From an uncultured Bryobacterales bacterium (GTDB lineage Bacteria > Acidobacteriota > Terriglobia > Bryobacterales > UBA6623): a stretch of DNA of 64,000 nt. A program made the position numbers and the translations under genes. Under the pieces are notes generated by a model that made no database searches, had not been told where the DNA came from, and saw only the letters and a list, made by a program, of their open reading frames with translations. This document shows, piece by piece, positions 1 through 64,000 of this stretch. The stretch's first letter is position 1. Each line of letters opens with the position of its first letter. The stretch covers positions 3,300,435 through 3,364,434 of the forward strand of contig OY282420.1 of the NCBI GenBank assembly GCA_958295955.1, read 5' to 3'.

Positions 1-49
1 CGCCGCCGCCCGCTTGCAGTAACCTTGGCCCGCGGCTGAAGACGCGCCT

Positions 50-697
50 ATGCCGAGCAAGCCCGGCGACAAGCAAGAGTCCGCTCCCGCTGCGGAGCTT
101 CGCGTCTTCCATTCCCCGGCGCTCGAGCGCGCCGTCAAGGAGTGCCCTCTGCTCAAGGGCGACAAGGAAGCTTGGCTCCAGTGCTGTACGAAGCAATTCA
201 TGCGTTTGGCTGCGCGCATCGCCGGCGGAAACGCGCAGGCGCAGGATGCCTTGCAGAAAAGCTGGATCCGGGTCTGGCAGCACGTCGAAGAATACGACGG
301 CAAGTCCCCGGCTTGCGCCTGGGTGCATGCCATCGTCGTCAACTGCGCCCATGATGTTCGCAACGAGGAAACGCGCATGGCTCAGATGCCGGAGCCGGCG
401 CCCGACCCCGAAGATGCCGCCGCCATCTTCCCCGAAGACTTTGCCCGGCAGAAGGAGTTGTACCGCCTGCTCGACGCCGCGGTCAAGGAACTGCCCGAGA
501 TATACCGCCAGGTAGTCGAATTGCACTACGGGAAGGAAGAGCTTTCCATGCATCAAACCGCCGACCGGCTGCATATCTCCGACGCCGCCGCCGCCAAGCG
601 CCTGACCCGCGCCGTGAAAATGCTTCGCAGCAGCCTTGCCAAACGTCTCCGCGGCGATTCTTCCAAGCCGCCGTCAAACGGCAAACCCCTTCCGTAA
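50..697 (+). CDS. ECF-type RNA polymerase sigma factor
   Basis: A 215-residue protein with the two-domain layout of an extracytoplasmic-function sigma-70 factor. A region 2-like helical part lies at about residues 45-110 (RLAARIAGGNAQAQDALQ, then the WIRVWQHV and WVHAIVVNCAHD helices). A region 4-like helix-turn-helix lies at about 145-205 (ELPEIYRQVVELHY, then QTADRLHISDAAAAKRL). It would direct RNA polymerase to a small set of promoters. No anti-sigma factor is seen beside it; the 5' neighbourhood is outside the window. The next gene on the same strand is an outer-membrane barrel, a plausible but unproven target. The Pro/Ser-rich tail is unusual. The family call is solid, the regulon unknown. 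Confidence 0.85.
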   Translation: MPSKPGDKQESAPAAELRVFHSPALERAVKECPLLKGDKEAWLQCCTKQFMRLAARIAGGNAQAQDALQKSWIRVWQHVEEYDGKSPACAWVHAIVVNCAHDVRNEETRMAQMPEPAPDPEDAAAIFPEDFARQKELYRLLDAAVKELPEIYRQVVELHYGKEELSMHQTADRLHISDAAAAKRLTRAVKMLRSSLAKRLRGDSSKPPSNGKPLP

Positions 698-874
698 AGC
701 GCCCGGAACCGGCTCCGCAACGGCCGGCCGCGGCGTCTTTCTGCACCGCGATCAAAAAAAGTTGCGAAAAAGTGAAAAAATTTGTCCTGGGATCGGCGTC
801 TCGCTCAGTCTCTTGGATAGAAGGGCAAAAAGGCAGCGATTGAGATTGCCGACCCGCCCAAGGAGATAAAAGAG

Positions 875-1588
875 ATGCTTATTCGGTTGATTTTGCTGAT
901 CGCGTTGGCGTTGGCCGCGGCGGTTGCGGTCTCCGCCCAGGAAGCCGGCGCCCCGATGCCGAACGACGAAAACACCGGGGCGAAGCGGCTTTCCTTTTTC
1001 GGCGAGAAGCTGACCTTCGGCTTTACCACGGGAGCGACTGTGACGCCGGATTACAGAACCGGATACGAAGCGACGGGCGAGGCAGGAGGAGTCTTCATCG
1101 ACGGTAAAATCGTGGAGTCCGCTACCGCGATCCAATACATTGTGCCCAACTTTACGCGGCCGCTCGTCGGCGTATTCGCGGAGACGAAATTGACCCGCAA
1201 TTTTTCGCTGCAGGCGACCGTCCTGTTCCGTGCGCTGGGCTGGAAGCTTGACCTCATCTTCCCCGACCACGACGCACACGAGTTGATTGACGGTAAATCG
1301 CAGGACATTTGGGAGATTCCGGTTCTGTTCAAATACCGGTTCGGGACATCGAAAGTCCGTCCGTTCCTCGGCGCCGGCCCGACTTTCCGCATCAATAAGG
1401 CGGGTAGGAATCCGCCGCGTCCCTATGGAGCGGCCGCCGCCTTGGGCGTCGACATCCCTTTCGGGCGCCGCTGGACGATTACGCCCCAGGTCAACTACAC
1501 GCACTGGTCAGGGGGTGAATCTCTCTCTAGAGTCCAGGGACACAGAGCCCGGAACCAGGTCCAGGCGCTGATCAGTTTTTCCTTTTGA
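875..1588 (+). CDS. Outer-membrane beta-barrel protein
   Basis: A 237-residue exported protein. Residues 1-21 form a Sec signal peptide (hydrophobic run LIRLILLIALALAAAVAVSA, then Q). The rest alternates polar and hydrophobic residues in short strands and ends in phenylalanine (ALISFSF), the usual signal for the BAM outer-membrane insertion machinery. The size fits an eight-stranded OmpA/OmpW-like barrel. The ATG has a good ribosome binding site, AAGGAGATAAAAGAG. It sits 177 bases after the sigma factor gene, so it may have its own promoter. Substrate or role cannot be told from sequence; a structural or adhesion barrel is as likely as a pore. Confidence 0.7.
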   Translation: MLIRLILLIALALAAAVAVSAQEAGAPMPNDENTGAKRLSFFGEKLTFGFTTGATVTPDYRTGYEATGEAGGVFIDGKIVESATAIQYIVPNFTRPLVGVFAETKLTRNFSLQATVLFRALGWKLDLIFPDHDAHELIDGKSQDIWEIPVLFKYRFGTSKVRPFLGAGPTFRINKAGRNPPRPYGAAAALGVDIPFGRRWTITPQVNYTHWSGGESLSRVQGHRARNQVQALISFSF

Positions 1589-1609
1589 GCGGGCCGGCGC
1601 GCAGGGCCC

Positions 1610-2254
1610 TTAAAGCTCGCGGATGCGCATATTGCGGAAGCGAACCTCGATCGGCGGGCCGGAATGCGCCTGCACGGCGACGATGCCCGTTTGCGGGATG
1701 TTGTCGTCCGTCTCGGTGTAGTCCGCCGTGACGATGCCGTTGAGCTTCAGCACGATGTGCTTGCCCGCGGCGTGGATCTCGTAGTCGTTCCAGTCGTTGC
1801 GCTTGACCGCGCGGGCGATCAGCGCCTCCGACGGCTGGGCCAGCATGACCCGCCGCCGGTGCTCGTCGTACAGCGCGCCCCAGAAAACATCGCTGATATC
1901 GGCCTGGTAGCCGATTACGGCCATCGAGCCGCTCTCGCGCCGGCTGCGGAACTGGACGCCGCTGTTGCCCTCGTTGTCCGCCAGCAGGATTTCGAAGCGC
2001 AGGATGAAGTCCGCGTATTCCTGCTCGGTGGCCAGGAAATCGTTGTAGGCGATGCCCGGCGTCTTGCCGACCAGCACGCCGTTCTCGACCTTCCAGAAAA
2101 ACGGGTCCCCTTCCCAGCCGGTCAGATCCTTACCGTTAAAAAGCGGCTTAAAGCCCGTTTCAGCGGCGTTTACGGCGCCTTTAAGAGCGGCGGCGGCCGC
2201 CGCGCCCGCGGCCAGGAACTCGCGGCGCGTCCCCCGATTTTCGCTATGTCTCAT
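1610..2254 (-). CDS. DUF1080 (3-keto-disaccharide hydrolase-like) secreted protein
   Basis: About 214 residues. The N-terminus holds a twin-arginine signal (TRREFLAAGAAAAAALKG), so the protein should cross the inner membrane folded. The mature part is the DUF1080 jelly-roll: FKPLFNGKDLTGWEG at its start, the GNSGVQFRSR signature in the middle, and IEVRFRNMRIREL at the end. Members of this fold act on 3-keto-glycosides or bind glycans. The start is placed at the second of two close ATGs (2254; the other is 2260). It follows a sulfatase by about 20 bases and is probably co-transcribed with it, which suggests glycan processing. A second DUF1080 protein is at 41.8 kb. Confidence 0.85.
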   Translation of the reverse strand: MRHSENRGTRREFLAAGAAAAAALKGAVNAAETGFKPLFNGKDLTGWEGDPFFWKVENGVLVGKTPGIAYNDFLATEQEYADFILRFEILLADNEGNSGVQFRSRRESGSMAVIGYQADISDVFWGALYDEHRRRVMLAQPSEALIARAVKRNDWNDYEIHAAGKHIVLKLNGIVTADYTETDDNIPQTGIVAVQAHSGPPIEVRFRNMRIREL

Positions 2255-2276
2255 CGGCATCAATGATAACCCGGCG

Positions 2277-3668
2277 CTATGGCGAACGCAACGGCCAGAA
2301 CTCCGATGCGCTGCGCGCCTCGGCCAGGTACGATTCGATGGCGGCGACGATCTCGGGGCGGTCCGCGGCGACGTCGACGGTCTCGCCGATGTCCGCCGCA
2401 AGGTCGTAGAGCTCGAGCGGACCTTCGGGGGACAGGCGGACGCCCTTCCACTTGCCCAGGCGGACGGCCTGTTTCGAGGAGCGCCCTTCGTGAAACTCCC
2501 AGTAGAGCCGCTCGTGCCGCTGCTGCCCGTCCTGCGAGAAAAGCGTCGGCTCCATCGAAATGCCGTCGAGGCCGGCCGGGGTTTCCGCGCCCGCGATGCC
2601 GGCCAGAGTCGGCAGAAAATCCCAGAATGCCGAGACGTGGCCGGTTGTCCGGCCGGCCTCGATTTTTCCGGGCCAGCGGGCGATCAGCGGGACGCGGATG
2701 CCCCCTTCGTAGAGGTCGCGCTTGATGCCGCGCAGCGGGCCGTTGCTGTCGTTGAAGTGGGGGTCGTTGCCGCCCTCGCGGTGCGGGCCGTTATCGCTGG
2801 TAAAGAACACTACCGTTTGTTCGTCGAGACCCAGTTCGCTGATTTTGGCCAGCAGCCGGCCGATGTCGGCGTCCATGCGGCTTATCATCGCGGCGTGGCC
2901 CTTTTGCGGCTCGGGCCAGTCCTTCTCGGCGTAGGCGCCGAGCTCGGGCGCCTCCATGCCTTTTTCCCGCGCTTCGTTGTTCGCATGAGGGATCGTGAGC
3001 GCCAAATACAAGAAAAACGGCTGCTGCCGCCGGCGCTCGACGAAGTCCCGCGCTTCGGCCGCCAGCAGGTCGTGCGAGTACTCGTTCTTTTCCGCCGCCA
3101 TCCCGGCGCCGTCCGCGCGGACCGGCTCGGGCAGCTTGTTCTTCAGCGGTACCCTCTCTTCGTTGCGGAACAGAAACTCCGGGTAGTAATTGTGCGCATG
3201 ACGCTGACAGAGATACCCGAAAAAGTAATCGAAGCCCTGCCGGTTGGGGATGCCGCTCGAGTCGGGGCCGCCCAGCCCCCACTTGCCGATCAGGCCGGTC
3301 GCATAGCCGGCGGTCTTGAGCACTTCGGCGACCGTCACGACTTCGTCGGCGATGGGGTGCTGGCCCATCGGCCGCACTTCCTTGTTGCCTCGGATCGGCG
3401 TATGGCCCGTATGCAGTCCCGTCATCAGCGAGCTGCGGGAAGGCGCGCAGACCGTGCTGCCTGCGTAGTAGTCGGTGAAACGCAAGCCTTCCGCGGCCAT
3501 GCGGTCGAGATTGGGCGTGCGAATTTCCTGCTGGCCGTAAACGCCGAGATCGCCGTAGCCCAAATCGTCGGCGACGATCAAAACGATATTGGGCTTGCGG
3601 GCTGCGGACTCCGGCTCGGGGGAGCCGCCGCACGAAACGAGCAGGAGCAGGCAAAAGAAGATACGCAT
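2277..3668 (-). CDS. Sulfatase, arylsulfatase A family, lipoprotein
   Basis: A 463-residue type I sulfatase. The start is ATG at 3668; an in-frame TTG lies three codons upstream. A lipoprotein signal ends at Cys13 (LLLLVSC), so the enzyme is probably tethered to the envelope. The calcium-binding start PNIVLIVADDLGYGD is followed by the active-site motif CAPSR at residues 74-78, whose cysteine is converted to formylglycine. FFTSDNGPH is the C-terminal half of the metal site. It hydrolyses a sulfate ester, probably on a glycan. No maturation enzyme (FGE or anSME) is in the window. Neighbours are DUF1080 downstream and a CehA-type protein upstream on the same strand. Confidence 0.92.
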   Translation of the reverse strand: MRIFFCLLLLVSCGGSPEPESAARKPNIVLIVADDLGYGDLGVYGQQEIRTPNLDRMAAEGLRFTDYYAGSTVCAPSRSSLMTGLHTGHTPIRGNKEVRPMGQHPIADEVVTVAEVLKTAGYATGLIGKWGLGGPDSSGIPNRQGFDYFFGYLCQRHAHNYYPEFLFRNEERVPLKNKLPEPVRADGAGMAAEKNEYSHDLLAAEARDFVERRRQQPFFLYLALTIPHANNEAREKGMEAPELGAYAEKDWPEPQKGHAAMISRMDADIGRLLAKISELGLDEQTVVFFTSDNGPHREGGNDPHFNDSNGPLRGIKRDLYEGGIRVPLIARWPGKIEAGRTTGHVSAFWDFLPTLAGIAGAETPAGLDGISMEPTLFSQDGQQRHERLYWEFHEGRSSKQAVRLGKWKGVRLSPEGPLELYDLAADIGETVDVAADRPEIVAAIESYLAEARSASEFWPLRSP

Positions 3669-3744
3669 GCCGAACAAGATACAGCATTAGCGGATAGCAA
3701 GAATTCCGGTTCTTGCCGGTCTCTGCGACCCTGGGCGCCGAAGC

Positions 3745-6345
3745 TTACCGCTCCGCCTCGCGGGCGCGCTGCTCGAAGACCGCGCGGGCCTGGTTGAACT
3801 GCCCCAGGACGTGCTCGCGCTCGCGCTCGGAGCGCCATCCGGGATGCTCCCGAGCCTGCCTCGCAATGTCATCGATCCAGCGGATGAAGTAGCGCGCGTC
3901 TTCCGCCGAGCGGATCGGCTGCTCGCCGCAGTAAACATAGACCGGTCCCGTCTCGGCGTGCAGGCGGCTGTCGTCGATGGGGAAGACCGGCTCCTCCGTC
4001 GTGGCGCGCAGGGTGTACCAGCCGCTGCGCTCTACCGGGATGCGCTTGCGCAGCGCTCCCGAACGCCCCCCCTCGCGGAGCGGGATCTCCTCCAGCGCCT
4101 CGCCGTTGCGGATCAATTCGAGCTTCTCCACCGGAAACGCCGTTTCCATTCGCGCGTCCACTTCGACGGTCCCGCCCTCGGCCGGCAAGCGAATCTCGCC
4201 CCCGGCGATCTCGCCGTTGACGGTCAGTTGCACCAGCGGCCCGTTGGTGAAAAACGTGCGGCCGCGGCGAACCGCTTCGACCCAGCGGTCCCAGGCGAGG
4301 CGGTCGCCGAGATAGGCGTACATGCGCGCCGCGCCGAGCGCAGGCGTGCGGTGCAGATTGCTGATCGAGTCCTCCCCGCCCGAAGCCGTGACCCTGAACC
4401 CGCAATTCAGAGCGCGATGCCAGACGCGCGCGGTGTGCAGGGAATGCCTTGCGCTGGTCATCACCTCCAGGTACGTGACGGCGCCCAAGGCGAGGTCGAC
4501 GGGAAACCCCCGCGCGCCCGCATACCCGGCCGAAGGCGGATCGCTTCCGTACGGGTGGACATAGCCTCCCAGCGCTCCCTGCTCGCGCGCCATGCGGAAG
4601 ATGTCGGTGTTGCTCGGATAGAGGCTCTCGATTGCGGTGCCCTCGTAGCCCGTAGTGTATGGCGAGAGGAGGCGCTCGGTAAGGTTGATGAAGTTGATGT
4701 GCCCGTAGAACGGCGGCCGGTACTCCTGGCCCCAGGCCAGGATGCGCTGCGGAGTCGAGCGAACCCGGTCGAAGGCGCCGTTGAAATACTGGTGGTCGAA
4801 GATGCGGTTGTCTTTGTTGGCGATCTTCTCGCCGACCACGTCCAGATCCTCGGCGGCCGCCATGAACAGCAAATTCTCCGGCGTGTTGTGCAGGTTGCCG
4901 CCGTAGTTCATGTGTACGTGGTCGCTGCCGCTGTACCAGCCCCGAGCCTTGTAGTCGGTAAAGCGTTCCAGAGACAGGCGGAGCGAGGCAACGGCGCCGG
5001 CTTCCACCTCGACGGCGGCCGCGATAGGCTTGCGCTCGAATCCCTTGGTCGCCAGGATCGAGACCGGCCCGACCGGCAAGTCGAGCGAAAACTCCCCTTT
5101 TGCGTGGAAGAAGTCCAGGTGCAGGGCGCGCGCGGCGACCCGCCGGTACGCTCCGGGCGGGGCGTATGCCTTGCCGTCCGCGGCGCGCAGAAGAATCCGC
5201 GCTTCCGTGGGCCGCCCGGTGTCTGCATCCGTAACGACGACCTTGAGCGTCCCATGCGGCCGGCGGTACGCGCGGCGGCGAATCTCGACCGCCCGCTCTT
5301 CGCCGCCGAAGGTTTTCAGCAGCCGCAGGTCGGTCACTCCGCGCCGGTTCGAAACATAGACGATCCACTCTCCGTCCGGCGACCAGCGGGGATCGAAGCG
5401 GTCCCACTCTCCAAACGTGAGTTGATAGGGCTCGCCGCCCTCGACCGGAAGCACGTACAGGTTGTTGTACTGGTTGCCGCGATGCGAGCTGTAAACGATG
5501 CGCGCGCCGTCGGGAGACCACTGCGGCCGCGTGCGGTAGAGCGTTTCCTCGCGCAAGATTTGCTTGGCCCGCGACATTGCGTCCGGCGCGACCGGCGCGC
5601 GCCAGAGAGCGCCCGACCCCAGGGGGATTCCTCGATTCGACACCAGGATCATCTCCTTGCCGTCGGGAGACAGGGTCGGTTGGATGTGCAGGTCCCGGCT
5701 GCCGAAATAGAGCCGCGAGTTGGCGTAGGCGTTGTCTTCGGTCAAGCGCATCGGCTCCCCGGGAACCCCGTTTTGCAGCGGCATCGCGTAGAGGTTGTAC
5801 CAACCGCCGGGGTCGGTCGAGACGTAGAGGATGCGGGAGCCGTCGGGCGCCCAAACGGGGTCCAGTTGAACGTGCTCGTTGCGGGTGAGCGCCGTGCTCT
5901 CGCCGGTCGCGGTGTCGAACAGCATCAGGTTGATGCTGCGGTAGCGGTCATCGGCGGTGTAAACGATCCAGCGGCCGTCCGGGGACCAAATGGGAGACGA
6001 ATCGTACGTGGCATTGGCGGTCAACTGGTAGGCAACGTCTTCGCCGATGCGGATCTTCCAGATCGACCCCGCCATGCTGAAGGCGATCCACTCGCCGTCG
6101 GGCGAGAAACAGGGGCGCCAGGGCGTGCCGGCGGCCGGCGGCAAGTAGTAGTTGTGCATGTAGTTGCCGCCTGTGCGGGCCTGCGGATAGGCCGTGAACT
6201 GCAGCGCCCCGCCGCGGCCGCCGAGAAGCGCGTCGCGGACGGCGCGCTCAACGACCGGCTGAGCGCCAAGAGGCGCGGCGGCCCCCCAGGCAGCCATCAG
6301 CAGTACCGTCATGCCGGAACTTTCGCCTCGCCGCAGCCAATTCAT
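3745..6345 (-). CDS. TolB-like beta-propeller fused to CehA/McbA-type metallohydrolase
   Basis: An 866-residue secreted protein. The ATG at 6345 has a GGGAGGG ribosome binding site and opens a signal peptide (MTVLLMAAWGAAAPLGAQ). The first half holds six PD40-type repeats of the form SPDGxWIVY (for example PIWSPDGRWIVYTA and PRWSPDGEWIVYVS), enough for one six-bladed TolB-like propeller. The second half is a PHP-superfamily CehA/McbA domain with histidine metal ligands in SGSDHVHMNYGG, GGYVHPYGSD and GHINFIN. CehA and McbA hydrolyse aryl carbamates, but most relatives have no known substrate. It sits between two sulfatases on the same strand. The fusion is common in Acidobacteriota; the substrate here is unknown. 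Confidence 0.85.
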   Translation of the reverse strand: MNWLRRGESSGMTVLLMAAWGAAAPLGAQPVVERAVRDALLGGRGGALQFTAYPQARTGGNYMHNYYLPPAAGTPWRPCFSPDGEWIAFSMAGSIWKIRIGEDVAYQLTANATYDSSPIWSPDGRWIVYTADDRYRSINLMLFDTATGESTALTRNEHVQLDPVWAPDGSRILYVSTDPGGWYNLYAMPLQNGVPGEPMRLTEDNAYANSRLYFGSRDLHIQPTLSPDGKEMILVSNRGIPLGSGALWRAPVAPDAMSRAKQILREETLYRTRPQWSPDGARIVYSSHRGNQYNNLYVLPVEGGEPYQLTFGEWDRFDPRWSPDGEWIVYVSNRRGVTDLRLLKTFGGEERAVEIRRRAYRRPHGTLKVVVTDADTGRPTEARILLRAADGKAYAPPGAYRRVAARALHLDFFHAKGEFSLDLPVGPVSILATKGFERKPIAAAVEVEAGAVASLRLSLERFTDYKARGWYSGSDHVHMNYGGNLHNTPENLLFMAAAEDLDVVGEKIANKDNRIFDHQYFNGAFDRVRSTPQRILAWGQEYRPPFYGHINFINLTERLLSPYTTGYEGTAIESLYPSNTDIFRMAREQGALGGYVHPYGSDPPSAGYAGARGFPVDLALGAVTYLEVMTSARHSLHTARVWHRALNCGFRVTASGGEDSISNLHRTPALGAARMYAYLGDRLAWDRWVEAVRRGRTFFTNGPLVQLTVNGEIAGGEIRLPAEGGTVEVDARMETAFPVEKLELIRNGEALEEIPLREGGRSGALRKRIPVERSGWYTLRATTEEPVFPIDDSRLHAETGPVYVYCGEQPIRSAEDARYFIRWIDDIARQAREHPGWRSEREREHVLGQFNQARAVFEQRAREAER

Positions 6346-6418
6346 CTTGAAACCCTCCCGCCGTTCAGTTTCGCGCAACCAAGGGGCAAACGTGAAGGCC
6401 GCTGCGCGAGGCGATGCG

Positions 6419-7813
6419 TCAAGGGCGGTATTCGGGCAGCGCGGGCGCGCCTGCGAGTACGCGCGTCTCCCAATCGCTCCAGGTCTTTTTCATCCGCTCG
6501 AAACGCTCCGGCTCCGCTTCTTTCAGGTCATGCTCTTCGCCCACGTCTTCCGCCAGATGAAACAGGTGTTCCTCGCCCTTTTCGTCGCTCAAATACTTCC
6601 AGCCGCCTTGCGTCATCGCTTTCTGCAAGACGCCGCGGGGATTGCGATAGCGGAAATAAAGCGTGTCGCGGTCGATGCCGCCGCTGCCGTCGAGCAGCGG
6701 CAACAGGTTCACCCCGTCGGGGATGCGGTCCGCGGGCAACGAGACGCCGGCGATGGCCAGCGTTGTCGCGAACAGGTCCATGCTGATCGCCGGCGTGTCC
6801 TCTATTTTGCGGCCGGCCGGGAACCGCCCGGTCCAGCGGGCGTAGAACGGGCTGCGAATGCCGCCTTCCCACAGCGTCGTTTTATAGCCCCGGAAGGGGG
6901 TATTGGTTGAAACGACCGGCACGCCCCCGTTGTCGCTCATGAAGAAGACCGCAGTCTCTTCCGCCAGACCCTCGGCATCGAGGCTGTCGAGAATCCGCCC
7001 GATGTTGGCGTCCATTGACTCCACCATGCTCTTGAGCACCGTCCGTTTGCGGTTGACGACGCGCGTGACGCGCTGGTCGCCGGCTGTATCGCGGTGCTCG
7101 GGCCCCTGGAACGGGTCGTGCGGGGCGTTGAACGGGAGGTAAAGGAAGAACGGCTCCCGGGCGTGGCGGCGGATGAAATCGACGGCCTCGTCGCCGATCA
7201 GGTCGGTGAAGTAGCGATCAGAGAAAATCTCTTCCTCGCCGCGCCAGAGATCGTGATTTTCCAAACGGTCCGTGTGCGCGAAGTAGTCGATGTTGCCCGA
7301 GACGAAACCGACAAATTCGTCGAAGCCCTTGCGGGAGGGGTAGCCCTCCTTGGGAAAGCCGAGGTGCCATTTGCCGAAGACGCCTGTCGCGTAGCCCGCT
7401 TCCTTCAGGAATTTCGGGAGCAGCTCGATGGACGGGTCCATGCCGACTTCTCTTTCCCTGACGTAGATCACGCGGTCGGCGCCCGTGCGCTGCTGATACC
7501 AGCCGCTTAACAGCGCGGCGCGGGTCGGCGTGCAAACCGGGCCGTTGGCGTAGGCGCGCGCGATCTGCACGCCTTCGGCTGCAAGGCGGTCGATATTCGG
7601 CGTGGCGATATCGCTTACGCCGGTATAGCCGGTGTCGCCGTGACCGAGATCGTCGGCCAGAATGAGAATCACGTTCGGCTTGGGCGCCTCGTCGACCGCC
7701 TCGGGGCGCGGAGCGCAGGCGAACAGCAATGCGGCAATTAGTGGATAGCAAGACCGGGACGGCAGGCGCCGGCGGCTTCGCCAATGCCGAAGCGTTGCAG
7801 TCTTGCGCCGCAT
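6419..7813 (-). CDS. Sulfatase, lipoprotein
   Basis: A 464-residue type I sulfatase. The start at 7813 is chosen because the open frame farther upstream runs antisense-like inside ftsZ. Arg-rich residues precede a hydrophobic lipoprotein signal ending at Cys33 (LIAALLFAC). The active-site motif is CTPTR at 94-98, with threonine in place of the usual serine; this CxPTR form is well known and still carries the modifiable cysteine. PNVILILADDLGHGD and FFMSDNGG supply metal ligands. It begins 47 bases after ftsZ on the same strand and could receive read-through from the dcw operon. The substrate is unknown. Confidence 0.9.
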   Translation of the reverse strand: MRRKTATLRHWRSRRRLPSRSCYPLIAALLFACAPRPEAVDEAPKPNVILILADDLGHGDTGYTGVSDIATPNIDRLAAEGVQIARAYANGPVCTPTRAALLSGWYQQRTGADRVIYVREREVGMDPSIELLPKFLKEAGYATGVFGKWHLGFPKEGYPSRKGFDEFVGFVSGNIDYFAHTDRLENHDLWRGEEEIFSDRYFTDLIGDEAVDFIRRHAREPFFLYLPFNAPHDPFQGPEHRDTAGDQRVTRVVNRKRTVLKSMVESMDANIGRILDSLDAEGLAEETAVFFMSDNGGVPVVSTNTPFRGYKTTLWEGGIRSPFYARWTGRFPAGRKIEDTPAISMDLFATTLAIAGVSLPADRIPDGVNLLPLLDGSGGIDRDTLYFRYRNPRGVLQKAMTQGGWKYLSDEKGEEHLFHLAEDVGEEHDLKEAEPERFERMKKTWSDWETRVLAGAPALPEYRP

Positions 7814-7859
7814 GCGCGCAACGGTCTTCAACTCTCCACTCTTCACGAACTGCTCTCCA

Positions 7860-9284
7860 CTATTTGAAGCGGCGGCGGAAGAATGCCGGGCGGCCGATAT
7901 CTTCGTCCCTGGCCGGCGCCGTTTCGGACTCGCCGCCGGGGCTGTCGAATTTCTCGGAAACGGGGAGTTGCGGCGCGTCCGTCCGTTCCGGCTCCGGCGC
8001 GGGGTCGCCTGCCGCGGACTCCGCTCCGCTGAAGTGGCGGCGGAAGAATGCGGGGCGGTCGATATCCTCTTCGGCCGGCGCCGTTTCGGACTCGCCGTCG
8101 GGGCTGTCGAATTTCTCGGAAACGGGGAATTGCGGCGCGTCCGTCCGTTCCGGCTCCGGCGCGGGGTCGCCTGCCGCGGGCTCCGCAATGGAAAAGGCGT
8201 CGGCTGCAGCGCGGATGTTCTGCTCCGGCTCCGCCGCATTGCCGGGGGACTCATCCAGGTCCTCCTTCAGGTTCCGGAACCCGGTTGCGATCACCGTAAC
8301 CTTTACGTTTTCGCCCATCGAGTCGTTCTCTGCTACGCCGAAGATGATGTTCGCGTTTTCATTTGCGGCCTGCTGAATAATCGTCGATGCCCCATGCACC
8401 TCGTGCAGCCCCAGACGCGAGGAGCCGGTAATGTTGATCAGGATGCCGCGCGCCCCGCCGATATCGGCATTTTCGAGCAAAGGGCCGGCGATCGCGGCGC
8501 GGGCCGCCTCGATTGCGGCGTTTTCGCCGCTGTGCGTCGCCGTGCCCACGACTGCGTACCCCATGCCCAGCATGACGGTGCGAATGTCGGCGAAGTCGCA
8601 GTTGACGATTCCCGGAATCGTGACGATGTCGCTGATTCCCCGGACGGCCTGGAGAAGGATGTCGTCGGCGATGCGGAACGCCTCGAAGAAGCTCGTTCCG
8701 TTCTCGACGTGCGCGAGCAGGTATTCGTTCGGAATCGTGATGACCGTGTCCACCGTCTCGGCCAATTCGGCCAAGCCCTGCTCGGCGACTTCCATGCGCC
8801 GCGCGCCTTCGAATGCGAACGGCTTGGTGACAACGGCAATGGTAAGCGCGCCCATTTCCTTGGCCAGCGAGGCGACGACCGGGGCCGCGCCGGTTCCTGT
8901 TCCGCCGCCGAGTCCGGCGGTCACGAACACCATGTCGGCGCCGCTGAGCAACTCGATCAGGCGTTCGGTATCCTCAAGCGCCGCGTTGCGTCCGATTTTG
9001 TGGTCGGAACCCGCGCCGTACCCCTGAGTCAGTTGCGCGCCTAGTTGCAGCTTCGTCGGCGAGCGGGAAACGCGAAGAGCCTGCACGTCCGTATTGACGG
9101 CGGCGAACTCCATGCCCGGGATGTCTGCCTCGATCATGCGGTTGACGGCGTTGCCGCCGCCGCCGCCGACGCCGACGACCTTGATGCAGGGAGTGGGCGG
9201 GAGTTCTTCGTCGAAGGTGAATTTCACCGAGTCTTTCTCTGCGTCGTGCGCTGTATCGGATGGAGGAGGAGCTTCTTCGATCAT
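7860..9284 (-). CDS. ftsZ: Cell division GTPase FtsZ with duplicated C-terminal tail
   Basis: The tubulin-like protein that polymerises into the division ring. At 474 residues it is longer than most FtsZ. After a 32-residue acidic N-terminal extension the GTPase domain shows VVGVGGGGGNAVNRM, the tubulin signature GGGTGTG at 126-132, and the T7 loop NCDFADIRTVM. The C-terminal linker is followed by the conserved tail peptide that binds FtsA, but here linker plus tail occur twice: RPAFFRRHF near residue 415 and RPAFFRRRFK at the very end. The gene follows ftsA by 12 bases with only a weak A-rich ribosome binding site. It is the last gene of the dcw cluster. Confidence 0.97.
   Translation of the reverse strand: MIEEAPPPSDTAHDAEKDSVKFTFDEELPPTPCIKVVGVGGGGGNAVNRMIEADIPGMEFAAVNTDVQALRVSRSPTKLQLGAQLTQGYGAGSDHKIGRNAALEDTERLIELLSGADMVFVTAGLGGGTGTGAAPVVASLAKEMGALTIAVVTKPFAFEGARRMEVAEQGLAELAETVDTVITIPNEYLLAHVENGTSFFEAFRIADDILLQAVRGISDIVTIPGIVNCDFADIRTVMLGMGYAVVGTATHSGENAAIEAARAAIAGPLLENADIGGARGILINITGSSRLGLHEVHGASTIIQQAANENANIIFGVAENDSMGENVKVTVIATGFRNLKEDLDESPGNAAEPEQNIRAAADAFSIAEPAAGDPAPEPERTDAPQFPVSEKFDSPDGESETAPAEEDIDRPAFFRRHFSGAESAAGDPAPEPERTDAPQLPVSEKFDSPGGESETAPARDEDIGRPAFFRRRFK
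7863..8177 (-). repeat. In-frame tandem duplication in the 3' end of ftsZ (54 and 51 codons)
   Basis: Two adjacent near-identical units encode residues 370-423 and 424-474 of FtsZ. Both read AAGDPAPEPERTDAPQ, then PVSEKFDSP, GESETAPA, and the tail RPAFFRR. The DNA period is 162-165 bases, with one 3-base length difference and few substitutions, so the duplication is recent or kept similar. Each unit holds one full copy of the conserved FtsZ C-terminal peptide. Confidence 0.95.
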
Positions 9285-9296
9285 GACAATTTTTCT

Positions 9297-10502
9297 TTAA
9301 CTCACAAGTGATCTGAGCCAATCGGAAATACGGTCGCGGCGCCGGGACCGGTGCAACTGCAGTCGCTGGGCATAGAGCGTTAAGCCTACCATGCAGGCCC
9401 AACCGGGATGATCCAATTCATCGGGAAGGTCCTTGAGTCTGGGCGGCAAGCCGATGCGCGCCTCGACGTTCAACACGCGCTCGGCCAAGTCGCACAGGCC
9501 GGCCAAAGCCGAGACGCCGCCCGTGATCACCAAGCTGCCGAAAGCGCCGCTGCCGATCCCTTCACGCAGCAGAGCGGAGCCGACCAGTTGGAACAGTTCT
9601 TCCGCGCGCGCCTCGATAATGTTGTTGAGCAGATGCCGCGGCCGGCAAACCGAGGCATCGCCCGTCCGATTGGGAATTTCCACCTGAACGTTATCCGGCG
9701 TGCCTTCCGCCACCGCGCTGCCGTATTGCTCGATCAGCAGCTTGGCGACTTCCGTGCTCGTTTCGAGCACTTCCGCCACATCCGCCGCGAGCACGTCGCC
9801 GCCGATGCCGATGCCGCCCGCCGCGCGCAGCTCGTCGTCGATGTAGGCGACGAATTCACTCGAACCGGCGCCGATGTCAATGAGTAGAACTCCTTTGCCG
9901 CGCTCTTGCTCTTCAAGCGCGGCATACGCCGCGGCAAAGCCCTCGAAGACGGTTTCTTCAACGACGATCCCTGCCCGGTTCACGATGGACTGGAGCCGGC
10001 CGTGAGCTTGCGCCGACGCGGAAAGCACTTGTATGCGGGCGTCGAGGCGCTCTGCCGGGCGGCCCAGCGGATTTTTGACGTGCGCATCCACTCCGACCGC
10101 GAATTCGAGAGGGACAACCTGCAAGATCGTCCGATCGTCGCTCAGCGGTATCTGCGCGGCCTTTTTGACGGCATTGTCGATATCGCTCTGCTCGACCTCG
10201 ACCTGTCCCGCCTTGAGCACGGTATAGCTATGCGTGATATTGCTGCGCACGTGCGGGCCGCCGACGCCGACGACCGCCGCTTCCACCGGCATGCCGCCGT
10301 TCCGCTCGGCTTCTGCGACGGCTGCCTGCACGGATTCGAGAACGCATTCGGGATCGGTAATGACGCCGCGCGCGGTTCCTTGAGCAGGCGCCGCGCCGTA
10401 ACTGATGAAGCGTAGTCTGGAGTCCTCCTCCAGCGCGACCATGCAACGCGTTGCGTCGCTGCCCAAATCGAGACCGGCGAGATAGGGCTGTTTGTTCGGC
10501 AT
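9297..10502 (-). CDS. ftsA: Cell division protein FtsA
   Basis: Actin-like ATPase that anchors FtsZ filaments to the inner membrane. The 401-residue protein starts with the phosphate-1 motif AGLDLGSDATRCMV and has the SHS2/1C region (GGPHVRSNITHSYT), the phosphate-2 motif LLIDIGAGSSEFV and the adenosine motif LVITGGVSALAGL. It ends in an amphipathic, Arg-rich helix (RISDWLRSLVS), the usual membrane-targeting tail. AGGAGA lies just before its ATG and overlaps the ftsQ stop. It sits directly upstream of ftsZ. The duplicated FtsZ tail would offer FtsA two binding peptides per FtsZ subunit. Confidence 0.95.
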   Translation of the reverse strand: MPNKQPYLAGLDLGSDATRCMVALEEDSRLRFISYGAAPAQGTARGVITDPECVLESVQAAVAEAERNGGMPVEAAVVGVGGPHVRSNITHSYTVLKAGQVEVEQSDIDNAVKKAAQIPLSDDRTILQVVPLEFAVGVDAHVKNPLGRPAERLDARIQVLSASAQAHGRLQSIVNRAGIVVEETVFEGFAAAYAALEEQERGKGVLLIDIGAGSSEFVAYIDDELRAAGGIGIGGDVLAADVAEVLETSTEVAKLLIEQYGSAVAEGTPDNVQVEIPNRTGDASVCRPRHLLNNIIEARAEELFQLVGSALLREGIGSGAFGSLVITGGVSALAGLCDLAERVLNVEARIGLPPRLKDLPDELDHPGWACMVGLTLYAQRLQLHRSRRRDRISDWLRSLVS

Positions 10503-10511
10503 AGCTTTCTC

Positions 10512-11363
10512 CTAGCTGCGTTTCACCGGAGTGACGGTCACTTGATCTTCGAAGCGCAAGTCGGCCGATGCGATGGGGCCGAACTTCGACTTCCAGGTAT
10601 CGATGTATTTCAGGAAAACCTCGAAACGGTGGCGTAAATGCTCATTGCCCATGCGCAGATCGATGACTTCGTCCTTGTAGAGTACGCTGACCACCGCGTT
10701 CTTGGGATCGCCAATGTCGATCTCGGAGACGAATGCGCCGAACCGAGGCTGTTGCGCATCCAACGCGTCCCGCAGACGGGCGAACAGGTTCATGCGCATC
10801 TTGCGCGCGCCGGCGTCCATCGCAGGATCGATTCCTTTCACCACGTGCAGGTCGAACTGTTTGCCCTCGAGCGGCGTCAGAATTACGCCTTCGGCGTCGA
10901 TCAGGCGGGTTCCGCCCTCTTGGGGCAGCCGCAGAAAAGCGATCGGCGAACGCTCTTCGATATAAACGGCGATCTTGTTCGGCCAGATACGGCCGACGGA
11001 AGCGCGCCGCACCCACGGCAACTGCTCGACTTGCCGCCTGCGCTGCTCCAGAGCTACCGCGTTCATGCTCAGGCCGAGATCGCCGGCGAAAATGCCGCGA
11101 ATCTTCTCGCCGTCCAGCAGCTTCAAGCCTGCAATTCGCAGATTGCCGACTTCCGCATCGACACGGAATCGCGGACTCGAATGGATGTAACGATGGAGCG
11201 CGTATGCGCCGGAGCCGGCGGCCGCCAGTCCCAGCAAGACGGAGAGCAGGCGGCGGTAAGACCAATGCGGCAACTCGATACCGCGCGTTGCCCGCAGCGG
11301 TTTTTTACTGCGGAGATACGAAGCCGAGTCGTCGACTTCTTGTGCTCGCTTCTCTTTAACCAT
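10512..11363 (-). CDS. ftsQ: Cell division protein FtsQ (DivIB family)
   Basis: A 283-residue bitopic membrane protein of the divisome. The start at 11363 overlaps the murC stop by 8 bases (ATGGTTAA). A short charged cytoplasmic N-terminus is followed by one membrane segment at about 35-55 (LLSVLLGLAAAGSGAYAL). The POTRA domain then starts with FRVDAEVGNLRIAGLKLL and continues through LPWVRRASVGRIWPNKIAVYI, the classic FtsQ signature. It would scaffold FtsL and FtsB partners in the periplasm. Its place between murC and ftsA is the standard dcw position; a ddl gene, often found here, is missing. Confidence 0.93.
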   Translation of the reverse strand: MVKEKRAQEVDDSASYLRSKKPLRATRGIELPHWSYRRLLSVLLGLAAAGSGAYALHRYIHSSPRFRVDAEVGNLRIAGLKLLDGEKIRGIFAGDLGLSMNAVALEQRRRQVEQLPWVRRASVGRIWPNKIAVYIEERSPIAFLRLPQEGGTRLIDAEGVILTPLEGKQFDLHVVKGIDPAMDAGARKMRMNLFARLRDALDAQQPRFGAFVSEIDIGDPKNAVVSVLYKDEVIDLRMGNEHLRHRFEVFLKYIDTWKSKFGPIASADLRFEDQVTVTPVKRS

Positions 11364-12822
11364 GACTTTTCGGCCCTTTCGATTGCACCCGAACGCCGCC
11401 TGAGCCGCTCTTCTCGACTGCGCTTTCTTCCGCCTTGAGACCTTCCAGAATTTTTTCGCCGTAGCGCCAGATGCTGCCCGCGCCAAGCGTGATCACGGCC
11501 TCGCCGGCGCGCGCCTGCGTCGCCGCGCGGCGAACCGCGTCTTCGATGGATTCGCAGTATTCGACTGCCGGATGTCCCGCCGCGGCGATCTTTTCCACAA
11601 GCCGCAAGCTGTTCACGCCGGGCAAGGGCTTTTCGCCGGCCGCATAAATGTCCACTACCCAGAGGCGGTCGCAATCGGCGAAACAGCCGGCGAACTCGTC
11701 GAGCATCAGGTGCGTGCGGCTGTAGCGATGCGGTTGAAAAATGACGTTGACTCCCGTGAACGCGCAATTTCGCGCGGCCTTCAGGGTCGCTTGGATCTCC
11801 GTCGGATGGTGGCCGTAGTCGTCGACCACGGTGACTCCGGCGGCCTCGCCCCGTTTCTGGAAGCGGCGGTCAACGCCGCTGAACGCCGCCAGTCCGGCGC
11901 GGATTTTCTCCACCGGAATATCGACTTCGAGGCCCACCAACACTGCCGCCATCGCGTTGCGAACCGTGTGCAAGCCGACGCCGCGGATCTCGAATTTCCC
12001 TAAATCTTCGCCGCGGTAACGGAGTCGGAAGGCGCTTGTGAAATGCCCCAACTCGATTTGGTCGGCTACCAGGTCGGCCTCCGGCGAGAGTTCCTTGATG
12101 CCGTAGGTGCGGTAACGCCGCTCAATCGCCGGCGTGATCAGCTTCGCCTGCGGGTCGTCGATGCAGACGATCGCCGTCCCGTAAAAGGGCACCTTGTTGA
12201 CAAATTGCACGAAAGCTCCCGTGAGCGTTTCGACGGTGTGGTAGTGATCGAGATGTTCGCGGTCGATGTTCGTAACCACGGCGACGATCGGGTCGAGGTG
12301 CAGAAATGAGCCGTCCGACTCGTCGGCCTCGACGAGCAAAAAATCACTGTTGCCGAGGCGGGCGTTGGAGCCGATCGCATCGACGCGCCCGCCGACCACG
12401 ACGGTAGGGTCTTTCCCCCCCGAGTGGAGCACCGACGCGGTGATCGATGAAGTGGTGGTTTTTCCGTGGCTGCCGCCGACCGCGATGCCGTACTTCAGCC
12501 GCATCAACTCGGCGAGCAGCTCGCCGCGAAAGATTACCGGAATTTTTCTATGGCGCGCCGCCATCAACTCGACGTTGTAGTCGCTGATCGCCGAACTGAC
12601 GACGACTGCGTCGGCCCCGCCCACGTTGTCGGCGCCGTGCCCGATCGAGATCGTTGCGCCCAGCCCTCGCAAGCGTTGCGTAACGGTCGATTCCTGCAGG
12701 TCGGAGCCCGAAATGGCGTAGCCCAGATTCAGCAGGATTTCGGCAATGCCGCTCATGCCGATGCCGCCGATCCCGATGAAATGAATCCGCCTCTCGCGAA
12801 TGCCGATTTCCTTGAATAACAT
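11356..12822 (-). CDS. murC: UDP-N-acetylmuramate--L-alanine ligase MurC
   Basis: Cytoplasmic ATP-dependent ligase adding L-Ala to UDP-MurNAc. It has 488 residues from ATG at 12822, two bases after the murG stop, with AGAGGA as ribosome binding site inside the murG end. The N-terminal Rossmann motif is IHFIGIGGIGMSGIAEIL; the ATP-binding motif is AVGGSHGKTTTSSI; and VDDYGHHPTEIQATLKAAR marks the Mur ligase C-terminal part. Length and motif spacing are typical. Its 3' end overlaps ftsQ by 8 bases, indicating coupled translation. Confidence 0.96.
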   Translation of the reverse strand: MLFKEIGIRERRIHFIGIGGIGMSGIAEILLNLGYAISGSDLQESTVTQRLRGLGATISIGHGADNVGGADAVVVSSAISDYNVELMAARHRKIPVIFRGELLAELMRLKYGIAVGGSHGKTTTSSITASVLHSGGKDPTVVVGGRVDAIGSNARLGNSDFLLVEADESDGSFLHLDPIVAVVTNIDREHLDHYHTVETLTGAFVQFVNKVPFYGTAIVCIDDPQAKLITPAIERRYRTYGIKELSPEADLVADQIELGHFTSAFRLRYRGEDLGKFEIRGVGLHTVRNAMAAVLVGLEVDIPVEKIRAGLAAFSGVDRRFQKRGEAAGVTVVDDYGHHPTEIQATLKAARNCAFTGVNVIFQPHRYSRTHLMLDEFAGCFADCDRLWVVDIYAAGEKPLPGVNSLRLVEKIAAAGHPAVEYCESIEDAVRRAATQARAGEAVITLGAGSIWRYGEKILEGLKAEESAVEKSGSGGVRVQSKGPKSHG

Positions 12823-12824
12823 TG

Positions 12825-13997
12825 CTATCCTCTGCCTTCTCTCGTGCGGGCGATATTTTCGAGCTCGCCGGCGGCGCGCTCGGCAGCCCGGGGCATGGCC
12901 CGGCCGGCGGCAACCGCCGCCATCTCTTCGAGTTCGTCCGGTTGCGACCGCAAGCGATCCACCGTCTGCGCCATCTTCTCTCCCGTCCATTCGCCGTCTG
13001 CGACCAGCAGGGCGCCGCCCGCGCGGACCAGCTCGCGCGCATTGACGAGTTGATGATTGTCGGCCGCGTGAGGGAAGGGAATCAGGATCGACGCCTTGCC
13101 CGCCGCGCAAAGCTCGGCGAGGGCCGAAGCCCCGGCGCGGCAGATCACCAAATCCGCGCGGGCGCAGCGCGCCGGCGCGTCGTCGTAAAAGGGGGCTGTC
13201 TCGGCAGCGAATCCCAACTCGCGGTAAGCGCCGCGAACCCACTCGAAATCGTCGCTTCCGGTTTGATGGACGATATCGGGCGCCGCAGCGCCGGATGCCC
13301 GCCAATAGCGCGCCGCGCCGACCGCCGCTTCGTTGAGTTTGCGCGAGCCCCGGCTCCCGCCCGTGATCCACACGGTGAAAGTCCGCTTGACGGGCCGCGG
13401 CGGCCGCTCGAAAAACTCAGCCCGTACCGGCACGCCCGTTTGCCGGGCGATTCCGTTGCGGAAATACTTTGCCGCCGCCTCGAATCCGAGCAGCGCGCGG
13501 GAGGCGAACATGCCGGCGAGGCGGTTGGCCATGCCCGGCCTGGCGTTGGGCTCCATAACGACCAGCGGAGTTTCGCGCAGAGCGCAAGACAACGCCAGCG
13601 GCCCGGAGGCGTACCCGCCCAGGCTCAACACTGCGGCGGGTTTGACTTCGTCCAGAAGCCGCCAGGCCGAGTGCAGCGCGCGCGGCGCCTCCAGCGCGGT
13701 GCGCAGGCGGCGGCCCCAGGAAACGCGATTCAGCGGCCCGATGCGTATGTGCCGCAACTCGAACCCGGAGGCCGGAACCAGCCGGTTTTCCAGCCCGCGG
13801 GACGTGCCTGCGAAGATGCATTCATGGCCCCGGCGGCGCAGCGCCGCGGCGACCTGCAGAGCGGGGATCACGTGCCCGCCCGTTCCGCCGGCGGCGATCA
13901 CAAACCGCTCGCCGGCGGCCGCCGCCCCGGTTGTCGCCGTCTCCGCCGTTCGGGCGCGCGGATCAGAGACTGTGTCTATCGGCATAACGACTGACAT
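12825..13997 (-). CDS. murG: MurG, undecaprenyl-PP-MurNAc-pentapeptide GlcNAc transferase
   Basis: Makes lipid II from lipid I at the inner face of the membrane. The GT28 protein shows FVIAAGGTGGHVIPALQVA near residue 32, the SLGGYASGPLAL segment, WITGGSRGSRKLNE at the domain link, and the donor-binding part VICRAGASALAEL with FPHAADNHQ. About 30 residues precede the usual start of the family, so the true start may be ATG 13997 (overlapping ftsW by 35 bases) or ATG 13985. In E. coli-type clusters murG likewise follows ftsW. Confidence 0.96.
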   Translation of the reverse strand: MSVVMPIDTVSDPRARTAETATTGAAAAGERFVIAAGGTGGHVIPALQVAAALRRRGHECIFAGTSRGLENRLVPASGFELRHIRIGPLNRVSWGRRLRTALEAPRALHSAWRLLDEVKPAAVLSLGGYASGPLALSCALRETPLVVMEPNARPGMANRLAGMFASRALLGFEAAAKYFRNGIARQTGVPVRAEFFERPPRPVKRTFTVWITGGSRGSRKLNEAAVGAARYWRASGAAAPDIVHQTGSDDFEWVRGAYRELGFAAETAPFYDDAPARCARADLVICRAGASALAELCAAGKASILIPFPHAADNHQLVNARELVRAGGALLVADGEWTGEKMAQTVDRLRSQPDELEEMAAVAAGRAMPRAAERAAGELENIARTREGRG

Positions 13998-15051
13998 TCA
14001 GCAACACCCCCGCGGACGCGAGCATCGTAATCATCGCCGAGCCGCCGTAGCTGATAAACGGCAGCGGCATTCCCTTGGTCGGCAATAGCGCCAGAACGAC
14101 GCCCATGTTGAACATCGCCTGAAAAATAATCATGGCCGTCACGCCCAGCGCCAAGTAGCATCCGAAAGTATTCGGCGCCTTGATTGCGGCCCGCAGACCG
14201 CGCCATAGCAACACGCCGAACGCCAGAACGACAAAGACGGCCCCGATTAAACCCAACTCTTCGCCGATCAAGGCAAAGATGAAGTCGGTATGCGCTTCCG
14301 GCAGAAAGTGCATTTTCTGCTTGCCGGCCATCCAACCCTGACCGAACCAGCCTCCCGAGCCGACCGCGATCTCCGACTGTAGAATCTGAAAACCGCTGCC
14401 CAGCGGGTCGGCTCCCGGATCGCGAAATGCGATCAAGCGTTGGAGCCGGTACGGCACGCGCCAGACGAAAAAAAACAGCAGCGGAACGAGCGCCGCCGCG
14501 GCCGGCGCGATGAAGCGCAGCGGCAGGCCCGCCACGAAGAGCATCACTCCCGCCAGAACCAGCAGGGAAGCCATCGTGCCGAAGTCGCGCCCGACGTAAA
14601 TCAGCAGCGACAGCACGGCGATGATGAAGCCCAAGCCGGCGACCGTCCGCCAATCGCCGAGGCGTTCGCGGCGCTGCTCGAGATAAAACGCCAGGAACAG
14701 GATGAGAGCCGGCTTGGCCAATTCCGAAGGCTGCAGCGAAAAATGCCACAAACGCAAGAAACGGCGGGTGTTAGCCCCCGTGCCGAGCAGCGCGGCCAAG
14801 ACCAGCAGCACCACCGAAACGCCCAGTACGGCGAAGACGACTTTTTCCTGCCGCAGCTTGCGGTAATCGAGAAACATCAGATAGCGCATCGCCGTCAAGC
14901 CGATTGAGGCCGCAATGCCCTGCTTGATAATGTAGGTCCAAGTGGTTTCCGAGGAGGCCGTCGTCGCGCTGAACACCATCACCAGCCCGAAAAACGTCAG
15001 CGTGAGGATCGTCCCGCACAGCAGCCGGTCGTAGCGCAAGGCGCTTGGCAT
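13963..15051 (-). CDS. ftsW: Septal peptidoglycan glycosyltransferase FtsW (SEDS family)
   Basis: A 362-residue multi-pass membrane protein that polymerises lipid II at the septum with its partner FtsI. About ten hydrophobic segments are visible. Family landmarks include LRLWHFSLQPSELAKPALILFLA split over the middle, VGRDFGTMASLLVLAGVM, and the C-terminal LALLPTKGMPLPFISYGGS. The start ATG lies one base after the murD stop. It could be confused with RodA, but its place between murD and murG makes FtsW the right call. Confidence 0.95.
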   Translation of the reverse strand: MPSALRYDRLLCGTILTLTFFGLVMVFSATTASSETTWTYIIKQGIAASIGLTAMRYLMFLDYRKLRQEKVVFAVLGVSVVLLVLAALLGTGANTRRFLRLWHFSLQPSELAKPALILFLAFYLEQRRERLGDWRTVAGLGFIIAVLSLLIYVGRDFGTMASLLVLAGVMLFVAGLPLRFIAPAAAALVPLLFFFVWRVPYRLQRLIAFRDPGADPLGSGFQILQSEIAVGSGGWFGQGWMAGKQKMHFLPEAHTDFIFALIGEELGLIGAVFVVLAFGVLLWRGLRAAIKAPNTFGCYLALGVTAMIIFQAMFNMGVVLALLPTKGMPLPFISYGGSAMITMLASAGVLLNVSRYADRHSL

Positions 15052-15052
15052 A

Positions 15053-16390
15053 TCAGCTCTCCAACTCCTTGACGAGGCGCTTGAATTCCAGGCCGCGTTC
15101 GGCGTAATCGGCGAATTGGTCGAAGCTGGCGCAGGCCGGCGCGAGGACGACGGAATCTCCCGGCTGCGCGTGATTCCTGGCGAAGGCCACCGCGCGCTCC
15201 ATCGTGGCTACGTCTTCGATCGGCGCCGCGCCGCCCAGATGGCCGCGAATGATGGGGGCGGCCTCGCCGATCAACAGAACGCGCCGCGCGCGGGCGGCCA
15301 GCGCATCGCTTAGCGGGCGGTAGTCCGCTCCCTTGTCGCGTCCGCCCAAGATGATCCACAGCCCCTTGTCGAATGTCCGGCAGGCTTTCAGCGCCGCATC
15401 GACGTTGGTCGCCTTGGAATCGTTGTAGTAGGAGACGCCCTGCACGCTGCGCACGAACTCCAGGCGGTGCTCGACCGGCCGGAAAGACTTCAGCGCGCGG
15501 CCGATGACGTCCGGCTGCACTCCCGCGGCCGCCGCCGCCGCCGCCGCCGCGAGTGCGTTTTCCAGATTGTGCGGCCCCTTGATCGGCAGGTCGAGACCGC
15601 AGACGAATCTGCCGTCGGACACGATTCCCTGCGCGTCGGCGAAGGCTCCCCGGTCAACCCGCCGCTCCCGGCTGAACCATAGCAACTGAGAATCCACGGT
15701 CCCCGCGAGCTTGCGGCAGCAGGCGTCATCCGCGTTCAGAACGGCGAAATCTCCGGGCTTCTGATTGGCGAGAATCCGGCGCTTGGCGTCGGCATAGGCG
15801 GCGAACGTGCGGTGGCGGTCCAAATGATCGGGCGTGACGTTGAGAACGACCGCGATATGGCAACGGAAAGCGCGCGATGCTTCGAGTTGAAAGCTCGACA
15901 ACTCCAGGACGCGCCACGGGTCGGGGCGCGAGTCTTCGACCGTGGACAGCAGCGGCGTGCCGATGTTGCCGGCGACGCTGACCGCGCGGCCGGCTTGCTC
16001 CAGAATATGGCCGATTAACGAGGTCGTCGTCGTTTTCCCGTTGGTTCCGGTGATGCCGATCACGCGGCCCCGGAGACAGGCGGCGGCGATATCCAGTTCG
16101 CCTACGGTGCGGATTCCGCGCTCCCGCGCCGCGGTCAGGCAAGGATGATCCCAAGCTACCCCCGGCGACGGCACGACCGCATCTTGCTCAAGAAAGAGCC
16201 GTTCCGTTTGTTTGCCGAGATGCAACTCGACCGGCAGCCCCTCGAGCGCGGCCGCGGCCGGCCCGAGTTCGTCTTCCGGGCGCGTATCCGTTACCGCGAC
16301 CAACGCGCCCCGGCTCAGCAAAAAACGCGCCGCCGCCAGGCCGGACTTGCCCAATCCGACGACCAGCACGCGTTTTCCTTGCCAAGTCAT
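15053..16390 (-). CDS. murD: UDP-MurNAc-L-alanine--D-glutamate ligase MurD
   Basis: Cytoplasmic ligase adding D-Glu to UDP-MurNAc-L-Ala. The chosen start, ATG 16390, overlaps the mraY stop by four bases (ATGA) and gives 445 residues beginning MTWQGKRVLVVGLGKSGLAA, the uridine-binding motif. The ATP loop is VIGITGTNGKTTTTSLIG, and LNVTPDHLDRH is the central-domain signature. NDSKATNVDAALKA and WIILGGRDKGADY are the usual C-terminal markers. Motif order and length are normal. Confidence 0.96.
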   Translation of the reverse strand: MTWQGKRVLVVGLGKSGLAAARFLLSRGALVAVTDTRPEDELGPAAAALEGLPVELHLGKQTERLFLEQDAVVPSPGVAWDHPCLTAARERGIRTVGELDIAAACLRGRVIGITGTNGKTTTTSLIGHILEQAGRAVSVAGNIGTPLLSTVEDSRPDPWRVLELSSFQLEASRAFRCHIAVVLNVTPDHLDRHRTFAAYADAKRRILANQKPGDFAVLNADDACCRKLAGTVDSQLLWFSRERRVDRGAFADAQGIVSDGRFVCGLDLPIKGPHNLENALAAAAAAAAAGVQPDVIGRALKSFRPVEHRLEFVRSVQGVSYYNDSKATNVDAALKACRTFDKGLWIILGGRDKGADYRPLSDALAARARRVLLIGEAAPIIRGHLGGAAPIEDVATMERAVAFARNHAQPGDSVVLAPACASFDQFADYAERGLEFKRLVKELES

Positions 16391-17517
16391 CGTAATTTCA
16401 GCGTACTCAACGCCAGCAAGGCCCATACGAACCCGGCGATCCAAAAGCGCGCGATCACCTTCGACTCCGGCCAACCCAGTTGCTCGAAATGATGGTGCAG
16501 CGGCGCCATGCGGAATATCCGTTTCCCGCGTGTTTTGAAGCTCGTTACCTGCAAGATCACCGACAGCGTTTCCGCGGCGAAGACCCCGCCGATGAATAGC
16601 AGGACAATCTCCTGCTTCACCAGCACGGCGACCGTCCCAATGGCGCCGCCCAGCCCGAGCGCGCCCACGTCGCCCATGAAAATCTCGGCCGGATGGGCGT
16701 TATACCAGAGAAACGCCAGGCTCGCTCCGACGATGGCCCCGCAAAAGACGGTCAACTCGCCCGCCTGCGGCACGCCCGGAACATCGAGATACTGCGCAAT
16801 CTCGCGATGCCCGGCAATGTACACCAGCAGCGTCAGCGCGCCGACGCAGATGATCGTCAGCCCGATGGCCAGCCCGTCGAGTCCGTCGGTGAGATTGACG
16901 GCATTGCTGGCGCCGACCAACACGAAAAACAGGAATCCGAAAAACAGAATGAAAGCGAATGGAAACAGGAAGCCGCCGGTCAACGGCTCGATCACCGGGT
17001 TCGGCCGAACGTCCTTGAAGAACGGCAACGTAATCGTCATGTCGTACAAGCCGTGCCCGTGCAGCCGGATCAGGACGCCGCCGATGGCCAGAGTCATCAG
17101 CGCCTGCAAACCCATCTTGGCCCGCGATGAAAGCCCGAGGCTGCGTTGCTTGTTGACCTTCAAATAGTCGTCCAGCAGTCCGATCGCGGCGAAACCGGTC
17201 AGCGCGAATAACGCGACCCAGACGTATGTATTGCTCAAGTCCGCCCAGAGGAGCGTAGGCAGGACGATCGACAGGTTGAGCAACAACCCGCCCATCGTGG
17301 GCGTGCCGGCCTTTTGCCGATGCGATTCGGGGCCGTCTCCCCGAATGTATTGGCCGATCTGCGCCGCGCGCAACCGCCGGATGAACCACGGCCCCATCGT
17401 CAGCCCCAGGCCGAGCGCCATGAAGCTCGCCAACGCGGTGCGGACGGTGATGTAGCCGAACACCCGCAGCGGGCTGAAATACTCGAACAACTGTTCGTAC
17501 AGGAGGTGGTAGAACAC
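16387..17517 (-). CDS. mraY: Phospho-MurNAc-pentapeptide translocase MraY
   Basis: Inner-membrane enzyme that transfers phospho-MurNAc-pentapeptide to undecaprenyl phosphate, giving lipid I. The 376-residue protein has about ten membrane segments. Signatures are GTPTMGGLLL near the N-terminus, GLLDDYLKVNKQRSLGLSSR with the catalytic DD pair, NAVNLTDGLDGLAIG, GDVGALGLGGAIG, and the histidine-rich FRMAPLHHHFEQLGWPE. The start is a GTG at 17517, four bases past the murF stop, with GAGGAAGG upstream. The next gene, murD, overlaps by ATGA. Confidence 0.97.
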   Translation of the reverse strand: MFYHLLYEQLFEYFSPLRVFGYITVRTALASFMALGLGLTMGPWFIRRLRAAQIGQYIRGDGPESHRQKAGTPTMGGLLLNLSIVLPTLLWADLSNTYVWVALFALTGFAAIGLLDDYLKVNKQRSLGLSSRAKMGLQALMTLAIGGVLIRLHGHGLYDMTITLPFFKDVRPNPVIEPLTGGFLFPFAFILFFGFLFFVLVGASNAVNLTDGLDGLAIGLTIICVGALTLLVYIAGHREIAQYLDVPGVPQAGELTVFCGAIVGASLAFLWYNAHPAEIFMGDVGALGLGGAIGTVAVLVKQEIVLLFIGGVFAAETLSVILQVTSFKTRGKRIFRMAPLHHHFEQLGWPESKVIARFWIAGFVWALLALSTLKLR

Positions 17518-17521
17518 GATG

Positions 17522-18892
17522 CTAGCCGCCTTCCTCGACGAGCGCTTCCGCTGCGCCCATTGCCTCGAAGATCAGGTTTCTGGCGCGCTCGAGGGCAATC
17601 CCGCGGGAACCTTTCAAGAGCACGGCGTCGCCGGGAGCGAGGTCTTCGGCCAGAGCCGCCCCGGCCGATTCCGGCGTCTCGTAGAATTCAGCCGGGAAAT
17701 CGGCAGCCGCAACGATTTGAGATGCGTCGCCGCCGACCGCGAGCAGGCGATCGATCCCGGCCGCGCCGGCTGCTTTGCCGATGCTGCGGTGGAGCGTCTT
17801 CGACTGCGCGCCCAACTCGCGCATTTCGCCCAGCACGGCGATGCGCCGGCGCGCCGGAGTGTTCTTCAGCACTTCCAGCATGGCCCGCATTGCCGCCGGG
17901 TTGGCGTTGTAGCAATCGTCGATGATCGTCACTCCGCCACTGCGTCGAATCTCGCCGCGCATGCCGACGGGATGCAAACGGCGGACCGCCTCGGCGAGCG
18001 CCGGCAACTCGAGTCCGAACGACCGCGCCGCAGCCAGCCCGGCAAGGATGTTGTAAACGTTGTGGCGCCCGGCGAGCGGGGTTTCGAACCGGCAGCCCTC
18101 TACGCGGAAACGAACCCCGCCGGCGCCCAGATCGACGATATCGTCGGCGCGGACATCGGCCGGCCGCTCGATGCCGAACGCGACCGTGCGGCCCGAGTGC
18201 GCCGCGCGGAAGGCGGCAACCCGTTCGTCGTCCGCGTTGAGCGCCGCCGTGCCGCCGGCGTCGAGCGATTCGATCAATTCCCGTTTCGCCGCGGCCACGC
18301 CGGCGACCGAATCGAAGTGGCCCACGTGGGCCGCGCTGACGTTGGTCACGACGCCGACGTCGGGCTGCGCAATCTCGGCTAGGCGGCGAATTTCTCCGGA
18401 GTGGTTCATGCCCAATTCGAGCACGGCGATCCGCGCGCGGTCTTCGATCCTCAGAATCGAAAGCGGCAGCCCCAATTCGTTGTTCAGATTGCCGGCCGTC
18501 TTCGAGACGGCGAAGGTTTCGCTCAGCAGAGCGGCGGTGATTTCCTTGGTTGTCGTCTTGCCGTTGCTTCCGGTGACGGCAACCACCGACCCGCCCCAAT
18601 GAAGCCGCGCCGCGCGCGCCAGCCGGCGCAGCGCTTCCGCCGGATCGGCAACCTGAATTGCGGCGCCGCTGCGGCCGGGCCGCCGGCCTGTCTCGACTAC
18701 GGCGGCGGCGGCTCCCGCGGCGAGCGCCTGCTCGACGTAGTCGTGGCCGTCGCGGCGCGGCCCGCGGATGGCGAAGAACAAATCGCCCGGGCGCACCGTC
18801 CGCGAATCGATAGAATAGCCCGCCGCCGTCGCCCCGGCGGCGTCCGGCTTGGCGTCCAGCCACTCTCCGATCTGCGCCAGGGATAACTTCAC
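17522..18892 (-). CDS. murF: UDP-MurNAc-tripeptide--D-Ala-D-Ala ligase MurF
   Basis: Adds the D-Ala-D-Ala dipeptide in the last cytoplasmic step of the peptidoglycan precursor. It has 456 residues. GYSIDSRTVRPGDLFFAIRG is the N-terminal uridine-binding domain, VVAVTGSNGKTTTKEITAAL the ATP loop, ELGMNHSGEI the central signature, and IDDCYNANPAAMRAML the C-terminal domain. Translation starts at a GTG that overlaps the murE stop (GTGA). With ddl absent from the window, the dipeptide must be made by a gene elsewhere. Confidence 0.96.
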   Translation of the reverse strand: MKLSLAQIGEWLDAKPDAAGATAAGYSIDSRTVRPGDLFFAIRGPRRDGHDYVEQALAAGAAAAVVETGRRPGRSGAAIQVADPAEALRRLARAARLHWGGSVVAVTGSNGKTTTKEITAALLSETFAVSKTAGNLNNELGLPLSILRIEDRARIAVLELGMNHSGEIRRLAEIAQPDVGVVTNVSAAHVGHFDSVAGVAAAKRELIESLDAGGTAALNADDERVAAFRAAHSGRTVAFGIERPADVRADDIVDLGAGGVRFRVEGCRFETPLAGRHNVYNILAGLAAARSFGLELPALAEAVRRLHPVGMRGEIRRSGGVTIIDDCYNANPAAMRAMLEVLKNTPARRRIAVLGEMRELGAQSKTLHRSIGKAAGAAGIDRLLAVGGDASQIVAAADFPAEFYETPESAGAALAEDLAPGDAVLLKGSRGIALERARNLIFEAMGAAEALVEEGG

Positions 18893-20370
18893 TGCTGCCC
18901 GTACCCCAATTCATGCAGCGCTTTGCGCGCCGTTTGCCGATCGTCGAACGGCAGCTTGACGCCGCCGATGTCCTGATATGCCTCATGGCCCTTGCCCGCG
19001 ATGAGCACGATGTCGCTTGGGCGCGCTTGTCCGAGGACGGCTGCGATCGCCGCCGCCCGGTCCGGTTCGATGGCGTAAGCCGCCGACCCTGCCCGCAGCC
19101 CCGTTTCCGCATCGCGGACGATCCGCGCCGGGTCTTCCGTGCGCGGGTTGTCGGAGGTCAGCACGACCCAGTCGCTCAAGGTCCCCGCCGCGCGGCCCAT
19201 GGCGGGGCGCTTTGCGCGGTCGCGGTCGCCGCCGCACCCGAACAGCGTCAGAACTCTCCCGGAGCCGCCCCGGCGCGACAGCAGGGCCCGCGCCGCCTCG
19301 ATCAGCCGCTGCAGCGCGTCGGCGGTGTGCGCGTAGTCGACGACCACGAGAAACGGCTGCCCCTGATCGACGGTCTCGAAGCGGCCGGGCACGGCCGGCG
19401 TTGCGCGCAGGCCGCGCTCGATTTGCTGCGGGGAAACCCCGTGCGTCAGCGCCGCCGCGATCGCCGCCAGGATGTTGTCCACATTGAACTCGCCGCGCAG
19501 CCGCGACTCGACCCGGATCTTGCCGGCCGGCGTTTCGGCGCTGAACTTGACGCCTGCGAACCCGACTTCGACAGCGGTTGCCGCTACGTCCGCGGCGGGC
19601 GTTCGCCCGTACGACAGTTTTTCCGATTTGCTGCCGCTCAGCAGGTCCCGGCCCAGCGCGTCGTCCATGTTGATCGCCGCGAATCGCGGGACCGCTCCTC
19701 CGGCGCCCGTGAACAGCCGCCTCTTGGCGGCGGCATAGCGCTGCATGTCGCCGTGGAAATCCAGGTGGTCTTGCGACAAGTTCGTAAAGACCGCCGTATG
19801 GAAGTCCATGCCGAACACTCTGCCGATCTCGAGACCGTGCGAAGAAACTTCCATGGTTGCGTCCGAGCCGCCGATATCGCGCAACTCGGCCAGAAAGCGG
19901 ATGACGTCCAGCGATTCGGGCGTCGTGTTGACCGCCGGCGCCGCGCGCTCTCCAACGCGGTGCTCGATCGTCCCCAGCCGCGCCGTGATTCTTCCCGCCG
20001 AGCGCAGGAGCGAGTCGATCAGATATACGGTCGTGGTCTTGCCGTTGGTGCCGGTGACGCCCGTCAGCTTCAGCTTGCGGTCGGGCCGGCGGTAAAGGCG
20101 CAGCGCGGCTGCGGCCAGCGCCCGGCGCCCATGCCGCACCGTTGCCCAGCGGTCTTCGAAACCCTTTTGGGCGGCTCGCTCGCTCACAATCGCCGCGGCG
20201 CCCGCGGCGACCGCCTGCGCAACGAAGCGGTGTCCGTCAACGCGCTCGCCGGGGAAAGGAAAGAAAGCGTCGCCCGCCCGTATCTTCCGCGAGTCGTATT
20301 GCATCCCGGCTACGCGCAGGGGCGGAACTTTGCCGATCGATACGCCTGCGAGCATTGCGTCGAGCCTCAT
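18889..20370 (-). CDS. murE: UDP-MurNAc-dipeptide--meso-diaminopimelate ligase MurE
   Basis: Adds the third amino acid of the peptidoglycan stem. The 493-residue protein shows MQYDSRKIRAGDAFFPFPGE, the ATP loop LTGVTGTNGKTTTVYLI, TNLSQDHLDFHG and FGCGGDRDRAKRPAMG. The motif DNPR in VVLTSDNPRTEDP is the known marker for meso-diaminopimelate instead of lysine, so the cell wall is of the Gram-negative mDAP type. It overlaps ftsI upstream (ATGA) and murF downstream (GTGA). Confidence 0.97.
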   Translation of the reverse strand: MRLDAMLAGVSIGKVPPLRVAGMQYDSRKIRAGDAFFPFPGERVDGHRFVAQAVAAGAAAIVSERAAQKGFEDRWATVRHGRRALAAAALRLYRRPDRKLKLTGVTGTNGKTTTVYLIDSLLRSAGRITARLGTIEHRVGERAAPAVNTTPESLDVIRFLAELRDIGGSDATMEVSSHGLEIGRVFGMDFHTAVFTNLSQDHLDFHGDMQRYAAAKRRLFTGAGGAVPRFAAINMDDALGRDLLSGSKSEKLSYGRTPAADVAATAVEVGFAGVKFSAETPAGKIRVESRLRGEFNVDNILAAIAAALTHGVSPQQIERGLRATPAVPGRFETVDQGQPFLVVVDYAHTADALQRLIEAARALLSRRGGSGRVLTLFGCGGDRDRAKRPAMGRAAGTLSDWVVLTSDNPRTEDPARIVRDAETGLRAGSAAYAIEPDRAAAIAAVLGQARPSDIVLIAGKGHEAYQDIGGVKLPFDDRQTARKALHELGYGQQ

Positions 20371-22541
20371 CCCCCGCCGCTCGCCTGCGTATTGCGCGCC
20401 GCTCCCGCCGGTTTCGCGCTTTTCGCCGGAAGCGCGCGCGCCAAAAGAACCTTGACAACCGACCCGCGCGTCAGAGGCGTGTCCGGACCGGGCGATTGAT
20501 GCAGCACGAGTCCATGTCCGTCGACATCGAGGGCAATGCCCATCTTCACGGCCAGCTTGAGCACTTCACGCATCGGCATCCCGCGAAAATCCGGAGTCAC
20601 CAGATCGGTAACCCGCACGGCGACCTTCGACTCTTTCGGGGAATCGCCGCCGGCCTCTGCCGGAGCCGCGCGGCCGCCGGCGGACGCCCCCCGCGAGGCC
20701 ACCAGGATATGGCCGTCCGCGTCCGTCGCCTGACTTTCGGCTTCGTCCTCTGCAATGAAGTCCGCCAGCAGATGATCGGGAACTTCCGGCGGCGGAGCGG
20801 CCTTGCGGTCTTGCGCATGTCCCGGCGCAACATCCAGGTAGCGCAGGGCTTGTTGCACGACTCGCGGAAATACGGGGGCGGATATCCTGCCGCCGTAGTA
20901 TTCCCTGCCTTGCGGAGCATCGAGCACGACCACGCCGACCACGGCAGGGTCGTTGACCGGCGCAAACCCGCAAAAACTGGCGACATAGGTGCCGTCTTGA
21001 TAGGAGCGCGTTTCGGGATTGATCATTTGCGCGGTGCCGGTTTTGCCGCCGACGCGGTAACCGGGGATTTGCGCCAGGCGGCCCGTTCCGGAAGCCACTA
21101 CGCGTTCCAGAATGGCCCGCATCGTGGTCGCGGTGTCCGAGCTGAGCACGCGCACTTTCGACGCATGCTCGAAAGCGGTCGTTACCCCGTAGTGGTTGCG
21201 CGCCGCGGCAACGATGCGCGGTTGAACCAGATAGCCGTCGTTGGCGATGACCGCGAACAGGCGCGCCATCTGCAGCGCCGTTACGCCCACTTCCTGGCCC
21301 ATCGAAACCGACGCGAGCGAATCGGAATGCCAGCGATTGAGCGGACGGACCAGCCCGCCGGTTTCTCCCGGCAAGGTTATGTTCGTGAATCGGCCGAATC
21401 CGAAGCGGGTGAGATAGCGGTGCATCGTATCGGGTCCGACGCGCATCCCCGCCTTGATAATGCCGACATTGCTCGATTTCACGAGCACGTCGGCCAGTGT
21501 CAGCAGTCCGAAGGGTTTGTGATCGCGAATCCGGCGCCGGCCGATATTGATTCCGCCCATCTCGCAATCGAACACGTCGTCCGGGCGCGCCACCCCTTCT
21601 TCGATCGCCGCCGCCGCGGTCACGATCTTGAAAGTCGAGCCGGGCTCGATCATGTGGCTGACGGCGAAATTCTTGCGGTTCTCGAGCTCCTGCTTCGTTC
21701 GGGCTCTTTGGTTCGGATCGAACGGCGGCCAGTTAGCCATGGCCAGGATTTCGCCCGACTCCGGGCGCATCAGCACGATCGTTCCCGCGCGCGACAGCGA
21801 GCTCGTCACGGCGCGCTTGAGCTCGAGCTCCGCCAGACTCTGTATGCGCAGATCGAGCGTCAGCAGCAGGTCGTCGCCGGAGATCGGCGCGCGCAGTTCC
21901 TGACGCTTGTAATCCTGCCGCCGCGCATCGTATTGCAGCAGCCTGACGCCGTCCGTGCCGCGCAACTGCTTGTCGAAATGGAACTCGAGCCCCGATTGGC
22001 CGCTGTGATCCATGCCGACCGCGCCGATGACCTGGGCGGCCACCGAACCCTTCGGATAGTAGCGCTTGCCTTCTTCCTCGAAGTGCAGCGCCTTGATGCC
22101 CAATTGCCGCACCCGTTCGACCTCGGCGGGGTTCGCCTGCCGCTTGACCCATTGAAACCGCGGACTCGTAAACTTCCGGCGAAGCTCTGCTTCGTCGATT
22201 TGCAGAATGTCGGCCAGCGTGCCCGCGGCAACTTCCGGATTTTCAATTTTCTTGGGGAAAACGCCGATCGACTGAACCGGAGTGCTCAGCGCCAATTCCG
22301 CGCCGGTGCGGTCGTAAATCGCGCCGCGGTCGGCGCGGATATCCACCTCGCCCTCTTGCTGGTTGGCGGCTTTTGTGGTCAAGAAGTCGGTTTGACGAAC
22401 CTGAAAGTCCCAAAGGCGCACAATCAGGAGGCCGAACCAGAGCGTCGCGACCAAGCCGAAAACATAGATTCGAATCAGTCGCCGGCGATTCGCGGCGGCG
22501 GAGAGCCCCTGCAATTCATCTTCTGCCGGCGTGCCGCTCAT
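20367..22541 (-). CDS. ftsI: Septal transpeptidase FtsI (PBP3-type) with one PASTA domain
   Basis: Class B penicillin-binding protein that cross-links septal peptidoglycan with FtsW. ATG 22541 is preferred over the upstream TTG 22559 and gives 724 residues. One membrane anchor lies near residues 25-45. After the pedestal domain the transpeptidase shows the active-site SxxK (Ser302 in GSTFK), SSN near 356-358 and KTGTA near 500. A single PASTA domain (TDLVTPDFRGMPMREVL) closes the protein; it probably binds peptidoglycan. PASTA-bearing FtsI is usual in Acidobacteriota and Gram-positives but not in proteobacteria. It is separated from ftsL by 85 bases and overlaps murE by ATGA. Confidence 0.95.
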   Translation of the reverse strand: MSGTPAEDELQGLSAAANRRRLIRIYVFGLVATLWFGLLIVRLWDFQVRQTDFLTTKAANQQEGEVDIRADRGAIYDRTGAELALSTPVQSIGVFPKKIENPEVAAGTLADILQIDEAELRRKFTSPRFQWVKRQANPAEVERVRQLGIKALHFEEEGKRYYPKGSVAAQVIGAVGMDHSGQSGLEFHFDKQLRGTDGVRLLQYDARRQDYKRQELRAPISGDDLLLTLDLRIQSLAELELKRAVTSSLSRAGTIVLMRPESGEILAMANWPPFDPNQRARTKQELENRKNFAVSHMIEPGSTFKIVTAAAAIEEGVARPDDVFDCEMGGINIGRRRIRDHKPFGLLTLADVLVKSSNVGIIKAGMRVGPDTMHRYLTRFGFGRFTNITLPGETGGLVRPLNRWHSDSLASVSMGQEVGVTALQMARLFAVIANDGYLVQPRIVAAARNHYGVTTAFEHASKVRVLSSDTATTMRAILERVVASGTGRLAQIPGYRVGGKTGTAQMINPETRSYQDGTYVASFCGFAPVNDPAVVGVVVLDAPQGREYYGGRISAPVFPRVVQQALRYLDVAPGHAQDRKAAPPPEVPDHLLADFIAEDEAESQATDADGHILVASRGASAGGRAAPAEAGGDSPKESKVAVRVTDLVTPDFRGMPMREVLKLAVKMGIALDVDGHGLVLHQSPGPDTPLTRGSVVKVLLARALPAKSAKPAGAARNTQASGGG

Positions 22542-22626
22542 TCTCTGTCCGAACCTCAAAATCGACTCGTTTCAATGCATGTGTCCGACGCTCTGCGCGG
22601 ATGGGGCCGGCCGCGGGAACATCCGA

Positions 22627-23154
22627 TCAATCGCCTTCCATCAGTAATTGCGCCAGCGCATTATCCGTATTCGCCGCCGGCGCCGTCCGCTCCTGCCACG
22701 TGTAATCTTCGGGCTTGGGTTCGACAAACCCTTCTTTCGCCGCTAACTCCGCCACCCGCCGCAGGTCGCCCAACTGCCCTTGTCGCACGGTAAGCTGACC
22801 CTGCACCATCTTCAGTTCTTCGACCTGCCGGCTGAGCTCGGCCGTCCGATATCCTGACTGCCGAACCCAGGCGCGCGGCCCGTACCCGATCAACAAAGTC
22901 AGCGCCGCTGCCAGGCCAATGCCCAAAAAGCCCCGCAGCGAGCGTTTATCGGTCGGGTCATAGCGGTATTCCACCGTGTCGTTGTCGATCGGTTTGATAA
23001 AAAAAGCAACATCCTCCAGTGGCAGCGAGCGCGTAAACGCAGCTCGACGAGAGAGCCTGGCGCGGATATTGCGCCCGGCCCGGACGCCGTCGTAGGTAAA
23101 CCCATTGACCTGTTTGTTCGACGGCGCCGCGGGTGCAGACTCTCTCGGTAGCAT
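22627..23154 (-). CDS. ftsL: FtsL-like divisome protein
   Basis: A 175-residue bitopic protein in the ftsL position between rsmH and ftsI. ATG 23154 is chosen because GGAGGAG lies four bases before it. A basic cytoplasmic part of about 85 residues precedes one membrane segment (GFLGIGLAAALTLLIGYGP), then a short coiled coil (ELSRQVEELKMVQGQLTVRQ) typical of FtsL, which pairs with FtsB and FtsQ. Sequence similarity in this family is low, so the call rests on layout and gene order. The cytoplasmic part is longer than in E. coli FtsL. Confidence 0.8.
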   Translation of the reverse strand: MLPRESAPAAPSNKQVNGFTYDGVRAGRNIRARLSRRAAFTRSLPLEDVAFFIKPIDNDTVEYRYDPTDKRSLRGFLGIGLAAALTLLIGYGPRAWVRQSGYRTAELSRQVEELKMVQGQLTVRQGQLGDLRRVAELAAKEGFVEPKPEDYTWQERTAPAANTDNALAQLLMEGD

Positions 23155-23191
23155 TTGCTCCTCCATTGCGTCACAATCCCTATTGATCGCC

Positions 23192-24082
23192 CTATTGATC
23201 GAATTGCCCGATGGCGCGGTCCGTTCGACGAACCGCCCGCAGTTTGGCGCTGCGGCTGGGCGGATTCTTATCGACCTCATCCGCTGAGGGGCGCATCACG
23301 CCCTTCGTCAAAATTTCATAAATTCCGGCGTCGGCTCCGCCGCGGAACGATTGCTTCACCAACCTGTCTTCGCCGCTATGAAAACTCACCGTAACGAAGC
23401 GGCCGTTCGCGGCGAGCAGCGCAGGCGCCGCGCCCAACAGCTTCTGCAACTCGCCGAGTTCGTCGTTCACGGCCATGCGCAAAGCCTGAAACGTCTTTGT
23501 CGCCGGATGAATGCGCCGTCTTTTGGGCCGAGCCGCGGCCCGCGCGACGATCTCCGCTAAATGCCGCGTGTTCCTGACGGGCCGCTCGCGGACAATGGCC
23601 GCGGCGATTCTTCTGCTGCGGCGCTCGCCTCCCAGTTGGTAGATCAGGTCGGCGAGCCGGGTTTCGTCGTAGCGATTGACGATGCGCTCGGCTTGCAGCT
23701 CCTGGTCGCGGTCCATGCGCATATCCAGGGGCCCCTCGGCCCGAAAGCTGAAGCCCCGCTCGGGGTCGTCGAGTTGCCGGCTCGAAAGGCCCAGGTCCGC
23801 GACGATTCCGTCCAGCGGCGCGCAGCCCCTGACCGCCTGTGCGATTTCTCCGTAGCTGCCGTGATAAAACGACACGTTTTCTCCAAACTCTTCAAAGCGC
23901 TCGCGGCAAGCGGCAAGCGCTTCCCGATCGCGGTCGATCAACACCAGCCGCCCCTTTTCGAGACGGCGCAATATCATGCCGGCGTACCCGCCGGCTCCTG
24001 CCGTGCAGTCGCAGTACGTTCCGTCCGGAGCGATGCGCAGGCATTGCTCCGCTTCCGGCAACATGACGGGGTAGTGGCCCAT
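23192..24082 (-). CDS. rsmH: 16S rRNA (cytosine1402-N4)-methyltransferase RsmH (MraW)
   Basis: SAM-dependent enzyme that methylates C1402 in the ribosomal decoding centre. ATG 24082 gives 296 residues and the canonical start GHYPVMLPEAEQCL. The SAM loop is YCDCTAGAGGYAGMIL; IVADLGLSSRQLDDPERGFSF and HPATKTFQALRMAVN are family signatures; and VTVSFHSGEDRLVKQ lies near the end. It follows mraZ by 11 bases, with GGGGTGGG as ribosome binding site, as in nearly all dcw clusters. Confidence 0.96.
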   Translation of the reverse strand: MGHYPVMLPEAEQCLRIAPDGTYCDCTAGAGGYAGMILRRLEKGRLVLIDRDREALAACRERFEEFGENVSFYHGSYGEIAQAVRGCAPLDGIVADLGLSSRQLDDPERGFSFRAEGPLDMRMDRDQELQAERIVNRYDETRLADLIYQLGGERRSRRIAAAIVRERPVRNTRHLAEIVARAAARPKRRRIHPATKTFQALRMAVNDELGELQKLLGAAPALLAANGRFVTVSFHSGEDRLVKQSFRGGADAGIYEILTKGVMRPSADEVDKNPPSRSAKLRAVRRTDRAIGQFDQ

Positions 24083-24093
24083 GTCCCACCCCG

Positions 24094-24555
24094 TTAGAAT
24101 CCGTAATCCGCCGCACGTCCCAATTCGTCCCCGGAAAGCTCGTTGGCTGCCGCCGCGGCTTCGTAATTCGCCGCGCTCAGCACAACCATGTGGTTCGATT
24201 GCCACTGGATTTTCACTTCGCCCCTCATGCCTGCCGAGTCCCGCAACACGGCAGGCACGAGGAAACGTCCCTGGTTGTCCAAGGTATTCTCCGCTCCATA
24301 GCGGTTTGCCTGAAACAAAATCTTGTTTTTCATCGCGCCGTCCGCCGCCTGATTGCCCGCAGTCGATTTATCCGCTAATCTGGACTCGACGGCCGCCCAC
24401 TCCTTGATCGGGAAAACGCTGACGGTCACGCCGTCCAAACTGGTGATGAAGACTTCTCCGCTCTCGTATTGCTCTTGCAACCGGCGCTGCACCAGGGACG
24501 ACACCTTCAGCCGGCCCTTGGCGTCGACGTTGCCCGATTGCGCTCCCCGAAACAT
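24094..24555 (-). CDS. mraZ: MraZ transcriptional regulator of the dcw cluster
   Basis: A 153-residue AbrB-fold DNA-binding protein that represses its own operon. ATG 24555 yields the usual start MFRGAQSGNVDAKGRLKVSS and has GAGGGG in front; an in-frame TTG lies three codons upstream. Two swapped-hairpin repeats are visible, the first at NVDAKGRLKVSS and the second at TLDNQGRFLVPAVLRDSAG. MraZ forms a ring that binds tandem short repeats. Such repeats are present 41-86 bases upstream, overlapping the predicted promoter, so autoregulation is well supported. It is the first gene of the dcw cluster. Confidence 0.95.
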   Translation of the reverse strand: MFRGAQSGNVDAKGRLKVSSLVQRRLQEQYESGEVFITSLDGVTVSVFPIKEWAAVESRLADKSTAGNQAADGAMKNKILFQANRYGAENTLDNQGRFLVPAVLRDSAGMRGEVKIQWQSNHMVVLSAANYEAAAAANELSGDELGRAADYGF

Positions 24556-24595
24556 GCCCCTCAACCGTCAGAATGTCCGTGTCCAAACAGCTTGA

Positions 24596-24641
24596 CTACT
24601 TTCAACCACTTAAGATCACTTCCGTCCACTTTTGACCACCT
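24596..24641 (-). promoter_or_regulatory. MraZ operator: five boxes at 10-bp spacing
   Basis: Read on the minus strand, five hexamers follow at exactly ten-base steps: AGGTGG, AAGTGG, AAGTGA, AAGTGG and AAGTAG. On the plus strand they occupy 24636-24641, 24626-24631, 24616-24621, 24606-24611 and 24596-24601. MraZ-binding repeats in other bacteria are GTG-containing hexamers repeated at about one helical turn, so all boxes face the same side of the DNA. The array lies between the -10 element and the mraZ start, where binding would block RNA polymerase. Confidence 0.88.
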
Positions 24642-24670
24642 ATTCTGAATATCTGCCCAAAGGTTGTCAA
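24642..24670 (-). promoter_or_regulatory. Predicted promoter of the dcw operon
   Basis: On the minus strand a perfect -35 TTGACA (24665-24670) is separated by 17 bases from a fair -10 CAGAAT (24642-24647). Two A-tracts upstream (24682-24699) resemble an UP element. Transcription should start within the first MraZ boxes. No other comparable promoter is seen before rsmH. Confidence 0.65.
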
Positions 24671-24736
24671 GGGTCTGCGTCGATTTTTTTCAGTTTTTTA
24701 TCGATTGACTAAATCTTGCTGTAGTTTTTTCTCGAG

Positions 24737-24752
24737 ATACAACATGTTGTAT
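24737..24752. promoter_or_regulatory. 16-bp perfect palindrome, possible operator
   Basis: ATACAACATGTTGTAT is a perfect inverted repeat about 67 bases upstream of the dcw -35 element. It lies in the 355-base gene-free stretch between mraZ and the next sulfatase. Its form suits a dimeric helix-turn-helix regulator. Read on the plus strand it is followed by a T-run, but the stem is AT-rich and no gene ends there, so a terminator is less likely. Nothing recognisable was seen in the remaining part, 24753-24910. Confidence 0.4.
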
Positions 24753-24910
24753 TTTTGTTGCCTTTTGACAGGCTGAAAAGCAAGGCGGAACCCGCTCGTT
24801 CGGGGCGATCTGAGCGGTTGAGACCGGCGCCGGACGCCAGGCGCGGCAGTGTGCAGGCAAGGGGCCTGTTGCCCGGCGGGCCGTTCGATCTTGGCGCCGG
24901 CGGCGTCCGC

Positions 24911-26359
24911 TCAGGGCTTGCCGGCCTTGGGCTTGCGCCGCCAGGAATAGCTTTGGGGGTCGAACTCGAAGGCGCTTTTGGGCAGCGCCGCCGGCGCGTT
25001 GCCGGCGGGCAGCCGCCGCGCGTGCCGCTCGATGACCGCGGCATACGCGGGGTCTGCGGCGAGATTGGTCCATTCGCCGGGGTCGCGCGCGTGGTCGTAC
25101 AGTTCCTCGCCGCCGTCGGCGTAACGGATATAGCGGTAGCGCTCCGAGCGAACGGCATGGTTTCCGCGCCCGAAGGTCATCACGGCCGGACGCGCCCATT
25201 CCCGCTTGGGGTCCTCGAGCAACGGCCGCAGGCTGACGCCCTCGAGAGCCGCCCGGGGCGGCAGGCCGCATAGATCGAGCAGCGTCGGATATAGGTTCAG
25301 CAGGCTGACGGGCCGCGTGGAGACGGTCTGCGGCCTGGTCACTCCCGGCGCAACGATCGCCAGGGGCACGCGCGACGACCGCTCCCAAAGCGTATTCTTT
25401 GCGAAGTGATGCTTTTCGCCGAAGTGGTAGCCGTGGTCGGACCAGAATACGACGATCGTGTTCTGCGCATAGGCGCCGGCGTCGAGCGCGTCGAGCAAGC
25501 GGCCTATCAGCGCGTCCGCGTGACGGATGCACGCCGTGTACGCGCGGACCACGTCGTCGAGGTCGCCGTGCTCGAGAATCAACTCCAGGTCGTTCGTGCG
25601 GAAGGCCGCCATCCTGCGGCCGGCCGGCGGCACGTCGTCGAGATCGCCGGGCTTATCCGGCGGGACCGGCGCCTCGTCCGGCCCGACCGCGTCGTACTGC
25701 GCCCGCGGCGCATAGAACGGCAGATGCGGTTGGAACAGCCCCACGGCGAGGAAAAACGGACGTTCGTGCTTGCGCGCCAGGAACTCCTCCGCCCAACGCA
25801 CCGTCGCGCCGTCGCCCATCTCCATGTCCGCGCGGTCGAGCGGCCCCCAGTCGAAGCTCGTCAGATGATTGGGCCGGCGGTAGGGAACCAGAAAGCCTGC
25901 GGATTTCAGATCGTCCTGCAGGTCGAAGTACTCGTCCCACGAATCGGGCGGATTGAAGCCCGGAGTGTGATGAAAAACCTTGCCGCCCCCCGCTGCGTAG
26001 TAGCCGTTGTCCTTGAAGTAGCGCGGCAGCATCACGACTTTGGGGAGGTTCGGCTTCCACCACTCGCCGTTGCCGTAGATTCCGCTGGTGGACGGCCGCA
26101 GCCCGGAGAGAATCGCGGTGCGCGAAGGGTTGCACTTCGGCGAGGGGGCGTGAGCGTTCGCGAACAACGCGCCCCGCGCGGCGAGACGGTCGATGTTGGG
26201 CGTCCGCGCCGGCGCGTAGCCCAAGGCGCCGACCCAGTCGTTCATGTCGTCCACGCTGAGGAACAGCACGTTCGGCCGGGCGGCATGGGCCGGAGCAGCC
26301 GTCAACCAGACGCAGGCCGCCAAGAGCGAGAGGCGCGCCGCCGCCGCTTGCCCGCTCAT
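24911..26359 (-). CDS. Sulfatase, secreted (choline-sulfatase/iduronate-sulfatase-like)
   Basis: A 482-residue type I sulfatase. ATG 26359 overlaps the sialidase stop by four bases (ATGA). A Sec signal ends at AHA near residue 26. PNVLFLSVDDMNDWVG binds calcium; the formylglycine motif is CNPSR at 76-80; FWSDHGYHFGEKHHFAKN completes the metal site. The VDDMNDW and HGYHFGEK patterns resemble the iduronate-2-sulfatase branch (family S1 subfamily with the KCNPSR form). Translational coupling to the sialidase suggests both act on the same or related glycans. Substrate not determinable from sequence alone. Confidence 0.92.
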   Translation of the reverse strand: MSGQAAAARLSLLAACVWLTAAPAHAARPNVLFLSVDDMNDWVGALGYAPARTPNIDRLAARGALFANAHAPSPKCNPSRTAILSGLRPSTSGIYGNGEWWKPNLPKVVMLPRYFKDNGYYAAGGGKVFHHTPGFNPPDSWDEYFDLQDDLKSAGFLVPYRRPNHLTSFDWGPLDRADMEMGDGATVRWAEEFLARKHERPFFLAVGLFQPHLPFYAPRAQYDAVGPDEAPVPPDKPGDLDDVPPAGRRMAAFRTNDLELILEHGDLDDVVRAYTACIRHADALIGRLLDALDAGAYAQNTIVVFWSDHGYHFGEKHHFAKNTLWERSSRVPLAIVAPGVTRPQTVSTRPVSLLNLYPTLLDLCGLPPRAALEGVSLRPLLEDPKREWARPAVMTFGRGNHAVRSERYRYIRYADGGEELYDHARDPGEWTNLAADPAYAAVIERHARRLPAGNAPAALPKSAFEFDPQSYSWRRKPKAGKP

Positions 26360-27513
26360 GCCTTGCCGCCCTCCAGCCGTTCCACCGGGAAGCGCGCCAG
26401 GCGGATGCCCTCGTAAGCGTGCCGTTCTCCGGCTTCGTACAGCAGCCCTACCCGCTCGTCGGGCAGCCGCGCCAGGCTCGAATAGGCCGCCGGGCCTTCG
26501 TGAATCGGCAGCTTCGCGGGCCACGTCCGGCCGCCGTCGCGGCTCAGGCGCGCCGTCATGCGGATACGCTTGCCCCGCTCGGGCGAGACCGGCGGGCTGG
26601 GATTGGCGAACAGCAGCATCCCGCCGCCTTCTTCATCGGGCCGGGCATAGCGGATCAGGCTCGCCTGCACTTGCGGATCGCCCAAATGCGCGTCGAAATG
26701 CGGCGGGGTCCACGTTTCCCCGCCGTCGGAGCTGAAAGCGATCGAGCGGTATCCCGTGCGCTCTTCGCCGGTGAACGACTGGCTGCGCATGTTCATCATC
26801 AGGCGGCCGCCGCTCAACTCGACGACCTGGCTCTCGTTGCAGGCCGGGGCAATGACGGCGCTGCGCCGCCACGAGCCGCCGCCGTCGTCGGAAAAGATGA
26901 CGTGGGCCGCGAACCCCTTCCGTTGCGACGTGTGATTCGCCGGCACGACGATGCGCCCCGCGCGGACGCCGTTGCGGATCTGAATCGCCGTTCCCGGCCC
27001 GGTGGCGTACCACCACCAATCGCCGCCCTTGGCTTGCGCCGTGATGTCCCGCGCCGGCGCCCAACTCTTGCCGTCGTCGGCGGAATGCGTCAGATAAACT
27101 TTGCGCGCGCCTTTCGCGGTGCCGTCGTGCAACTCGCGGCCGCGGTCATCGCCGCGGTTCCAGGTCATCGGCAGCAGGATGCGCCCCGTCCGCGCGTCGA
27201 CAACCGGACAGGGGTTGCCGCAAGTGTTGTCCTCGTCGCTCCAGACGACTTGCGGGGGCGACCAGGTAGCGCCCGCGTCGTCCGAGCGCTTGAGGACAAG
27301 GTCGATGGCGCCGCTGTCGCCGCGGCCGTCCCGGCGGCCTTCGCAAAACGCCAGCAGCGTCCCTTGCGGCGTGGGTAGCAGCGCGGGGATGCGGTATGTA
27401 TGGTAGCCGTCTGCGCCGGCGGCGAACACGACCCGTTGGTCGATGCTCCGTTGCTGCGGAAGAGCGATGACCGGGCAGCAGGCCGCGGCGAATGTCCGCC
27501 GTGTGATCGTCAT
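26356..27513 (-). CDS. Exo-alpha-sialidase (BNR-repeat neuraminidase)
   Basis: A 385-residue GH33-like six-bladed propeller. The N-terminus has a twin-arginine-like signal (TITRRTFAAACCPVIALP). The sialidase YRIP motif (YHTYRIPALL) supplies the first catalytic arginine, and five Asp boxes of form SxDxGxTW are present (SDDAGATW, SADDGKSW, SDDGGGSW, SSDGGETW, SRDGGRTW). It would remove terminal sialic acid outside the cytoplasm. ATG 27513 is preferred over an upstream TTG. It is followed by an overlapping sulfatase. Many BNR proteins in this group have unproven specificity. Confidence 0.88.
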   Translation of the reverse strand: MTITRRTFAAACCPVIALPQQRSIDQRVVFAAGADGYHTYRIPALLPTPQGTLLAFCEGRRDGRGDSGAIDLVLKRSDDAGATWSPPQVVWSDEDNTCGNPCPVVDARTGRILLPMTWNRGDDRGRELHDGTAKGARKVYLTHSADDGKSWAPARDITAQAKGGDWWWYATGPGTAIQIRNGVRAGRIVVPANHTSQRKGFAAHVIFSDDGGGSWRRSAVIAPACNESQVVELSGGRLMMNMRSQSFTGEERTGYRSIAFSSDGGETWTPPHFDAHLGDPQVQASLIRYARPDEEGGGMLLFANPSPPVSPERGKRIRMTARLSRDGGRTWPAKLPIHEGPAAYSSLARLPDERVGLLYEAGERHAYEGIRLARFPVERLEGGKA

Positions 27514-27543
27514 GACTGAGCGGCATCTTAGCAAGATTCGCCG

Positions 27544-28548
27544 TCAACCGCGCGGCGCCGCTTCGATGATCGTGACCGCTTGCGGCGCCGCGTCGGCCGC
27601 AGACAGGGAATCGAACCCGGCCTGGCGCAACAGGCTCTTCCACTCCGCCGCGGTGCGCTCCCTGCCGCCGGTTGCGACCAGCATGTTGAGGTCGCTCATC
27701 AGCCGCTGCTCCAGTCCCTCGTCGGGGCCGGCGACGACTTCCGGCAAGACGAACTCGATCAGCAAAAGGCGGCCCTCGGCAGGGAGAACGGCCCGGCAGC
27801 GGCGCAGAATCTTGACCGCCTCCTCGTCCGGGTAGCCGTGCAGCACGCTTTTCAGAACGTGAACGTCCGCGCCGGGCGGGACGCGCTCCAGCAAGTCGGC
27901 CGCCTCGCAATCGCACCTCGCGCCGAACCCCTCGGCCTGCAGGCGGGCGGCCGCCTTGGCGACGGCTTCGGGCCGGTCGACGAGCATGCCGCGCACGTCG
28001 GGCCAGGCGCCGAGAATCGCCGCGGTCAGGGCGCCGCCGCCGCAGCCGAGGTCGGCCGCTACGCGATGCCGCGAGAAGTCCCACGCGCGGGCGATCGGCA
28101 TGTAGTCTTCCGCGGGCGCCGTGCCCATCACGGCGCGGAAGATTTGCGGCGCTTCGGGGTCTTCCTCCCAGCGCCGGGGGGCGCCCTCGGGCCGCAGGCT
28201 CGCTGCAGTTTTTCCCTCCCGGACGCATTCGGCGAGCCGGCCCCAATCGTCGGCGAGCAGATCGGCCCAGAAGATGACGGCGGCCCATTCCGAGCTGCGA
28301 TCGTCCTTGCGCAGCGGCATGCCGCGTTCCGTCAGGCGGAAGAAGCCGGGCCGGGTCTCGACCGCGATGTCGAAGCTCGCCAGGGCGCGCAGCAGACGGC
28401 GCAGGGCGGCCGGGTCGGCGCGGCAGGCGGCGGCCAGCCGTTCCACGGAACGTTCGTCCCGGCCGAGAGCGTCGGCGACGCCCAGCCGCGCGGCGGCGCA
28501 GAGCGCGCGGCCGCGGAAGTAGCCCATCGCCATCGCCGTCAAGGTCAT
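27544..28548 (-). CDS. SAM-dependent O-methyltransferase (acetylserotonin/AdoMet MT family 2)
   Basis: A 334-residue plant-type O-methyltransferase. The N-terminal winged-helix dimerisation part contains LGVADALGRDERSVERLAAA and PAALRRLLRALASFDI. The catalytic domain has SAM motif I VAADLGCGGGALTAAIL, the acidic motif LVDRPEAV, and VHVLKSVLHGYPDEEAVKIL, where His-Gly occupies the family active-site region. Bacterial members often methylate hydroxyls of carotenoids or polyketides; no such pathway is nearby. It begins the minus-strand group ending in sulfatase, with the plus-strand defence island starting beyond it. Confidence 0.85.
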   Translation of the reverse strand: MTLTAMAMGYFRGRALCAAARLGVADALGRDERSVERLAAACRADPAALRRLLRALASFDIAVETRPGFFRLTERGMPLRKDDRSSEWAAVIFWADLLADDWGRLAECVREGKTAASLRPEGAPRRWEEDPEAPQIFRAVMGTAPAEDYMPIARAWDFSRHRVAADLGCGGGALTAAILGAWPDVRGMLVDRPEAVAKAAARLQAEGFGARCDCEAADLLERVPPGADVHVLKSVLHGYPDEEAVKILRRCRAVLPAEGRLLLIEFVLPEVVAGPDEGLEQRLMSDLNMLVATGGRERTAAEWKSLLRQAGFDSLSAADAAPQAVTIIEAAPRG

Positions 28549-28678
28549 GCTTCGCCGCCGCCCGATAAAGAAAGCATATCGCCATGAGTGCGCTGCGCAT
28601 CGAAGATATGGAGCCGCGCGCGCTCCATGCGCCGCGAACGGCGCCGGCGAGTTCCTGTTCGGCAATGCCAATGTATTC

Positions 28679-28706
28679 TTGACAGGGGCGGCAAAGACCG
28701 TATGAA
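28679..28706 (+). promoter_or_regulatory. Predicted promoter at the head of the defence island
   Basis: TTGACA (28679-28684), a 16-base spacer, and TATGAA (28701-28706) precede a short coding frame with a strong ribosome binding site and, further on, the mod gene. It is the only good consensus -35/-10 pair seen in the 363 bases between the methyltransferase and mod. The stretch 28549-28678 holds nothing else recognisable. Confidence 0.5.
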
Positions 28707-28726
28707 ATCGAATCAGGGGGAGCCGT

Positions 28727-28849
28727 ATGCAGCGGATAACCGCATGTCTGACCGACGACCTCGCCGCAGCCCTGGAACGGCTTCGGCGCCCCGCCGACCC
28801 GGTATTGGCCTGGGAGCGGGTCAGGCATGAGTTGCTCGGTTCGAATTGA
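28727..28849 (+). CDS. Small open frame, 40 residues, antitoxin-like start
   Basis: A 40-codon frame opening with MQRITACLTDDLAAALERL. It has GGGGGAG about five bases before its ATG and lies 20 bases after a predicted promoter. The beta strand followed by an amphipathic helix resembles the first half of a ribbon-helix-helix antitoxin, but the second helix does not fit clearly. It may be a real small gene, a leader peptide for the mod transcript, or the remnant of an antitoxin. The gap to mod is 62 bases. Not recognised beyond this. Confidence 0.4.
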   Translation: MQRITACLTDDLAAALERLRRPADPVLAWERVRHELLGSN

Positions 28850-28911
28850 GCGCAGCGTGCGGCGGCGCGCTCTGAGGGAGCCGAGGGCCAAGCCGTGAAC
28901 AGGGAGGCCGC

Positions 28912-30798
28912 GTGAAAAAAATTGCAGCCGACGCCCCTCAGACGCGCTCGGCGGACATAGTTGCCGAGAACGTGGAGCGCCTGAAAGCCCTGTTTCCCGA
29001 GGCGTGCGCCGAGGGGAAGATCGACTTCGCCACGCTCAAGCAGCTTCTCGGCGGCGAGGTCGAAGAGCGCGAGGAAAAGTACGGCCTGAACTGGCACGGC
29101 AAGCGCCGCGCCCGGCAACTCGCGCTGACGCCTTCGACCGGCGCGCTGCGCCCCTGCCCGGAGGAAAGCGTCGATTGGGACACGACGCAAAACCTGATGA
29201 TCGAGGGCGACAACCTGGAAGTGCTCAAGCTGCTGCAGAAGAGCTACGCCGGGAAAGTAAAGCTGATCTACATCGACCCGCCGTACAACACGGGGAACGA
29301 CTTCGTATATCCCGATGACTACCGCGACAACATCAAGAACTACCTGGAGTTGACGGGGCAGACCGACGGCGAGAACCGCAAGCTGTCGTCCAACACCGAA
29401 GCCTCGGGCCGGTTCCATACCGATTGGCTGAACATGATGTACCCGCGGCTCAAGCTGGCTAAGTATCTACTTCGACGTGACGGTGTGATTTTCATCAGTA
29501 TCGACGATGGTGAACTACCTGCACTGCGTCTTGCGGCAGATGATATTTTCGGCGAAGAAAATTTCCTTGCCTGTTTCGTATGGAAGAGCAGACAAAACAA
29601 AGATAATCGGACACTCACAGGCGCCTCGGTCGATCATGAATATATAGTTTGTTATGGCAACAATATCAGGGGGAACGTTCGCGACCAAAGCCAATATTCT
29701 AATTTAGATAATGATTCCCGTGGTGACTGGATCAGCGCCAACATGGTGGGAATCGCTACGGCTGAGCGGCGCCCAAACCTTCATTACGATCTGGTTAACC
29801 CTGGGACGGGACTTAACTACGGTTGTCCTCGGATGGGTTGGAGATATGACCGTGACACGATGGCACGGCTGATTGATGAAAAAAGGGTGCTGTGGCCGGC
29901 CAACCCCAATGGGCGACCGCGCCGGAAAGCTTTTCTTTCTGAACTGGAGTCCGATTTCACCGGGTTCTCTACATTCATCGGGGATTATATATTCACGCGA
30001 GATGGTACGGCCGATATTGATGCGCTATTCGACGTTCGACTTTTTAGTTTTCCCAAACCAGTGAGACTGATTACGAACCTAATTGAACAAGGCGCCGATG
30101 GTGAGGATATAGTGCTGGACTTTTTCGCGGGTTCTGGTACTACCGGTCACGCGGTGATGGCGCAAAATGCTGCCGATGGTGGAAAACGCCGCTATATTCT
30201 TATTCAGTTGCCCGAGCTTTTAAGTACAGAAAATAGGGATCAGAAGACTGCCGCCGACTTTTGCGATAGGCTTGGCAAGCCCTGCAACATCGCCGAACTG
30301 ACAAAAGAGCGTCTCCGCCGTGCCGGAAACAAAGTACGGGGTGAGAATCCGATGTTTGCCGGCGACATCGGCTTCCGCGTCTTCAGACTCGACACAACGA
30401 ACATCCGGTCCTGGGAACCCGACCGCAAGGACTTGGAAGGAACCTTGCTCGACGGCATTGACCACATCAAGCCGGATCGGAGCGAGCAGGACATCCTCTA
30501 CGAACTGCTGCTGAAGCTCGGTCTTGACCTCAGTGCGCCCATCGAGACGCGGACCGTCGCCGGCAAGCAAGTGCGCTCCATCGGCGCCGGCGTGTTGTTC
30601 GCTTGCCTCGACGAGAACATTGCTAGGGAGGATGTCGAGCCGCTGGCCTTCGGCATCACCGCGTGGCGCGCGGAATTGACGCCCGCCGGCGACAGCACGG
30701 TCGTCTTCCGCGACAGCGCCTTCGCCGACGACGTGGCCAAGACCAACCTAGCGGCCATCCTGGAGCAGCGCGGCTTGGGCAACGTGCGGAGCTTGTAG
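28912..30798 (+). CDS. mod: Type III restriction-modification DNA methyltransferase (Mod)
   Basis: A 628-residue adenine-N6 methyltransferase of the beta class, which both recognises and methylates the target site. Catalytic motif IV is DPPYNTG at 122-128, and the SAM motif I is DFFAGSGTTGH at 403-413; the target-recognition region lies between them. The start is GTG 28912 with AGGGAGG in front. Base composition changes inside the gene: roughly 29455-30330 (codons 182-473) is clearly richer in A and T than both ends, so the recognition part seems to have been exchanged. The matching Res gene is 3.4 kb downstream instead of adjacent. Confidence 0.93.
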   Translation: MKKIAADAPQTRSADIVAENVERLKALFPEACAEGKIDFATLKQLLGGEVEEREEKYGLNWHGKRRARQLALTPSTGALRPCPEESVDWDTTQNLMIEGDNLEVLKLLQKSYAGKVKLIYIDPPYNTGNDFVYPDDYRDNIKNYLELTGQTDGENRKLSSNTEASGRFHTDWLNMMYPRLKLAKYLLRRDGVIFISIDDGELPALRLAADDIFGEENFLACFVWKSRQNKDNRTLTGASVDHEYIVCYGNNIRGNVRDQSQYSNLDNDSRGDWISANMVGIATAERRPNLHYDLVNPGTGLNYGCPRMGWRYDRDTMARLIDEKRVLWPANPNGRPRRKAFLSELESDFTGFSTFIGDYIFTRDGTADIDALFDVRLFSFPKPVRLITNLIEQGADGEDIVLDFFAGSGTTGHAVMAQNAADGGKRRYILIQLPELLSTENRDQKTAADFCDRLGKPCNIAELTKERLRRAGNKVRGENPMFAGDIGFRVFRLDTTNIRSWEPDRKDLEGTLLDGIDHIKPDRSEQDILYELLLKLGLDLSAPIETRTVAGKQVRSIGAGVLFACLDENIAREDVEPLAFGITAWRAELTPAGDSTVVFRDSAFADDVAKTNLAAILEQRGLGNVRSL

Positions 30799-30811
30799 AG
30801 AAGGAGTTATT

Positions 30812-31681
30812 GTGCCCCCCGATACATCTAATTCCCTCATAAATCTTGGAGACCCATCGAAGCCTGTTGATACCCTGATAAAAAAGGTATCGAACGCAGT
30901 GGGTGTTCTCTATGCGCCCCGGCAGATCAAAAGAGTTGCAAAGGCTGAAGCAGAAGCAGCATCGATAAAGGCATTGACAGAAGCGCAATCCAAAATCGAG
31001 ATAACCGACTTGCATCGAAGAGCAGCAAGTCGATGGATTGAAGAAGAAGCGCAACGCCAGAAAAACATGGAAGATATTACCGCTAAAGCGTTGCCGGGGT
31101 TGAACGAAGACGCAAAACCGGATTCCATCGAAGACGATTGGCTTGTCAATTTCTTCGATAAATGTAGAATCGTTTCTGATGATGAGATGCAGGGTCTATG
31201 GTCGCGTGTTCTATCCGGCGAAGCGAACGGCCCCGGGACCTATTCGAAGAGGACGGTCAATTTTCTTTCCGATCTTGATAAGGCCGAAGCCAAACTTTTC
31301 ACCAAACTCTGTGGATTCACCTGGGATATTGGAGGTATTTATCCTCTGATATTCGATCATGAAGCGGAAATTTACAACAGAAATGATATTAATTATAGCT
31401 CCCTAATTCACCTTGACAGTATTGGGTTTACTCAATTTAATGGACCGACCGTCTTTTTCAGAGTTGGTCTTCCCAAGAAATTCTCCATACATTACTACGG
31501 TAGGCCGTTGGACTTGGAGATGCCCCAAGATGTTGACAACAAACTTGACATGGGAAATACGCTTCTTACAAGTATCGGCCGAGAGCTTGCGCCGATATGC
31601 GGCAGCAAGCCCGTGGAGGGATTCTATGATTATGTAAAGGACAATTGGAAGCAGTATTTGTCGGAGTCAGAGAGAAAGTAA
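30812..31681 (+). CDS. DUF2806-like protein
   Basis: A 289-residue soluble protein with lower GC than the flanking genome. A helical, charged first third (IKRVAKAEAEAASIKALTEA) is followed by the pattern IVSDDEMQGLWSRVLSGEAN and SKRTVNFLSDLDKAEAKLF, characteristic of DUF2806/TIGR03899-type proteins, whose role is not known. It starts at GTG 30812 with AAGGAG upstream, 13 bases after mod, so it is very probably co-transcribed. Members of this family recur in phage-defence neighbourhoods; function here is unassigned. A regulator or effector of the island is possible. Confidence 0.6.
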   Translation: MPPDTSNSLINLGDPSKPVDTLIKKVSNAVGVLYAPRQIKRVAKAEAEAASIKALTEAQSKIEITDLHRRAASRWIEEEAQRQKNMEDITAKALPGLNEDAKPDSIEDDWLVNFFDKCRIVSDDEMQGLWSRVLSGEANGPGTYSKRTVNFLSDLDKAEAKLFTKLCGFTWDIGGIYPLIFDHEAEIYNRNDINYSSLIHLDSIGFTQFNGPTVFFRVGLPKKFSIHYYGRPLDLEMPQDVDNKLDMGNTLLTSIGRELAPICGSKPVEGFYDYVKDNWKQYLSESERK

Positions 31682-31754
31682 TAAAGCCCCGCTTCGAATC
31701 TGAATCTAAATATTTGAACCCAGGAATTGAAATCATCTGAGAAAGGAGTATGCA

Positions 31755-32045
31755 ATGGACAAAGATAAGGCGCTGACGCTGCTGCGAGTACACAAGCCTG
31801 TCCTGGCGCGGCGGTTCGGCGTCGTCGATATGGCGCTTTTCGGATCGACGGCCCGCGGTGAGGCGGCAGACGACGGCGACATCGATATCCTGGTCGGTTT
31901 CGATGGGCCGGCGACATCCAAGCGCTACTTCGGGGTCCAATTCTATTTGGAAGATCTTCTGGGCTTCCCCGTCGACTTGGTCACGGACAAGGCGCTGCGC
32001 CCGGAGTTGCGCCCGTATGTCGAAAAGGATGCGGTCCACGTGTAG
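31755..32045 (+). CDS. MNT-type minimal nucleotidyltransferase (MntA-like)
   Basis: A 96-residue DNA polymerase beta-like nucleotidyltransferase. The active site is complete: GS at 30-31 in ALFGSTARGEA, then DGDIDILV with the metal-binding Asp42 and Asp44. In HEPN/MNT toxin-antitoxin pairs such proteins AMPylate and silence the HEPN RNase, but no HEPN partner with its RxxxxxH motif is seen next to it. GC is high again, unlike the DUF2806 gene before it. The ribosome binding site AAAGGAG is strong. It may be an orphan, or act on another island protein. Confidence 0.85.
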   Translation: MDKDKALTLLRVHKPVLARRFGVVDMALFGSTARGEAADDGDIDILVGFDGPATSKRYFGVQFYLEDLLGFPVDLVTDKALRPELRPYVEKDAVHV

Positions 32046-32101
32046 CGGAAAACGGGGAGAACGCGGATGGCGCTTCCAGGTAAGCTGACTGTCCGCCCGT
32101 G

Positions 32102-32123
32102 TTGTATTACAATCCGTATTACG
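32102..32123. promoter_or_regulatory. Paired palindromes, probable antitoxin operator
   Basis: TTGTATTACAA (32102-32112) and CGTATTACG (32115-32123) are both short palindromes sharing GTATTAC, with a 12-base period, just upstream of the ribbon-helix-helix gene. Ribbon-helix-helix antitoxins usually repress themselves through such paired sites, so autoregulation is likely. Confidence 0.55.
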
Positions 32124-32139
32124 AAAGCGGGGAGCACCC

Positions 32140-32400
32140 ATGAGCATCAGGACAGTTCGACTCGATGACGATGCGGAATCGACCTTGGCAGCCTTGCGGC
32201 AACGGACCGGCCTGTCGATCTCTGAGGTGCTGAAACGCGGCCTGCGCGCCTACGCGGCGGCCGAGCGCGAAACAACGGCTGAGTACCCTTACGAGATATA
32301 CCGACGTCTTGACCCGGGTCCCGGCGGCGCCGCTATCGGCCCGGCTTCCCAGGCCAAGGCTTTGGTTGTCGAAGCGGTCAGGAAGAAGCACGGGCGGTGA
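32140..32400 (+). CDS. Ribbon-helix-helix antitoxin (VapB/CopG type)
   Basis: An 86-residue protein. The first 45 residues form a ribbon-helix-helix DNA-binding domain: strand SIRTVRLDDDAESTL, then helices AALRQRTG and SISEVLKRGLRAYAA. The remainder would wrap a toxin partner. GGGGAG precedes the ATG. Its TGA overlaps a GTG that begins a PIN-toxin-like frame, the normal vapBC arrangement, but that frame is broken after 24 codons. The antitoxin therefore appears to have outlived its toxin. It may still regulate the island through the palindromes upstream. Confidence 0.8.
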   Translation: MSIRTVRLDDDAESTLAALRQRTGLSISEVLKRGLRAYAAAERETTAEYPYEIYRRLDPGPGGAAIGPASQAKALVVEAVRKKHGR

Positions 32401-32471
32401 TTCTGATTGACGCAGACCTACTCGTCGCTTTGTTCGGTGCGACAGACTGTGGGTATTGTCGGAGTGAATGA
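32397..32471 (+). pseudogene. Truncated VapC-like PIN toxin
   Basis: A GTG overlapping the antitoxin stop (GTGA) opens a 24-codon frame reading ILIDADLLVALFG, the typical first strand and helix of a PIN-domain RNase with its first catalytic aspartate. It then runs into unrelated sequence (ATDCGYCRSE) and stops. The rest of the toxin, about 110 codons with the other acidic residues, is absent. The next gene starts at 32468, so the toxin was probably cut when the DUF488 gene block was inserted. Confidence 0.65.
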
Positions 32472-33403
32472 TGATCTCTCCAAAGAATAACGGAAATCGC
32501 CGGTTATACACGCGTCGGAGTCGGCTTCTCGCACTGCTTTACGCACTTGGAGGTAAAATTGGAAACAGGGACTTCCAGAAGCTTCTGTTTCTCTACTGCC
32601 AAGAATTGCCTTCCGTTGGTCGGGTAGGCAGAGTTGCAGATCCTTTGTATGAGTTCGTACCTTACCGGTACGGGGCTTTTTCATTTACATGCTATGCCGA
32701 CCGGCGCTATCTTATCGATCATGGCTTGGTTAACAAGGATGAGAACTCCTGGATACTTACCGATATGGGGAAACATATCGGGCGCGAGATTTTGGATTCC
32801 GCGATACGTTCATTCGCTCATCGCTATCACAATCTGCGCGGTGATATGCTCATAGCGGAAACCTATCGTCGATATCCTTATTACGCGATCCACAGCGAAA
32901 TTGCCGAGCGTGTGCTCCAGGGCGACGAAACTGCTTTATCTAGTATCGAAGCTGCCCGCCCGGAAAGAAAAGTTGGCGCGTTCTCGACTATCGGCTATGA
33001 GGGGCGAACTCTGGAGAATTATTTGAATGCGCTGATTGAGTCGAGTGTCACCGTACTTTGCGATGTTCGACGGAATGCCATCAGCCGCAAGTACGGCTTT
33101 TCGAAGGCTACGCTTGCGAAAGCATGTGACCGCGTCGGCATTCACTACGAGCATTTGCCTGAACTTGGAATTGAATCCCAACTGCGACAAGGCCTCAAAA
33201 AGCAGGAAGATTTTGATGCCCTATTCGAGATGTATAAGAAACGCATCCTGCCGATGCGGAGCGATGCTCTTGAAAAAATCCGTTTCTGGTTGCGCTCCGG
33301 AAAGGCTGTGGCGCTCACCTGCTATGAGCGTGAGGCTGTCCAATGCCATCGACATTGTGTGAGTGCTGCAGTGGGGCGGGATTATACCGTGAGGCACATA
33401 TGA
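32468..33403 (+). CDS. Panacea/SocA-like N-terminal domain fused to DUF488
   Basis: A 311-residue protein of low GC. Residues about 18-125 (LLALLYALGGKIGNRDFQKL, then YEFVPYRYGAFSF and a Trp-Leu-Thr winged-helix end) resemble the Panacea/SocA (DUF4065) fold, known as an antitoxin and proteolysis-adaptor domain. Residues about 170-311 are DUF488: STIGYEGRTLENYLNAL, LCDVRRNAISRKYGFSK, and the conserved CYE at 285-287 with CHR at 293-295. The biochemical role of DUF488 is unknown. It overlaps the next gene by ATGA and is the first of three coupled genes ending in res. The Panacea assignment is by eye and moderate. Confidence 0.65.
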   Translation: MMISPKNNGNRRLYTRRSRLLALLYALGGKIGNRDFQKLLFLYCQELPSVGRVGRVADPLYEFVPYRYGAFSFTCYADRRYLIDHGLVNKDENSWILTDMGKHIGREILDSAIRSFAHRYHNLRGDMLIAETYRRYPYYAIHSEIAERVLQGDETALSSIEAARPERKVGAFSTIGYEGRTLENYLNALIESSVTVLCDVRRNAISRKYGFSKATLAKACDRVGIHYEHLPELGIESQLRQGLKKQEDFDALFEMYKKRILPMRSDALEKIRFWLRSGKAVALTCYEREAVQCHRHCVSAAVGRDYTVRHI

Positions 33404-34242
33404 TGGCCACGAAAGAGAAAGAACGTATCCTTGTCACGGTAAAGACCTACCCGACTTTATCTAAGAAATACGGCGAGACTGTATGCACGGCCGGGGTCAG
33501 AGAGGATGGAACTTGGGTTCGCATCTATCCCGTACCGTTTCGCCGACTCGATGAGAGCGAACAATACCGCAAATTCGACTGGATTGAATGCCGTCTTGTA
33601 CGGAGGACAGCCGATCCTAGACCTGAGTCTTTCAGGACGGCGGGTGAAATTATTCGGGTTGGACACATCGGTACATCTGGAAAATGGAGCAAACGCCGGC
33701 ACATACTGCTCCAGAAGGCACGGGTTTACGACAGACTGGACGAACTTATCCAAGGGGCTAAAAACAATGAAGTCTCACTGGCTGTGTTCAAACCCCAAAA
33801 GGTTAGTGATTTCATTTGGGAGAATGAAGAACCCGATTGGAATGAAGACAAGCTCCAAGCGATGCGCTCGCTGCATAGCCAACTCGCGATGTTCGAAGAC
33901 AATGATTGGCGGCGGACGTTTCAGCTAATTCCGAAGCTGCCTTACAGCTTCTCGTACAAGTTTGAGGATGCTGCCGGAAAACGCAGCAAATTGCAGGTGC
34001 TGGACTGGGAAGTCGGCGCTCTCTATTGGAACTGTTTACGATCAACAGGAAAGGACGAGACAGCAGCGCTCAACAAGGTACGAGAGAAGTATTTCGATGC
34101 GTTCCTGAAGACGGATCTTCATTTTTTCCTTGGCACGACACAGCAATTTCACCAATTCGCTCCAAATCCGTGGGTCATTATCGGAGTGTTTCCGATTCCG
34201 CATGATGCGCAGGAAAGCCTTTTTTCTGAGTCCGTGTCATGA
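33400..34242 (+). CDS. Unrecognised protein coupled to DUF488 and Res
   Basis: A 280-residue soluble protein without signal peptide or membrane segment. I do not recognise the family with confidence. The N-terminal part (ILVTVKTYPTLSKKYGETVC, AGVREDGTWVRIYPVPFRRL) is strand-rich and could be a small beta-barrel of nucleic-acid-binding type. The middle is helical and charged; the end has FHQFAPNPWVIIGVFPIP. Its start overlaps the DUF488 gene stop (ATGATG, start 33400 or 33403) and its own stop overlaps the res start (ATGA). Such tight coupling implies that the three products work in fixed ratio or in one complex. Confidence 0.6.
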   Translation: MMATKEKERILVTVKTYPTLSKKYGETVCTAGVREDGTWVRIYPVPFRRLDESEQYRKFDWIECRLVRRTADPRPESFRTAGEIIRVGHIGTSGKWSKRRHILLQKARVYDRLDELIQGAKNNEVSLAVFKPQKVSDFIWENEEPDWNEDKLQAMRSLHSQLAMFEDNDWRRTFQLIPKLPYSFSYKFEDAAGKRSKLQVLDWEVGALYWNCLRSTGKDETAALNKVREKYFDAFLKTDLHFFLGTTQQFHQFAPNPWVIIGVFPIPHDAQESLFSESVS

Positions 34243-37220
34243 AACTCCACTTCGAGCCCAATCTCGACTTCCAGCTTGAGGCGGTCGAGGCCGTCTGCGG
34301 CCTGTTCCGCGGGCAGGAGGTCTGCCGCACCGAGTTCACCGTCACGCGGAACGCCGCAGAGTCCCAAAGCAGCCTCGGCTTCGCCGAAAACGACCTCGGC
34401 ATCGGCAACCGGCTGACGCTGCCCGACGATGGAATCCTCGAAAACCTGAAGGACATCCAACTGCGCAACGGCCTGCCGCCGTCCGCTTCCCTCGATTCCG
34501 GCGACTTCACCGTGGAGATGGAGACGGGGACCGGCAAGACCTACGTCTATCTGCGCACGATCTTCGAGTTGAACAAACGCTACGGCTTCACCAAGTTCGT
34601 TATCGTCGTGCCCTCGGTGGCGATCAAGGAGGGCGTGTACAAATCGCTCCAGATCACCGAAGAGCATTTTCGGGCGCTCTATTCGGGGACGCCTTTCGAG
34701 TATTTCCTCTACGATTCGGCGAAGCTGGGTCAAGTGCGCAACTTCGCCGCCGGCCCGCAGATCCAGATCATGACGGTGACGGTCGGCGCCATCAACAAGA
34801 GGGATGTCAACAACCTCTACAAAGACAGCGAGAAGACCGGCGGCGAGAAGCCGATCGACCTGATCCGGGCGACGCGGCCCATTTTGATCGTGGACGAGCC
34901 GCAGAGCGTGGACGGCGGCTTGCAGGGCCGCGGCAGAGAGGCGCTTGCGGCCATGAATCCGCTCTGCACGCTGCGTTACTCGGCGACGCACGCGGACGAG
35001 CATCACATGGTTTATCGGCTGGACGCCATCGACGCCTACCAGCGCAAGCTGGTGAAGCGGATCGAGGTGGATGCGGCCGAGGTCGAAGACGCTTATAACA
35101 AGCCCTACGTGCGCCTGTTGTCAACGCGGAACAGGCGGAACGTCATCGAAGCCCGGGTCGAGATCGATGTCGAGCGGTTCGGCAAGGTGCGGCGCCGGGA
35201 AGTCAACGTTCAGGCCGGCGACGATCTCGAGCGGATTGCCGAACGCGCCGTTTACCGCGATTGCCGCATCGGCGAGATCCGCGTCGAGAAAGGCAGAGAG
35301 TTTGTCGAGCTTCGCGTGCCCGGCGGCGAGGAATATCTGCGCTTGGGCGATGCCTGGGGCGACGTGGACGCTCGCGCCCTGCGGCGCGCGATGATCCGCC
35401 GCACTATCAAGCAGCATTTCGACAAGGAGAGGCGCTTGCGCCCGCAGGGGATCAAGGTGCTCAGCCTGTTCTTCATCGACGCCGTGGAGCGCTACCGCCG
35501 GTACGACGACGAGGGCAACGCCGTCAAGGGAGACTACGCCCGGATGTTCGAGGAGGAGTACCGGCGTCTGGCCGGTCATCCGGACTACTGCGGGCTTTTC
35601 GCGGGCGTGGATCGCGCCGCCGCCGCCGAAGAAGTCCACGACGGCTATTTTTCCATCGACAAGAAGGGCGGCTGGACGGACACGGCCGAGAACAACCAGG
35701 CCAACCGCGAAAACGCCGAACGCGCCTACAACTTGATCATGAAGGACAAGGAGAAGCTCTTGAGCCTGGAGACGCCGCTCAAGTTCATCTTCTCCCATTC
35801 GGCGCTGCGCGAAGGCTGGGACAACCCCAACGTCTTCCAGATTTGCGCGCTCCGCGACATGCGCAGCGAGCGCGAGCGGCGGCAGACCATCGGGCGCGGC
35901 CTGCGCCTGTGCGTCAACCAGCAAGGAGAGCGCCTACGCGGCTTCGAGGTGAACACGCTCACGGTGATTGCGATGGAGAGCTACGAAGAGTTCGCCGAGA
36001 ACCTGCAGCGGGAGATCGAGCGCGACACGGGGATACGCTTCGGCATCGTGGAGCCTCACGGGTTCGCAGCCATTCCGGTTGCGGGCAAGGACGGACAGCC
36101 TGCGCCTCTCGGCTTCGAGGCGTCGCGGAAGATTTGGGACGCGCTGAAGACGCAGGGCTATATCGACGCGCAGGGGCGGATACGGAACGCTCTGCGCAAG
36201 GCGCTCAAGGACGAGACCTTTTGCGCGCCTCGGGAATTTGCCGGGCAGCAAGCGGAGATCGTCAAGGCGCTGCGCAAGTTGGCCGCAGGCCTGGGGATCG
36301 AGAACGCCGACAAGCGCCGCACGGTGCGCCCGCGCCAAGCCGTATTGCAGAGCGAGGAGTTCAAGGCGCTCTGGGATCGCATCAAGCACAAGACCACTTA
36401 CCGCGTGGCGTTCGATAACGAGGCGCTGCTCTCGCAATGCGCGCGGGCGCTGCACGAGGCGCCGCCGATCCCCGCCACCCGGCTGCAGTGGCGCAGGGCC
36501 GGCATCGCTATCGGCCGCTCCGGCGTGGAAGCGACCGAGACAAGCGGGGCGGCGACGGTAGCGCTGGACGAGGCCGACATCGCGCTGCCCGACGTGCTCA
36601 CGGAGCTTCAGGATCGCACGCAGCTCACGCGGCGCAGCATCCACGGCATTCTTTGCGCGAGCGGCCGCCTCGGCGACTTCATGCGCAATCCGCAGCAGTT
36701 CATCGAGCTTGCCGCGCAAGAGATCAACCGCTGCAAGCGCCAAGCGTTGGTGGACGGCATCAAGTACCGGCGCCTCGGCGACGAAAGCTATTACGCGCAG
36801 GAACTCTTCGAGGCGGAGGAGCTTTCCGGCTATCTGAAAAACATGCTCGACGCGGAGAAGTCGGTTTACGAGCAGGTCGTTTACGAGTCTGCGGTCGAAG
36901 CCGACTTTGCGCGCGACCTGGAGAAGAACGCCGCGGTCAAGGTGTACGCCAAGCTGCCCGGATGGTTCACCGTGCCGACGCCGCTCGGCGGCTACAACCC
37001 GGATTGGGCCGTGCTGGTCGCGGACGGTGAGGGCGAGCGTCTGTACTTCGTGGTGGAAACGAAGGGCAGCCTGTTTGCCGGCGATCTTCGTCCCGCCGAA
37101 AGCGCCAAGATCAAATGCGGGAAAGCGCATTTCGATGCGCTGCGAACGGGCCCGGCGCCGGCGCGGTATCGAACGGCGTCCAACGTCAGCGAGTTGCTCG
37201 CGGACATTCACGCCGGCTGA
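34239..37220 (+). CDS. res: Type III restriction enzyme helicase-nuclease subunit (Res)
   Basis: A 993-residue superfamily 2 helicase with endonuclease domain; with Mod it would translocate or slide on DNA and cut unmethylated sites. Walker A is METGTGKTYVYL (Lys100), Walker B is LIVDEPQ (219-222), and RQTIGRGLRLCVNQQG near residue 550 is motif VI. The C-terminal PD-(D/E)xK nuclease is complete: NPDWAVLV with Asp922, then FVVETKGS with Glu940 and Lys942. GC is high, like the ends of mod. The start overlaps the previous gene by ATGA. All catalytic parts look intact. Confidence 0.93.
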   Translation: MKLHFEPNLDFQLEAVEAVCGLFRGQEVCRTEFTVTRNAAESQSSLGFAENDLGIGNRLTLPDDGILENLKDIQLRNGLPPSASLDSGDFTVEMETGTGKTYVYLRTIFELNKRYGFTKFVIVVPSVAIKEGVYKSLQITEEHFRALYSGTPFEYFLYDSAKLGQVRNFAAGPQIQIMTVTVGAINKRDVNNLYKDSEKTGGEKPIDLIRATRPILIVDEPQSVDGGLQGRGREALAAMNPLCTLRYSATHADEHHMVYRLDAIDAYQRKLVKRIEVDAAEVEDAYNKPYVRLLSTRNRRNVIEARVEIDVERFGKVRRREVNVQAGDDLERIAERAVYRDCRIGEIRVEKGREFVELRVPGGEEYLRLGDAWGDVDARALRRAMIRRTIKQHFDKERRLRPQGIKVLSLFFIDAVERYRRYDDEGNAVKGDYARMFEEEYRRLAGHPDYCGLFAGVDRAAAAEEVHDGYFSIDKKGGWTDTAENNQANRENAERAYNLIMKDKEKLLSLETPLKFIFSHSALREGWDNPNVFQICALRDMRSERERRQTIGRGLRLCVNQQGERLRGFEVNTLTVIAMESYEEFAENLQREIERDTGIRFGIVEPHGFAAIPVAGKDGQPAPLGFEASRKIWDALKTQGYIDAQGRIRNALRKALKDETFCAPREFAGQQAEIVKALRKLAAGLGIENADKRRTVRPRQAVLQSEEFKALWDRIKHKTTYRVAFDNEALLSQCARALHEAPPIPATRLQWRRAGIAIGRSGVEATETSGAATVALDEADIALPDVLTELQDRTQLTRRSIHGILCASGRLGDFMRNPQQFIELAAQEINRCKRQALVDGIKYRRLGDESYYAQELFEAEELSGYLKNMLDAEKSVYEQVVYESAVEADFARDLEKNAAVKVYAKLPGWFTVPTPLGGYNPDWAVLVADGEGERLYFVVETKGSLFAGDLRPAESAKIKCGKAHFDALRTGPAPARYRTASNVSELLADIHAG

Positions 37221-37299
37221 CCGCTGCGCGCAGCGCCTTGCCGGCGCGTAGTTTATACTTTGGGCAGTCCGCGGCCTTCCGCGGATGCCGGCTCTTCAA

Positions 37300-39882
37300 A
37301 TGAAACGTCAAACCGCTTTCGGCCTGCTCCTGCTCGGTTCGCTGATTCTGGCCGCGGCCCAGAACCGCAACGCCGCGGACTCCGGCGATTACCTGAGTCC
37401 CGACCTGCGCAGCCGCGTCGAGCGGCTCAAGGTCGAGGCCCCACAGAGCGCTACGGACATCGCGACGCTGGCCGCGCGGCTCGATACGCTGTGGCAATGG
37501 GCCAACGCCTATTCGTTGACCGGCGGCCCCTTTCCCGACGGTTTTCCGCAGCTTACGGCCAACGCCAACCGGGCGCTGCGGCGCTTGCCGCAGGGCGGCG
37601 CGCAAATTCCGGTCGCCATAGTCCCGGAGTTTATCCGGCGTTACGCGCGCGAGTTTCAGATCAAGGACGAGCAGCTGGACGCGCTCGGCTCGCTGACCTT
37701 GACGCCGTCCGGCCCCTTCCGCGCCGGAGAGACCGTCACGCTGACCCAAATCTATACGGTCGGCGCGATGCCGATGGCCGCGGGCGGGGGAATCGTGTTG
37801 CGCAAAAGCGGCCGCCGGAGCGCAAGCCTTCAAACCGACGATCCGGCGCAGGCGAACTACGTCACGGTCCGCAGCTCCAACCCGCAGGCGCGCTTTACGC
37901 CGTCCGAGCCGTGGGGAGAGTGGCTGAGCTTCCTCATTCGCACCTCGAACCTGCCCTTCCGGCTGAGCGGGGCGCAGCTTGCCGAGGGCGACACCGTTAC
38001 GATCACCTACGGCGACACGTCCGGCGGAGGCCCCGGCCTGAAGCTGCAGGAATCCTCGAACGATCAGGTGATTTTGCATGTCCTGGTCGATCTCGAGGGG
38101 CAGGGGGATCTGCTGACGCCGCAGTGGCCTTCGTTCGAGGTCGTCGGCCGCGATGAGGTCCGCTACGTCAACGCGGTCGCGCCGTCGATCGTCGAACCCG
38201 ACGAGGCGTTCACTCTGGCGGTGCGCGCCGAAGACCGCGGCAAGAACCTGTCGTCGGGAGTCATGCCCGCGCTCGATGTGCTGGTCAACGGCAAGCCGTT
38301 CCGCAAGATCGCGGCGGGCAGCCCCGCCCTGGTCGAGCTCGACAACGTGCGCCTCGCCGAGCCGGGCGTTTACCGCTTCTCCGTCAGCACCGCCGACGGC
38401 TCGCTGCAGGCGACAAGCAACCCGGTGCGCGTCGAAGCCGATCCGGCCTACCGCGTCTTCTGGGGCGAAACCCACGGCCATACGGCGTTTGCCGAAGGCC
38501 AGGGGTCTCCCGACGGCTACTACAAGTTCGGGCGCGACGTGGCCCGTCTCGACTTTCTCAGCCTTTCCGAGCATGACATCTGGATGGACGACCGCGAATG
38601 GAAGACGCTGCAGGAAATGGTCGAGAAATACCGCATTCCGGGGCGGTTTACGACCATTCTCGGTTTCGAGTGGACTTCCCGGCTGCTCTACGGCGGGCAC
38701 CACAACGTCTTCTTCCGCAACGCGCCCGGACGCCGCCGCGTGCCCAATCAGAAAGCGCCTCTGCTCGACGAGCTTTACGCCGGTCTGCGCAGGCAAAACG
38801 GCACGGATGACGTGTTGATCATTCCGCATGCCCATCAGGCCGGCGATTGGAGCAAGAACGACGGCGACATGGAGCGGCTGGTCGAGATCCAATCGGGCCA
38901 CGGGACATTCGACTGGTTCGGCGACAAGTATCTGCTGAACGGCTTCGAGGTCGGCTTCGTCGGCGCGTCCGACAACCACAACGGCCATCCGGGCTATTCG
39001 GGCATCGGCAACCGCCAGATGGGCGGACTGGCGGCGGCGGTCGCTCGGGAAAACACCCCCGACGAGATTTTCAGCGCGCTGCGCGACCGCGCCGTGTACG
39101 CCACCACCGGCGAGCGGATGATTCTCGATGTCACCCTCAACGGGAGCCGCATGGGGCGGCGGCAGCCGAACGCCTCCGCGCGCGCGATCGCTTGCCGCGT
39201 CAACGGAACCGCGCCGATCGATGCGATCGACGTCATCAAGAACGGGAAGGTGGTTTACGGCAAGCGGTATCTCGAGAGCGAGGTTGCGGAGGAAACTTGG
39301 CTGCAGATCGTCTTCGAGTCTTCGACGGAAGTCATCGGGCGCCGCCAAGTTCCCCGCGGCGGACGGCCCTGGCGCGGGGCGGTTGTCGTCAAGGGCGCGC
39401 GGCTGATCGACTACGAAGATCCCTGGTTCACGCAGCCGGCGACTTACCGCACCGCCCGCAACAGCCGTGACCGCAACCGGATCGATTTCGAGATGAACAC
39501 CCGCGGCCGGGGCAAGGCGCTGCTGCTGAAGCTCGCCGGCGCCGGCCCCGATACGACGGTGACCGTCGATATGGAAACGACGCGCGAGTCGCTGGGGTCG
39601 GGCGGCTACGAGCGCCGTCCGCAGCGCCTGCCGGCGAACAAGGTCGATTTCCGTCTTGGCGACTTCAACGGTCAGGTTGTCCGCAAGGAATACCGCGTGC
39701 TGGAGCACACCGACGCGCTTTCCGCTCAAATCGTGACGCGCGGCCGGGCGCTCGACCGGGAATTCCATTACACCGACCGCGGCCCCGCCGAGCCGGGCGA
39801 TTACTACTACGTGCGCGTGCGCCAGATCGACGGCGGCATGGCCTGGTCGAGTCCGTTCTGGGTAGGCAAAGCCGGGGACTGA
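37300..39882 (+). CDS. DUF3604 protein (PHP-superfamily-like), secreted
   Basis: An 860-residue exported protein. ATG 37300 opens a signal peptide (MKRQTAFGLLLLGSLILAAA); another ATG lies five codons upstream. An N-terminal half of beta-sandwich type is followed by the DUF3604 domain with probable metal ligands in VFWGETHGHTAF, LSLSEHDIW, IIPHAHQAGD and GASDNHNGHPGY. The family resembles CehA/PHP metallohydrolases and is often found with sulfatases; its reaction is not established. It begins shortly after the res stop without an obvious ribosome binding site, and is convergent with the ThuA gene. Confidence 0.85.
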   Translation: MKRQTAFGLLLLGSLILAAAQNRNAADSGDYLSPDLRSRVERLKVEAPQSATDIATLAARLDTLWQWANAYSLTGGPFPDGFPQLTANANRALRRLPQGGAQIPVAIVPEFIRRYAREFQIKDEQLDALGSLTLTPSGPFRAGETVTLTQIYTVGAMPMAAGGGIVLRKSGRRSASLQTDDPAQANYVTVRSSNPQARFTPSEPWGEWLSFLIRTSNLPFRLSGAQLAEGDTVTITYGDTSGGGPGLKLQESSNDQVILHVLVDLEGQGDLLTPQWPSFEVVGRDEVRYVNAVAPSIVEPDEAFTLAVRAEDRGKNLSSGVMPALDVLVNGKPFRKIAAGSPALVELDNVRLAEPGVYRFSVSTADGSLQATSNPVRVEADPAYRVFWGETHGHTAFAEGQGSPDGYYKFGRDVARLDFLSLSEHDIWMDDREWKTLQEMVEKYRIPGRFTTILGFEWTSRLLYGGHHNVFFRNAPGRRRVPNQKAPLLDELYAGLRRQNGTDDVLIIPHAHQAGDWSKNDGDMERLVEIQSGHGTFDWFGDKYLLNGFEVGFVGASDNHNGHPGYSGIGNRQMGGLAAAVARENTPDEIFSALRDRAVYATTGERMILDVTLNGSRMGRRQPNASARAIACRVNGTAPIDAIDVIKNGKVVYGKRYLESEVAEETWLQIVFESSTEVIGRRQVPRGGRPWRGAVVVKGARLIDYEDPWFTQPATYRTARNSRDRNRIDFEMNTRGRGKALLLKLAGAGPDTTVTVDMETTRESLGSGGYERRPQRLPANKVDFRLGDFNGQVVRKEYRVLEHTDALSAQIVTRGRALDREFHYTDRGPAEPGDYYYVRVRQIDGGMAWSSPFWVGKAGD

Positions 39883-39886
39883 TTCG

Positions 39887-40774
39887 TCAATTGCCGGAAT
39901 CGGGTTCGTCGCCGAGGCGCGCCGTCCATTCGATCGCGCCTTCCAGAACGCCTTGGTAGCGGGCGCCGCTGTAGGCTTCGGCGGAGTGCCCCAGGGCCGA
40001 GAAAAAGGCGCGTCCCCGACCCGGGGCGCGGGTCCAGATGACGGGGTGGTCGCCCATCGACAGATCGCGGTCGGTCCAGAGCAGTTTCAGGCGGGGGCTG
40101 TAGGTGGTTTCATCGACGGTCGCCAGGATGCGCGCTCCCGGCTGCCCGCGGACGCTGCGGTCGTAAGAGTACCACTCTTCGGTGTGCTCCCAGGTCGCGC
40201 CGAGATGCCGCATGGCGCGATGCGCGGCGTCCTCGACGCGGATGACGGCCGGCTGGAATTGCGGCCCCAGAGTGTGCCCGATGAAGCGGGCGCCGACGAG
40301 TTGCCGCTGATACCACGGCCAGCCGGAGTGCGAGTCGTCGGTCGCGGCGTGGATGCCGATGAAGCCGCCGCCGCTTTCGATCCAATTCTTGAGCGCGGCC
40401 CGCTGCTCTTCATTGACCGGCGCGCCGCTGGCGTTGTGCCAGATTACCGTCTTGAAACGCGGCAGAATCTCGGGGTTGTGGACTGCGCCGTTCTCGGTGT
40501 GGAAGAGCGTCCAGCCGCGCCGCGCGGCCATTTCCTGGAAAACGGCGAGCCCTGCGTCGATCGCTTCGCGGTGGCGGAACCCGTTCGTCTTGGTGAAAAC
40601 CAGGATTGCCGGATCGGCGAGAGCGTCGGGCAGCGCGGGAAGCTCGGTGTCGTATTCCTCGCTCGGATTGAGCGCGCGGTAAATGTTGCGCGCTTCGGGA
40701 TGGAAGCTCGCCGTAACGGCCAGGACGACCGCCAGGCCGGCGAGAGCCGCAACTGCCTTGAGCAAGAGTTTCAT
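39887..40774 (-). CDS. ThuA-domain protein
   Basis: A 295-residue protein with an N-terminal membrane anchor or signal (LLLKAVAALAGLAVVLAVTA). The ThuA domain follows: ILVFTKTNGFRHREAIDAGL, TVIWHNASGAPVNEEQRAAL, GGGFIGIHAATDDSH and GRAFFSALGHSAEAY near the end. It has a glutamine-amidotransferase-like flavodoxin fold. ThuA was named for trehalose use in rhizobia, but the reaction is unproven; many copies occur in glycan-degrading bacteria. Its ATG overlaps the dehydrogenase stop (ATGA), so the two are co-expressed, with a DUF1080 gene upstream. Confidence 0.88.
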   Translation of the reverse strand: MKLLLKAVAALAGLAVVLAVTASFHPEARNIYRALNPSEEYDTELPALPDALADPAILVFTKTNGFRHREAIDAGLAVFQEMAARRGWTLFHTENGAVHNPEILPRFKTVIWHNASGAPVNEEQRAALKNWIESGGGFIGIHAATDDSHSGWPWYQRQLVGARFIGHTLGPQFQPAVIRVEDAAHRAMRHLGATWEHTEEWYSYDRSVRGQPGARILATVDETTYSPRLKLLWTDRDLSMGDHPVIWTRAPGRGRAFFSALGHSAEAYSGARYQGVLEGAIEWTARLGDEPDSGN

Positions 40775-41841
40775 GTCTGCTCCAAGGCCGACAGCACGGC
40801 GTCGGCGACTGCTTGGGTTCCGGCGCTTCCGCCGAGGTCGCGCGGCATGGCCTTGCCGTCGGCCAATACCTTTGAGACGGCGGCCTCGACGTCGTTTGCG
40901 GCTGCGGCGAGGTCGAGGTGGTCGAGCATCATGCGGGCGCTCAGGATCATCGCCAGCGGGTTCGCCAGGCCCTTGCCGGCGATGTCGGGGGCGGAGCCGT
41001 GTACGGGTTCGAACATTGAGGGGCAGCGGCGCGTCGGGTCGATGTTGGAGCTCGGCGCCAAGCCCATGCTGCCGGTGACCATTGCCGCCAGGTCGCTCAA
41101 GATGTCGCCGAACAGGTTGGAGCCGACAACCACGTCGAAACTGTCCGGGCGGCGCACGAAATTCATTGCCGCGGCATCGACGAGCAACGATTCGGTCTCG
41201 ACGTCGGGGAAGCGCTCGGCGACTTCAGCGAAGACGCGGTCCCACAGGACCATCGAATAGCCTTGGGCATTCGACTTGGTGATCGAGGCGACGCGCTTTT
41301 TCCCGCCGCGCTTGCGGGCCAGATCGAAGGCGCGGCGGATAATGCGCTCGCAGCCGCGGCGCGTGAAGAGCGAAGTTTGGACAGCGGTTTCGGCCGGCAA
41401 ATCGGGGTACAGAAAACCGCCGATCTGGGCGTATTCGCCCTCGGTGTTTTCGCGCACGACCACAAGGTCGATCGAGCCGGCGCCGTAGCCTTTTAACGGC
41501 GACTCGACACCGGCGTAGAGCTTCGCCGGGCGCTCGCAAGCGTACTGATCGAAGCCCCGGCGGATGGGCAGCAGCAAGCCGTTGAGCGTGACGTTGTCCG
41601 GCGCCTGCGGGTGGCCGACCGCGCCCAGCAGGATGGCGTCGTGCGGACGCAATTGCTCCAGGCCGTCCTCGGGCATCATGCGTCCGCCGGCGAAGTAGAA
41701 GTCCGTGCCCCAGTCGAACCGCGAGCAGCGGAACCGCGCGCCGTATTTTCGGCCGGCGGCCTCCAGCACCGCCTCGGCGGCGGGCATGACCTCGCGGCCT
41801 ATGCCGTCGCCCGGTATCAAGGCAATGTCGAACTCGCGCAT
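40771..41841 (-). CDS. Tartrate/D-malate dehydrogenase, isocitrate dehydrogenase family
   Basis: A 356-residue NAD-dependent decarboxylating beta-hydroxyacid dehydrogenase. IALIPGDGIGREVMPAAEAV is the family start. The segment LGAVGHPQAPDNVTLNGLLL with FDQYACERPAKLY matches TtuC/DmlA-type enzymes better than LeuB. VVVRENTEGEYAQIGG holds the substrate-loop residues, SNLFGDILSDLAA the metal-binding aspartates, and FEPVHGSAPDIAGKG the NAD site. Substrate could be tartrate, D-malate or 3-isopropylmalate; the first two are preferred. It ends in an ATGA overlap with thuA. Confidence 0.85.
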   Translation of the reverse strand: MREFDIALIPGDGIGREVMPAAEAVLEAAGRKYGARFRCSRFDWGTDFYFAGGRMMPEDGLEQLRPHDAILLGAVGHPQAPDNVTLNGLLLPIRRGFDQYACERPAKLYAGVESPLKGYGAGSIDLVVVRENTEGEYAQIGGFLYPDLPAETAVQTSLFTRRGCERIIRRAFDLARKRGGKKRVASITKSNAQGYSMVLWDRVFAEVAERFPDVETESLLVDAAAMNFVRRPDSFDVVVGSNLFGDILSDLAAMVTGSMGLAPSSNIDPTRRCPSMFEPVHGSAPDIAGKGLANPLAMILSARMMLDHLDLAAAANDVEAAVSKVLADGKAMPRDLGGSAGTQAVADAVLSALEQT

Positions 41842-41844
41842 GGG

Positions 41845-42534
41845 TCAGCGCTCCAATATCCAGATATTGCGGAACATCACAACGCTGTGCTGATCGTGGA
41901 GTTGCAGCCCGATAGGTCCCCTGGTTGGGCGCCGGGGGTCGCCGGGGTGCTCGGCGGCGAGAACGCCGTTGACGTAAACGCGGATGGCGTCTTGGCGCGA
42001 CTCGATGTTGATGCCGTTCCATTCGCCGACGCGATGCAGTCCTTCCTTGGCTTGCGCCAGACCGTAGATCGAGCCGGAGCCCCACTTGTCAGACCATTCG
42101 CTGTTGATCTGGATTTCGTAACCCAGCTTGGACGGGGTTTTTCTGAAGTCGGGCGGGTCGGAGACGCCCCATGCGGCTTGCGAGGGGTCGCGGATCGAGA
42201 TGCCGCTGTTGCCGGGACTGCGCACCCAGTACTCGAGGCGCAGGTCGAACTCTTCGAATTCGCGCTTGGTGTAGAGCCAGGATTGGCGGATGTTCCAGAG
42301 CTTGTAGTCCTCGGCGGTAATGGTCTCGCGTCCGGCGAACAGCTTTTTGTCGGGGGCGCGGTAGGCGGTGAGCACGCCGTCGGAGCGCAGGCGCCAGATT
42401 CCGTCGCCGAGGACGGTCCAATCGTCGAGTCCGTTACGCAGCAGGTCCGACCAGTCCGCGGCTGCGGCGCCGGGCGCGAGCAGCGCGCTTGCGAGCAGGA
42501 CGATGCCGATAGGCGGCGTCGTTATCCGTAGCAT
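41845..42534 (-). CDS. DUF1080 (3-keto-disaccharide hydrolase-like) secreted protein
   Basis: A 229-residue exported protein; ATG 42534 has GGGAGGATCGAACC before it. The signal peptide (IGIVLLASALLAPGAAAA) is followed by a DUF1080 jelly roll: DLLRNGLDDWTVLG, FDLRLEYWVRSPGNSGISIR, and EWNGINIESRQDAIRVYVNG with a C-terminal FRNIWIL strand. It is a paralogue of the protein at 1.6 kb but differs in signal type (Sec, not Tat). Its stop lies three bases before the dehydrogenase start, so DUF1080, dehydrogenase and ThuA form an operon. Confidence 0.87.
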   Translation of the reverse strand: MLRITTPPIGIVLLASALLAPGAAAADWSDLLRNGLDDWTVLGDGIWRLRSDGVLTAYRAPDKKLFAGRETITAEDYKLWNIRQSWLYTKREFEEFDLRLEYWVRSPGNSGISIRDPSQAAWGVSDPPDFRKTPSKLGYEIQINSEWSDKWGSGSIYGLAQAKEGLHRVGEWNGINIESRQDAIRVYVNGVLAAEHPGDPRRPTRGPIGLQLHDQHSVVMFRNIWILER

Positions 42535-42553
42535 GGTTCGATCCTCCCGGCGG

Positions 42554-43534
42554 TCAGCCGATGTATTGGACTTCTTCTTCGACTTCGAAGCCGTAGCGCT
42601 TGCGGATGCGGCTTTTGAGCTCGCAGACCAGGGCGCGGACCTCGGCCGCCGTGCCGCCGCCGCGATTATAGAGCAGATTGGCGTGATAAGAGGCGATGGC
42701 GATGCCGCCGTTGCGCATGCCTTTCGCGCCGACTTTCTCCAGGAAATACGCCGAGGCGACTTTGCCCGCGCGCACGGCCTGCCGGGGGACTTCGGCCGCG
42801 GCTGCGGCCGGCAGGTCGCGGATATGCAGGTTTTTGAAAATGCTTCCGGCGCAAAGCATGCTCGGCGGGAATTTTTCGTCGCGGATTTGGCGGATCTCGT
42901 CGGCGCGCGCGCGCAGCGCTTGGCGGTCTCCGGCGGGCAGGCGCAGGGCGCCGCCCAGGATGACCCAATTTTTATGGCGCTTGAAGACGGACTCGCGGTA
43001 TGCGAACTCGCAGGCGGCATTGTCTTTGGAGCGGACTGCCGCGCCGTCGAAATAATCGACGCGTTCGATGAATTGGTCGATCGAGTTTCCATAGGCGCCG
43101 GCGTTGCCGTAAATCGCGCCGCCGACCGAGCCGGGGATGCCGGTGAGCGTGTGCAAGCCCTCGAAACCGCGCTCGATGGTGAAGTCGACCAAGCTTTGCA
43201 GCTTGGCCCCGGCGTCGGCGGCGACGACTCCGCCGTCGATCTTGACGGCCGCGGCGGTGAAGCGCAGCACGAGCCCGCGGAAGCCTGCATCGGCGGCGAC
43301 TACGTTGCTGCCGTCGCCCATTACGTAACAGGCGGCGCCGGCCTCGCGGCACGCTTGCACGGCGCTTGCCAGGGCTTGCGGGTCGGCTGTCCTGCCGAAA
43401 AAGTCGGCGGGGCCGCCGATGCCGAAGCGGGTGTGCGCGGCCAGCGGGACGTTGGTTTCCAGGCGCAGCGGCGCGATGGCCTGCAAGGCGCCGGCGAGTC
43501 GGTCGAAATCCGGCAAACCTTCAATTGTAGGCAA
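42554..43534 (-). CDS. murB: UDP-N-acetylenolpyruvoylglucosamine reductase MurB
   Basis: FAD- and NADPH-dependent enzyme completing UDP-MurNAc. The 326-residue protein shows AAHTRFGIGGPADFF, the FAD motif YVMGDGSNVVAADAGFRG, GLHTLTGIPGSVGGAIYGN, GSIFKN with the proton-donating serine, and EEEVQYIG with the C-terminal glutamate. The start is uncertain: TTG 43534, with no clear ribosome binding site. In many clusters murB sits beside murC; here it is about 19 kb outside the dcw cluster, with a DUF1080 gene 19 bases after its stop. It is divergent from the thiolase-like gene, whose start is only 14 bases away. Confidence 0.92.
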   Translation of the reverse strand: MPTIEGLPDFDRLAGALQAIAPLRLETNVPLAAHTRFGIGGPADFFGRTADPQALASAVQACREAGAACYVMGDGSNVVAADAGFRGLVLRFTAAAVKIDGGVVAADAGAKLQSLVDFTIERGFEGLHTLTGIPGSVGGAIYGNAGAYGNSIDQFIERVDYFDGAAVRSKDNAACEFAYRESVFKRHKNWVILGGALRLPAGDRQALRARADEIRQIRDEKFPPSMLCAGSIFKNLHIRDLPAAAAAEVPRQAVRAGKVASAYFLEKVGAKGMRNGGIAIASYHANLLYNRGGGTAAEVRALVCELKSRIRKRYGFEVEEEVQYIG

Positions 43535-43548
43535 AGCGCCGGCGCGCT

Positions 43549-45117
43549 ATGCTTTTCGGGTCCATGCCGCATGCGCATCTCGAAGCCTCTACCCCCGTCT
43601 TGATCGGCGCCGGTCAGTTCATGGAAAAAGGCGTTCCGCCCGAGCGGGCGCAGCCGCCGATGGGCATGGCCGCCGAAGCCGCAAGGGCCGCGCTCGAGGA
43701 TACCGGGCTCGGCGCAAGCCTGGCGGCGCATATCGACACCGTGGCCGTAGTGCGGACTTTTCACGATTCGAGCAACCGCCCCCGTTTCCGCTATCCCTTC
43801 GGGCGCGCCGAAAACCCGCCGCGCGCAGTGGCCCGCCGCATCGGCGCCGCTCCCCGCAACGCGATCTACGGCAACGTGGGGGGCGAGACGCCGCAGAAAC
43901 TCGTCAATGAAATGTGCGAGCGCATCGCAGCGGGCGAGGTCGAAACGGTTTTGCTGGCCGGCGGAGAAGCGATTCACGCCGGCAAAACGGCGTTTCGGCA
44001 GGGCATTGAGTTGGATTGGAACGAACCCGACGCTGCGCCGTTCGAAGATCGCGGCATCGGCGCGCCATTGGCGTCCCGGCACGAGCTCGACCACGGCGTG
44101 GGGATACCGGTCCAAACGTATCCGCTGTTCGAAAACGCGCTGCGCGGTCGCGCGGGGCGCGGCGCCGCGGAACACCGCCTGGCGCTCGGGCGTCTGTTTG
44201 CGCCGTTCACCAGGGTCGCCGCGAAGAACCCCTACGCGTTCTACGGCGTAGAGCGCTCGGCCGAGCAACTGGCGGCGGTTACGGCCGAGAACCGCTTGAT
44301 CTCCGATACGTATCCCAAATGGATGAACGCGATGGACGGCGTCAACCAGGGCGCGGCGCTGATTCTCGCGTCCGCCGGCAAGGCGCGGGCGCTGGGCGTC
44401 GATCCGGCGCAATGGGTGTTCGTTCACGGCTGCGCCGAGGCGAACGAGAAACTGCCGGTCAGCGACCGCGTGGACTACGCGTCGTCTCCGGCAATCCGCG
44501 TGAACGCGCGCAAGGCGTTCGCCATGGCCGGCATCGCCGTCGACGCCGTCGACTTTATCGACCTCTACAGTTGTTTTCCGTCCGCCGTCGAAGCGGCGTG
44601 CGCTGCGTTGGGGCTTGCTTGCGACGACCCGCGCGGGTTGACGGTCACGGGCGGGCTTCCCTTTTTCGGGGGGCCGGGGAATAACTATTCGATGCATGCG
44701 ATTGCAGCGATGGCCGGCAAGGTTCGCGGGAAGCCCGGAAGTTACGGCCTGGTGACCGCCAACGGCGGCTATCTGTCGAAACACGCGACGGGCATCTATT
44801 CGACAACGCCGACCCGCGGCGTTTGGCGCCGGGAGTCTCCGGCGTCGTATCAGGCGGAGATCGACGCGATGGAAAGCCCCGAGTTCACGCAGCGGCCGGC
44901 GGGCGCGGCGGCGGTCGAGACCTATGCGCTTTGTTACGGACGGAACGGCCCCGAGCGGGGAATCGTGATCGGCCGTCTGGCCGGCAGCGGCAAGCGGTTC
45001 ATTGCCAACACGCCGAACGACGCCGCGGCGCTCGAAGATTTCGGCAGTCGGGAAGCGCTCGGACGGCGCGGCGCGGTTTCCACGCGGGACGGGATGAACC
45101 TGTTCGTTCCCTGCTGA
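43549..45117 (+). CDS. Thiolase-like protein lacking catalytic cysteines
   Basis: A 522-residue SCP2-thiolase-like protein. The fold markers are clear (VLIGAGQFMEKG, TVAVVRTFHD, VDFIDLYSCFPSAVEAAC, GGPGNNYSMHAIAAM with the catalytic histidine). But the nucleophile position reads NVGGETPQK without cysteine, and the C-terminal CxG motif is replaced by VTANGGYLSKHA. It therefore should not carry out normal thiolysis; mycobacterial thiolase-like proteins show similar losses. A carrier or non-thiolytic acyl-CoA role is possible. About 100 extra C-terminal residues form a small beta domain. ATG 43549 or 43564 may be the start. Confidence 0.8.
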   Translation: MLFGSMPHAHLEASTPVLIGAGQFMEKGVPPERAQPPMGMAAEAARAALEDTGLGASLAAHIDTVAVVRTFHDSSNRPRFRYPFGRAENPPRAVARRIGAAPRNAIYGNVGGETPQKLVNEMCERIAAGEVETVLLAGGEAIHAGKTAFRQGIELDWNEPDAAPFEDRGIGAPLASRHELDHGVGIPVQTYPLFENALRGRAGRGAAEHRLALGRLFAPFTRVAAKNPYAFYGVERSAEQLAAVTAENRLISDTYPKWMNAMDGVNQGAALILASAGKARALGVDPAQWVFVHGCAEANEKLPVSDRVDYASSPAIRVNARKAFAMAGIAVDAVDFIDLYSCFPSAVEAACAALGLACDDPRGLTVTGGLPFFGGPGNNYSMHAIAAMAGKVRGKPGSYGLVTANGGYLSKHATGIYSTTPTRGVWRRESPASYQAEIDAMESPEFTQRPAGAAAVETYALCYGRNGPERGIVIGRLAGSGKRFIANTPNDAAALEDFGSREALGRRGAVSTRDGMNLFVPC

Positions 45118-45146
45118 TCCGCCTTGCGGCTTGATACCCTATCGCT

Positions 45147-46352
45147 ATGCAGCGCAGCTTTCCGCTTGCGATTGCCCTTGCCGCCGCTTGGCTGCTTGCG
45201 CCGGGCGAGGCGGCGGTGCAATTCCGTCACCAGGAAATCGAAGCGAATTTCGGTATCGGCTATGCCGTGTTGACCGCCGACGTTGACGGCGACGGCAAGC
45301 CCGACATCGTCGGACTCAACGAAACGCAAGTCGTCTGGTGGCAGAACCCCACGTGGCGGAAGAACGTCATCCTCGACGGCAAGACGGAGGCGGATAACGT
45401 GGCCATTGCGCCCGCCGACATCGACGGCGACGGCAAGGTTGACTTTGCCATCGGGGCGGCCTGGCGCCCGAGCGATACGCAAGGCGGCGGCACGCTGCAA
45501 TGGATCTCCCGCGAGAGCGGCGCAGGCGAACCGTGGACGTTGCGCCCGTTGGGTTCGGAGCCGACAACGCACCGCATGCGCTGGGCCGACACCGACGGCG
45601 ACGGCAAGCGGGAGTTGATCGTCGCGCCGCTTCACGGGCGCGGCACGTCCGGGCCGCGGCATTGGGTCGGAAACGGCGCCCGCCTGCTGGCGCTCGCGCC
45701 TGCGGCCCGCCCGTCCGGGCAGGAGTGGGGCCGCGAGGTCATCGACGACACGTTCCATATCGTTCACAACTTCTGGGCGCTCGATTTCGACGGCGATCCG
45801 GCGGACGAACTGTTGACGGCTTCGTATGAAGGGGTCCACCTGCTCGACCGCGGGCCGGCCGGCGAGTGGCGCCGCATCCGGCTCGGCGAGGGGCATGTCG
45901 GCGACGACATCCGCGGCGCGGGCGAAGTCAAGCTCGGCCGGCTCAAGAACGGAAAGCGCTACATCGCTACGGTCGAGCCCTGGCACGCCAACCATCTGGT
46001 GCTCTATCGCGAGCCGGAGAACCCTCGCGGGCCGTGGCGGCGCGAAGTGGCTGCGCGCCGCCTGAACGGGGGGCACGCGCTGTGGACCGGCGACCTCGAC
46101 GGCGACGGCGAACAGGAGTTGGCTTTCGGCTGGAGGCTGAAAGGCAGCATGCCCTACGACCGTCCGGGCGTCGGCGTGTACGATCCGGGCGACGGGAAAA
46201 TCCAGATTGTCGATTGGGGCGGCATGGCCGCCGAAGACCTGACTCTGGAAGACCTCAACGGCGACGGGCGTCCCGAAATCATTGCCGCCGGCCGCGCCAC
46301 GCACAACGTCAAGATCTATTGGAACGAGGGGCCGGCGCCCGAGCCCGAGTAG
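45147..46352 (+). CDS. FG-GAP/VCBS-repeat secreted beta-propeller protein
   Basis: A 401-residue exported protein with a Sec signal (FPLAIALAAAWLLAPGEA). At least five calcium-binding DxDGDGxxD loops recur at about 50-60 residue steps (DVDGDGKPD, DIDGDGKVD, DTDGDGKRE, DLDGDGEQE, DLNGDGRPE), as in VCBS/FG-GAP propellers. Such proteins bind glycans or proteins outside the cell; some carry lyase activity. It lies 29 bases after the thiolase-like gene but is probably unrelated to it. Function beyond a secreted propeller cannot be stated. Confidence 0.85.
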   Translation: MQRSFPLAIALAAAWLLAPGEAAVQFRHQEIEANFGIGYAVLTADVDGDGKPDIVGLNETQVVWWQNPTWRKNVILDGKTEADNVAIAPADIDGDGKVDFAIGAAWRPSDTQGGGTLQWISRESGAGEPWTLRPLGSEPTTHRMRWADTDGDGKRELIVAPLHGRGTSGPRHWVGNGARLLALAPAARPSGQEWGREVIDDTFHIVHNFWALDFDGDPADELLTASYEGVHLLDRGPAGEWRRIRLGEGHVGDDIRGAGEVKLGRLKNGKRYIATVEPWHANHLVLYREPENPRGPWRREVAARRLNGGHALWTGDLDGDGEQELAFGWRLKGSMPYDRPGVGVYDPGDGKIQIVDWGGMAAEDLTLEDLNGDGRPEIIAAGRATHNVKIYWNEGPAPEPE

Positions 46353-46401
46353 CGCCAATCCGCGAGTTGCGTCCGCGCGCGTCTGCGAGAATGAATGACG
46401 C

Positions 46402-47205
46402 ATGTTCGCGGGACGCCGAGCCGAGCGCATTGCTCTTTTTGTCTTTCTGCCGTTGCTGCTCGCGGTTTGCTTTGTCACTTGGCGGCTGTGGCGGCACGCG
46501 GAGTGGCTGGATGTCGAGTTGGCCGCTTCCCGGCAGCGCGAGGCGGGCTTGCAGGCGCGGGCTCGCGACGAAGCGGGCCGCGCCGCGTTGGCCGCCGCCG
46601 CCGCCGAACAGGCGAAGGCCGAGCGCGCAATAGCGCTTTCCGAGGCCGAGCAGTCCCGCCGCGAGACTTCGCTGGCGATGGAAGAAGCCGAGCGCCAGCG
46701 GCTCTTGGCCGAGGAGATGCGCAAGCGGCGCGATTCCGAGCTCGATGCCCTGCACGACGCCCTGGGACGCATCGCCGAGACCGAGCGAACGCCGATGGGC
46801 GTGGTGATCAACCTGAGCGAAGACTCTTTTCTGTTTGACTTCGACAATGCCGAACTGCGGCCGGCGAACCGCGAGATTCTCAGCCGCATCGCCGGCGTGC
46901 TGCTGGTTTCTTACGGCTACAAGCTCTACGTTTACGGCCACACCGACGATCAGGGCGCCCCGGCCTACAATCAGCGGCTTTCCGAGCGGCGCGCGTATGC
47001 GGTGAGGGACTATCTGGCCGCGGCCGGGCTGCCGCTGGAGATCATCGACGCCAAGGGCTTCGGGCAGTCGAGTCCGCGGGTGAAAGGAACCTCGCCGGAA
47101 GCGCGCAAGCGCAACCGCCGCGTCGAGATCGGCGTCGTCGATACGGTGGTTGAATATCAGGGCGAGGTGGGCGCAGCGAACGGCCCGCCGGCGGTCGAGC
47201 GCTGA
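46402..47205 (+). CDS. OmpA-family peptidoglycan-binding protein with coiled coil
   Basis: A 267-residue envelope protein. One N-terminal membrane segment (IALFVFLPLLLAVCFVTWRL) is followed by a long Ala/Glu/Arg coiled coil (about 35-125) and a C-terminal OmpA domain: FLFDFDNAELRPANREIL, then YGHTDDQGAPAYNQRLSERR with the diaminopimelate-binding aspartate and arginine, and GFGQSSPRV. It would link the inner membrane to peptidoglycan across the periplasm. The next gene, a TonB-domain protein, follows by six bases, so both belong to one envelope operon. Confidence 0.88.
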   Translation: MFAGRRAERIALFVFLPLLLAVCFVTWRLWRHAEWLDVELAASRQREAGLQARARDEAGRAALAAAAAEQAKAERAIALSEAEQSRRETSLAMEEAERQRLLAEEMRKRRDSELDALHDALGRIAETERTPMGVVINLSEDSFLFDFDNAELRPANREILSRIAGVLLVSYGYKLYVYGHTDDQGAPAYNQRLSERRAYAVRDYLAAAGLPLEIIDAKGFGQSSPRVKGTSPEARKRNRRVEIGVVDTVVEYQGEVGAANGPPAVER

Positions 47206-47211
47206 GATACC

Positions 47212-48357
47212 ATGCGGGGGGTATTGCCTGCGCTCCGCCTCAGCTTGGTGTTTTTGATCCTGCCGTTTTTGCGGGAAGCCGCTTGGGCCGATGCGCTTGC
47301 CGCCTGGCAGGCGGTCGTCGCACGGGCGGCGGAAGCCGAGGACGCCGCGGACTACAAAAGCGCCAAGGCGCTGTTTCGAGAAGCATACGCCGCCGCGGTT
47401 TCCGGCGGCCTGGGGCCGGCGAGAGTTTGGCCGGCGTGCGAGCGCCTCGCCGTAACGCAGGCGGTTGCGGGCAATCTCGGCGGGGCGCAAAAGAGCGCCG
47501 GCGAGTGCGCCGCGCGGTTCGCTCGGCAGCGGGCGGACGCGGCGCTTCAGGAAGCGTCGGCGCGCCTGTTGTTGGCGGATATTCAGGCCGCGCGCGCGAG
47601 GCTTGACGACGCCATGGCAACGCTCGGCGCGGTTCGCCAAAGACTGGCCGGCCTGCCGCCCGCTGACCGCGGCGGCGTTTTGATCGAAATGGGCGAATTC
47701 CATCTCGCCGTGGACATGCAGGCCAGAGGCGCGGCGCTGCTCGAGGCGGCGCAAGCGGCGCTTGCCGAGTCCGGCGACCCGGATGACGCGCGGTATGTCG
47801 ATGCGTCCTGCAATCTGGCCGAAAGCTATCGCATTTACCACCGCCGCCGGCGGAGCAAGGCGGTCTTGCAGCCGATCGTGCGCCATGCGCGGGAACGCAT
47901 GCAGGGGGGCGCAACGCCCGGCAGGGAGTTGGCCGCCGCCTGGCGCAAGGCCGGCGCCTTGTACGCCGGCGTTCTGCGCGCGGAAGGCGATGACCTGAAG
48001 GCGCGCGTGTTGAGCGCCGAGATCAGGCACTGGCGGGCGCCCGCTGACGAATCCGCGGCGAAGAGGCGGCGCCGGCGGCGTTTGCGCAACTACGTCTCGC
48101 CGCGGCTGGTTAAAAAAACGGAACCCAGGTACACGCCCGGAGCGGTCGCGGCGAAAGTGCAGGGGGAAGTCGTTCTGGCGATCGAAGTGCGGCCCGACGG
48201 ACGGGCGCACGATGTCCGGGTGATCCGGCCTCTGCCCTACGGCCTTTCGTGGAATGCGGTGCGCGCCGTTCGCAAATGGCGCTTCGAGGCGGCCGCCGCG
48301 AACGGCGAGCCGCTGAACGTTCCCGCCGAGGTGCGGGTCAGCTTCCGCTTTCGTTAA
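47212..48357 (+). CDS. TPR-like periplasmic protein with C-terminal TonB domain
   Basis: A 381-residue exported protein. The signal peptide (LRLSLVFLILPFLREAAWA) is followed by a helical region with TPR-like repeats (SAKALFREAYAAAVSGG, ALLEAAQAALAESG). The C-terminal 90 residues are a TonB-type domain: KTEPRYTPGAVAAKVQGEVV, then LAIEVRPDGRAHDVRVI and AVRAVRKWRFEAA. There is no ExbB/ExbD nearby and no Pro-rich spanning region, so it is not a classical TonB; such energy-transducing-like proteins are common in Acidobacteriota. Co-transcribed with the OmpA-like gene. Confidence 0.8.
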   Translation: MRGVLPALRLSLVFLILPFLREAAWADALAAWQAVVARAAEAEDAADYKSAKALFREAYAAAVSGGLGPARVWPACERLAVTQAVAGNLGGAQKSAGECAARFARQRADAALQEASARLLLADIQAARARLDDAMATLGAVRQRLAGLPPADRGGVLIEMGEFHLAVDMQARGAALLEAAQAALAESGDPDDARYVDASCNLAESYRIYHRRRRSKAVLQPIVRHARERMQGGATPGRELAAAWRKAGALYAGVLRAEGDDLKARVLSAEIRHWRAPADESAAKRRRRRRLRNYVSPRLVKKTEPRYTPGAVAAKVQGEVVLAIEVRPDGRAHDVRVIRPLPYGLSWNAVRAVRKWRFEAAAANGEPLNVPAEVRVSFRFR

Positions 48358-48427
48358 CGGCCCGCCGCGCCTTGCACGGGACTTTCATCGCGGGACTGGT
48401 AAAATCGCTTTCTTGCAGCCGCCCGCC

Positions 48428-49216
48428 ATGTCTGCGTCCGATCTCCGGCAAGCCCGCGCCGAACTCCGCGAACAAGGCTATGCCCTGCTGCGCAACGCCA
48501 TCGACAGCGATTGGCGAAAACGTCTGCGCGTCCGCCTGGAACAACTCTTCGCACAAGAGGGCGCCAACGCCGGCAGCGAATTCCGCACCGAACCCGAAGC
48601 GCGCCGTCTGGCCAACCTGATAAACAAGGGCGAGATCTTCCATAGCGTCGTCCGCCACCCGGACGTGCTGGCCTGCATCGAGGCGGTATTCACCACCCCA
48701 TTCAAGCTCAGCAGCCTCAACGCCCGCTCCGCCAACCCCAACTCCGCGGCCGGCCAGCCGCTGCACGTCGATATGGGATTCCTGGCCGACGACCGGGGGA
48801 CCAAAGCAATCAACGCCGTTTGGATGTTGGACGCCTTCACCCCCCGCAACGGCGCCTTGCGGGTCATTCCGCAGTCCCATCGCCGCAACGCTCGGCCGCA
48901 GGAAGTTTTGGAGAATCCGCTCGCGCCGCACCCGGACGAGATCGTCGTCACCGGCAACGCGGGCGACATCCTGATTTTGCAGGCCAACCTCTGGCACGCC
49001 GGACTCGCCAACCGCACCGACCGCCCGCGGCTCTCCCTCAACTGCTTCTATTGCCGCCGCGATCAGCCGCAGCAAATCCAGCAGAAAAAATGGCTCGATC
49101 CCGAAGTCCGGGCCGGTCTCGACAGCGGCTTGCGCGAGCTCCTGGCGCTCGACGACCCGCTCAACGACGAACTCTGCGCCCAACCGGTCGAAACCAGCGG
49201 ATTCATGAAAAAATAG
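48428..49216 (+). CDS. Phytanoyl-CoA dioxygenase (PhyH) family protein
   Basis: A 262-residue Fe(II)/2-oxoglutarate-dependent oxygenase. ATG 48428 is preferred over an upstream TTG. LREQGYALLRNAI starts the fold; the metal-binding HxD is in GQPLHVDMGF and the distal histidine probably in LQANLWHAGLANRTDRPRLS, whose arginine binds 2-oxoglutarate. RVIPQSHRR is typical of the family. Cytoplasmic; substrate unknown. Relatives hydroxylate lipids, amino acids or secondary metabolites. The gene is followed by a repeat-rich stretch. Confidence 0.85.
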   Translation: MSASDLRQARAELREQGYALLRNAIDSDWRKRLRVRLEQLFAQEGANAGSEFRTEPEARRLANLINKGEIFHSVVRHPDVLACIEAVFTTPFKLSSLNARSANPNSAAGQPLHVDMGFLADDRGTKAINAVWMLDAFTPRNGALRVIPQSHRRNARPQEVLENPLAPHPDEIVVTGNAGDILILQANLWHAGLANRTDRPRLSLNCFYCRRDQPQQIQQKKWLDPEVRAGLDSGLRELLALDDPLNDELCAQPVETSGFMKK

Positions 49217-49293
49217 CCGCGGCGGTCTTGCGGTCCGCTATCCGCCGGCCGCGCAAGCGGCGCCGTCTTGCCCGCGCAACCCGCCGCCGTGGA

Positions 49294-49411
49294 ATCCCCC
49301 TAAATGCCCTGCCGGCGCAGCGTCGCAGCCGCTCAATCGGGTTCAGTCGGGTTCAGTCGGGTTCAGTCGCATAGCATCCCCCTAAATGCCCTGCCAGCGC
49401 AGCGTCGCAGC
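49294..49411. repeat. 36-bp direct repeat flanking a 10-bp tandem array
   Basis: The 36 bases at 49294-49329 recur at 49376-49411 with one mismatch. The second copy contains the last codons and stop of ubiX. Between them, 49331-49370 is four tandem copies of GTTCAGTCGG, the first degenerate. The first copy thus duplicates the 3' end of ubiX beyond its stop, probably by slippage or unequal exchange. Confidence 0.9.
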
Positions 49412-49945
49412 GTCGCTGAAGCCCAGCAAATCCAGCAGCCGCCCGACTTGCTGCTCGACGATTTCATCGACCGTTTGCGGCTTCGTGTAAAACGCCGGCA
49501 TCGGCGGGGCAACGATCGCGCCCATCTCCGTTACCGCCGTCATGGTCCGCAAATGCCCCAGGTGCAAGGGAGTTTCGCGAACCATCAAAACCAACCGCCG
49601 CCGCTCCTTCAAAGTCACGTCGGCGGCGCGCACCAGCAGATTCGAGGCGGTTCCCGCCGCGATCGACGACATGGTGTTGATCGAGCAGGGGGCGATCGCC
49701 ATCCCGTCCGTCAAAAACGACCCGCTTGCGATCGACGCTCCGATCCGCTCGACAGGGTGAAGCTCGTGGACCAACGGCTGCAAGTCCTTGACAAGCTTGC
49801 CGGTTTCCTGGTGCAGGGTCTTCTCTCCGGCGCGGCTGACGACCAGATGCGTCTCCGCCCCGGAGCGCTCGGCCAGCCGCTCGAGCAGGCGAACGCCGTA
49901 AACGGCGCCGCTGGCGCCGCTGATGCCGACAACGATGCGTTTCAT
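49382..49945 (-). CDS. ubiX: Flavin prenyltransferase UbiX
   Basis: A 187-residue enzyme that joins a dimethylallyl group to FMN, making the prenylated flavin used by UbiD decarboxylases. MKRIVVGISGASGAVYGVRL is the FMN-binding start; HLVVSRAGEKTL, SGSFLTDGMAIAPCSINTM and LVLMVRETPLHLGHLRTM are family signatures, and PPMPAFYTKPQTVDEIV lies near the end. No ubiD is in the window. Start ATG 49945; an upstream TTG is also open. The gene is divergent from the zinc-ribbon operon. Its 3' end is duplicated downstream. Confidence 0.93.
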   Translation of the reverse strand: MKRIVVGISGASGAVYGVRLLERLAERSGAETHLVVSRAGEKTLHQETGKLVKDLQPLVHELHPVERIGASIASGSFLTDGMAIAPCSINTMSSIAAGTASNLLVRAADVTLKERRRLVLMVRETPLHLGHLRTMTAVTEMGAIVAPPMPAFYTKPQTVDEIVEQQVGRLLDLLGFSDAATLRWQGI

Positions 49946-50067
49946 TGGAGGCGTGTCTCTCGAAAGTATCAAACCAGCGCGCCGTCTGCGCCGAACGGGG
50001 AAGATACCTGCGTATATAATTATGGACTCCCGGCGGCCTGGAACCGGGAACGCGAAAGGATGTTCCC

Positions 50068-50922
50068 ATGCATTGCGCGACCTGCGGCTCGCCGCTAGAG
50101 GAATCGGTCAAGTTCTGCGCCCATTGCGGCGCCCCGGCGCTGCGCGAAGGGACGGCCGCGCAGCCCGGCGCAGCCGAGCGGATCTGGTCTGAGCGCGTTG
50201 GCGCGGACGGGCCGCGCAAGGGGGCGGCCGCCGCATCCGCTGCGCTGCCTGCAACCGCCAACTTCGATTTCACCGCGGGAGCGCTCGGCTTGTTCTTCAG
50301 GTCGCTCGCCGCACTATTTGCGATGATGTTCGTGATTCCGGCCCCCTGGATAGCCTGTTGGTACGCGAGATGGCTTGCGAGCCGAATACGCTTGAGCAAC
50401 GGAACCGCTCTGACGTTCACGGGCACGCCGAGCCGCTTGGCCGTCGTAGCGATGCTATACGCTATCTTCATGCTCGTTTCCGTGACTTATCTGGGCGATG
50501 AGGTTTCGAGCAACATTATGGCTCTGGCGGGAATCCCATTTGGGTGGGCCGTTCTTCGGTGGTTCGTCAACCATGCGCAACTCGGCGCGGGTTCGTTTCG
50601 CTTCGATGGATCGGTATGGGGCTATGCCGGCTGGACTTTGCTGACATACCTCTCGATTGTGACTATCGTCGGCTGGGCCTGGGCGATGGCGGCCTTCTAC
50701 CGTTGGATCGTGCGCCATATCCGACATGCCGAAGGAACTCTGCGATTTGTCGGCAAGGGACATCAGATTCTTGGGATGCTGTTCGTTTCCATGCTTTTGT
50801 GCCTGCCGATCGTGACAATACCTTGGGCAATAAAGTGGTTCTACCGTTGGATTGTGCAGCAAGTCGAGTGGGAACGCCGGGACTCCCCGTCCGCCGCCGC
50901 GCCGTATCCGGCGGCGCTGTGA
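50068..50922 (+). CDS. Zinc-ribbon multi-pass membrane protein (DUF898-like)
   Basis: A 284-residue protein. The N-terminus is a zinc ribbon with two CxxC pairs (MHCATCGSPLEESVKFCAHC). A linker leads to about six membrane segments in repeated blocks, each followed by a strand-like RLSNGTALTFTG, GSFRFDGSVWGY or GTLRFVGKGHQI, an arrangement like DUF898/YjgN proteins. Function unknown. AAAGGA precedes the ATG, and TATAAT at 50015-50020 may be its -10 element, though no good -35 is seen. It is the first of five closely joined genes ending in lpxD. Confidence 0.65.
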   Translation: MHCATCGSPLEESVKFCAHCGAPALREGTAAQPGAAERIWSERVGADGPRKGAAAASAALPATANFDFTAGALGLFFRSLAALFAMMFVIPAPWIACWYARWLASRIRLSNGTALTFTGTPSRLAVVAMLYAIFMLVSVTYLGDEVSSNIMALAGIPFGWAVLRWFVNHAQLGAGSFRFDGSVWGYAGWTLLTYLSIVTIVGWAWAMAAFYRWIVRHIRHAEGTLRFVGKGHQILGMLFVSMLLCLPIVTIPWAIKWFYRWIVQQVEWERRDSPSAAAPYPAAL

Positions 50923-51674
50923 ATATCTCGGGCGCCATCGTCACGCTCAACGAAGAAGCGAATATCGGGCGCGCCGTCCGCTCGCTGCGCTTTTGCGATG
51001 AGGTCGTCGTCGTCGATTGCGGATCGACCGACCGCACCTGCCGGATCGCGGAGTCGTTGGGCGCGCGGGTCATCGTCAACGAGTGGCGCGGCTACGCCGG
51101 GCAAAAGAATTTCTGCGCCCAAGCCGCCGCCAACGACTGGATTCTCTCCATCGACGCCGACGAGGAAGTCAGCGCGGAACTGGCGCGGGAGATCGAGGAG
51201 GTGCGCCGCAAGGGGACGGAGCGCGCCGCTTTCGATTTCCCCCGGCTCGCCCGCTATCGGGGTGTCTGGATCCGTCATTCCGGCTGGTATCCTGACCGCA
51301 AGGTCCGCCTCTACCGCCGCGCCGCCGCGCGCTGGGTCGGCGACTACGTACACGAATCCGTGCAGGTCGAAGGCTCCGTCGGCAGCCTGAACGGCAACCT
51401 TTTGCACTACACTTGCAACTCCGCGGCGGAGCACTTGCAGACGATCGAGCGTTATACCGACCTGGCCGCGCGCGAGTTGCGCGACCGCGGCCGCCGGACG
51501 CCGCGGCATCGCTTGCTCGTGTCGCCGGCGGCGGCCTTCCTGCGGTCGTTTTTCTGGAAACTCGGTTTGCTCGACGGCGCGGCCGGGTTTGCCATCGCGC
51601 GCATGGCGGCGCTGTACGCCTACAAGAAGTACGCCAAGGCCCGCGCCCTTGCAGCGCAGCGGACGGGGCGTTAG
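50919..51674 (+). CDS. Glycosyltransferase family 2 (WaaE/KdtX-like)
   Basis: A 251-residue GT2 enzyme starting at a GTG that overlaps the preceding stop (GTGA). ISGAIVTLNEEANIGRAVRS begins the GT-A fold; VVVVDCGSTDRTCRIAESL binds the nucleotide; ILSIDADEEVSAELAREI has the DxD metal site. YRGVWIRHSGWYPDRKVRLY and WVGDYVHESVQV match lipopolysaccharide-core beta-1,4-glucosyltransferases of WaaE type. Its neighbours, a GT4 enzyme and lpxD, support an LPS role on the cytoplasmic face. Confidence 0.87.
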   Translation: MNISGAIVTLNEEANIGRAVRSLRFCDEVVVVDCGSTDRTCRIAESLGARVIVNEWRGYAGQKNFCAQAAANDWILSIDADEEVSAELAREIEEVRRKGTERAAFDFPRLARYRGVWIRHSGWYPDRKVRLYRRAAARWVGDYVHESVQVEGSVGSLNGNLLHYTCNSAAEHLQTIERYTDLAARELRDRGRRTPRHRLLVSPAAAFLRSFFWKLGLLDGAAGFAIARMAALYAYKKYAKARALAAQRTGR

Positions 51675-51676
51675 CC

Positions 51677-52582
51677 GTGCGCGTCCTGCACATCGACACC
51701 GGCCGCGAGATGCGCGGCGGGCAATACCAGATGCTGCTGTTGGTCGATGGATTGCGCCGCGAAGGCGTCTCGCAGACGGTCCTGGCGAACGCCGTCCCTC
51801 CCGCTCAAGCCGACCGGCGCGCATCGTGGCGGTCCGTCCGCCGCTGCGCCCGGCAGGCGGACATCGTCCATGCCCACGACGCGCGCGCGCATACGCTCGC
51901 CGTCGTCCACGGCGCGGGAAAACCCGTCGTCGTCTCCCGCCGGGTCGCGTTTCCGCTCAAGACCGGCTTCCCGTCACGCTGGAAATACGGCCGCGCCGCG
52001 CACTACCTCGCCGTCTCTCGATTCGTCGCCGCCGAACTGACCGCCGCCGGCGTGCCGTCGGACAAGATCTCGGTCGTCCGCGACGCCGTCAAGCCCGCGC
52101 AGCCGGTCCGCCCCGCAGCAGGCGAAAACCGCTCGTTCCGCGTCCTGACCCACGGCCTTGCCGACCCCAAGAAAGGCGGCGCCCTGGCGGCCGCGGCGTG
52201 CCGGGAAGCCGGCCTGGTTCCGACGTTCGCGTCGAACTTGCCGGCCGACCTGCGCGCAGCCGATGTTTTCGTCTATCTCTCGGAGTCCGAAGGGCTGGGC
52301 TCCGCCATCCTGCTGGCGATGGCCGCCGGAGTGCCCGTCGTCGCCTCTGCCGCCGGGGGCATCCCCGAGCTGGTGCGTCACGAGCGAACCGGCCTGCTCG
52401 TGGAAAACGACGCCGGCAGCGCCGCCGCGGCGCTGCGCCGCCTGCAAGCGGACCCCGCCCTCCGCCGGCGCTTGGCGTCCGCCGCCCGCGTCAGGGCGCT
52501 CGAAGAATTCAGCGATACTATGATGGTGCGCGAGACGCTCGCGGTCTATCGCCGCGTCCTCGGGCTCCCGCCCCAGCCGTGA
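51677..52582 (+). CDS. Glycosyltransferase family 4
   Basis: A 301-residue retaining glycosyltransferase of GT-B fold. GTG 51677, two bases after the GT2 stop, gives the start VRVLHIDTGREMRGGQYQML, with the acceptor-side glycine loop. ADIVHAHDARAHTLA is in the first domain. The donor domain has VFVYLSESEGLGSAILLAMA with the EGLG form of the ExxxxxxxE motif, followed by VPVVASAAGGIPELV. It is shorter than most GT4 proteins. Likely works with the GT2 enzyme in LPS-core or envelope glycan assembly. Confidence 0.87.
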   Translation: MRVLHIDTGREMRGGQYQMLLLVDGLRREGVSQTVLANAVPPAQADRRASWRSVRRCARQADIVHAHDARAHTLAVVHGAGKPVVVSRRVAFPLKTGFPSRWKYGRAAHYLAVSRFVAAELTAAGVPSDKISVVRDAVKPAQPVRPAAGENRSFRVLTHGLADPKKGGALAAAACREAGLVPTFASNLPADLRAADVFVYLSESEGLGSAILLAMAAGVPVVASAAGGIPELVRHERTGLLVENDAGSAAAALRRLQADPALRRRLASAARVRALEEFSDTMMVRETLAVYRRVLGLPPQP

Positions 52583-53403
52583 CCGCCGCCATCTCGTTCC
52601 TTTGCGGGCTGCTCACCGGCAGTTTCCTCAATGTCTGCATCCGGCGCTGGCCGGCCGGGGAATCCGTAATCTCGCCGCGCTCCCGCTGCCCCCGCTGCGG
52701 GCAAACGATCGCCTGGTTCGACAACGTTCCCCTCTTGAGCTATCTGCTGCTGCGCGGCCGCTGCCGCCGCTGCGCCGCGCGCATCTCCCCGCGTTACCCG
52801 TTGGTCGAATTCACGAATGCGGCCCTGTACGCCCTGATCGCCGCGCACGGCGGCTGGAGCCTCGAGTCCGCCAAGATGATGCTCTTCGCCTCGATGATGA
52901 TCGTTCTGTTCTGCACCGACCTGGCCGAGCGCATCCTGCCGGACGAGATCACCGTGGGGGGCATCGTTCTCGGCATCGCGCTGAGCCCCTTTCTGCCGCT
53001 CGACGCAGGGCTTGCCGACATCGTCTTCTTGCTGATGAGCAAAGACCCCGCGCCGTGGATGCGCTCGCTCGCCGAATCGGCGCTGGGCGCCGTTATCTTC
53101 GGCGGCGTCCTCTTTCTCATCGGCGAAATCTACTTCCGCCTGCGCGGCATTGACGGCCTGGGCCTGGGAGATGTCAAAATGGCGGCGATGATCGCGGCAT
53201 TCTGGGGCGTCCCGCAGGCGCTGCTCGTGTTGTTCGCCGGCTCGCTCGCCGCTGCGTCCGCAGGCGTTGCGGTTGTCCTCATTGCCGGCAAGGATTGGAA
53301 ATACGCGCTCCCCTTCGGCAGCTATCTGGCCGCCGCGGCCGTGCCGGCCATGTTCCGCTCGCGGGAAATCCTGGCCTGGTATTGGCATTGGACGACAGGA
53401 TGA
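52579..53403 (+). CDS. pilD: Prepilin peptidase (leader peptidase/N-methyltransferase)
   Basis: A 274-residue inner-membrane aspartic protease that cleaves and N-methylates type IV pilins and pseudopilins. The N-terminal part has GSFLNVCIRRWP and a zinc-binding set of four cysteines (CPRCG and CRRCAARISPRYPLVE). The catalytic aspartates lie in FCTDLAERILPDEIT and GLGLGDVKMAAM, the known GxGD motif. The GTG start overlaps the GT4 stop (GTGA), and its own TGA overlaps the lpxD start. No pilin genes are in the window. Confidence 0.94.
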   Translation: MTAAISFLCGLLTGSFLNVCIRRWPAGESVISPRSRCPRCGQTIAWFDNVPLLSYLLLRGRCRRCAARISPRYPLVEFTNAALYALIAAHGGWSLESAKMMLFASMMIVLFCTDLAERILPDEITVGGIVLGIALSPFLPLDAGLADIVFLLMSKDPAPWMRSLAESALGAVIFGGVLFLIGEIYFRLRGIDGLGLGDVKMAAMIAAFWGVPQALLVLFAGSLAAASAGVAVVLIAGKDWKYALPFGSYLAAAAVPAMFRSREILAWYWHWTTG

Positions 53404-54425
53404 AACTAGGCGATATCGCTTCCGCCCTCGGCTGCGCCCTCAAGGGCGCCGCGCAAGGCGCCGCCGACCTGGAAATCAGCGGAGCGGCGGGACTGGAAGA
53501 AGCCGGCCCCAGCGAGTTGACCTTCCTGTCGAACCCGAAGTACGCCCCGCTCGTGCGCCGGACCCGGGCCGCCGCGGTCCTCGTCGAGTCCGCCGTCGCC
53601 GACTGCCCGGCGGCGCTCCTGCTGTCTGCGAATCCCTACCTCGATTTCGCCCGCGCGCTGGCCTTGTTTCACCCGCCCGAAAAACACGAGCCCGGCATCC
53701 ACCCTGCGGCGGTCATCGCCGACTCGGCGCGGGTCGGCGCCAATGCCTCGATCGGCCCCTATGCGGTGGTCGAGGCCGGGGCCGTCATCGGACGCAACGC
53801 CGTGCTGCGCCCCCACGTCGTGATCGAGCGCGACGCGGTAATCGGCGACAATTTTGAAGCCCATCCCCATGTCACGGTGCGCCGCGGCTCGCGCATCGGC
53901 AACCGGGTCGTGCTGCACAACGGCGTGACGGTCGGCTCCGACGGATTCGGCTTCGCCCGCCGCGCCGACGGCAGCCACCAAAAAATCCCGCAGACGGGCA
54001 TCGCGGTTATCGAAGACGACGTGGAAATTCAGGCGGGCGCCTGCATCGACCGCGCCGCGGTCGGCGAAACGCGCATCGGCCGCGGGACGAAAATCGACAA
54101 CCTCGTCCAAATCGGCCACGCGGTCAAGATCGGCGTCGACACGATCCTTTGCGCCCAGGTCGGCATCGCCGGCAGCTCCACGGTCGGCAGCAACTGCGTC
54201 TTTGCCGGACAAGTCGGCCTCGTCAACCACCTCAAAATCGGCGACGGCGTGCTCATCACGGCCCAGTCGGGGGTAGCCGGCGACCTGCCCGACGGCGCGA
54301 AGGTCTCCGGCTATCCGGCAACCGACAACCGCCAATGGCTGCGCTCGACCGTCGTCTATAACCGCCTCCCGGAACTCGCCCGCGAAGTCCGCCGGCTGCG
54401 CAAGAAGATTGACGGCGAAAACTAG
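53400..54425 (+). CDS. lpxD: UDP-3-O-acylglucosamine N-acyltransferase LpxD
   Basis: Third step of lipid A synthesis. The 341-residue protein has the uridine-binding N-terminal domain ([20 protein letters not shown]) and then a left-handed beta helix of hexapeptide repeats ([20 protein letters not shown] and following). The catalytic histidine is in the QIGHAVKIG segment; GSDGFGFAR and [16 protein letters not shown] are family signatures. It ends in a basic helix. The ATG overlaps the pilD stop. Its presence shows that the organism makes lipid A, hence has an LPS outer membrane. Confidence 0.96.
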
Positions 54426-54550
54426 CGGCGCGGCGGCGCGGCCATTGCGTGCAGCCCGACCGCATCGGTAAGAATCAGTTCTTGATACGGAAAACGATGC
54501 GGCAGCGCGGCGGCCCGCGCGCGGCGCTTCGGATTACACTTGGATGCGAC

Positions 54551-56938
54551 ATGCAGCGCAATCTTGACCGCAGGGAATTTCTGACGGCGGTATCCGCCGG
54601 CCTCGCCTTGCCGGCCTGCAAGTCAACCGCGCCGCCCGCCGCCGATCTCCGTCTTTGGTACGGCCGGCCCGCGGCGGAGTGGGTCGAGGCGTTGCCCGTG
54701 GGCAACGGACGCCTCGGCGCGATGGTCTTCGGCGGCGTCTCCGCGGAAAGAATCCAGTTCAACGAAGACACCGTATGGCAAGGCGAGCCCCACGATTACG
54801 CCCGCGCCGGGGCGCACCGCTACCTCGAGCGCATCCGCCGGCTGCTGGCGGACGGCAAGCAGGCCGCGGCCGAGCAACTGGCGATGGACGAGTTCATGAG
54901 CGTGCCGCTGCGGCAAAAAGCGTATCAGGCGTTCGCCGACCTCACGCTCGAATTTTCAGGCATCGACGCCGCTCGGGTCGCTGACTACGAGCGGGCGCTC
55001 AGCCTCGACGACGCCGTCGCCGCCGTTGCTTTCGAAGCCGACGGCGCCGCGTACGCCCGCGAGGTCTTCGCCTCTTACCCGGCTCAGGCGCTCGTCGTTC
55101 GCTTGACGGCTTCCGGCAGCGGCCGCCTGAACTTCGCCGCCGGATTCAAGAGCGCTCACGAGGCGGCCGCGATCGGCGAGAGCGGCGGCGACCTGATCCT
55201 CTCGGGCGCGGTCGCCGGCGGCGGCATCCGCTTCGAGGCGCGTCTCGCCGCGGCGACCGACGGCAACAGCGAGATCGCCGACGGGAAGCTGATCGTCCGC
55301 GACGCCGGCCGGGCGACGCTGCTCTTGGCCGGGGCTACCAATTTCGTCAATTACCGCGACCTTTCAGGCGATCCGTCCGCCCGCAACGCCGAGCGCCTCG
55401 CCGCCATTCGCGGCAAGTCGTTCGCACAACTCAAAGCCGACCATCTCGCCGACTACCGCAGCCTCTTCCGCCGCGTCACCCTCGACCTGGGGCGGACCGC
55501 CGCCGCCGACCTGCCCATCGACCGGCGCATCGAACGGTTCACAACGTCCGACGACCCCCAGCTCGTCACGCTGCTGTTCCAATACGGCCGTTATCTGTTG
55601 ATCGCTTCCAGCCGGGGGGCAGGGCAGCCGGCCAACCTGCAAGGTCTCTGGAACGACTCGAACAGCCCCGCCTGGGACAGCAAGTACACCGTCAACATCA
55701 ACACCGAGATGAATTATTGGCCGGCGGAATCGACGGCCTTGCCGGAAACCCAGGAACCCCTTTTCCGCGCCTTGCAAGACATCGCCGAATCGGGCGCGCG
55801 CACGGCCCGCGAGCACTACAACGCGCGCGGCTGGGTCTTGCATCACAATTTCGACCTATGGCGGGGCGCGGCCCCGATCAACCATTCCAATCACGGCATC
55901 TGGCCGACCGGCGGCGCCTGGCTTTGCCAAAACCTCTGGCAGCGCTATCTCTACGGCGGCGACGAAGATTTTTTGCGGGAAACGGCGTATCCGTTGCTCA
56001 AAGGCGCGTCGCGGTTCTTCGCCGACGTGCTGGTCGAGTCGCCCGACGGCAAATGGCTGATATCCGGCCCCAGCAATTCTCCTGAAAACGGCGGCTTGGT
56101 AATGGGGCCGACGATGGATCATCAAATCATCCGCAACCTGTTCGGCAACACCATCGCCGCCGCGCAAGTTCTGGGGGCCGACCCCGACTTCGCCGCCGAG
56201 TTGGGGGCTCTGCGCAAACGCATCGCGCCCAACGCCGTCGGCCGCCTGGGACAGCTTCAGGAGTGGCTCGAAGACGTGGACGACCCCGAGAACAAGCACC
56301 GCCACGTCTCGCACCTCTTCGGCCTGCACCCCGGCGTCGAGATTACGCCCTACGGCACGCCCGATCTTTTCGCCGCCGCCCGCAAATCGCTCGAATTCCG
56401 CGGCGACGGCGCGACCGGCTGGTCGATGGGCTGGAAGGTCAACTGGTGGGCGCGTCTGCTCGACGGCGACCACGCTTACCTGATCCTGTCGAACCTGCTG
56501 CAACCCGTGCCTCAAGAATCGTCCCGGAATCTGGACGGGCGGCGCGGCGGGCTGTATCCCAATCTGTTCGACGCGCACCCGCCGTTCCAGATCGACGGCA
56601 ATTTCGGCGCAACGGCAGGCATTGCCGAGATGCTGCTGCAAAGCCACGATGCTTACGGCGCGCCCCTGGGCGAGAGCGGCGTGCAAAGCGGCCGCAGCGG
56701 CTACCTGCATCTGCTGCCGGCGCTGCCGTCCGCTTTTGCGAGCGGGTCGGTCGAAGGGCTGCGGGCGCGGGGCGGTTTCGAGGTGGCGATCGCCTGGGCG
56801 CAAGGCCGCCTGACCGCGGCCGCGGTCGCATCCAAGCTGGGCAAGCCGCTCAAGGTCCGCTACCGGGACGTTGAGATCGATGTCGAGTTGGCCGCCGGAG
56901 AATCGCGCACGCTCACGGCCGACTCATTCGATGCCTAA
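54551..56938 (+). CDS. Glycoside hydrolase family 95 (alpha-L-fucosidase/galactosidase type)
   Basis: A 795-residue secreted enzyme. ATG 54551 opens a twin-arginine signal ([19 protein letters not shown]). [20 protein letters not shown] is the GH95 start; the catalytic (alpha/alpha)6 barrel shows [49 protein letters not shown] with the general acid glutamate, and [11 protein letters not shown]. It inverts alpha-1,2-L-fucosides or alpha-L-galactosides. The 3' end overlaps that of the convergent sugar porter gene by 15 bases, and the two plausibly serve fucose release and uptake. Confidence 0.93.
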
Positions 56939-58264
56939 CCGCTTCTGAATCTCTTCCAGGGGGACGCCCTTCGTTTCGGGCATAGCCTTCAACACCCAGA
57001 TCAGTTGCAGCACCATCATGCAGGAGTAGAAGGCGAACGTATGTCCTCCCGAAACCTCGGCGATCACCGGAAAGGTCCACGAAATCAGCGCCGCAAAAAA
57101 CCAGTGGGTAAAGCAGCCCAGGGCATGGCCGCGGGCGCGCACGCGGTTGGGGAAAATTTCGCTCAGGAACACCCAGATCACGGCGCCCTGACCGAAAGCG
57201 TGCGAGGCGATGAACACCAATAGACCGGCCAGCACGACCGTGCCGCCGAATGCGTCGAACGCGGTTCCGTAGCGGTAAAAGGCGGCCGCCGTCGCCGCCA
57301 GGCTGACGATGTAGCCGACCGACCCGGCGATCATCAGTTTCTTGCGTCCGAAACGGTCGATCGCCGCGAGCGCCGCCATGGTGAAGACAAGATTCGTTCC
57401 GCCGACGGCGACCGCCTGCAGCAGCGCGGAGTCGCTGCCCGCCCCGGCCATGCGGAAAATGTGCGGCGCGTAATACATCAGCGCGTTGATGCCCGAAAGC
57501 TGGTTGAACGTGGCGATGGCTACCGCCAGCAAGATAGGCTGCCTGTAGGCGGCGCGGAAAAGCGGCTCGCGGAGGCTGTGCCGTTCCAGCGCCAGCGACT
57601 CCTCGATCTGCCGCACCTCGTCTTCCGCCGCAGACGCGCCCAGCGAGGCGAGCACGGCGGCGGCTTCGTCGCGCCGTCCCCGGGCGGTCAACCAACGCGG
57701 GCTGAGGGGCGTGGCGAACAGCAGCACGAAAAACAAGGCCGCAGGCAGGGCTTCGACGCCGAACATCGCGCGCCATTCCAGCGCCCCCAACTCGAGGCCG
57801 GCGACAACGTAATTCGACAGATAGGCCGCGAGAATGCCCAGCACGATATTGAATTGGGTAATGGCCACCAGACGGCCGCGCAGCCGCGCCGGTGAGATTT
57901 CGGCGATATAAAGGGGCGACACCACCGAAGCGCCGCCCACCGCCAAGCCGCCGATCAAGCGGAAGAAGAGGAACGAATGCCAATCCCAAGCCAGCGCGCT
58001 GCCCAGCGCCGAGACGAAATACAAAACCGCGATCCAGATCAGCGTCTTGCGGCGCCCGAGAACGTCCGCGGGCTTGCCGGCCGTCATCGCTCCCAGGATC
58101 GTTCCGATCAGGGCCGAGGCGACGGTCAGCCCCAGCAGCGATGAAGAAAGCTCGAAAACTTCGCTCAGGAGGGCGGTGGCGCCGGAAATGACGGCGGTGT
58201 CGAAGCCGAACAGCAAACCGCCCAAGGCGGCAATGATCGAAGCGCGAAGCAAAGTGAAATTCAT
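56924..58264 (-). CDS. MFS sugar:proton symporter (XylE/GLUT family)
   Basis: A 446-residue inner-membrane transporter with twelve membrane segments. Sugar-porter signatures are present: [15 protein letters not shown] in helix 1, [14 protein letters not shown] between helices 2 and 3, [21 protein letters not shown], the [13 protein letters not shown] sugar-binding motif in helix 7, [12 protein letters not shown], and [11 protein letters not shown] at the C-terminus. It probably takes up a monosaccharide released by the neighbouring GH95 enzyme; the exact sugar is unknown. Convergent with GH95. Confidence 0.92.
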
Positions 58265-58351
58265 GACGTTTCAGCGGCCGCAACGAACGGTCATACAGGA
58301 TCGCACACCCTCGCGGCGCGCGCCGCCGGCGGCATCGGTCCCGGCGGGCCG

Positions 58352-59149
58352 CTACCGTTCTATCGGCGGCGTCTCGCGCACCTGCCCGCCGAGGGCCGCA
58401 TGCAATTCCTTGATGCGGATCACTTCGCCGTTTTCGAACGTAACGAAAAGAATGTCGCCGGGCGGCTCGCCGTAGAGCCAATCTTCCGTCTCGATGCCTG
58501 CCTTGTAGTCCCGCACCTTGCGCACGGGCTTGCCCTTCGACAGCAGGACCATTTCCTTGTCCATGCCGGCGATGACCGTTTTGCTCTCGATGGCGTCGCG
58601 GAATTTCTTGTCGATCTTGTCGAGATACAACTCCGTCGCCGAGCGCTGCTCAAAGTCCAGCACCGGTTTCAGCATCCGTTTGAGATCGTCGGCGCTTGCG
58701 GGCGGGCCGTCGTCGCCGAAGACCAAGGCGATCTTGGTTCCGCCGGGCGCGTGCGTCGCCTGGTTGGCGCCCAGGGTGGTGCCCTGATTCATCGAGCCGG
58801 CTACTTGTATGCGGTGCCACCATCTCCGGCCGCCGCTGATTCCGTGATTCAACTCGACGATCAGCTTCTCGCCCTTGAATTCCAGCTTGGTGATTTGCAC
58901 CAAATCGCCCAAGCGCGCCGCGGGGCCGAATTTGCTCATCGCGAAAGCCCACTCTTCCCGGTCGTATTGGCCCCGGGACGACATCTCCAGCGGTTTCTTC
59001 GAGCGCGGGATCAGCACCTTGGCGGTGCCGAATTCAGCGGCAAGAGAGCGCACCAGATCGACTCTCTGTTCCGCGGTCAGTTTCTCCGTCTTGCCGGGCA
59101 GCACGGCCGCCGCCGCCAACAGGATCAACGGCAATCGGGCCGCTCGCAT
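58352..59149 (-). CDS. Secreted protein of unknown function
   Basis: A 265-residue exported protein not recognised as a named family. The start ATG 59149 lies inside the end of the CPBP gene (25-base overlap) and opens a signal peptide (RAARLPLILLAAAAVLPG). LTAEQRVDLVRSLAAEFGTA and LIPRSKKPLEM are followed by ELNHGISGGRRWWHRIQV and a C-terminal strand-rich part (DILFVTFENGEVIRIKEL). The overlap suggests co-translation with the protease. Related hypothetical proteins appear to be common in Acidobacteriota. Confidence 0.6.
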   Translation of the reverse strand: MRAARLPLILLAAAAVLPGKTEKLTAEQRVDLVRSLAAEFGTAKVLIPRSKKPLEMSSRGQYDREEWAFAMSKFGPAARLGDLVQITKLEFKGEKLIVELNHGISGGRRWWHRIQVAGSMNQGTTLGANQATHAPGGTKIALVFGDDGPPASADDLKRMLKPVLDFEQRSATELYLDKIDKKFRDAIESKTVIAGMDKEMVLLSKGKPVRKVRDYKAGIETEDWLYGEPPGDILFVTFENGEVIRIKELHAALGGQVRETPPIER

Positions 59150-60036
59150 CGGGCGTCTCCGGCGTCGGTCTGCGTTTCGAGTTCCCATAACAGCAGCGGC
59201 GTCCCCTCGCGCCGCGGCAACCGCCACAGAACGGCGGCTATCAAAACCGCTCCCGCAGTTCCCGCCGCTCCGGCTTCGGGGCCGTACGCTCCGCCCGTCA
59301 GCCAAGCGGCGCCGGTCGGCTCGAGGTTCAACTCAGTCAATCTAATTGTAATGCCCGAAACGTTGGCGCCAAGCAACGCTTCCGCGCAATTCCAGGAGTA
59401 ATGTACGCCAAGGGACACCCACAACGACCGCCGCCACAGAACCGCGAGGCCGAAAACGCCTCCGTAGAGCGCCGTATTCGCGACCGCCTGCCAGGTAGCG
59501 CCGGGATTCGCCGCATGCAGCAGCGCAAACGCCGCGGAGGTCACTGCGACCGCGGCCGAGGGGGTAAGCGCCCGTCCGAGTTGCTGCAAAAGGTAGCCGC
59601 GCACGAACAGTTCCTCGCCTGCCGCGCCGACGGCCAGGAGCAGCAGGCCGGTTCCGACCGAGCCGCGCCAATCGAAGCGGATCGCGGACGGATCGATCGG
59701 CGTCCACGATGCCCAGCCGGCCGCCTGCATCGCCGCGACGATCAGCGCGCAGCTTCCCGCCCCGAGCGCCAGCCCGAGCAAGAGGGGCCGGGCGAAATCC
59801 GGCCCCAGACCCAACGCGGACCAGGGGCGGGCCGGCGGGGCGCGCAGCAAAAGTGCCGTGACCGCCCCCGCCCCAACGAACAGCGAAACCGCGTTCAGCG
59901 CGAGCGGCGACGCGGTCAGCGAGCGCAGCGCCCAAGCGGCGGCGGCGCTCAGGACGAACGTTGCGGTGAAGAACAGCACGGCGAACAGCAGCGCCGAAAC
60001 GACCTGTCGCCAATGGCCGGCCGGCTTCTCGAACAC
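59125..60036 (-). CDS. CPBP family intramembrane metalloprotease (CAAX protease-like)
   Basis: A 303-residue membrane protein with about eight hydrophobic segments. The abortive-infection/CPBP motifs are all visible: AAGEELFVRGYLLQQL (EExxxR), SAAFALLHAAN (FxxxH) and LGVHYSWNCAEALLG (HxxxN). The start is GTG 60036. Bacterial members are linked to bacteriocin self-immunity or protein secretion, but most are uncharacterised. It lies six bases after the oxidoreductase gene on the same strand and overlaps the next gene. Confidence 0.88.
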   Translation of the reverse strand: MFEKPAGHWRQVVSALLFAVLFFTATFVLSAAAAWALRSLTASPLALNAVSLFVGAGAVTALLLRAPPARPWSALGLGPDFARPLLLGLALGAGSCALIVAAMQAAGWASWTPIDPSAIRFDWRGSVGTGLLLLAVGAAGEELFVRGYLLQQLGRALTPSAAVAVTSAAFALLHAANPGATWQAVANTALYGGVFGLAVLWRRSLWVSLGVHYSWNCAEALLGANVSGITIRLTELNLEPTGAAWLTGGAYGPEAGAAGTAGAVLIAAVLWRLPRREGTPLLLWELETQTDAGDARCERPDCR

Positions 60037-60042
60037 GGGAAG

Positions 60043-61194
60043 CTACACCTCGACCCAGCGGCCGCCGGCGGCCGCCGAGCGCGCCGCGGCGTGAACCACG
60101 GCAACGCTATGGGCGCCTTCCGCTCCGGTCGGATAGGCAGGGCCGGGCGGGGCGGGCCGGCGGTTCTCGCGCCGCGCCGCCAACGCCTCGGCGAGGTCGG
60201 CATACACGTTGGCGAACGCCCCGAGCATGCCTTCGACGTGGCCGACTACAATCCGCGAGGCGCGAGCCGCCTCGGGCGAAAGGCCCTCCGCGCCGCGCTC
60301 GAGGATGCGCGTCGGCTCGCCGGAGGGCGCCCAGTAAAGCTGGTTCGGCTGTTCCTGCGCCCAACGCAGACCGCCCCGCTCGCCGAACACCCGCAGCGTC
60401 AATCCATGCATCTGCCCCGCGGCCACGGCGCTGGCCCACAGGCGTCCGACCGCCCCGCCGCTAAAGCGCAAGGCCAGCATGGCGTCGTCTTCCAATTCGC
60501 GGCCCGCGACGCACGAAGCGAAATCGGCCGCGACGCTGCGCACCTCTTGACCGATCGCGTAACAAGCCAAATGCAGCGCATGGCAGCCCACGTCCGCCAG
60601 CACGGAGCTCGCGCCCATCTGCCGCGGGTCGTAACGCCAGCGCACCCGCGGATTCCCGGCATCCGCGGCGGAGGCGTGGAACCCGTGGGCGAACTCGGCC
60701 ACTACGACGCGAATCCGGCCCAGCTCTCCCGACAGCGCCATCGCCCGCGCCTGACGGATCAGCGGGTAGCCGGAGTAGCCGTAGTTCACGGCAAGCACCC
60801 GGCGGCGCGCTTTTGCCGCGGCGACCAGGGCGGCGCCGTCCTCGACCGTCGTCGTCAACGGCTTCTCGCACAAGACATCGAAGCCGGCCTCCAGGAACGC
60901 CTTGGCGATTGCGTAGTGCGTAACATTCGGCGTCGCCACCGTCACCAGGTCCAACCGCCCGGCATCCGGCGCAAGGACGCGTTCCCGCTCGAGCATTTCG
61001 CGCCAATCGCCGTACGCCCTTGCGGCGTCGATGCCGCAACGCGCGGCGAACTCGCGCCCGCGCTCGGGATCGACATCGAGAGCGCCGGCAACGAGCCGAA
61101 ACTTGCGGTCCAGGGCCGCTGCAATGCGGTGCGCCGCTCCGATCTGGCTGCCTTCGCCGCCGCCGATCAGTCCCCAGTTCAGTCTCCGCTCCAT
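60043..61194 (-). CDS. Gfo/Idh/MocA family oxidoreductase
   Basis: A 383-residue NAD(P)-dependent sugar oxidoreductase. The Rossmann start is NWGLIGGGEGSQIGAAHRIA; DLVTVATPNVTHYAIAKAFL and DVLCEKPLTTTVEDG contain the family EKP motif with the catalytic lysine. The C-terminal alpha/beta domain includes VLADVGCHALHLACYAIG with the usual aspartate and histidine. It oxidises or reduces a sugar or inositol derivative. Enzymes of this family make 3-keto sugars that DUF1080 proteins may cleave, which fits the window's content. Start ATG 61194 with GGAGAAACGG upstream. Confidence 0.92.
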   Translation of the reverse strand: MERRLNWGLIGGGEGSQIGAAHRIAAALDRKFRLVAGALDVDPERGREFAARCGIDAARAYGDWREMLERERVLAPDAGRLDLVTVATPNVTHYAIAKAFLEAGFDVLCEKPLTTTVEDGAALVAAAKARRRVLAVNYGYSGYPLIRQARAMALSGELGRIRVVVAEFAHGFHASAADAGNPRVRWRYDPRQMGASSVLADVGCHALHLACYAIGQEVRSVAADFASCVAGRELEDDAMLALRFSGGAVGRLWASAVAAGQMHGLTLRVFGERGGLRWAQEQPNQLYWAPSGEPTRILERGAEGLSPEAARASRIVVGHVEGMLGAFANVYADLAEALAARRENRRPAPPGPAYPTGAEGAHSVAVVHAAARSAAAGGRWVEV

Positions 61195-61301
61195 CGGTTT
61201 CCGTTTCTCCGCTCCACCGGCGATGCGATTCGACAGGCTACCAAAATCGACGCCGGCTTGGAATTCTATCGACGCGCGGCGCGCCCGGCCCCGATGCGGG
61301 T

Positions 61302-61934
61302 ATGATGGAGAAGAAGGCGGCCGGCGTCATGCCGGGGCCGCCTGTTGCGCACCCAAGCATGTCGCGCCAAGTCGCTCAGTTCCTGCTCTCGACCGCGAAC
61401 TTTCTCACGCTCTTGCGGCTGCTGGCGACGCCCCTGGTGGTTCTGCTGGTCTGGCGCTCGGCCGAGGCGCCCGAATGGCGCTCCGCCGGCGTTGCCTTGC
61501 TGGTGTTCCTGCAAGCGACCGACATGATCGACGGGTTTCTGGCCCGCGCGGGACGGCGCCGTCTCGGGGCGGGCAACCGCTTCGGCGAAATCCTCGACCC
61601 GCTGGCGGACAAGCTCTACATCGGCGCGGCGTACCTCACGCTGGCGCTCACCGGTCAATTTCATTTGTGGTTCGCCTGCCTGGTCATCCTGCGCGATGTC
61701 TCGATCGTCCTGGGCTGGAGCCTGATTTTCTACCGCGCCGGCGTCGCCATTCAGCCGAACATTGCGGGCAAGATCGCCGACGGCTTCCAGGCATTTTTTC
61801 TGGCCGGCATCCTGCTCCAACTCTCGCCGTCGGTGATTGTCTTCGGAACGATCGCGACCGCGGCCACGATCGTATTCTCCGGCATTTCCTACGCGATGAC
61901 CGCCCGCCACTCCGTCCGCCACTGCCGACCTTGA
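61302..61934 (+). CDS. CDP-alcohol phosphatidyltransferase (PgsA-like)
   Basis: An inner-membrane phospholipid enzyme, 210 residues from ATG 61302; ATGs at 61329 and 61359 are alternatives. The CDP-alcohol phosphotransferase motif is DMIDGFLARAGRRRLGAGNR followed by FGEILDPLADK, carrying the four metal-binding aspartates and the catalytic one. The stretch between AR and G is 12 residues where 8 or 9 is normal. Six membrane segments are visible. The product could be phosphatidylglycerophosphate or another phospholipid. Divergent from the oxidoreductase, convergent with the VWFA remnant. Confidence 0.85.
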   Translation: MMEKKAAGVMPGPPVAHPSMSRQVAQFLLSTANFLTLLRLLATPLVVLLVWRSAEAPEWRSAGVALLVFLQATDMIDGFLARAGRRRLGAGNRFGEILDPLADKLYIGAAYLTLALTGQFHLWFACLVILRDVSIVLGWSLIFYRAGVAIQPNIAGKIADGFQAFFLAGILLQLSPSVIVFGTIATAATIVFSGISYAMTARHSVRHCRP

Positions 61935-61971
61935 ATCCGGTTGTCGGCGGTTCCGAGATACAGTCGGACAC

Positions 61972-62442
61972 TCAGATTGCATCCGGATAATAGCCTTTGC
62001 GCGCTTGGACCGAGACTCCGTTGCGCAGACACGTGAGAGCGATCCGACGGTACCCGGAAATCGACAAATCTTTTGTCGGCGCGTATCCGATGTTGTACTG
62101 GCTGCGCAACTCGTCATCGATCAAGGCGAAGATCGTTTCCATATCCTGCGCCGGGCCTGCCTCATAGTAGGCGCCGCCGGTCTCCAGCGACATCTTCTTG
62201 AGTTGCCGCGTGCCGAACTCCAGGATTCGCTCCAGCAAGCCTGGTCCAAACCCCAGCTTCTTCCCCGTGCTGCGATAGAAGTCACTGTCGATATGGATGA
62301 TCGTGTAAACGATCAGGCCGATACGCTGCGCGGACTCGATCGCTTTGTCGAGTTTGATCATGCTGCCGGCATCGATTCCGTCGGAAATAACGACGACGGC
62401 CTTACGCCCGGAGCGGTCCTTGAACATCTCCTCCGCGGCCAG
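61972..62442 (-). pseudogene. 5'-truncated VWFA-related acidobacterial-domain protein
   Basis: About 155 codons matching the C-terminal part of the secreted VWFA-related proteins typical of Acidobacteriota: LAAEEMFKDRSGRKAVVVIS, then VYTIIHIDSDFYRS, SLETGGAYYEAGPAQDMETI, RSQYNIGYAPTKD and VQARKGYYPDA. The signal peptide and the first half of the domain with the DxSxS metal site are missing. Upstream the frame stops within the end of the next gene. An ATG at 62427 has GGAGGAG before it, so a short product is conceivable, but the family part is clearly incomplete. Confidence 0.75.
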
Positions 62443-62444
62443 AT

Positions 62445-63164
62445 TTACTGTTTGAATGACTCATCATTCAGGTTGATCTTCCGGTCTCCATCGATGAAAA
62501 TTGGGAATTCGTGGTCAACTTCAAACTTCACATTCTTTCCTTTCACGAAGGCTCCAAAAGGACCAAAAAGAAGCGTGACTACTCCGGCTGCACCGTAGCT
62601 GTTGGCTCCTCGCGATTCTTGAGTAGTGCGTAGGCGCACGTTTTGACCGTTTACGGCCTCAACGTATTCAATGGTAAAATCCAATTTCCCGCTTCTCCCA
62701 AAACTCTTCTTCCGCCGAGCTAGGATAACTTTACCCCAAGCCAGTGCTCTCTTCTTGATAACCACCATTCCATCGGCCAGTACATCCTCTTTTGCTTCAA
62801 ATTCCACTCGATCATTTATACGGGCCGAGGCCGAGGATATCGGTTTGCGTAGTAGGACGGTGATATCTGTCCCGTCACGCAGAGTAACTCCTACCTCATC
62901 TTTGCCGGAATCTCCCACGCCGGCCATTGCTTTGAGGACCGAATTTTCGCATTTACCGCTCAATTCGATTGCCACATCAGGTGATAAATCGAAGGCATTT
63001 TTTTCGGTTGCTAAGATCATCGCTACGATGAAATCTGGATCAATCTGCTTCTCGCAGAGTTCCCGGATGTCGTCATTCGTTAGCGCCCTCTTTTTATCCT
63101 GTGCGACTGCAGGAAGAGGAGCCGTTAACGTGAAAAGCGAGAGAACGAGAATGCGAAACTTCAT
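62445..63164 (-). CDS. Secreted protein of unknown function, AT-richer than neighbours
   Basis: A 239-residue exported protein. The signal peptide (FRILVLSLFTLTAPLPAVAQ) is followed by a helical part (LTNDDIRELCEKQIDPDFIV) and a beta-rich domain (ARINDRVEFEAKEDVLADGM, then VVIKKRALAWGKVILARRK and GRSGKLDFTIEYVEAVNGQN) seen in other acidobacterial secreted proteins without known role. A glycine-rich hydrophobic hairpin (AAGVVTLLFGPFGAFVKG) lies near the end. Base composition is lower in GC than both sides, and its 3' end abuts a truncated VWFA gene, suggesting insertion. A promoter lies about 140 bases upstream. Confidence 0.7.
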   Translation of the reverse strand: MKFRILVLSLFTLTAPLPAVAQDKKRALTNDDIRELCEKQIDPDFIVAMILATEKNAFDLSPDVAIELSGKCENSVLKAMAGVGDSGKDEVGVTLRDGTDITVLLRKPISSASARINDRVEFEAKEDVLADGMVVIKKRALAWGKVILARRKKSFGRSGKLDFTIEYVEAVNGQNVRLRTTQESRGANSYGAAGVVTLLFGPFGAFVKGKNVKFEVDHEFPIFIDGDRKINLNDESFKQ

Positions 63165-63306
63165 TTGTATTTTTCCTTTCTGTTGGAAAATCTCTGGCGT
63201 GCCGGTCTTTTTTCCGCATAAAAGCAGGGTCAGCGCTGTGTCCAGCGTTTTTCGCTCGAAAGCTCGCCTGGATGCAGAAAAACTCCATGACCCATCCGGT
63301 CAAAGA

Positions 63307-63336
63307 CTATAACAGCCCCCGCCCGCAGCTTGTCAA
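63307..63336 (-). promoter_or_regulatory. Predicted promoter for the 62.4 kb secreted-protein gene
   Basis: On the minus strand TTGACA (63331-63336) and TTATAG (63307-63312) are 18 bases apart, giving a leader of about 135 bases before the ATG at 63164. The leader itself, 63165-63300, has no recognised element. Confidence 0.45.
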
Positions 63337-63340
63337 GGGC

Positions 63341-63364
63341 AAAAAGCCCGCCTGCGGCGTTTTT
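63341..63364. terminator. Bidirectional intrinsic terminator
   Basis: AAAAAGCC, CGCC, TGC, GGCG and TTTTT form a short GC-rich hairpin with a T-run on each strand. It lies just after the stop of the DUF6599-like gene (minus strand), separating it from the promoter of the next gene. Confidence 0.55.
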
Positions 63365-63371
63365 CGATACG

Positions 63372-64000
63372 TCAGCGCTTGCGCCGCGGGCTGCCGCGGT
63401 CGATGTTGAGCTGCTGCAGGTTGGAGCCTTCAGGCGCGGCAAGGATGGACGTAGGCGCCACCTTGCCCGCCAGCCTGCGCGTTACGGCGACCAGGATGCC
63501 GCCTATAACCATCAGCACGGCCAGCACCGCGCATAGAAAGAGCGAATCCAGAACGATATTCTTGAGGCTGTCGTAGCGCTGGGGCGGCTGGTGGTTGAGC
63601 GTGACGTCGGCCTTGTAGCGGATCGCCGCCAGCAGCCGCTGCGCCTCGTCGGGCGAGGACGGGTCGAGCACCACCGAGATCAACGGGCCGTCGCGCTTGG
63701 CCACGACATTTTCGAGGCCGTAAAAACCCTCGATCTGCCCGCGGGAGATCGGCGACGAAGGATAGCTGAGAATCATCATGCGCAACTCGCCGTCGGGCGT
63801 GTCGTAAACGCCGTAATGCCCTTCCGGGCCGAAATGAAAGCCGACCACCGAAGGCGGCAGCATCGGCGCCACCTTTTCCAACGAGGTCGGCCCCAGGACG
63901 TAGCGGACCGAATCCGCCAGCAGCGACTCTTCGGGCACGTATTCCAGCACCGGCGGGTCGCCGGTCAGCTTCGGCCGGGGCAGATAGGCCAAGGCGACCT
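63372..64000 (-). CDS. DUF6599-like protein, 5' part outside the window
   Basis: The last 209 or so codons of a gene that stays open to the window edge; the N-terminus is not included. The visible part has LEYVPEESLLADSVRYVLGP, VVGFHFGPEGHYGVYD and MMILSYPSSPISRGQIEGFY, a pattern of acidobacterial DUF6599 proteins, followed by one membrane segment (LFLCAVLAVLMVIGGILVAV) and a short basic tail. It is probably anchored in the inner membrane with most of the protein outside. Function unknown. Confidence 0.65.
   Translation of the reverse strand, partial: VALAYLPRPKLTGDPPVLEYVPEESLLADSVRYVLGPTSLEKVAPMLPPSVVGFHFGPEGHYGVYDTPDGELRMMILSYPSSPISRGQIEGFYGLENVVAKRDGPLISVVLDPSSPDEAQRLLAAIRYKADVTLNHQPPQRYDSLKNIVLDSLFLCAVLAVLMVIGGILVAVTRRLAGKVAPTSILAAPEGSNLQQLNIDRGSPRRKR

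Follow-up and report, generated by a model that had tools for sequence, protein, structure and literature searches.

A pair of palindromic boxes of the NrdR type lies upstream of the promoter of mraZ in the 64-kb stretch of DNA analyzed here (hereafter, the window), and the same pair precedes nrdJ and smc elsewhere in the genome. The sites are conserved among relatives, keep their spacing and, in the window's own genome, are restricted to these three operons. We infer NrdR as the protein bound, the sign of its effect, and the binding of MraZ to its own row of boxes at the mraZ promoter. On the sequence data, it is likely that the dcw cluster is governed by MraZ autorepression together with NrdR, with dNTP status as an input common to precursor synthesis, chromosome segregation and division. 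With somewhat less assurance, we propose that NrdR of the Terriglobia is a cell-cycle regulator and not a repressor of RNR genes alone, its dATP-loaded form acting on nrdJ, on smc and on the dcw cluster as a whole, with MraZ and NrdR forming a two-input division gate. The pair at dcw was missed by an earlier sequence-only reading of this DNA, which had described the MraZ boxes.

Promoter and MraZ boxes of the dcw cluster

The MraZ boxes lie at the promoter of mraZ, the first gene of a dcw cluster that extends to ftsZ:

24094-24555, minus strand: mraZ, 153 aa (Pfam MraZ, E 2e-12)
23192-24097, minus strand: rsmH (mraW), overlapping the end of mraZ (Pfam Methyltransf_5, E 1e-91)
7860-22559, minus strand: remaining dcw genes ftsI, murE, a murF-like gene, mraY, murD, ftsW, murG, murC, ftsQ, ftsA and ftsZ (Pfam/NCBIfam)

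The mraZ product exceeds the Pfam gathering score (47.1 versus 23) but stays far below the cut-off of the NCBIfam equivalog TIGR00242 (48.9, cut-off 98.35), which marks it as a diverged MraZ. Both DxxGR motifs of MraZ are present; the match to solved MraZ structures is one of sequence only, and weak. The ORF at the position of ftsL (22627-23280) has no Pfam match. Beyond ftsZ (window 2277-8254), a gene for a CehA/McbA-type hydrolase with a TolB-like propeller is found between two sulfatase-like genes, and another sulfatase gene lies upstream of mraZ, at 24911-26524.

A promoter scan of the interval 24000-25400 returned a single promoter-like site, TTGACA and CAGAAT separated by 17 nt (10/12 matches). 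The site and the boxes that follow it are arranged as follows:

24665-24670, minus strand: −35 hexamer of the dcw promoter, TTGACA (promoter scan; family alignment)
24642-24647, minus strand: −10 hexamer of the dcw promoter, CAGAAT (promoter scan)
24596-24641, minus strand: predicted five-box MraZ operator with a 10-bp period (pattern scan, shuffles)
24636-24641, minus strand: MraZ box 1, AGGTGG
24626-24631, minus strand: MraZ box 2, AAGTGG
24616-24621, minus strand: MraZ box 3, AAGTGA
24606-24611, minus strand: MraZ box 4, AAGTGG
24596-24601, minus strand: MraZ box 5, AAGTAG

The −10 hexamer directly abuts box 1. Judging from the distance to this hexamer, transcription should start near 24635, so that box 1 should fall between the −10 motif and the start, and boxes 2-5 within the first ~40 transcribed bases. 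In aligned mraZ upstream regions, TTGAC occupies the −35 place in 18/18 genomes of the family, and GATAAT, GACAAT and similar sequences are found at the −10 place in relatives. A search for five AAGTGG hexamers at 10-bp steps, with at most three mismatches, gave one match in the 64 kb and 0/100 in shuffled sequences. Since the hexamers flanking the array match AAGTGG at only 2/6 positions before it and 0/6 after it, five is the correct number of boxes. Thus, the TTGACA-17-CAGAAT promoter and the five GTG hexamers at 10-bp steps are exactly where the sequence-only reading had placed them, and its claim of an MraZ operator overlapping the dcw promoter agrees with the Pfam assignment of mraZ and the dcw genes down to ftsZ, the operator itself being predicted from sequence. 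In a 400-kb sample of the window's own genome, the strongest five-box array outside mraZ scored 26.0 bits, as compared to 36.3 for mraZ. This 10-bp tandem array, consisting of three to four copies of AAGTGGGATT (L302:17898; G000:C1 about 4297898), may be a coding repeat or a second MraZ target.

Conservation was assessed in the mraZ upstream regions of 140 loci of the class (60 + 80, the window's own included), using a hexamer matrix learned on the 18 family members, themselves within the 140. Chains scoring at least 18 bits, which we counted as strong arrays, are found behind the promoter at step 10 in 125 of the 140 loci; steps 7, 8, 9, 11, 12 and 13 gave 1, 0, 1, 1, 1 and 7 loci, respectively. 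The spacing is therefore conserved in relatives, as the sequence-only reading had held that it must be for its interpretation to stand. The acidobacterial host that it had surmised is borne out as well, the two named relatives being uncultured Bryobacterales (Acidobacteriota, Terriglobia). The array has five boxes in 17 of the 18 family genomes and four in the remaining one; outside the family, within the class, the number is usually 3 to 6. With step-10 arrays present at most loci of the class and five boxes typical of the family, the array is an ordinary MraZ operator. Thus the count of five was correct, but not its presentation as something out of the ordinary, five being the norm; similarly, boxes 3 and 5 are degenerate as described, but box 1 departs from the consensus too. 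In short, the array as first described is confirmed, and is ordinary for the family.

The E. coli dcw promoter carries three MraZ boxes. The operator of B. cenocepacia consists of four GTG repeats of 7 nt each, separated by 3-nt spacers and located downstream of the −10 motif and over the start site (PMC7761207), and the MraZ repeats of Mycoplasma read AAAGTG[T/G] (PMC8475190). The array described here resembles these operators in having GTG boxes at 10-bp intervals directly after the −10 motif, overlapping the start, in front of mraZ and dcw; it differs from them in having five boxes rather than three or four, a diverged MraZ and the core AAGTGG.

The unequal boxes had been taken to suggest graded repression, with the MraZ ring filling five sites stepwise. 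Boxes 1, 3 and 5 are indeed off consensus, and weak boxes occur in each of the family genomes; however, the position of the weak box varies between genera and no fixed grading is conserved. A fixed grading scheme is thus not favored, and we regard the proposal as doubtful. It would be far less probable still that the function of the repeats lies in the RNA of the 5′ leader, in the manner of an attenuator or a structured leader. Boxes 2-5 would be within the transcript, but the folding of the leader is not above that of shuffled sequences (z 0.64, with 148/200 shuffles at least as stable), and a 10-bp period maintained across variable linkers suggests a protein sitting on one face of the DNA.

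NrdR-type pairs at mraZ, nrdJ and smc

In the literature consulted, NrdR is described as repressing RNR genes, topA being its single additional target and a disputed one. According to PMC12051234, the NrdR tetramer recognizes pairs of boxes once it carries dATP and ATP, and needs two boxes that are in helical phase; the usual gap between them is 15-16 bp, and the published search pattern is C.[AT].A[AT].[AT].G twice, with a spacer of 20-23 (short class).

Alignment of the mraZ upstream regions revealed a palindromic element, in many cases present twice, that precedes the promoter at a constant distance. Within the window, this region comprises:

24737-24752, minus strand: NrdR-type box A, ATACAACATGTTGTAT, a perfect 16-bp palindrome (nrdJ-trained matrix, published pattern)
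24706-24721, minus strand: NrdR-type box B, CAGCAAGATTTAGTCA, weak (nrdJ-trained matrix, published pattern)
24671-24705, minus strand: A-tract stretch from box B to the −35 hexamer, possibly an UP element, judging by its composition

Both boxes fit the C.W.AW.W.G pattern, with the cores CAACATGTTG and CAAGATTTAG, the latter being that of box B. The gap between the 16-bp boxes is 15 bp (spacer of 21 between the 10-mer cores) and falls within the interval of 14-17 bp (or 24-27) that was allowed between such boxes, 15 bp being the most frequent gap published; 35 bp separate the pair from the −35 hexamer. A BlaI/MecI-type operator was considered for the palindrome and rejected: its inner spacing is off by 2 bp, and it leaves the pairing of the boxes unexplained.

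An NrdR gene is found in 17 of the 18 family genomes, the one that lacks it being 74% complete, and a gene for the RNR large subunit in all 18. In the window's own genome this is the B12-dependent NrdJ, and a like pair is present at nrdJ, as we expected of an NrdR system. In several family nrdJ promoters the pair overlaps or encloses a TTGACA-like −35 motif, which is a plain repressor layout. Because a regular expression of the published type (centre allowed in either orientation) found only 3/18 mraZ regions and 8/18 nrd regions of the family, it was judged too stringent across relatives, and a matrix was used instead. For the training of this palindromic 16-bp matrix, only sequences upstream of nrdJ were used, from 16 family genomes; two nrd loci, L066 and L076, were left out (contig start, fused frame). 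Box A scored 17.3 bits with this matrix, the highest value for any single box in the window, and box B 4.2 bits. The pair, at 21.5 bits, ranked first in the 64 kb (runner-up, 14.9 bits) and exceeded the strongest pair in the 400-kb own-genome sample (18.3 bits).

The mraZ pair was counted at 124 loci, of which 18 belong to the family (f1); 15 of the 140 loci, with arrays below 18, were dropped, as was L099, which has too little upstream sequence. With 300 dinucleotide shuffles of each sequence, the pair reached p≤0.0133 in 17/18 family genomes, mostly at the floor of 1/301; with 200 shuffles of a 230-nt region, p≤0.01 was again obtained in 17/18. The pair is present at a fixed place in all 6 genera, one of which accounts for 11 of the 18 genomes. 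The exception, G004, gave unconvincing values (p 0.045 with 200 shuffles and 0.063 with 300). At the recA promoter, used as control, none of 17 family genomes reached p≤0.01, and 7/17 reached p≤0.05 (the eighteenth genome has only a weak RecA-like hit); the latter threshold is thus too lax for related sequences, and the stricter one, p≤0.01, was retained. Among 497 real 350-nt segments from the same loci, the 99% quantile was 13.6 bits, a value exceeded by 15/18 mraZ and 9/17 smc regions.

The smc site came from a search of the family genomes with a model built from 12 pairs (R1). In the window's own genome, this model found mraZ, nrdJ and a site outside the training set, ~160 bp upstream of smc (TIGR02168, E 4e-118, partial protein). 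The site (L214:1500-1546; G000:C1 about 1952072-1952114) lies between smc and a divergent TolB-like gene. The pair upstream of smc reached p≤0.01 in 12/17 family genomes, comprising all 6 genera. Its mean score was 13.4 bits at a spacing of 31 bp and ~3.5 at other spacings, the matrix having no spacing term; in the family, the start-to-start distance peaks at 31 for both mraZ and smc.

A larger model (R3: 23 pairs, both strands, own-genome sites excluded) was run over the whole 4.58-Mb own genome. At E≤10 it gave 4 rows at 3 places, namely smc (E 0.019), mraZ (0.11) and nrdJ (1.28); as training held the orthologous sites of relatives, these hits are out of sample for the sites and not for the genes. 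Over the 18 genomes, at E≤3, it found 24 places, 19 of them at nrdJ, mraZ or smc and 5 elsewhere; 9 of the 19 were absent from the training set, including three near copies of training rows. Two of the five off-target places are repeat copies in G004, the genome with the weakest mraZ pair of the family, where strong NrdR-like palindromes stand 36 bp apart (L207:1500-1550 and L212:1500-1550). Judging by the translations, the other off-target places L206 and L248 (G016, G017) coincide with the end of a predicted ORF resembling metallohydrolases and precede an ORF resembling integrases, respectively. A profile made from nrd sites only, spacer included (R2: 7 sequences), found nrdJ in the own genome at E≤10 and not mraZ or smc; it did match the mraZ site of G007 (E 0.69). 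This profile is probably overfitted; its result at mraZ and smc counts against the NrdR reading.

Proposed regulation and competing readings

The following model is proposed. MraZ rings would assemble on the five boxes, over and just past the start, and repress the operon, mraZ included; MraZ would in this manner set the level of expression by autorepression from below the start. NrdR tetramers carrying dATP and ATP would bind the palindrome pair, located ~80-110 bp before the start, and alter the output of the promoter. The effect would most likely be a lower output, through interference with polymerase contacts upstream of the −35 motif; we prefer such repression by loss of upstream contacts, activation being possible too. 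Because the same pair precedes nrdJ, smc and mraZ, the three operons would respond jointly: with increasing dATP, the synthesis of DNA precursors, chromosome condensation and the transcription of division genes would all be reduced, and with decreasing dATP all three would be released.

Compared to the box pairs of RNR operons, the mraZ pair has the same C.W.AW.W.G pattern, the same two palindromic boxes with a 15-bp spacer, and a counterpart at this genome's own nrdJ; unlike them, it is found before dcw and smc rather than an RNR gene, is located on the upstream side of the −35 motif and has a weak box B. The pairs might instead be genuine regulatory sites shared by nrdJ, mraZ and smc and bound by another dimeric cell-cycle regulator, one that would recognize palindromes in tandem at a distance of about three helical turns. 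This would fit the varying centres of the boxes (GC-rich, for example, at the mraZ sites of family f6) and the position of the mraZ pair upstream of −35. However, motif and spacing are the published ones of NrdR, the classical NrdR target, the RNR gene, is preceded by the strongest pair, 17/18 genomes encode NrdR, and the centres of the f6 nrd boxes are relaxed likewise. We hold a regulator other than NrdR to be unlikely. Even less probable is that the MraZ operator alone is of importance and that the palindromes upstream of it are incidental or serve a neighboring gene. In several genomes of genus g5, a divergent ORF upstream could own the site; on the other hand, the gene upstream in the window runs in the same direction as mraZ, the association of the pair with mraZ persists while the neighborhood varies by genus, and the genome-wide hits are restricted to smc, mraZ and nrdJ.

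If NrdR is indeed the protein involved, the pair joining nrdJ, smc and dcw would represent new targets of a known regulator. Our searches of openly licensed PMC papers found no report linking NrdR to mraZ, cell division or smc. For P. aeruginosa, an increase of topA expression by NrdR has been reported (PMC4409342); topA has a single NrdR box, and the mechanism has been questioned (PMC12051234). The sites described here resemble the topA site in preceding a non-RNR gene tied to chromosome topology, and differ from it in being pairs with canonical spacing, conserved over genera. How division is matched to DNA replication in bacteria is a long-standing question. The occurrence of one pair at DNA-precursor, segregation and division genes suggests a single coordinating signal; an NrdR-type pair conserved at both dcw and smc would wire the dATP pool directly to division and segregation, which is a testable proposition. 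If true, in Terriglobia the dNTP pool would directly set chromosome segregation and the expression of division genes.

Distribution over the class

Outside the family, p≤0.01 was reached by 34/106 mraZ, 14/29 smc and 17/30 nrd regions of the class (30 smc genomes, 29 scored; L274, with its N-terminal hit unlisted, was omitted). For mraZ, the counts by family are 2/11 in f3, 5/22 in f6, 10/21 in f7, 3/6 in f8, 1/3 in f10, 12/23 in f11 and 1/1 in f13; no mraZ pair at this threshold was found in f5 (0/6), f9 (0/9) or the single loci of f2, f12, f14 and f15. Thus, the NrdR-type link has a patchy distribution over the class, and the family to which the window belongs shows it most strongly. The smc spacing peaks at 30 bp in the other families.

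No DnaA boxes were found in the mraZ upstream regions of the window's family. In f7 and f11, the DnaA-box-like sequence TTATCCACA occurs upstream of mraZ in 3/21 and 3/23 loci, respectively, and TT[TG]TCCACA in 5/21 and 12/23 (examples are L083, L111, L127, L131, L133 and L150). Most of these sites are located between the NrdR-type pair and the −35 motif and precede the first MraZ box by 63-87 bp.
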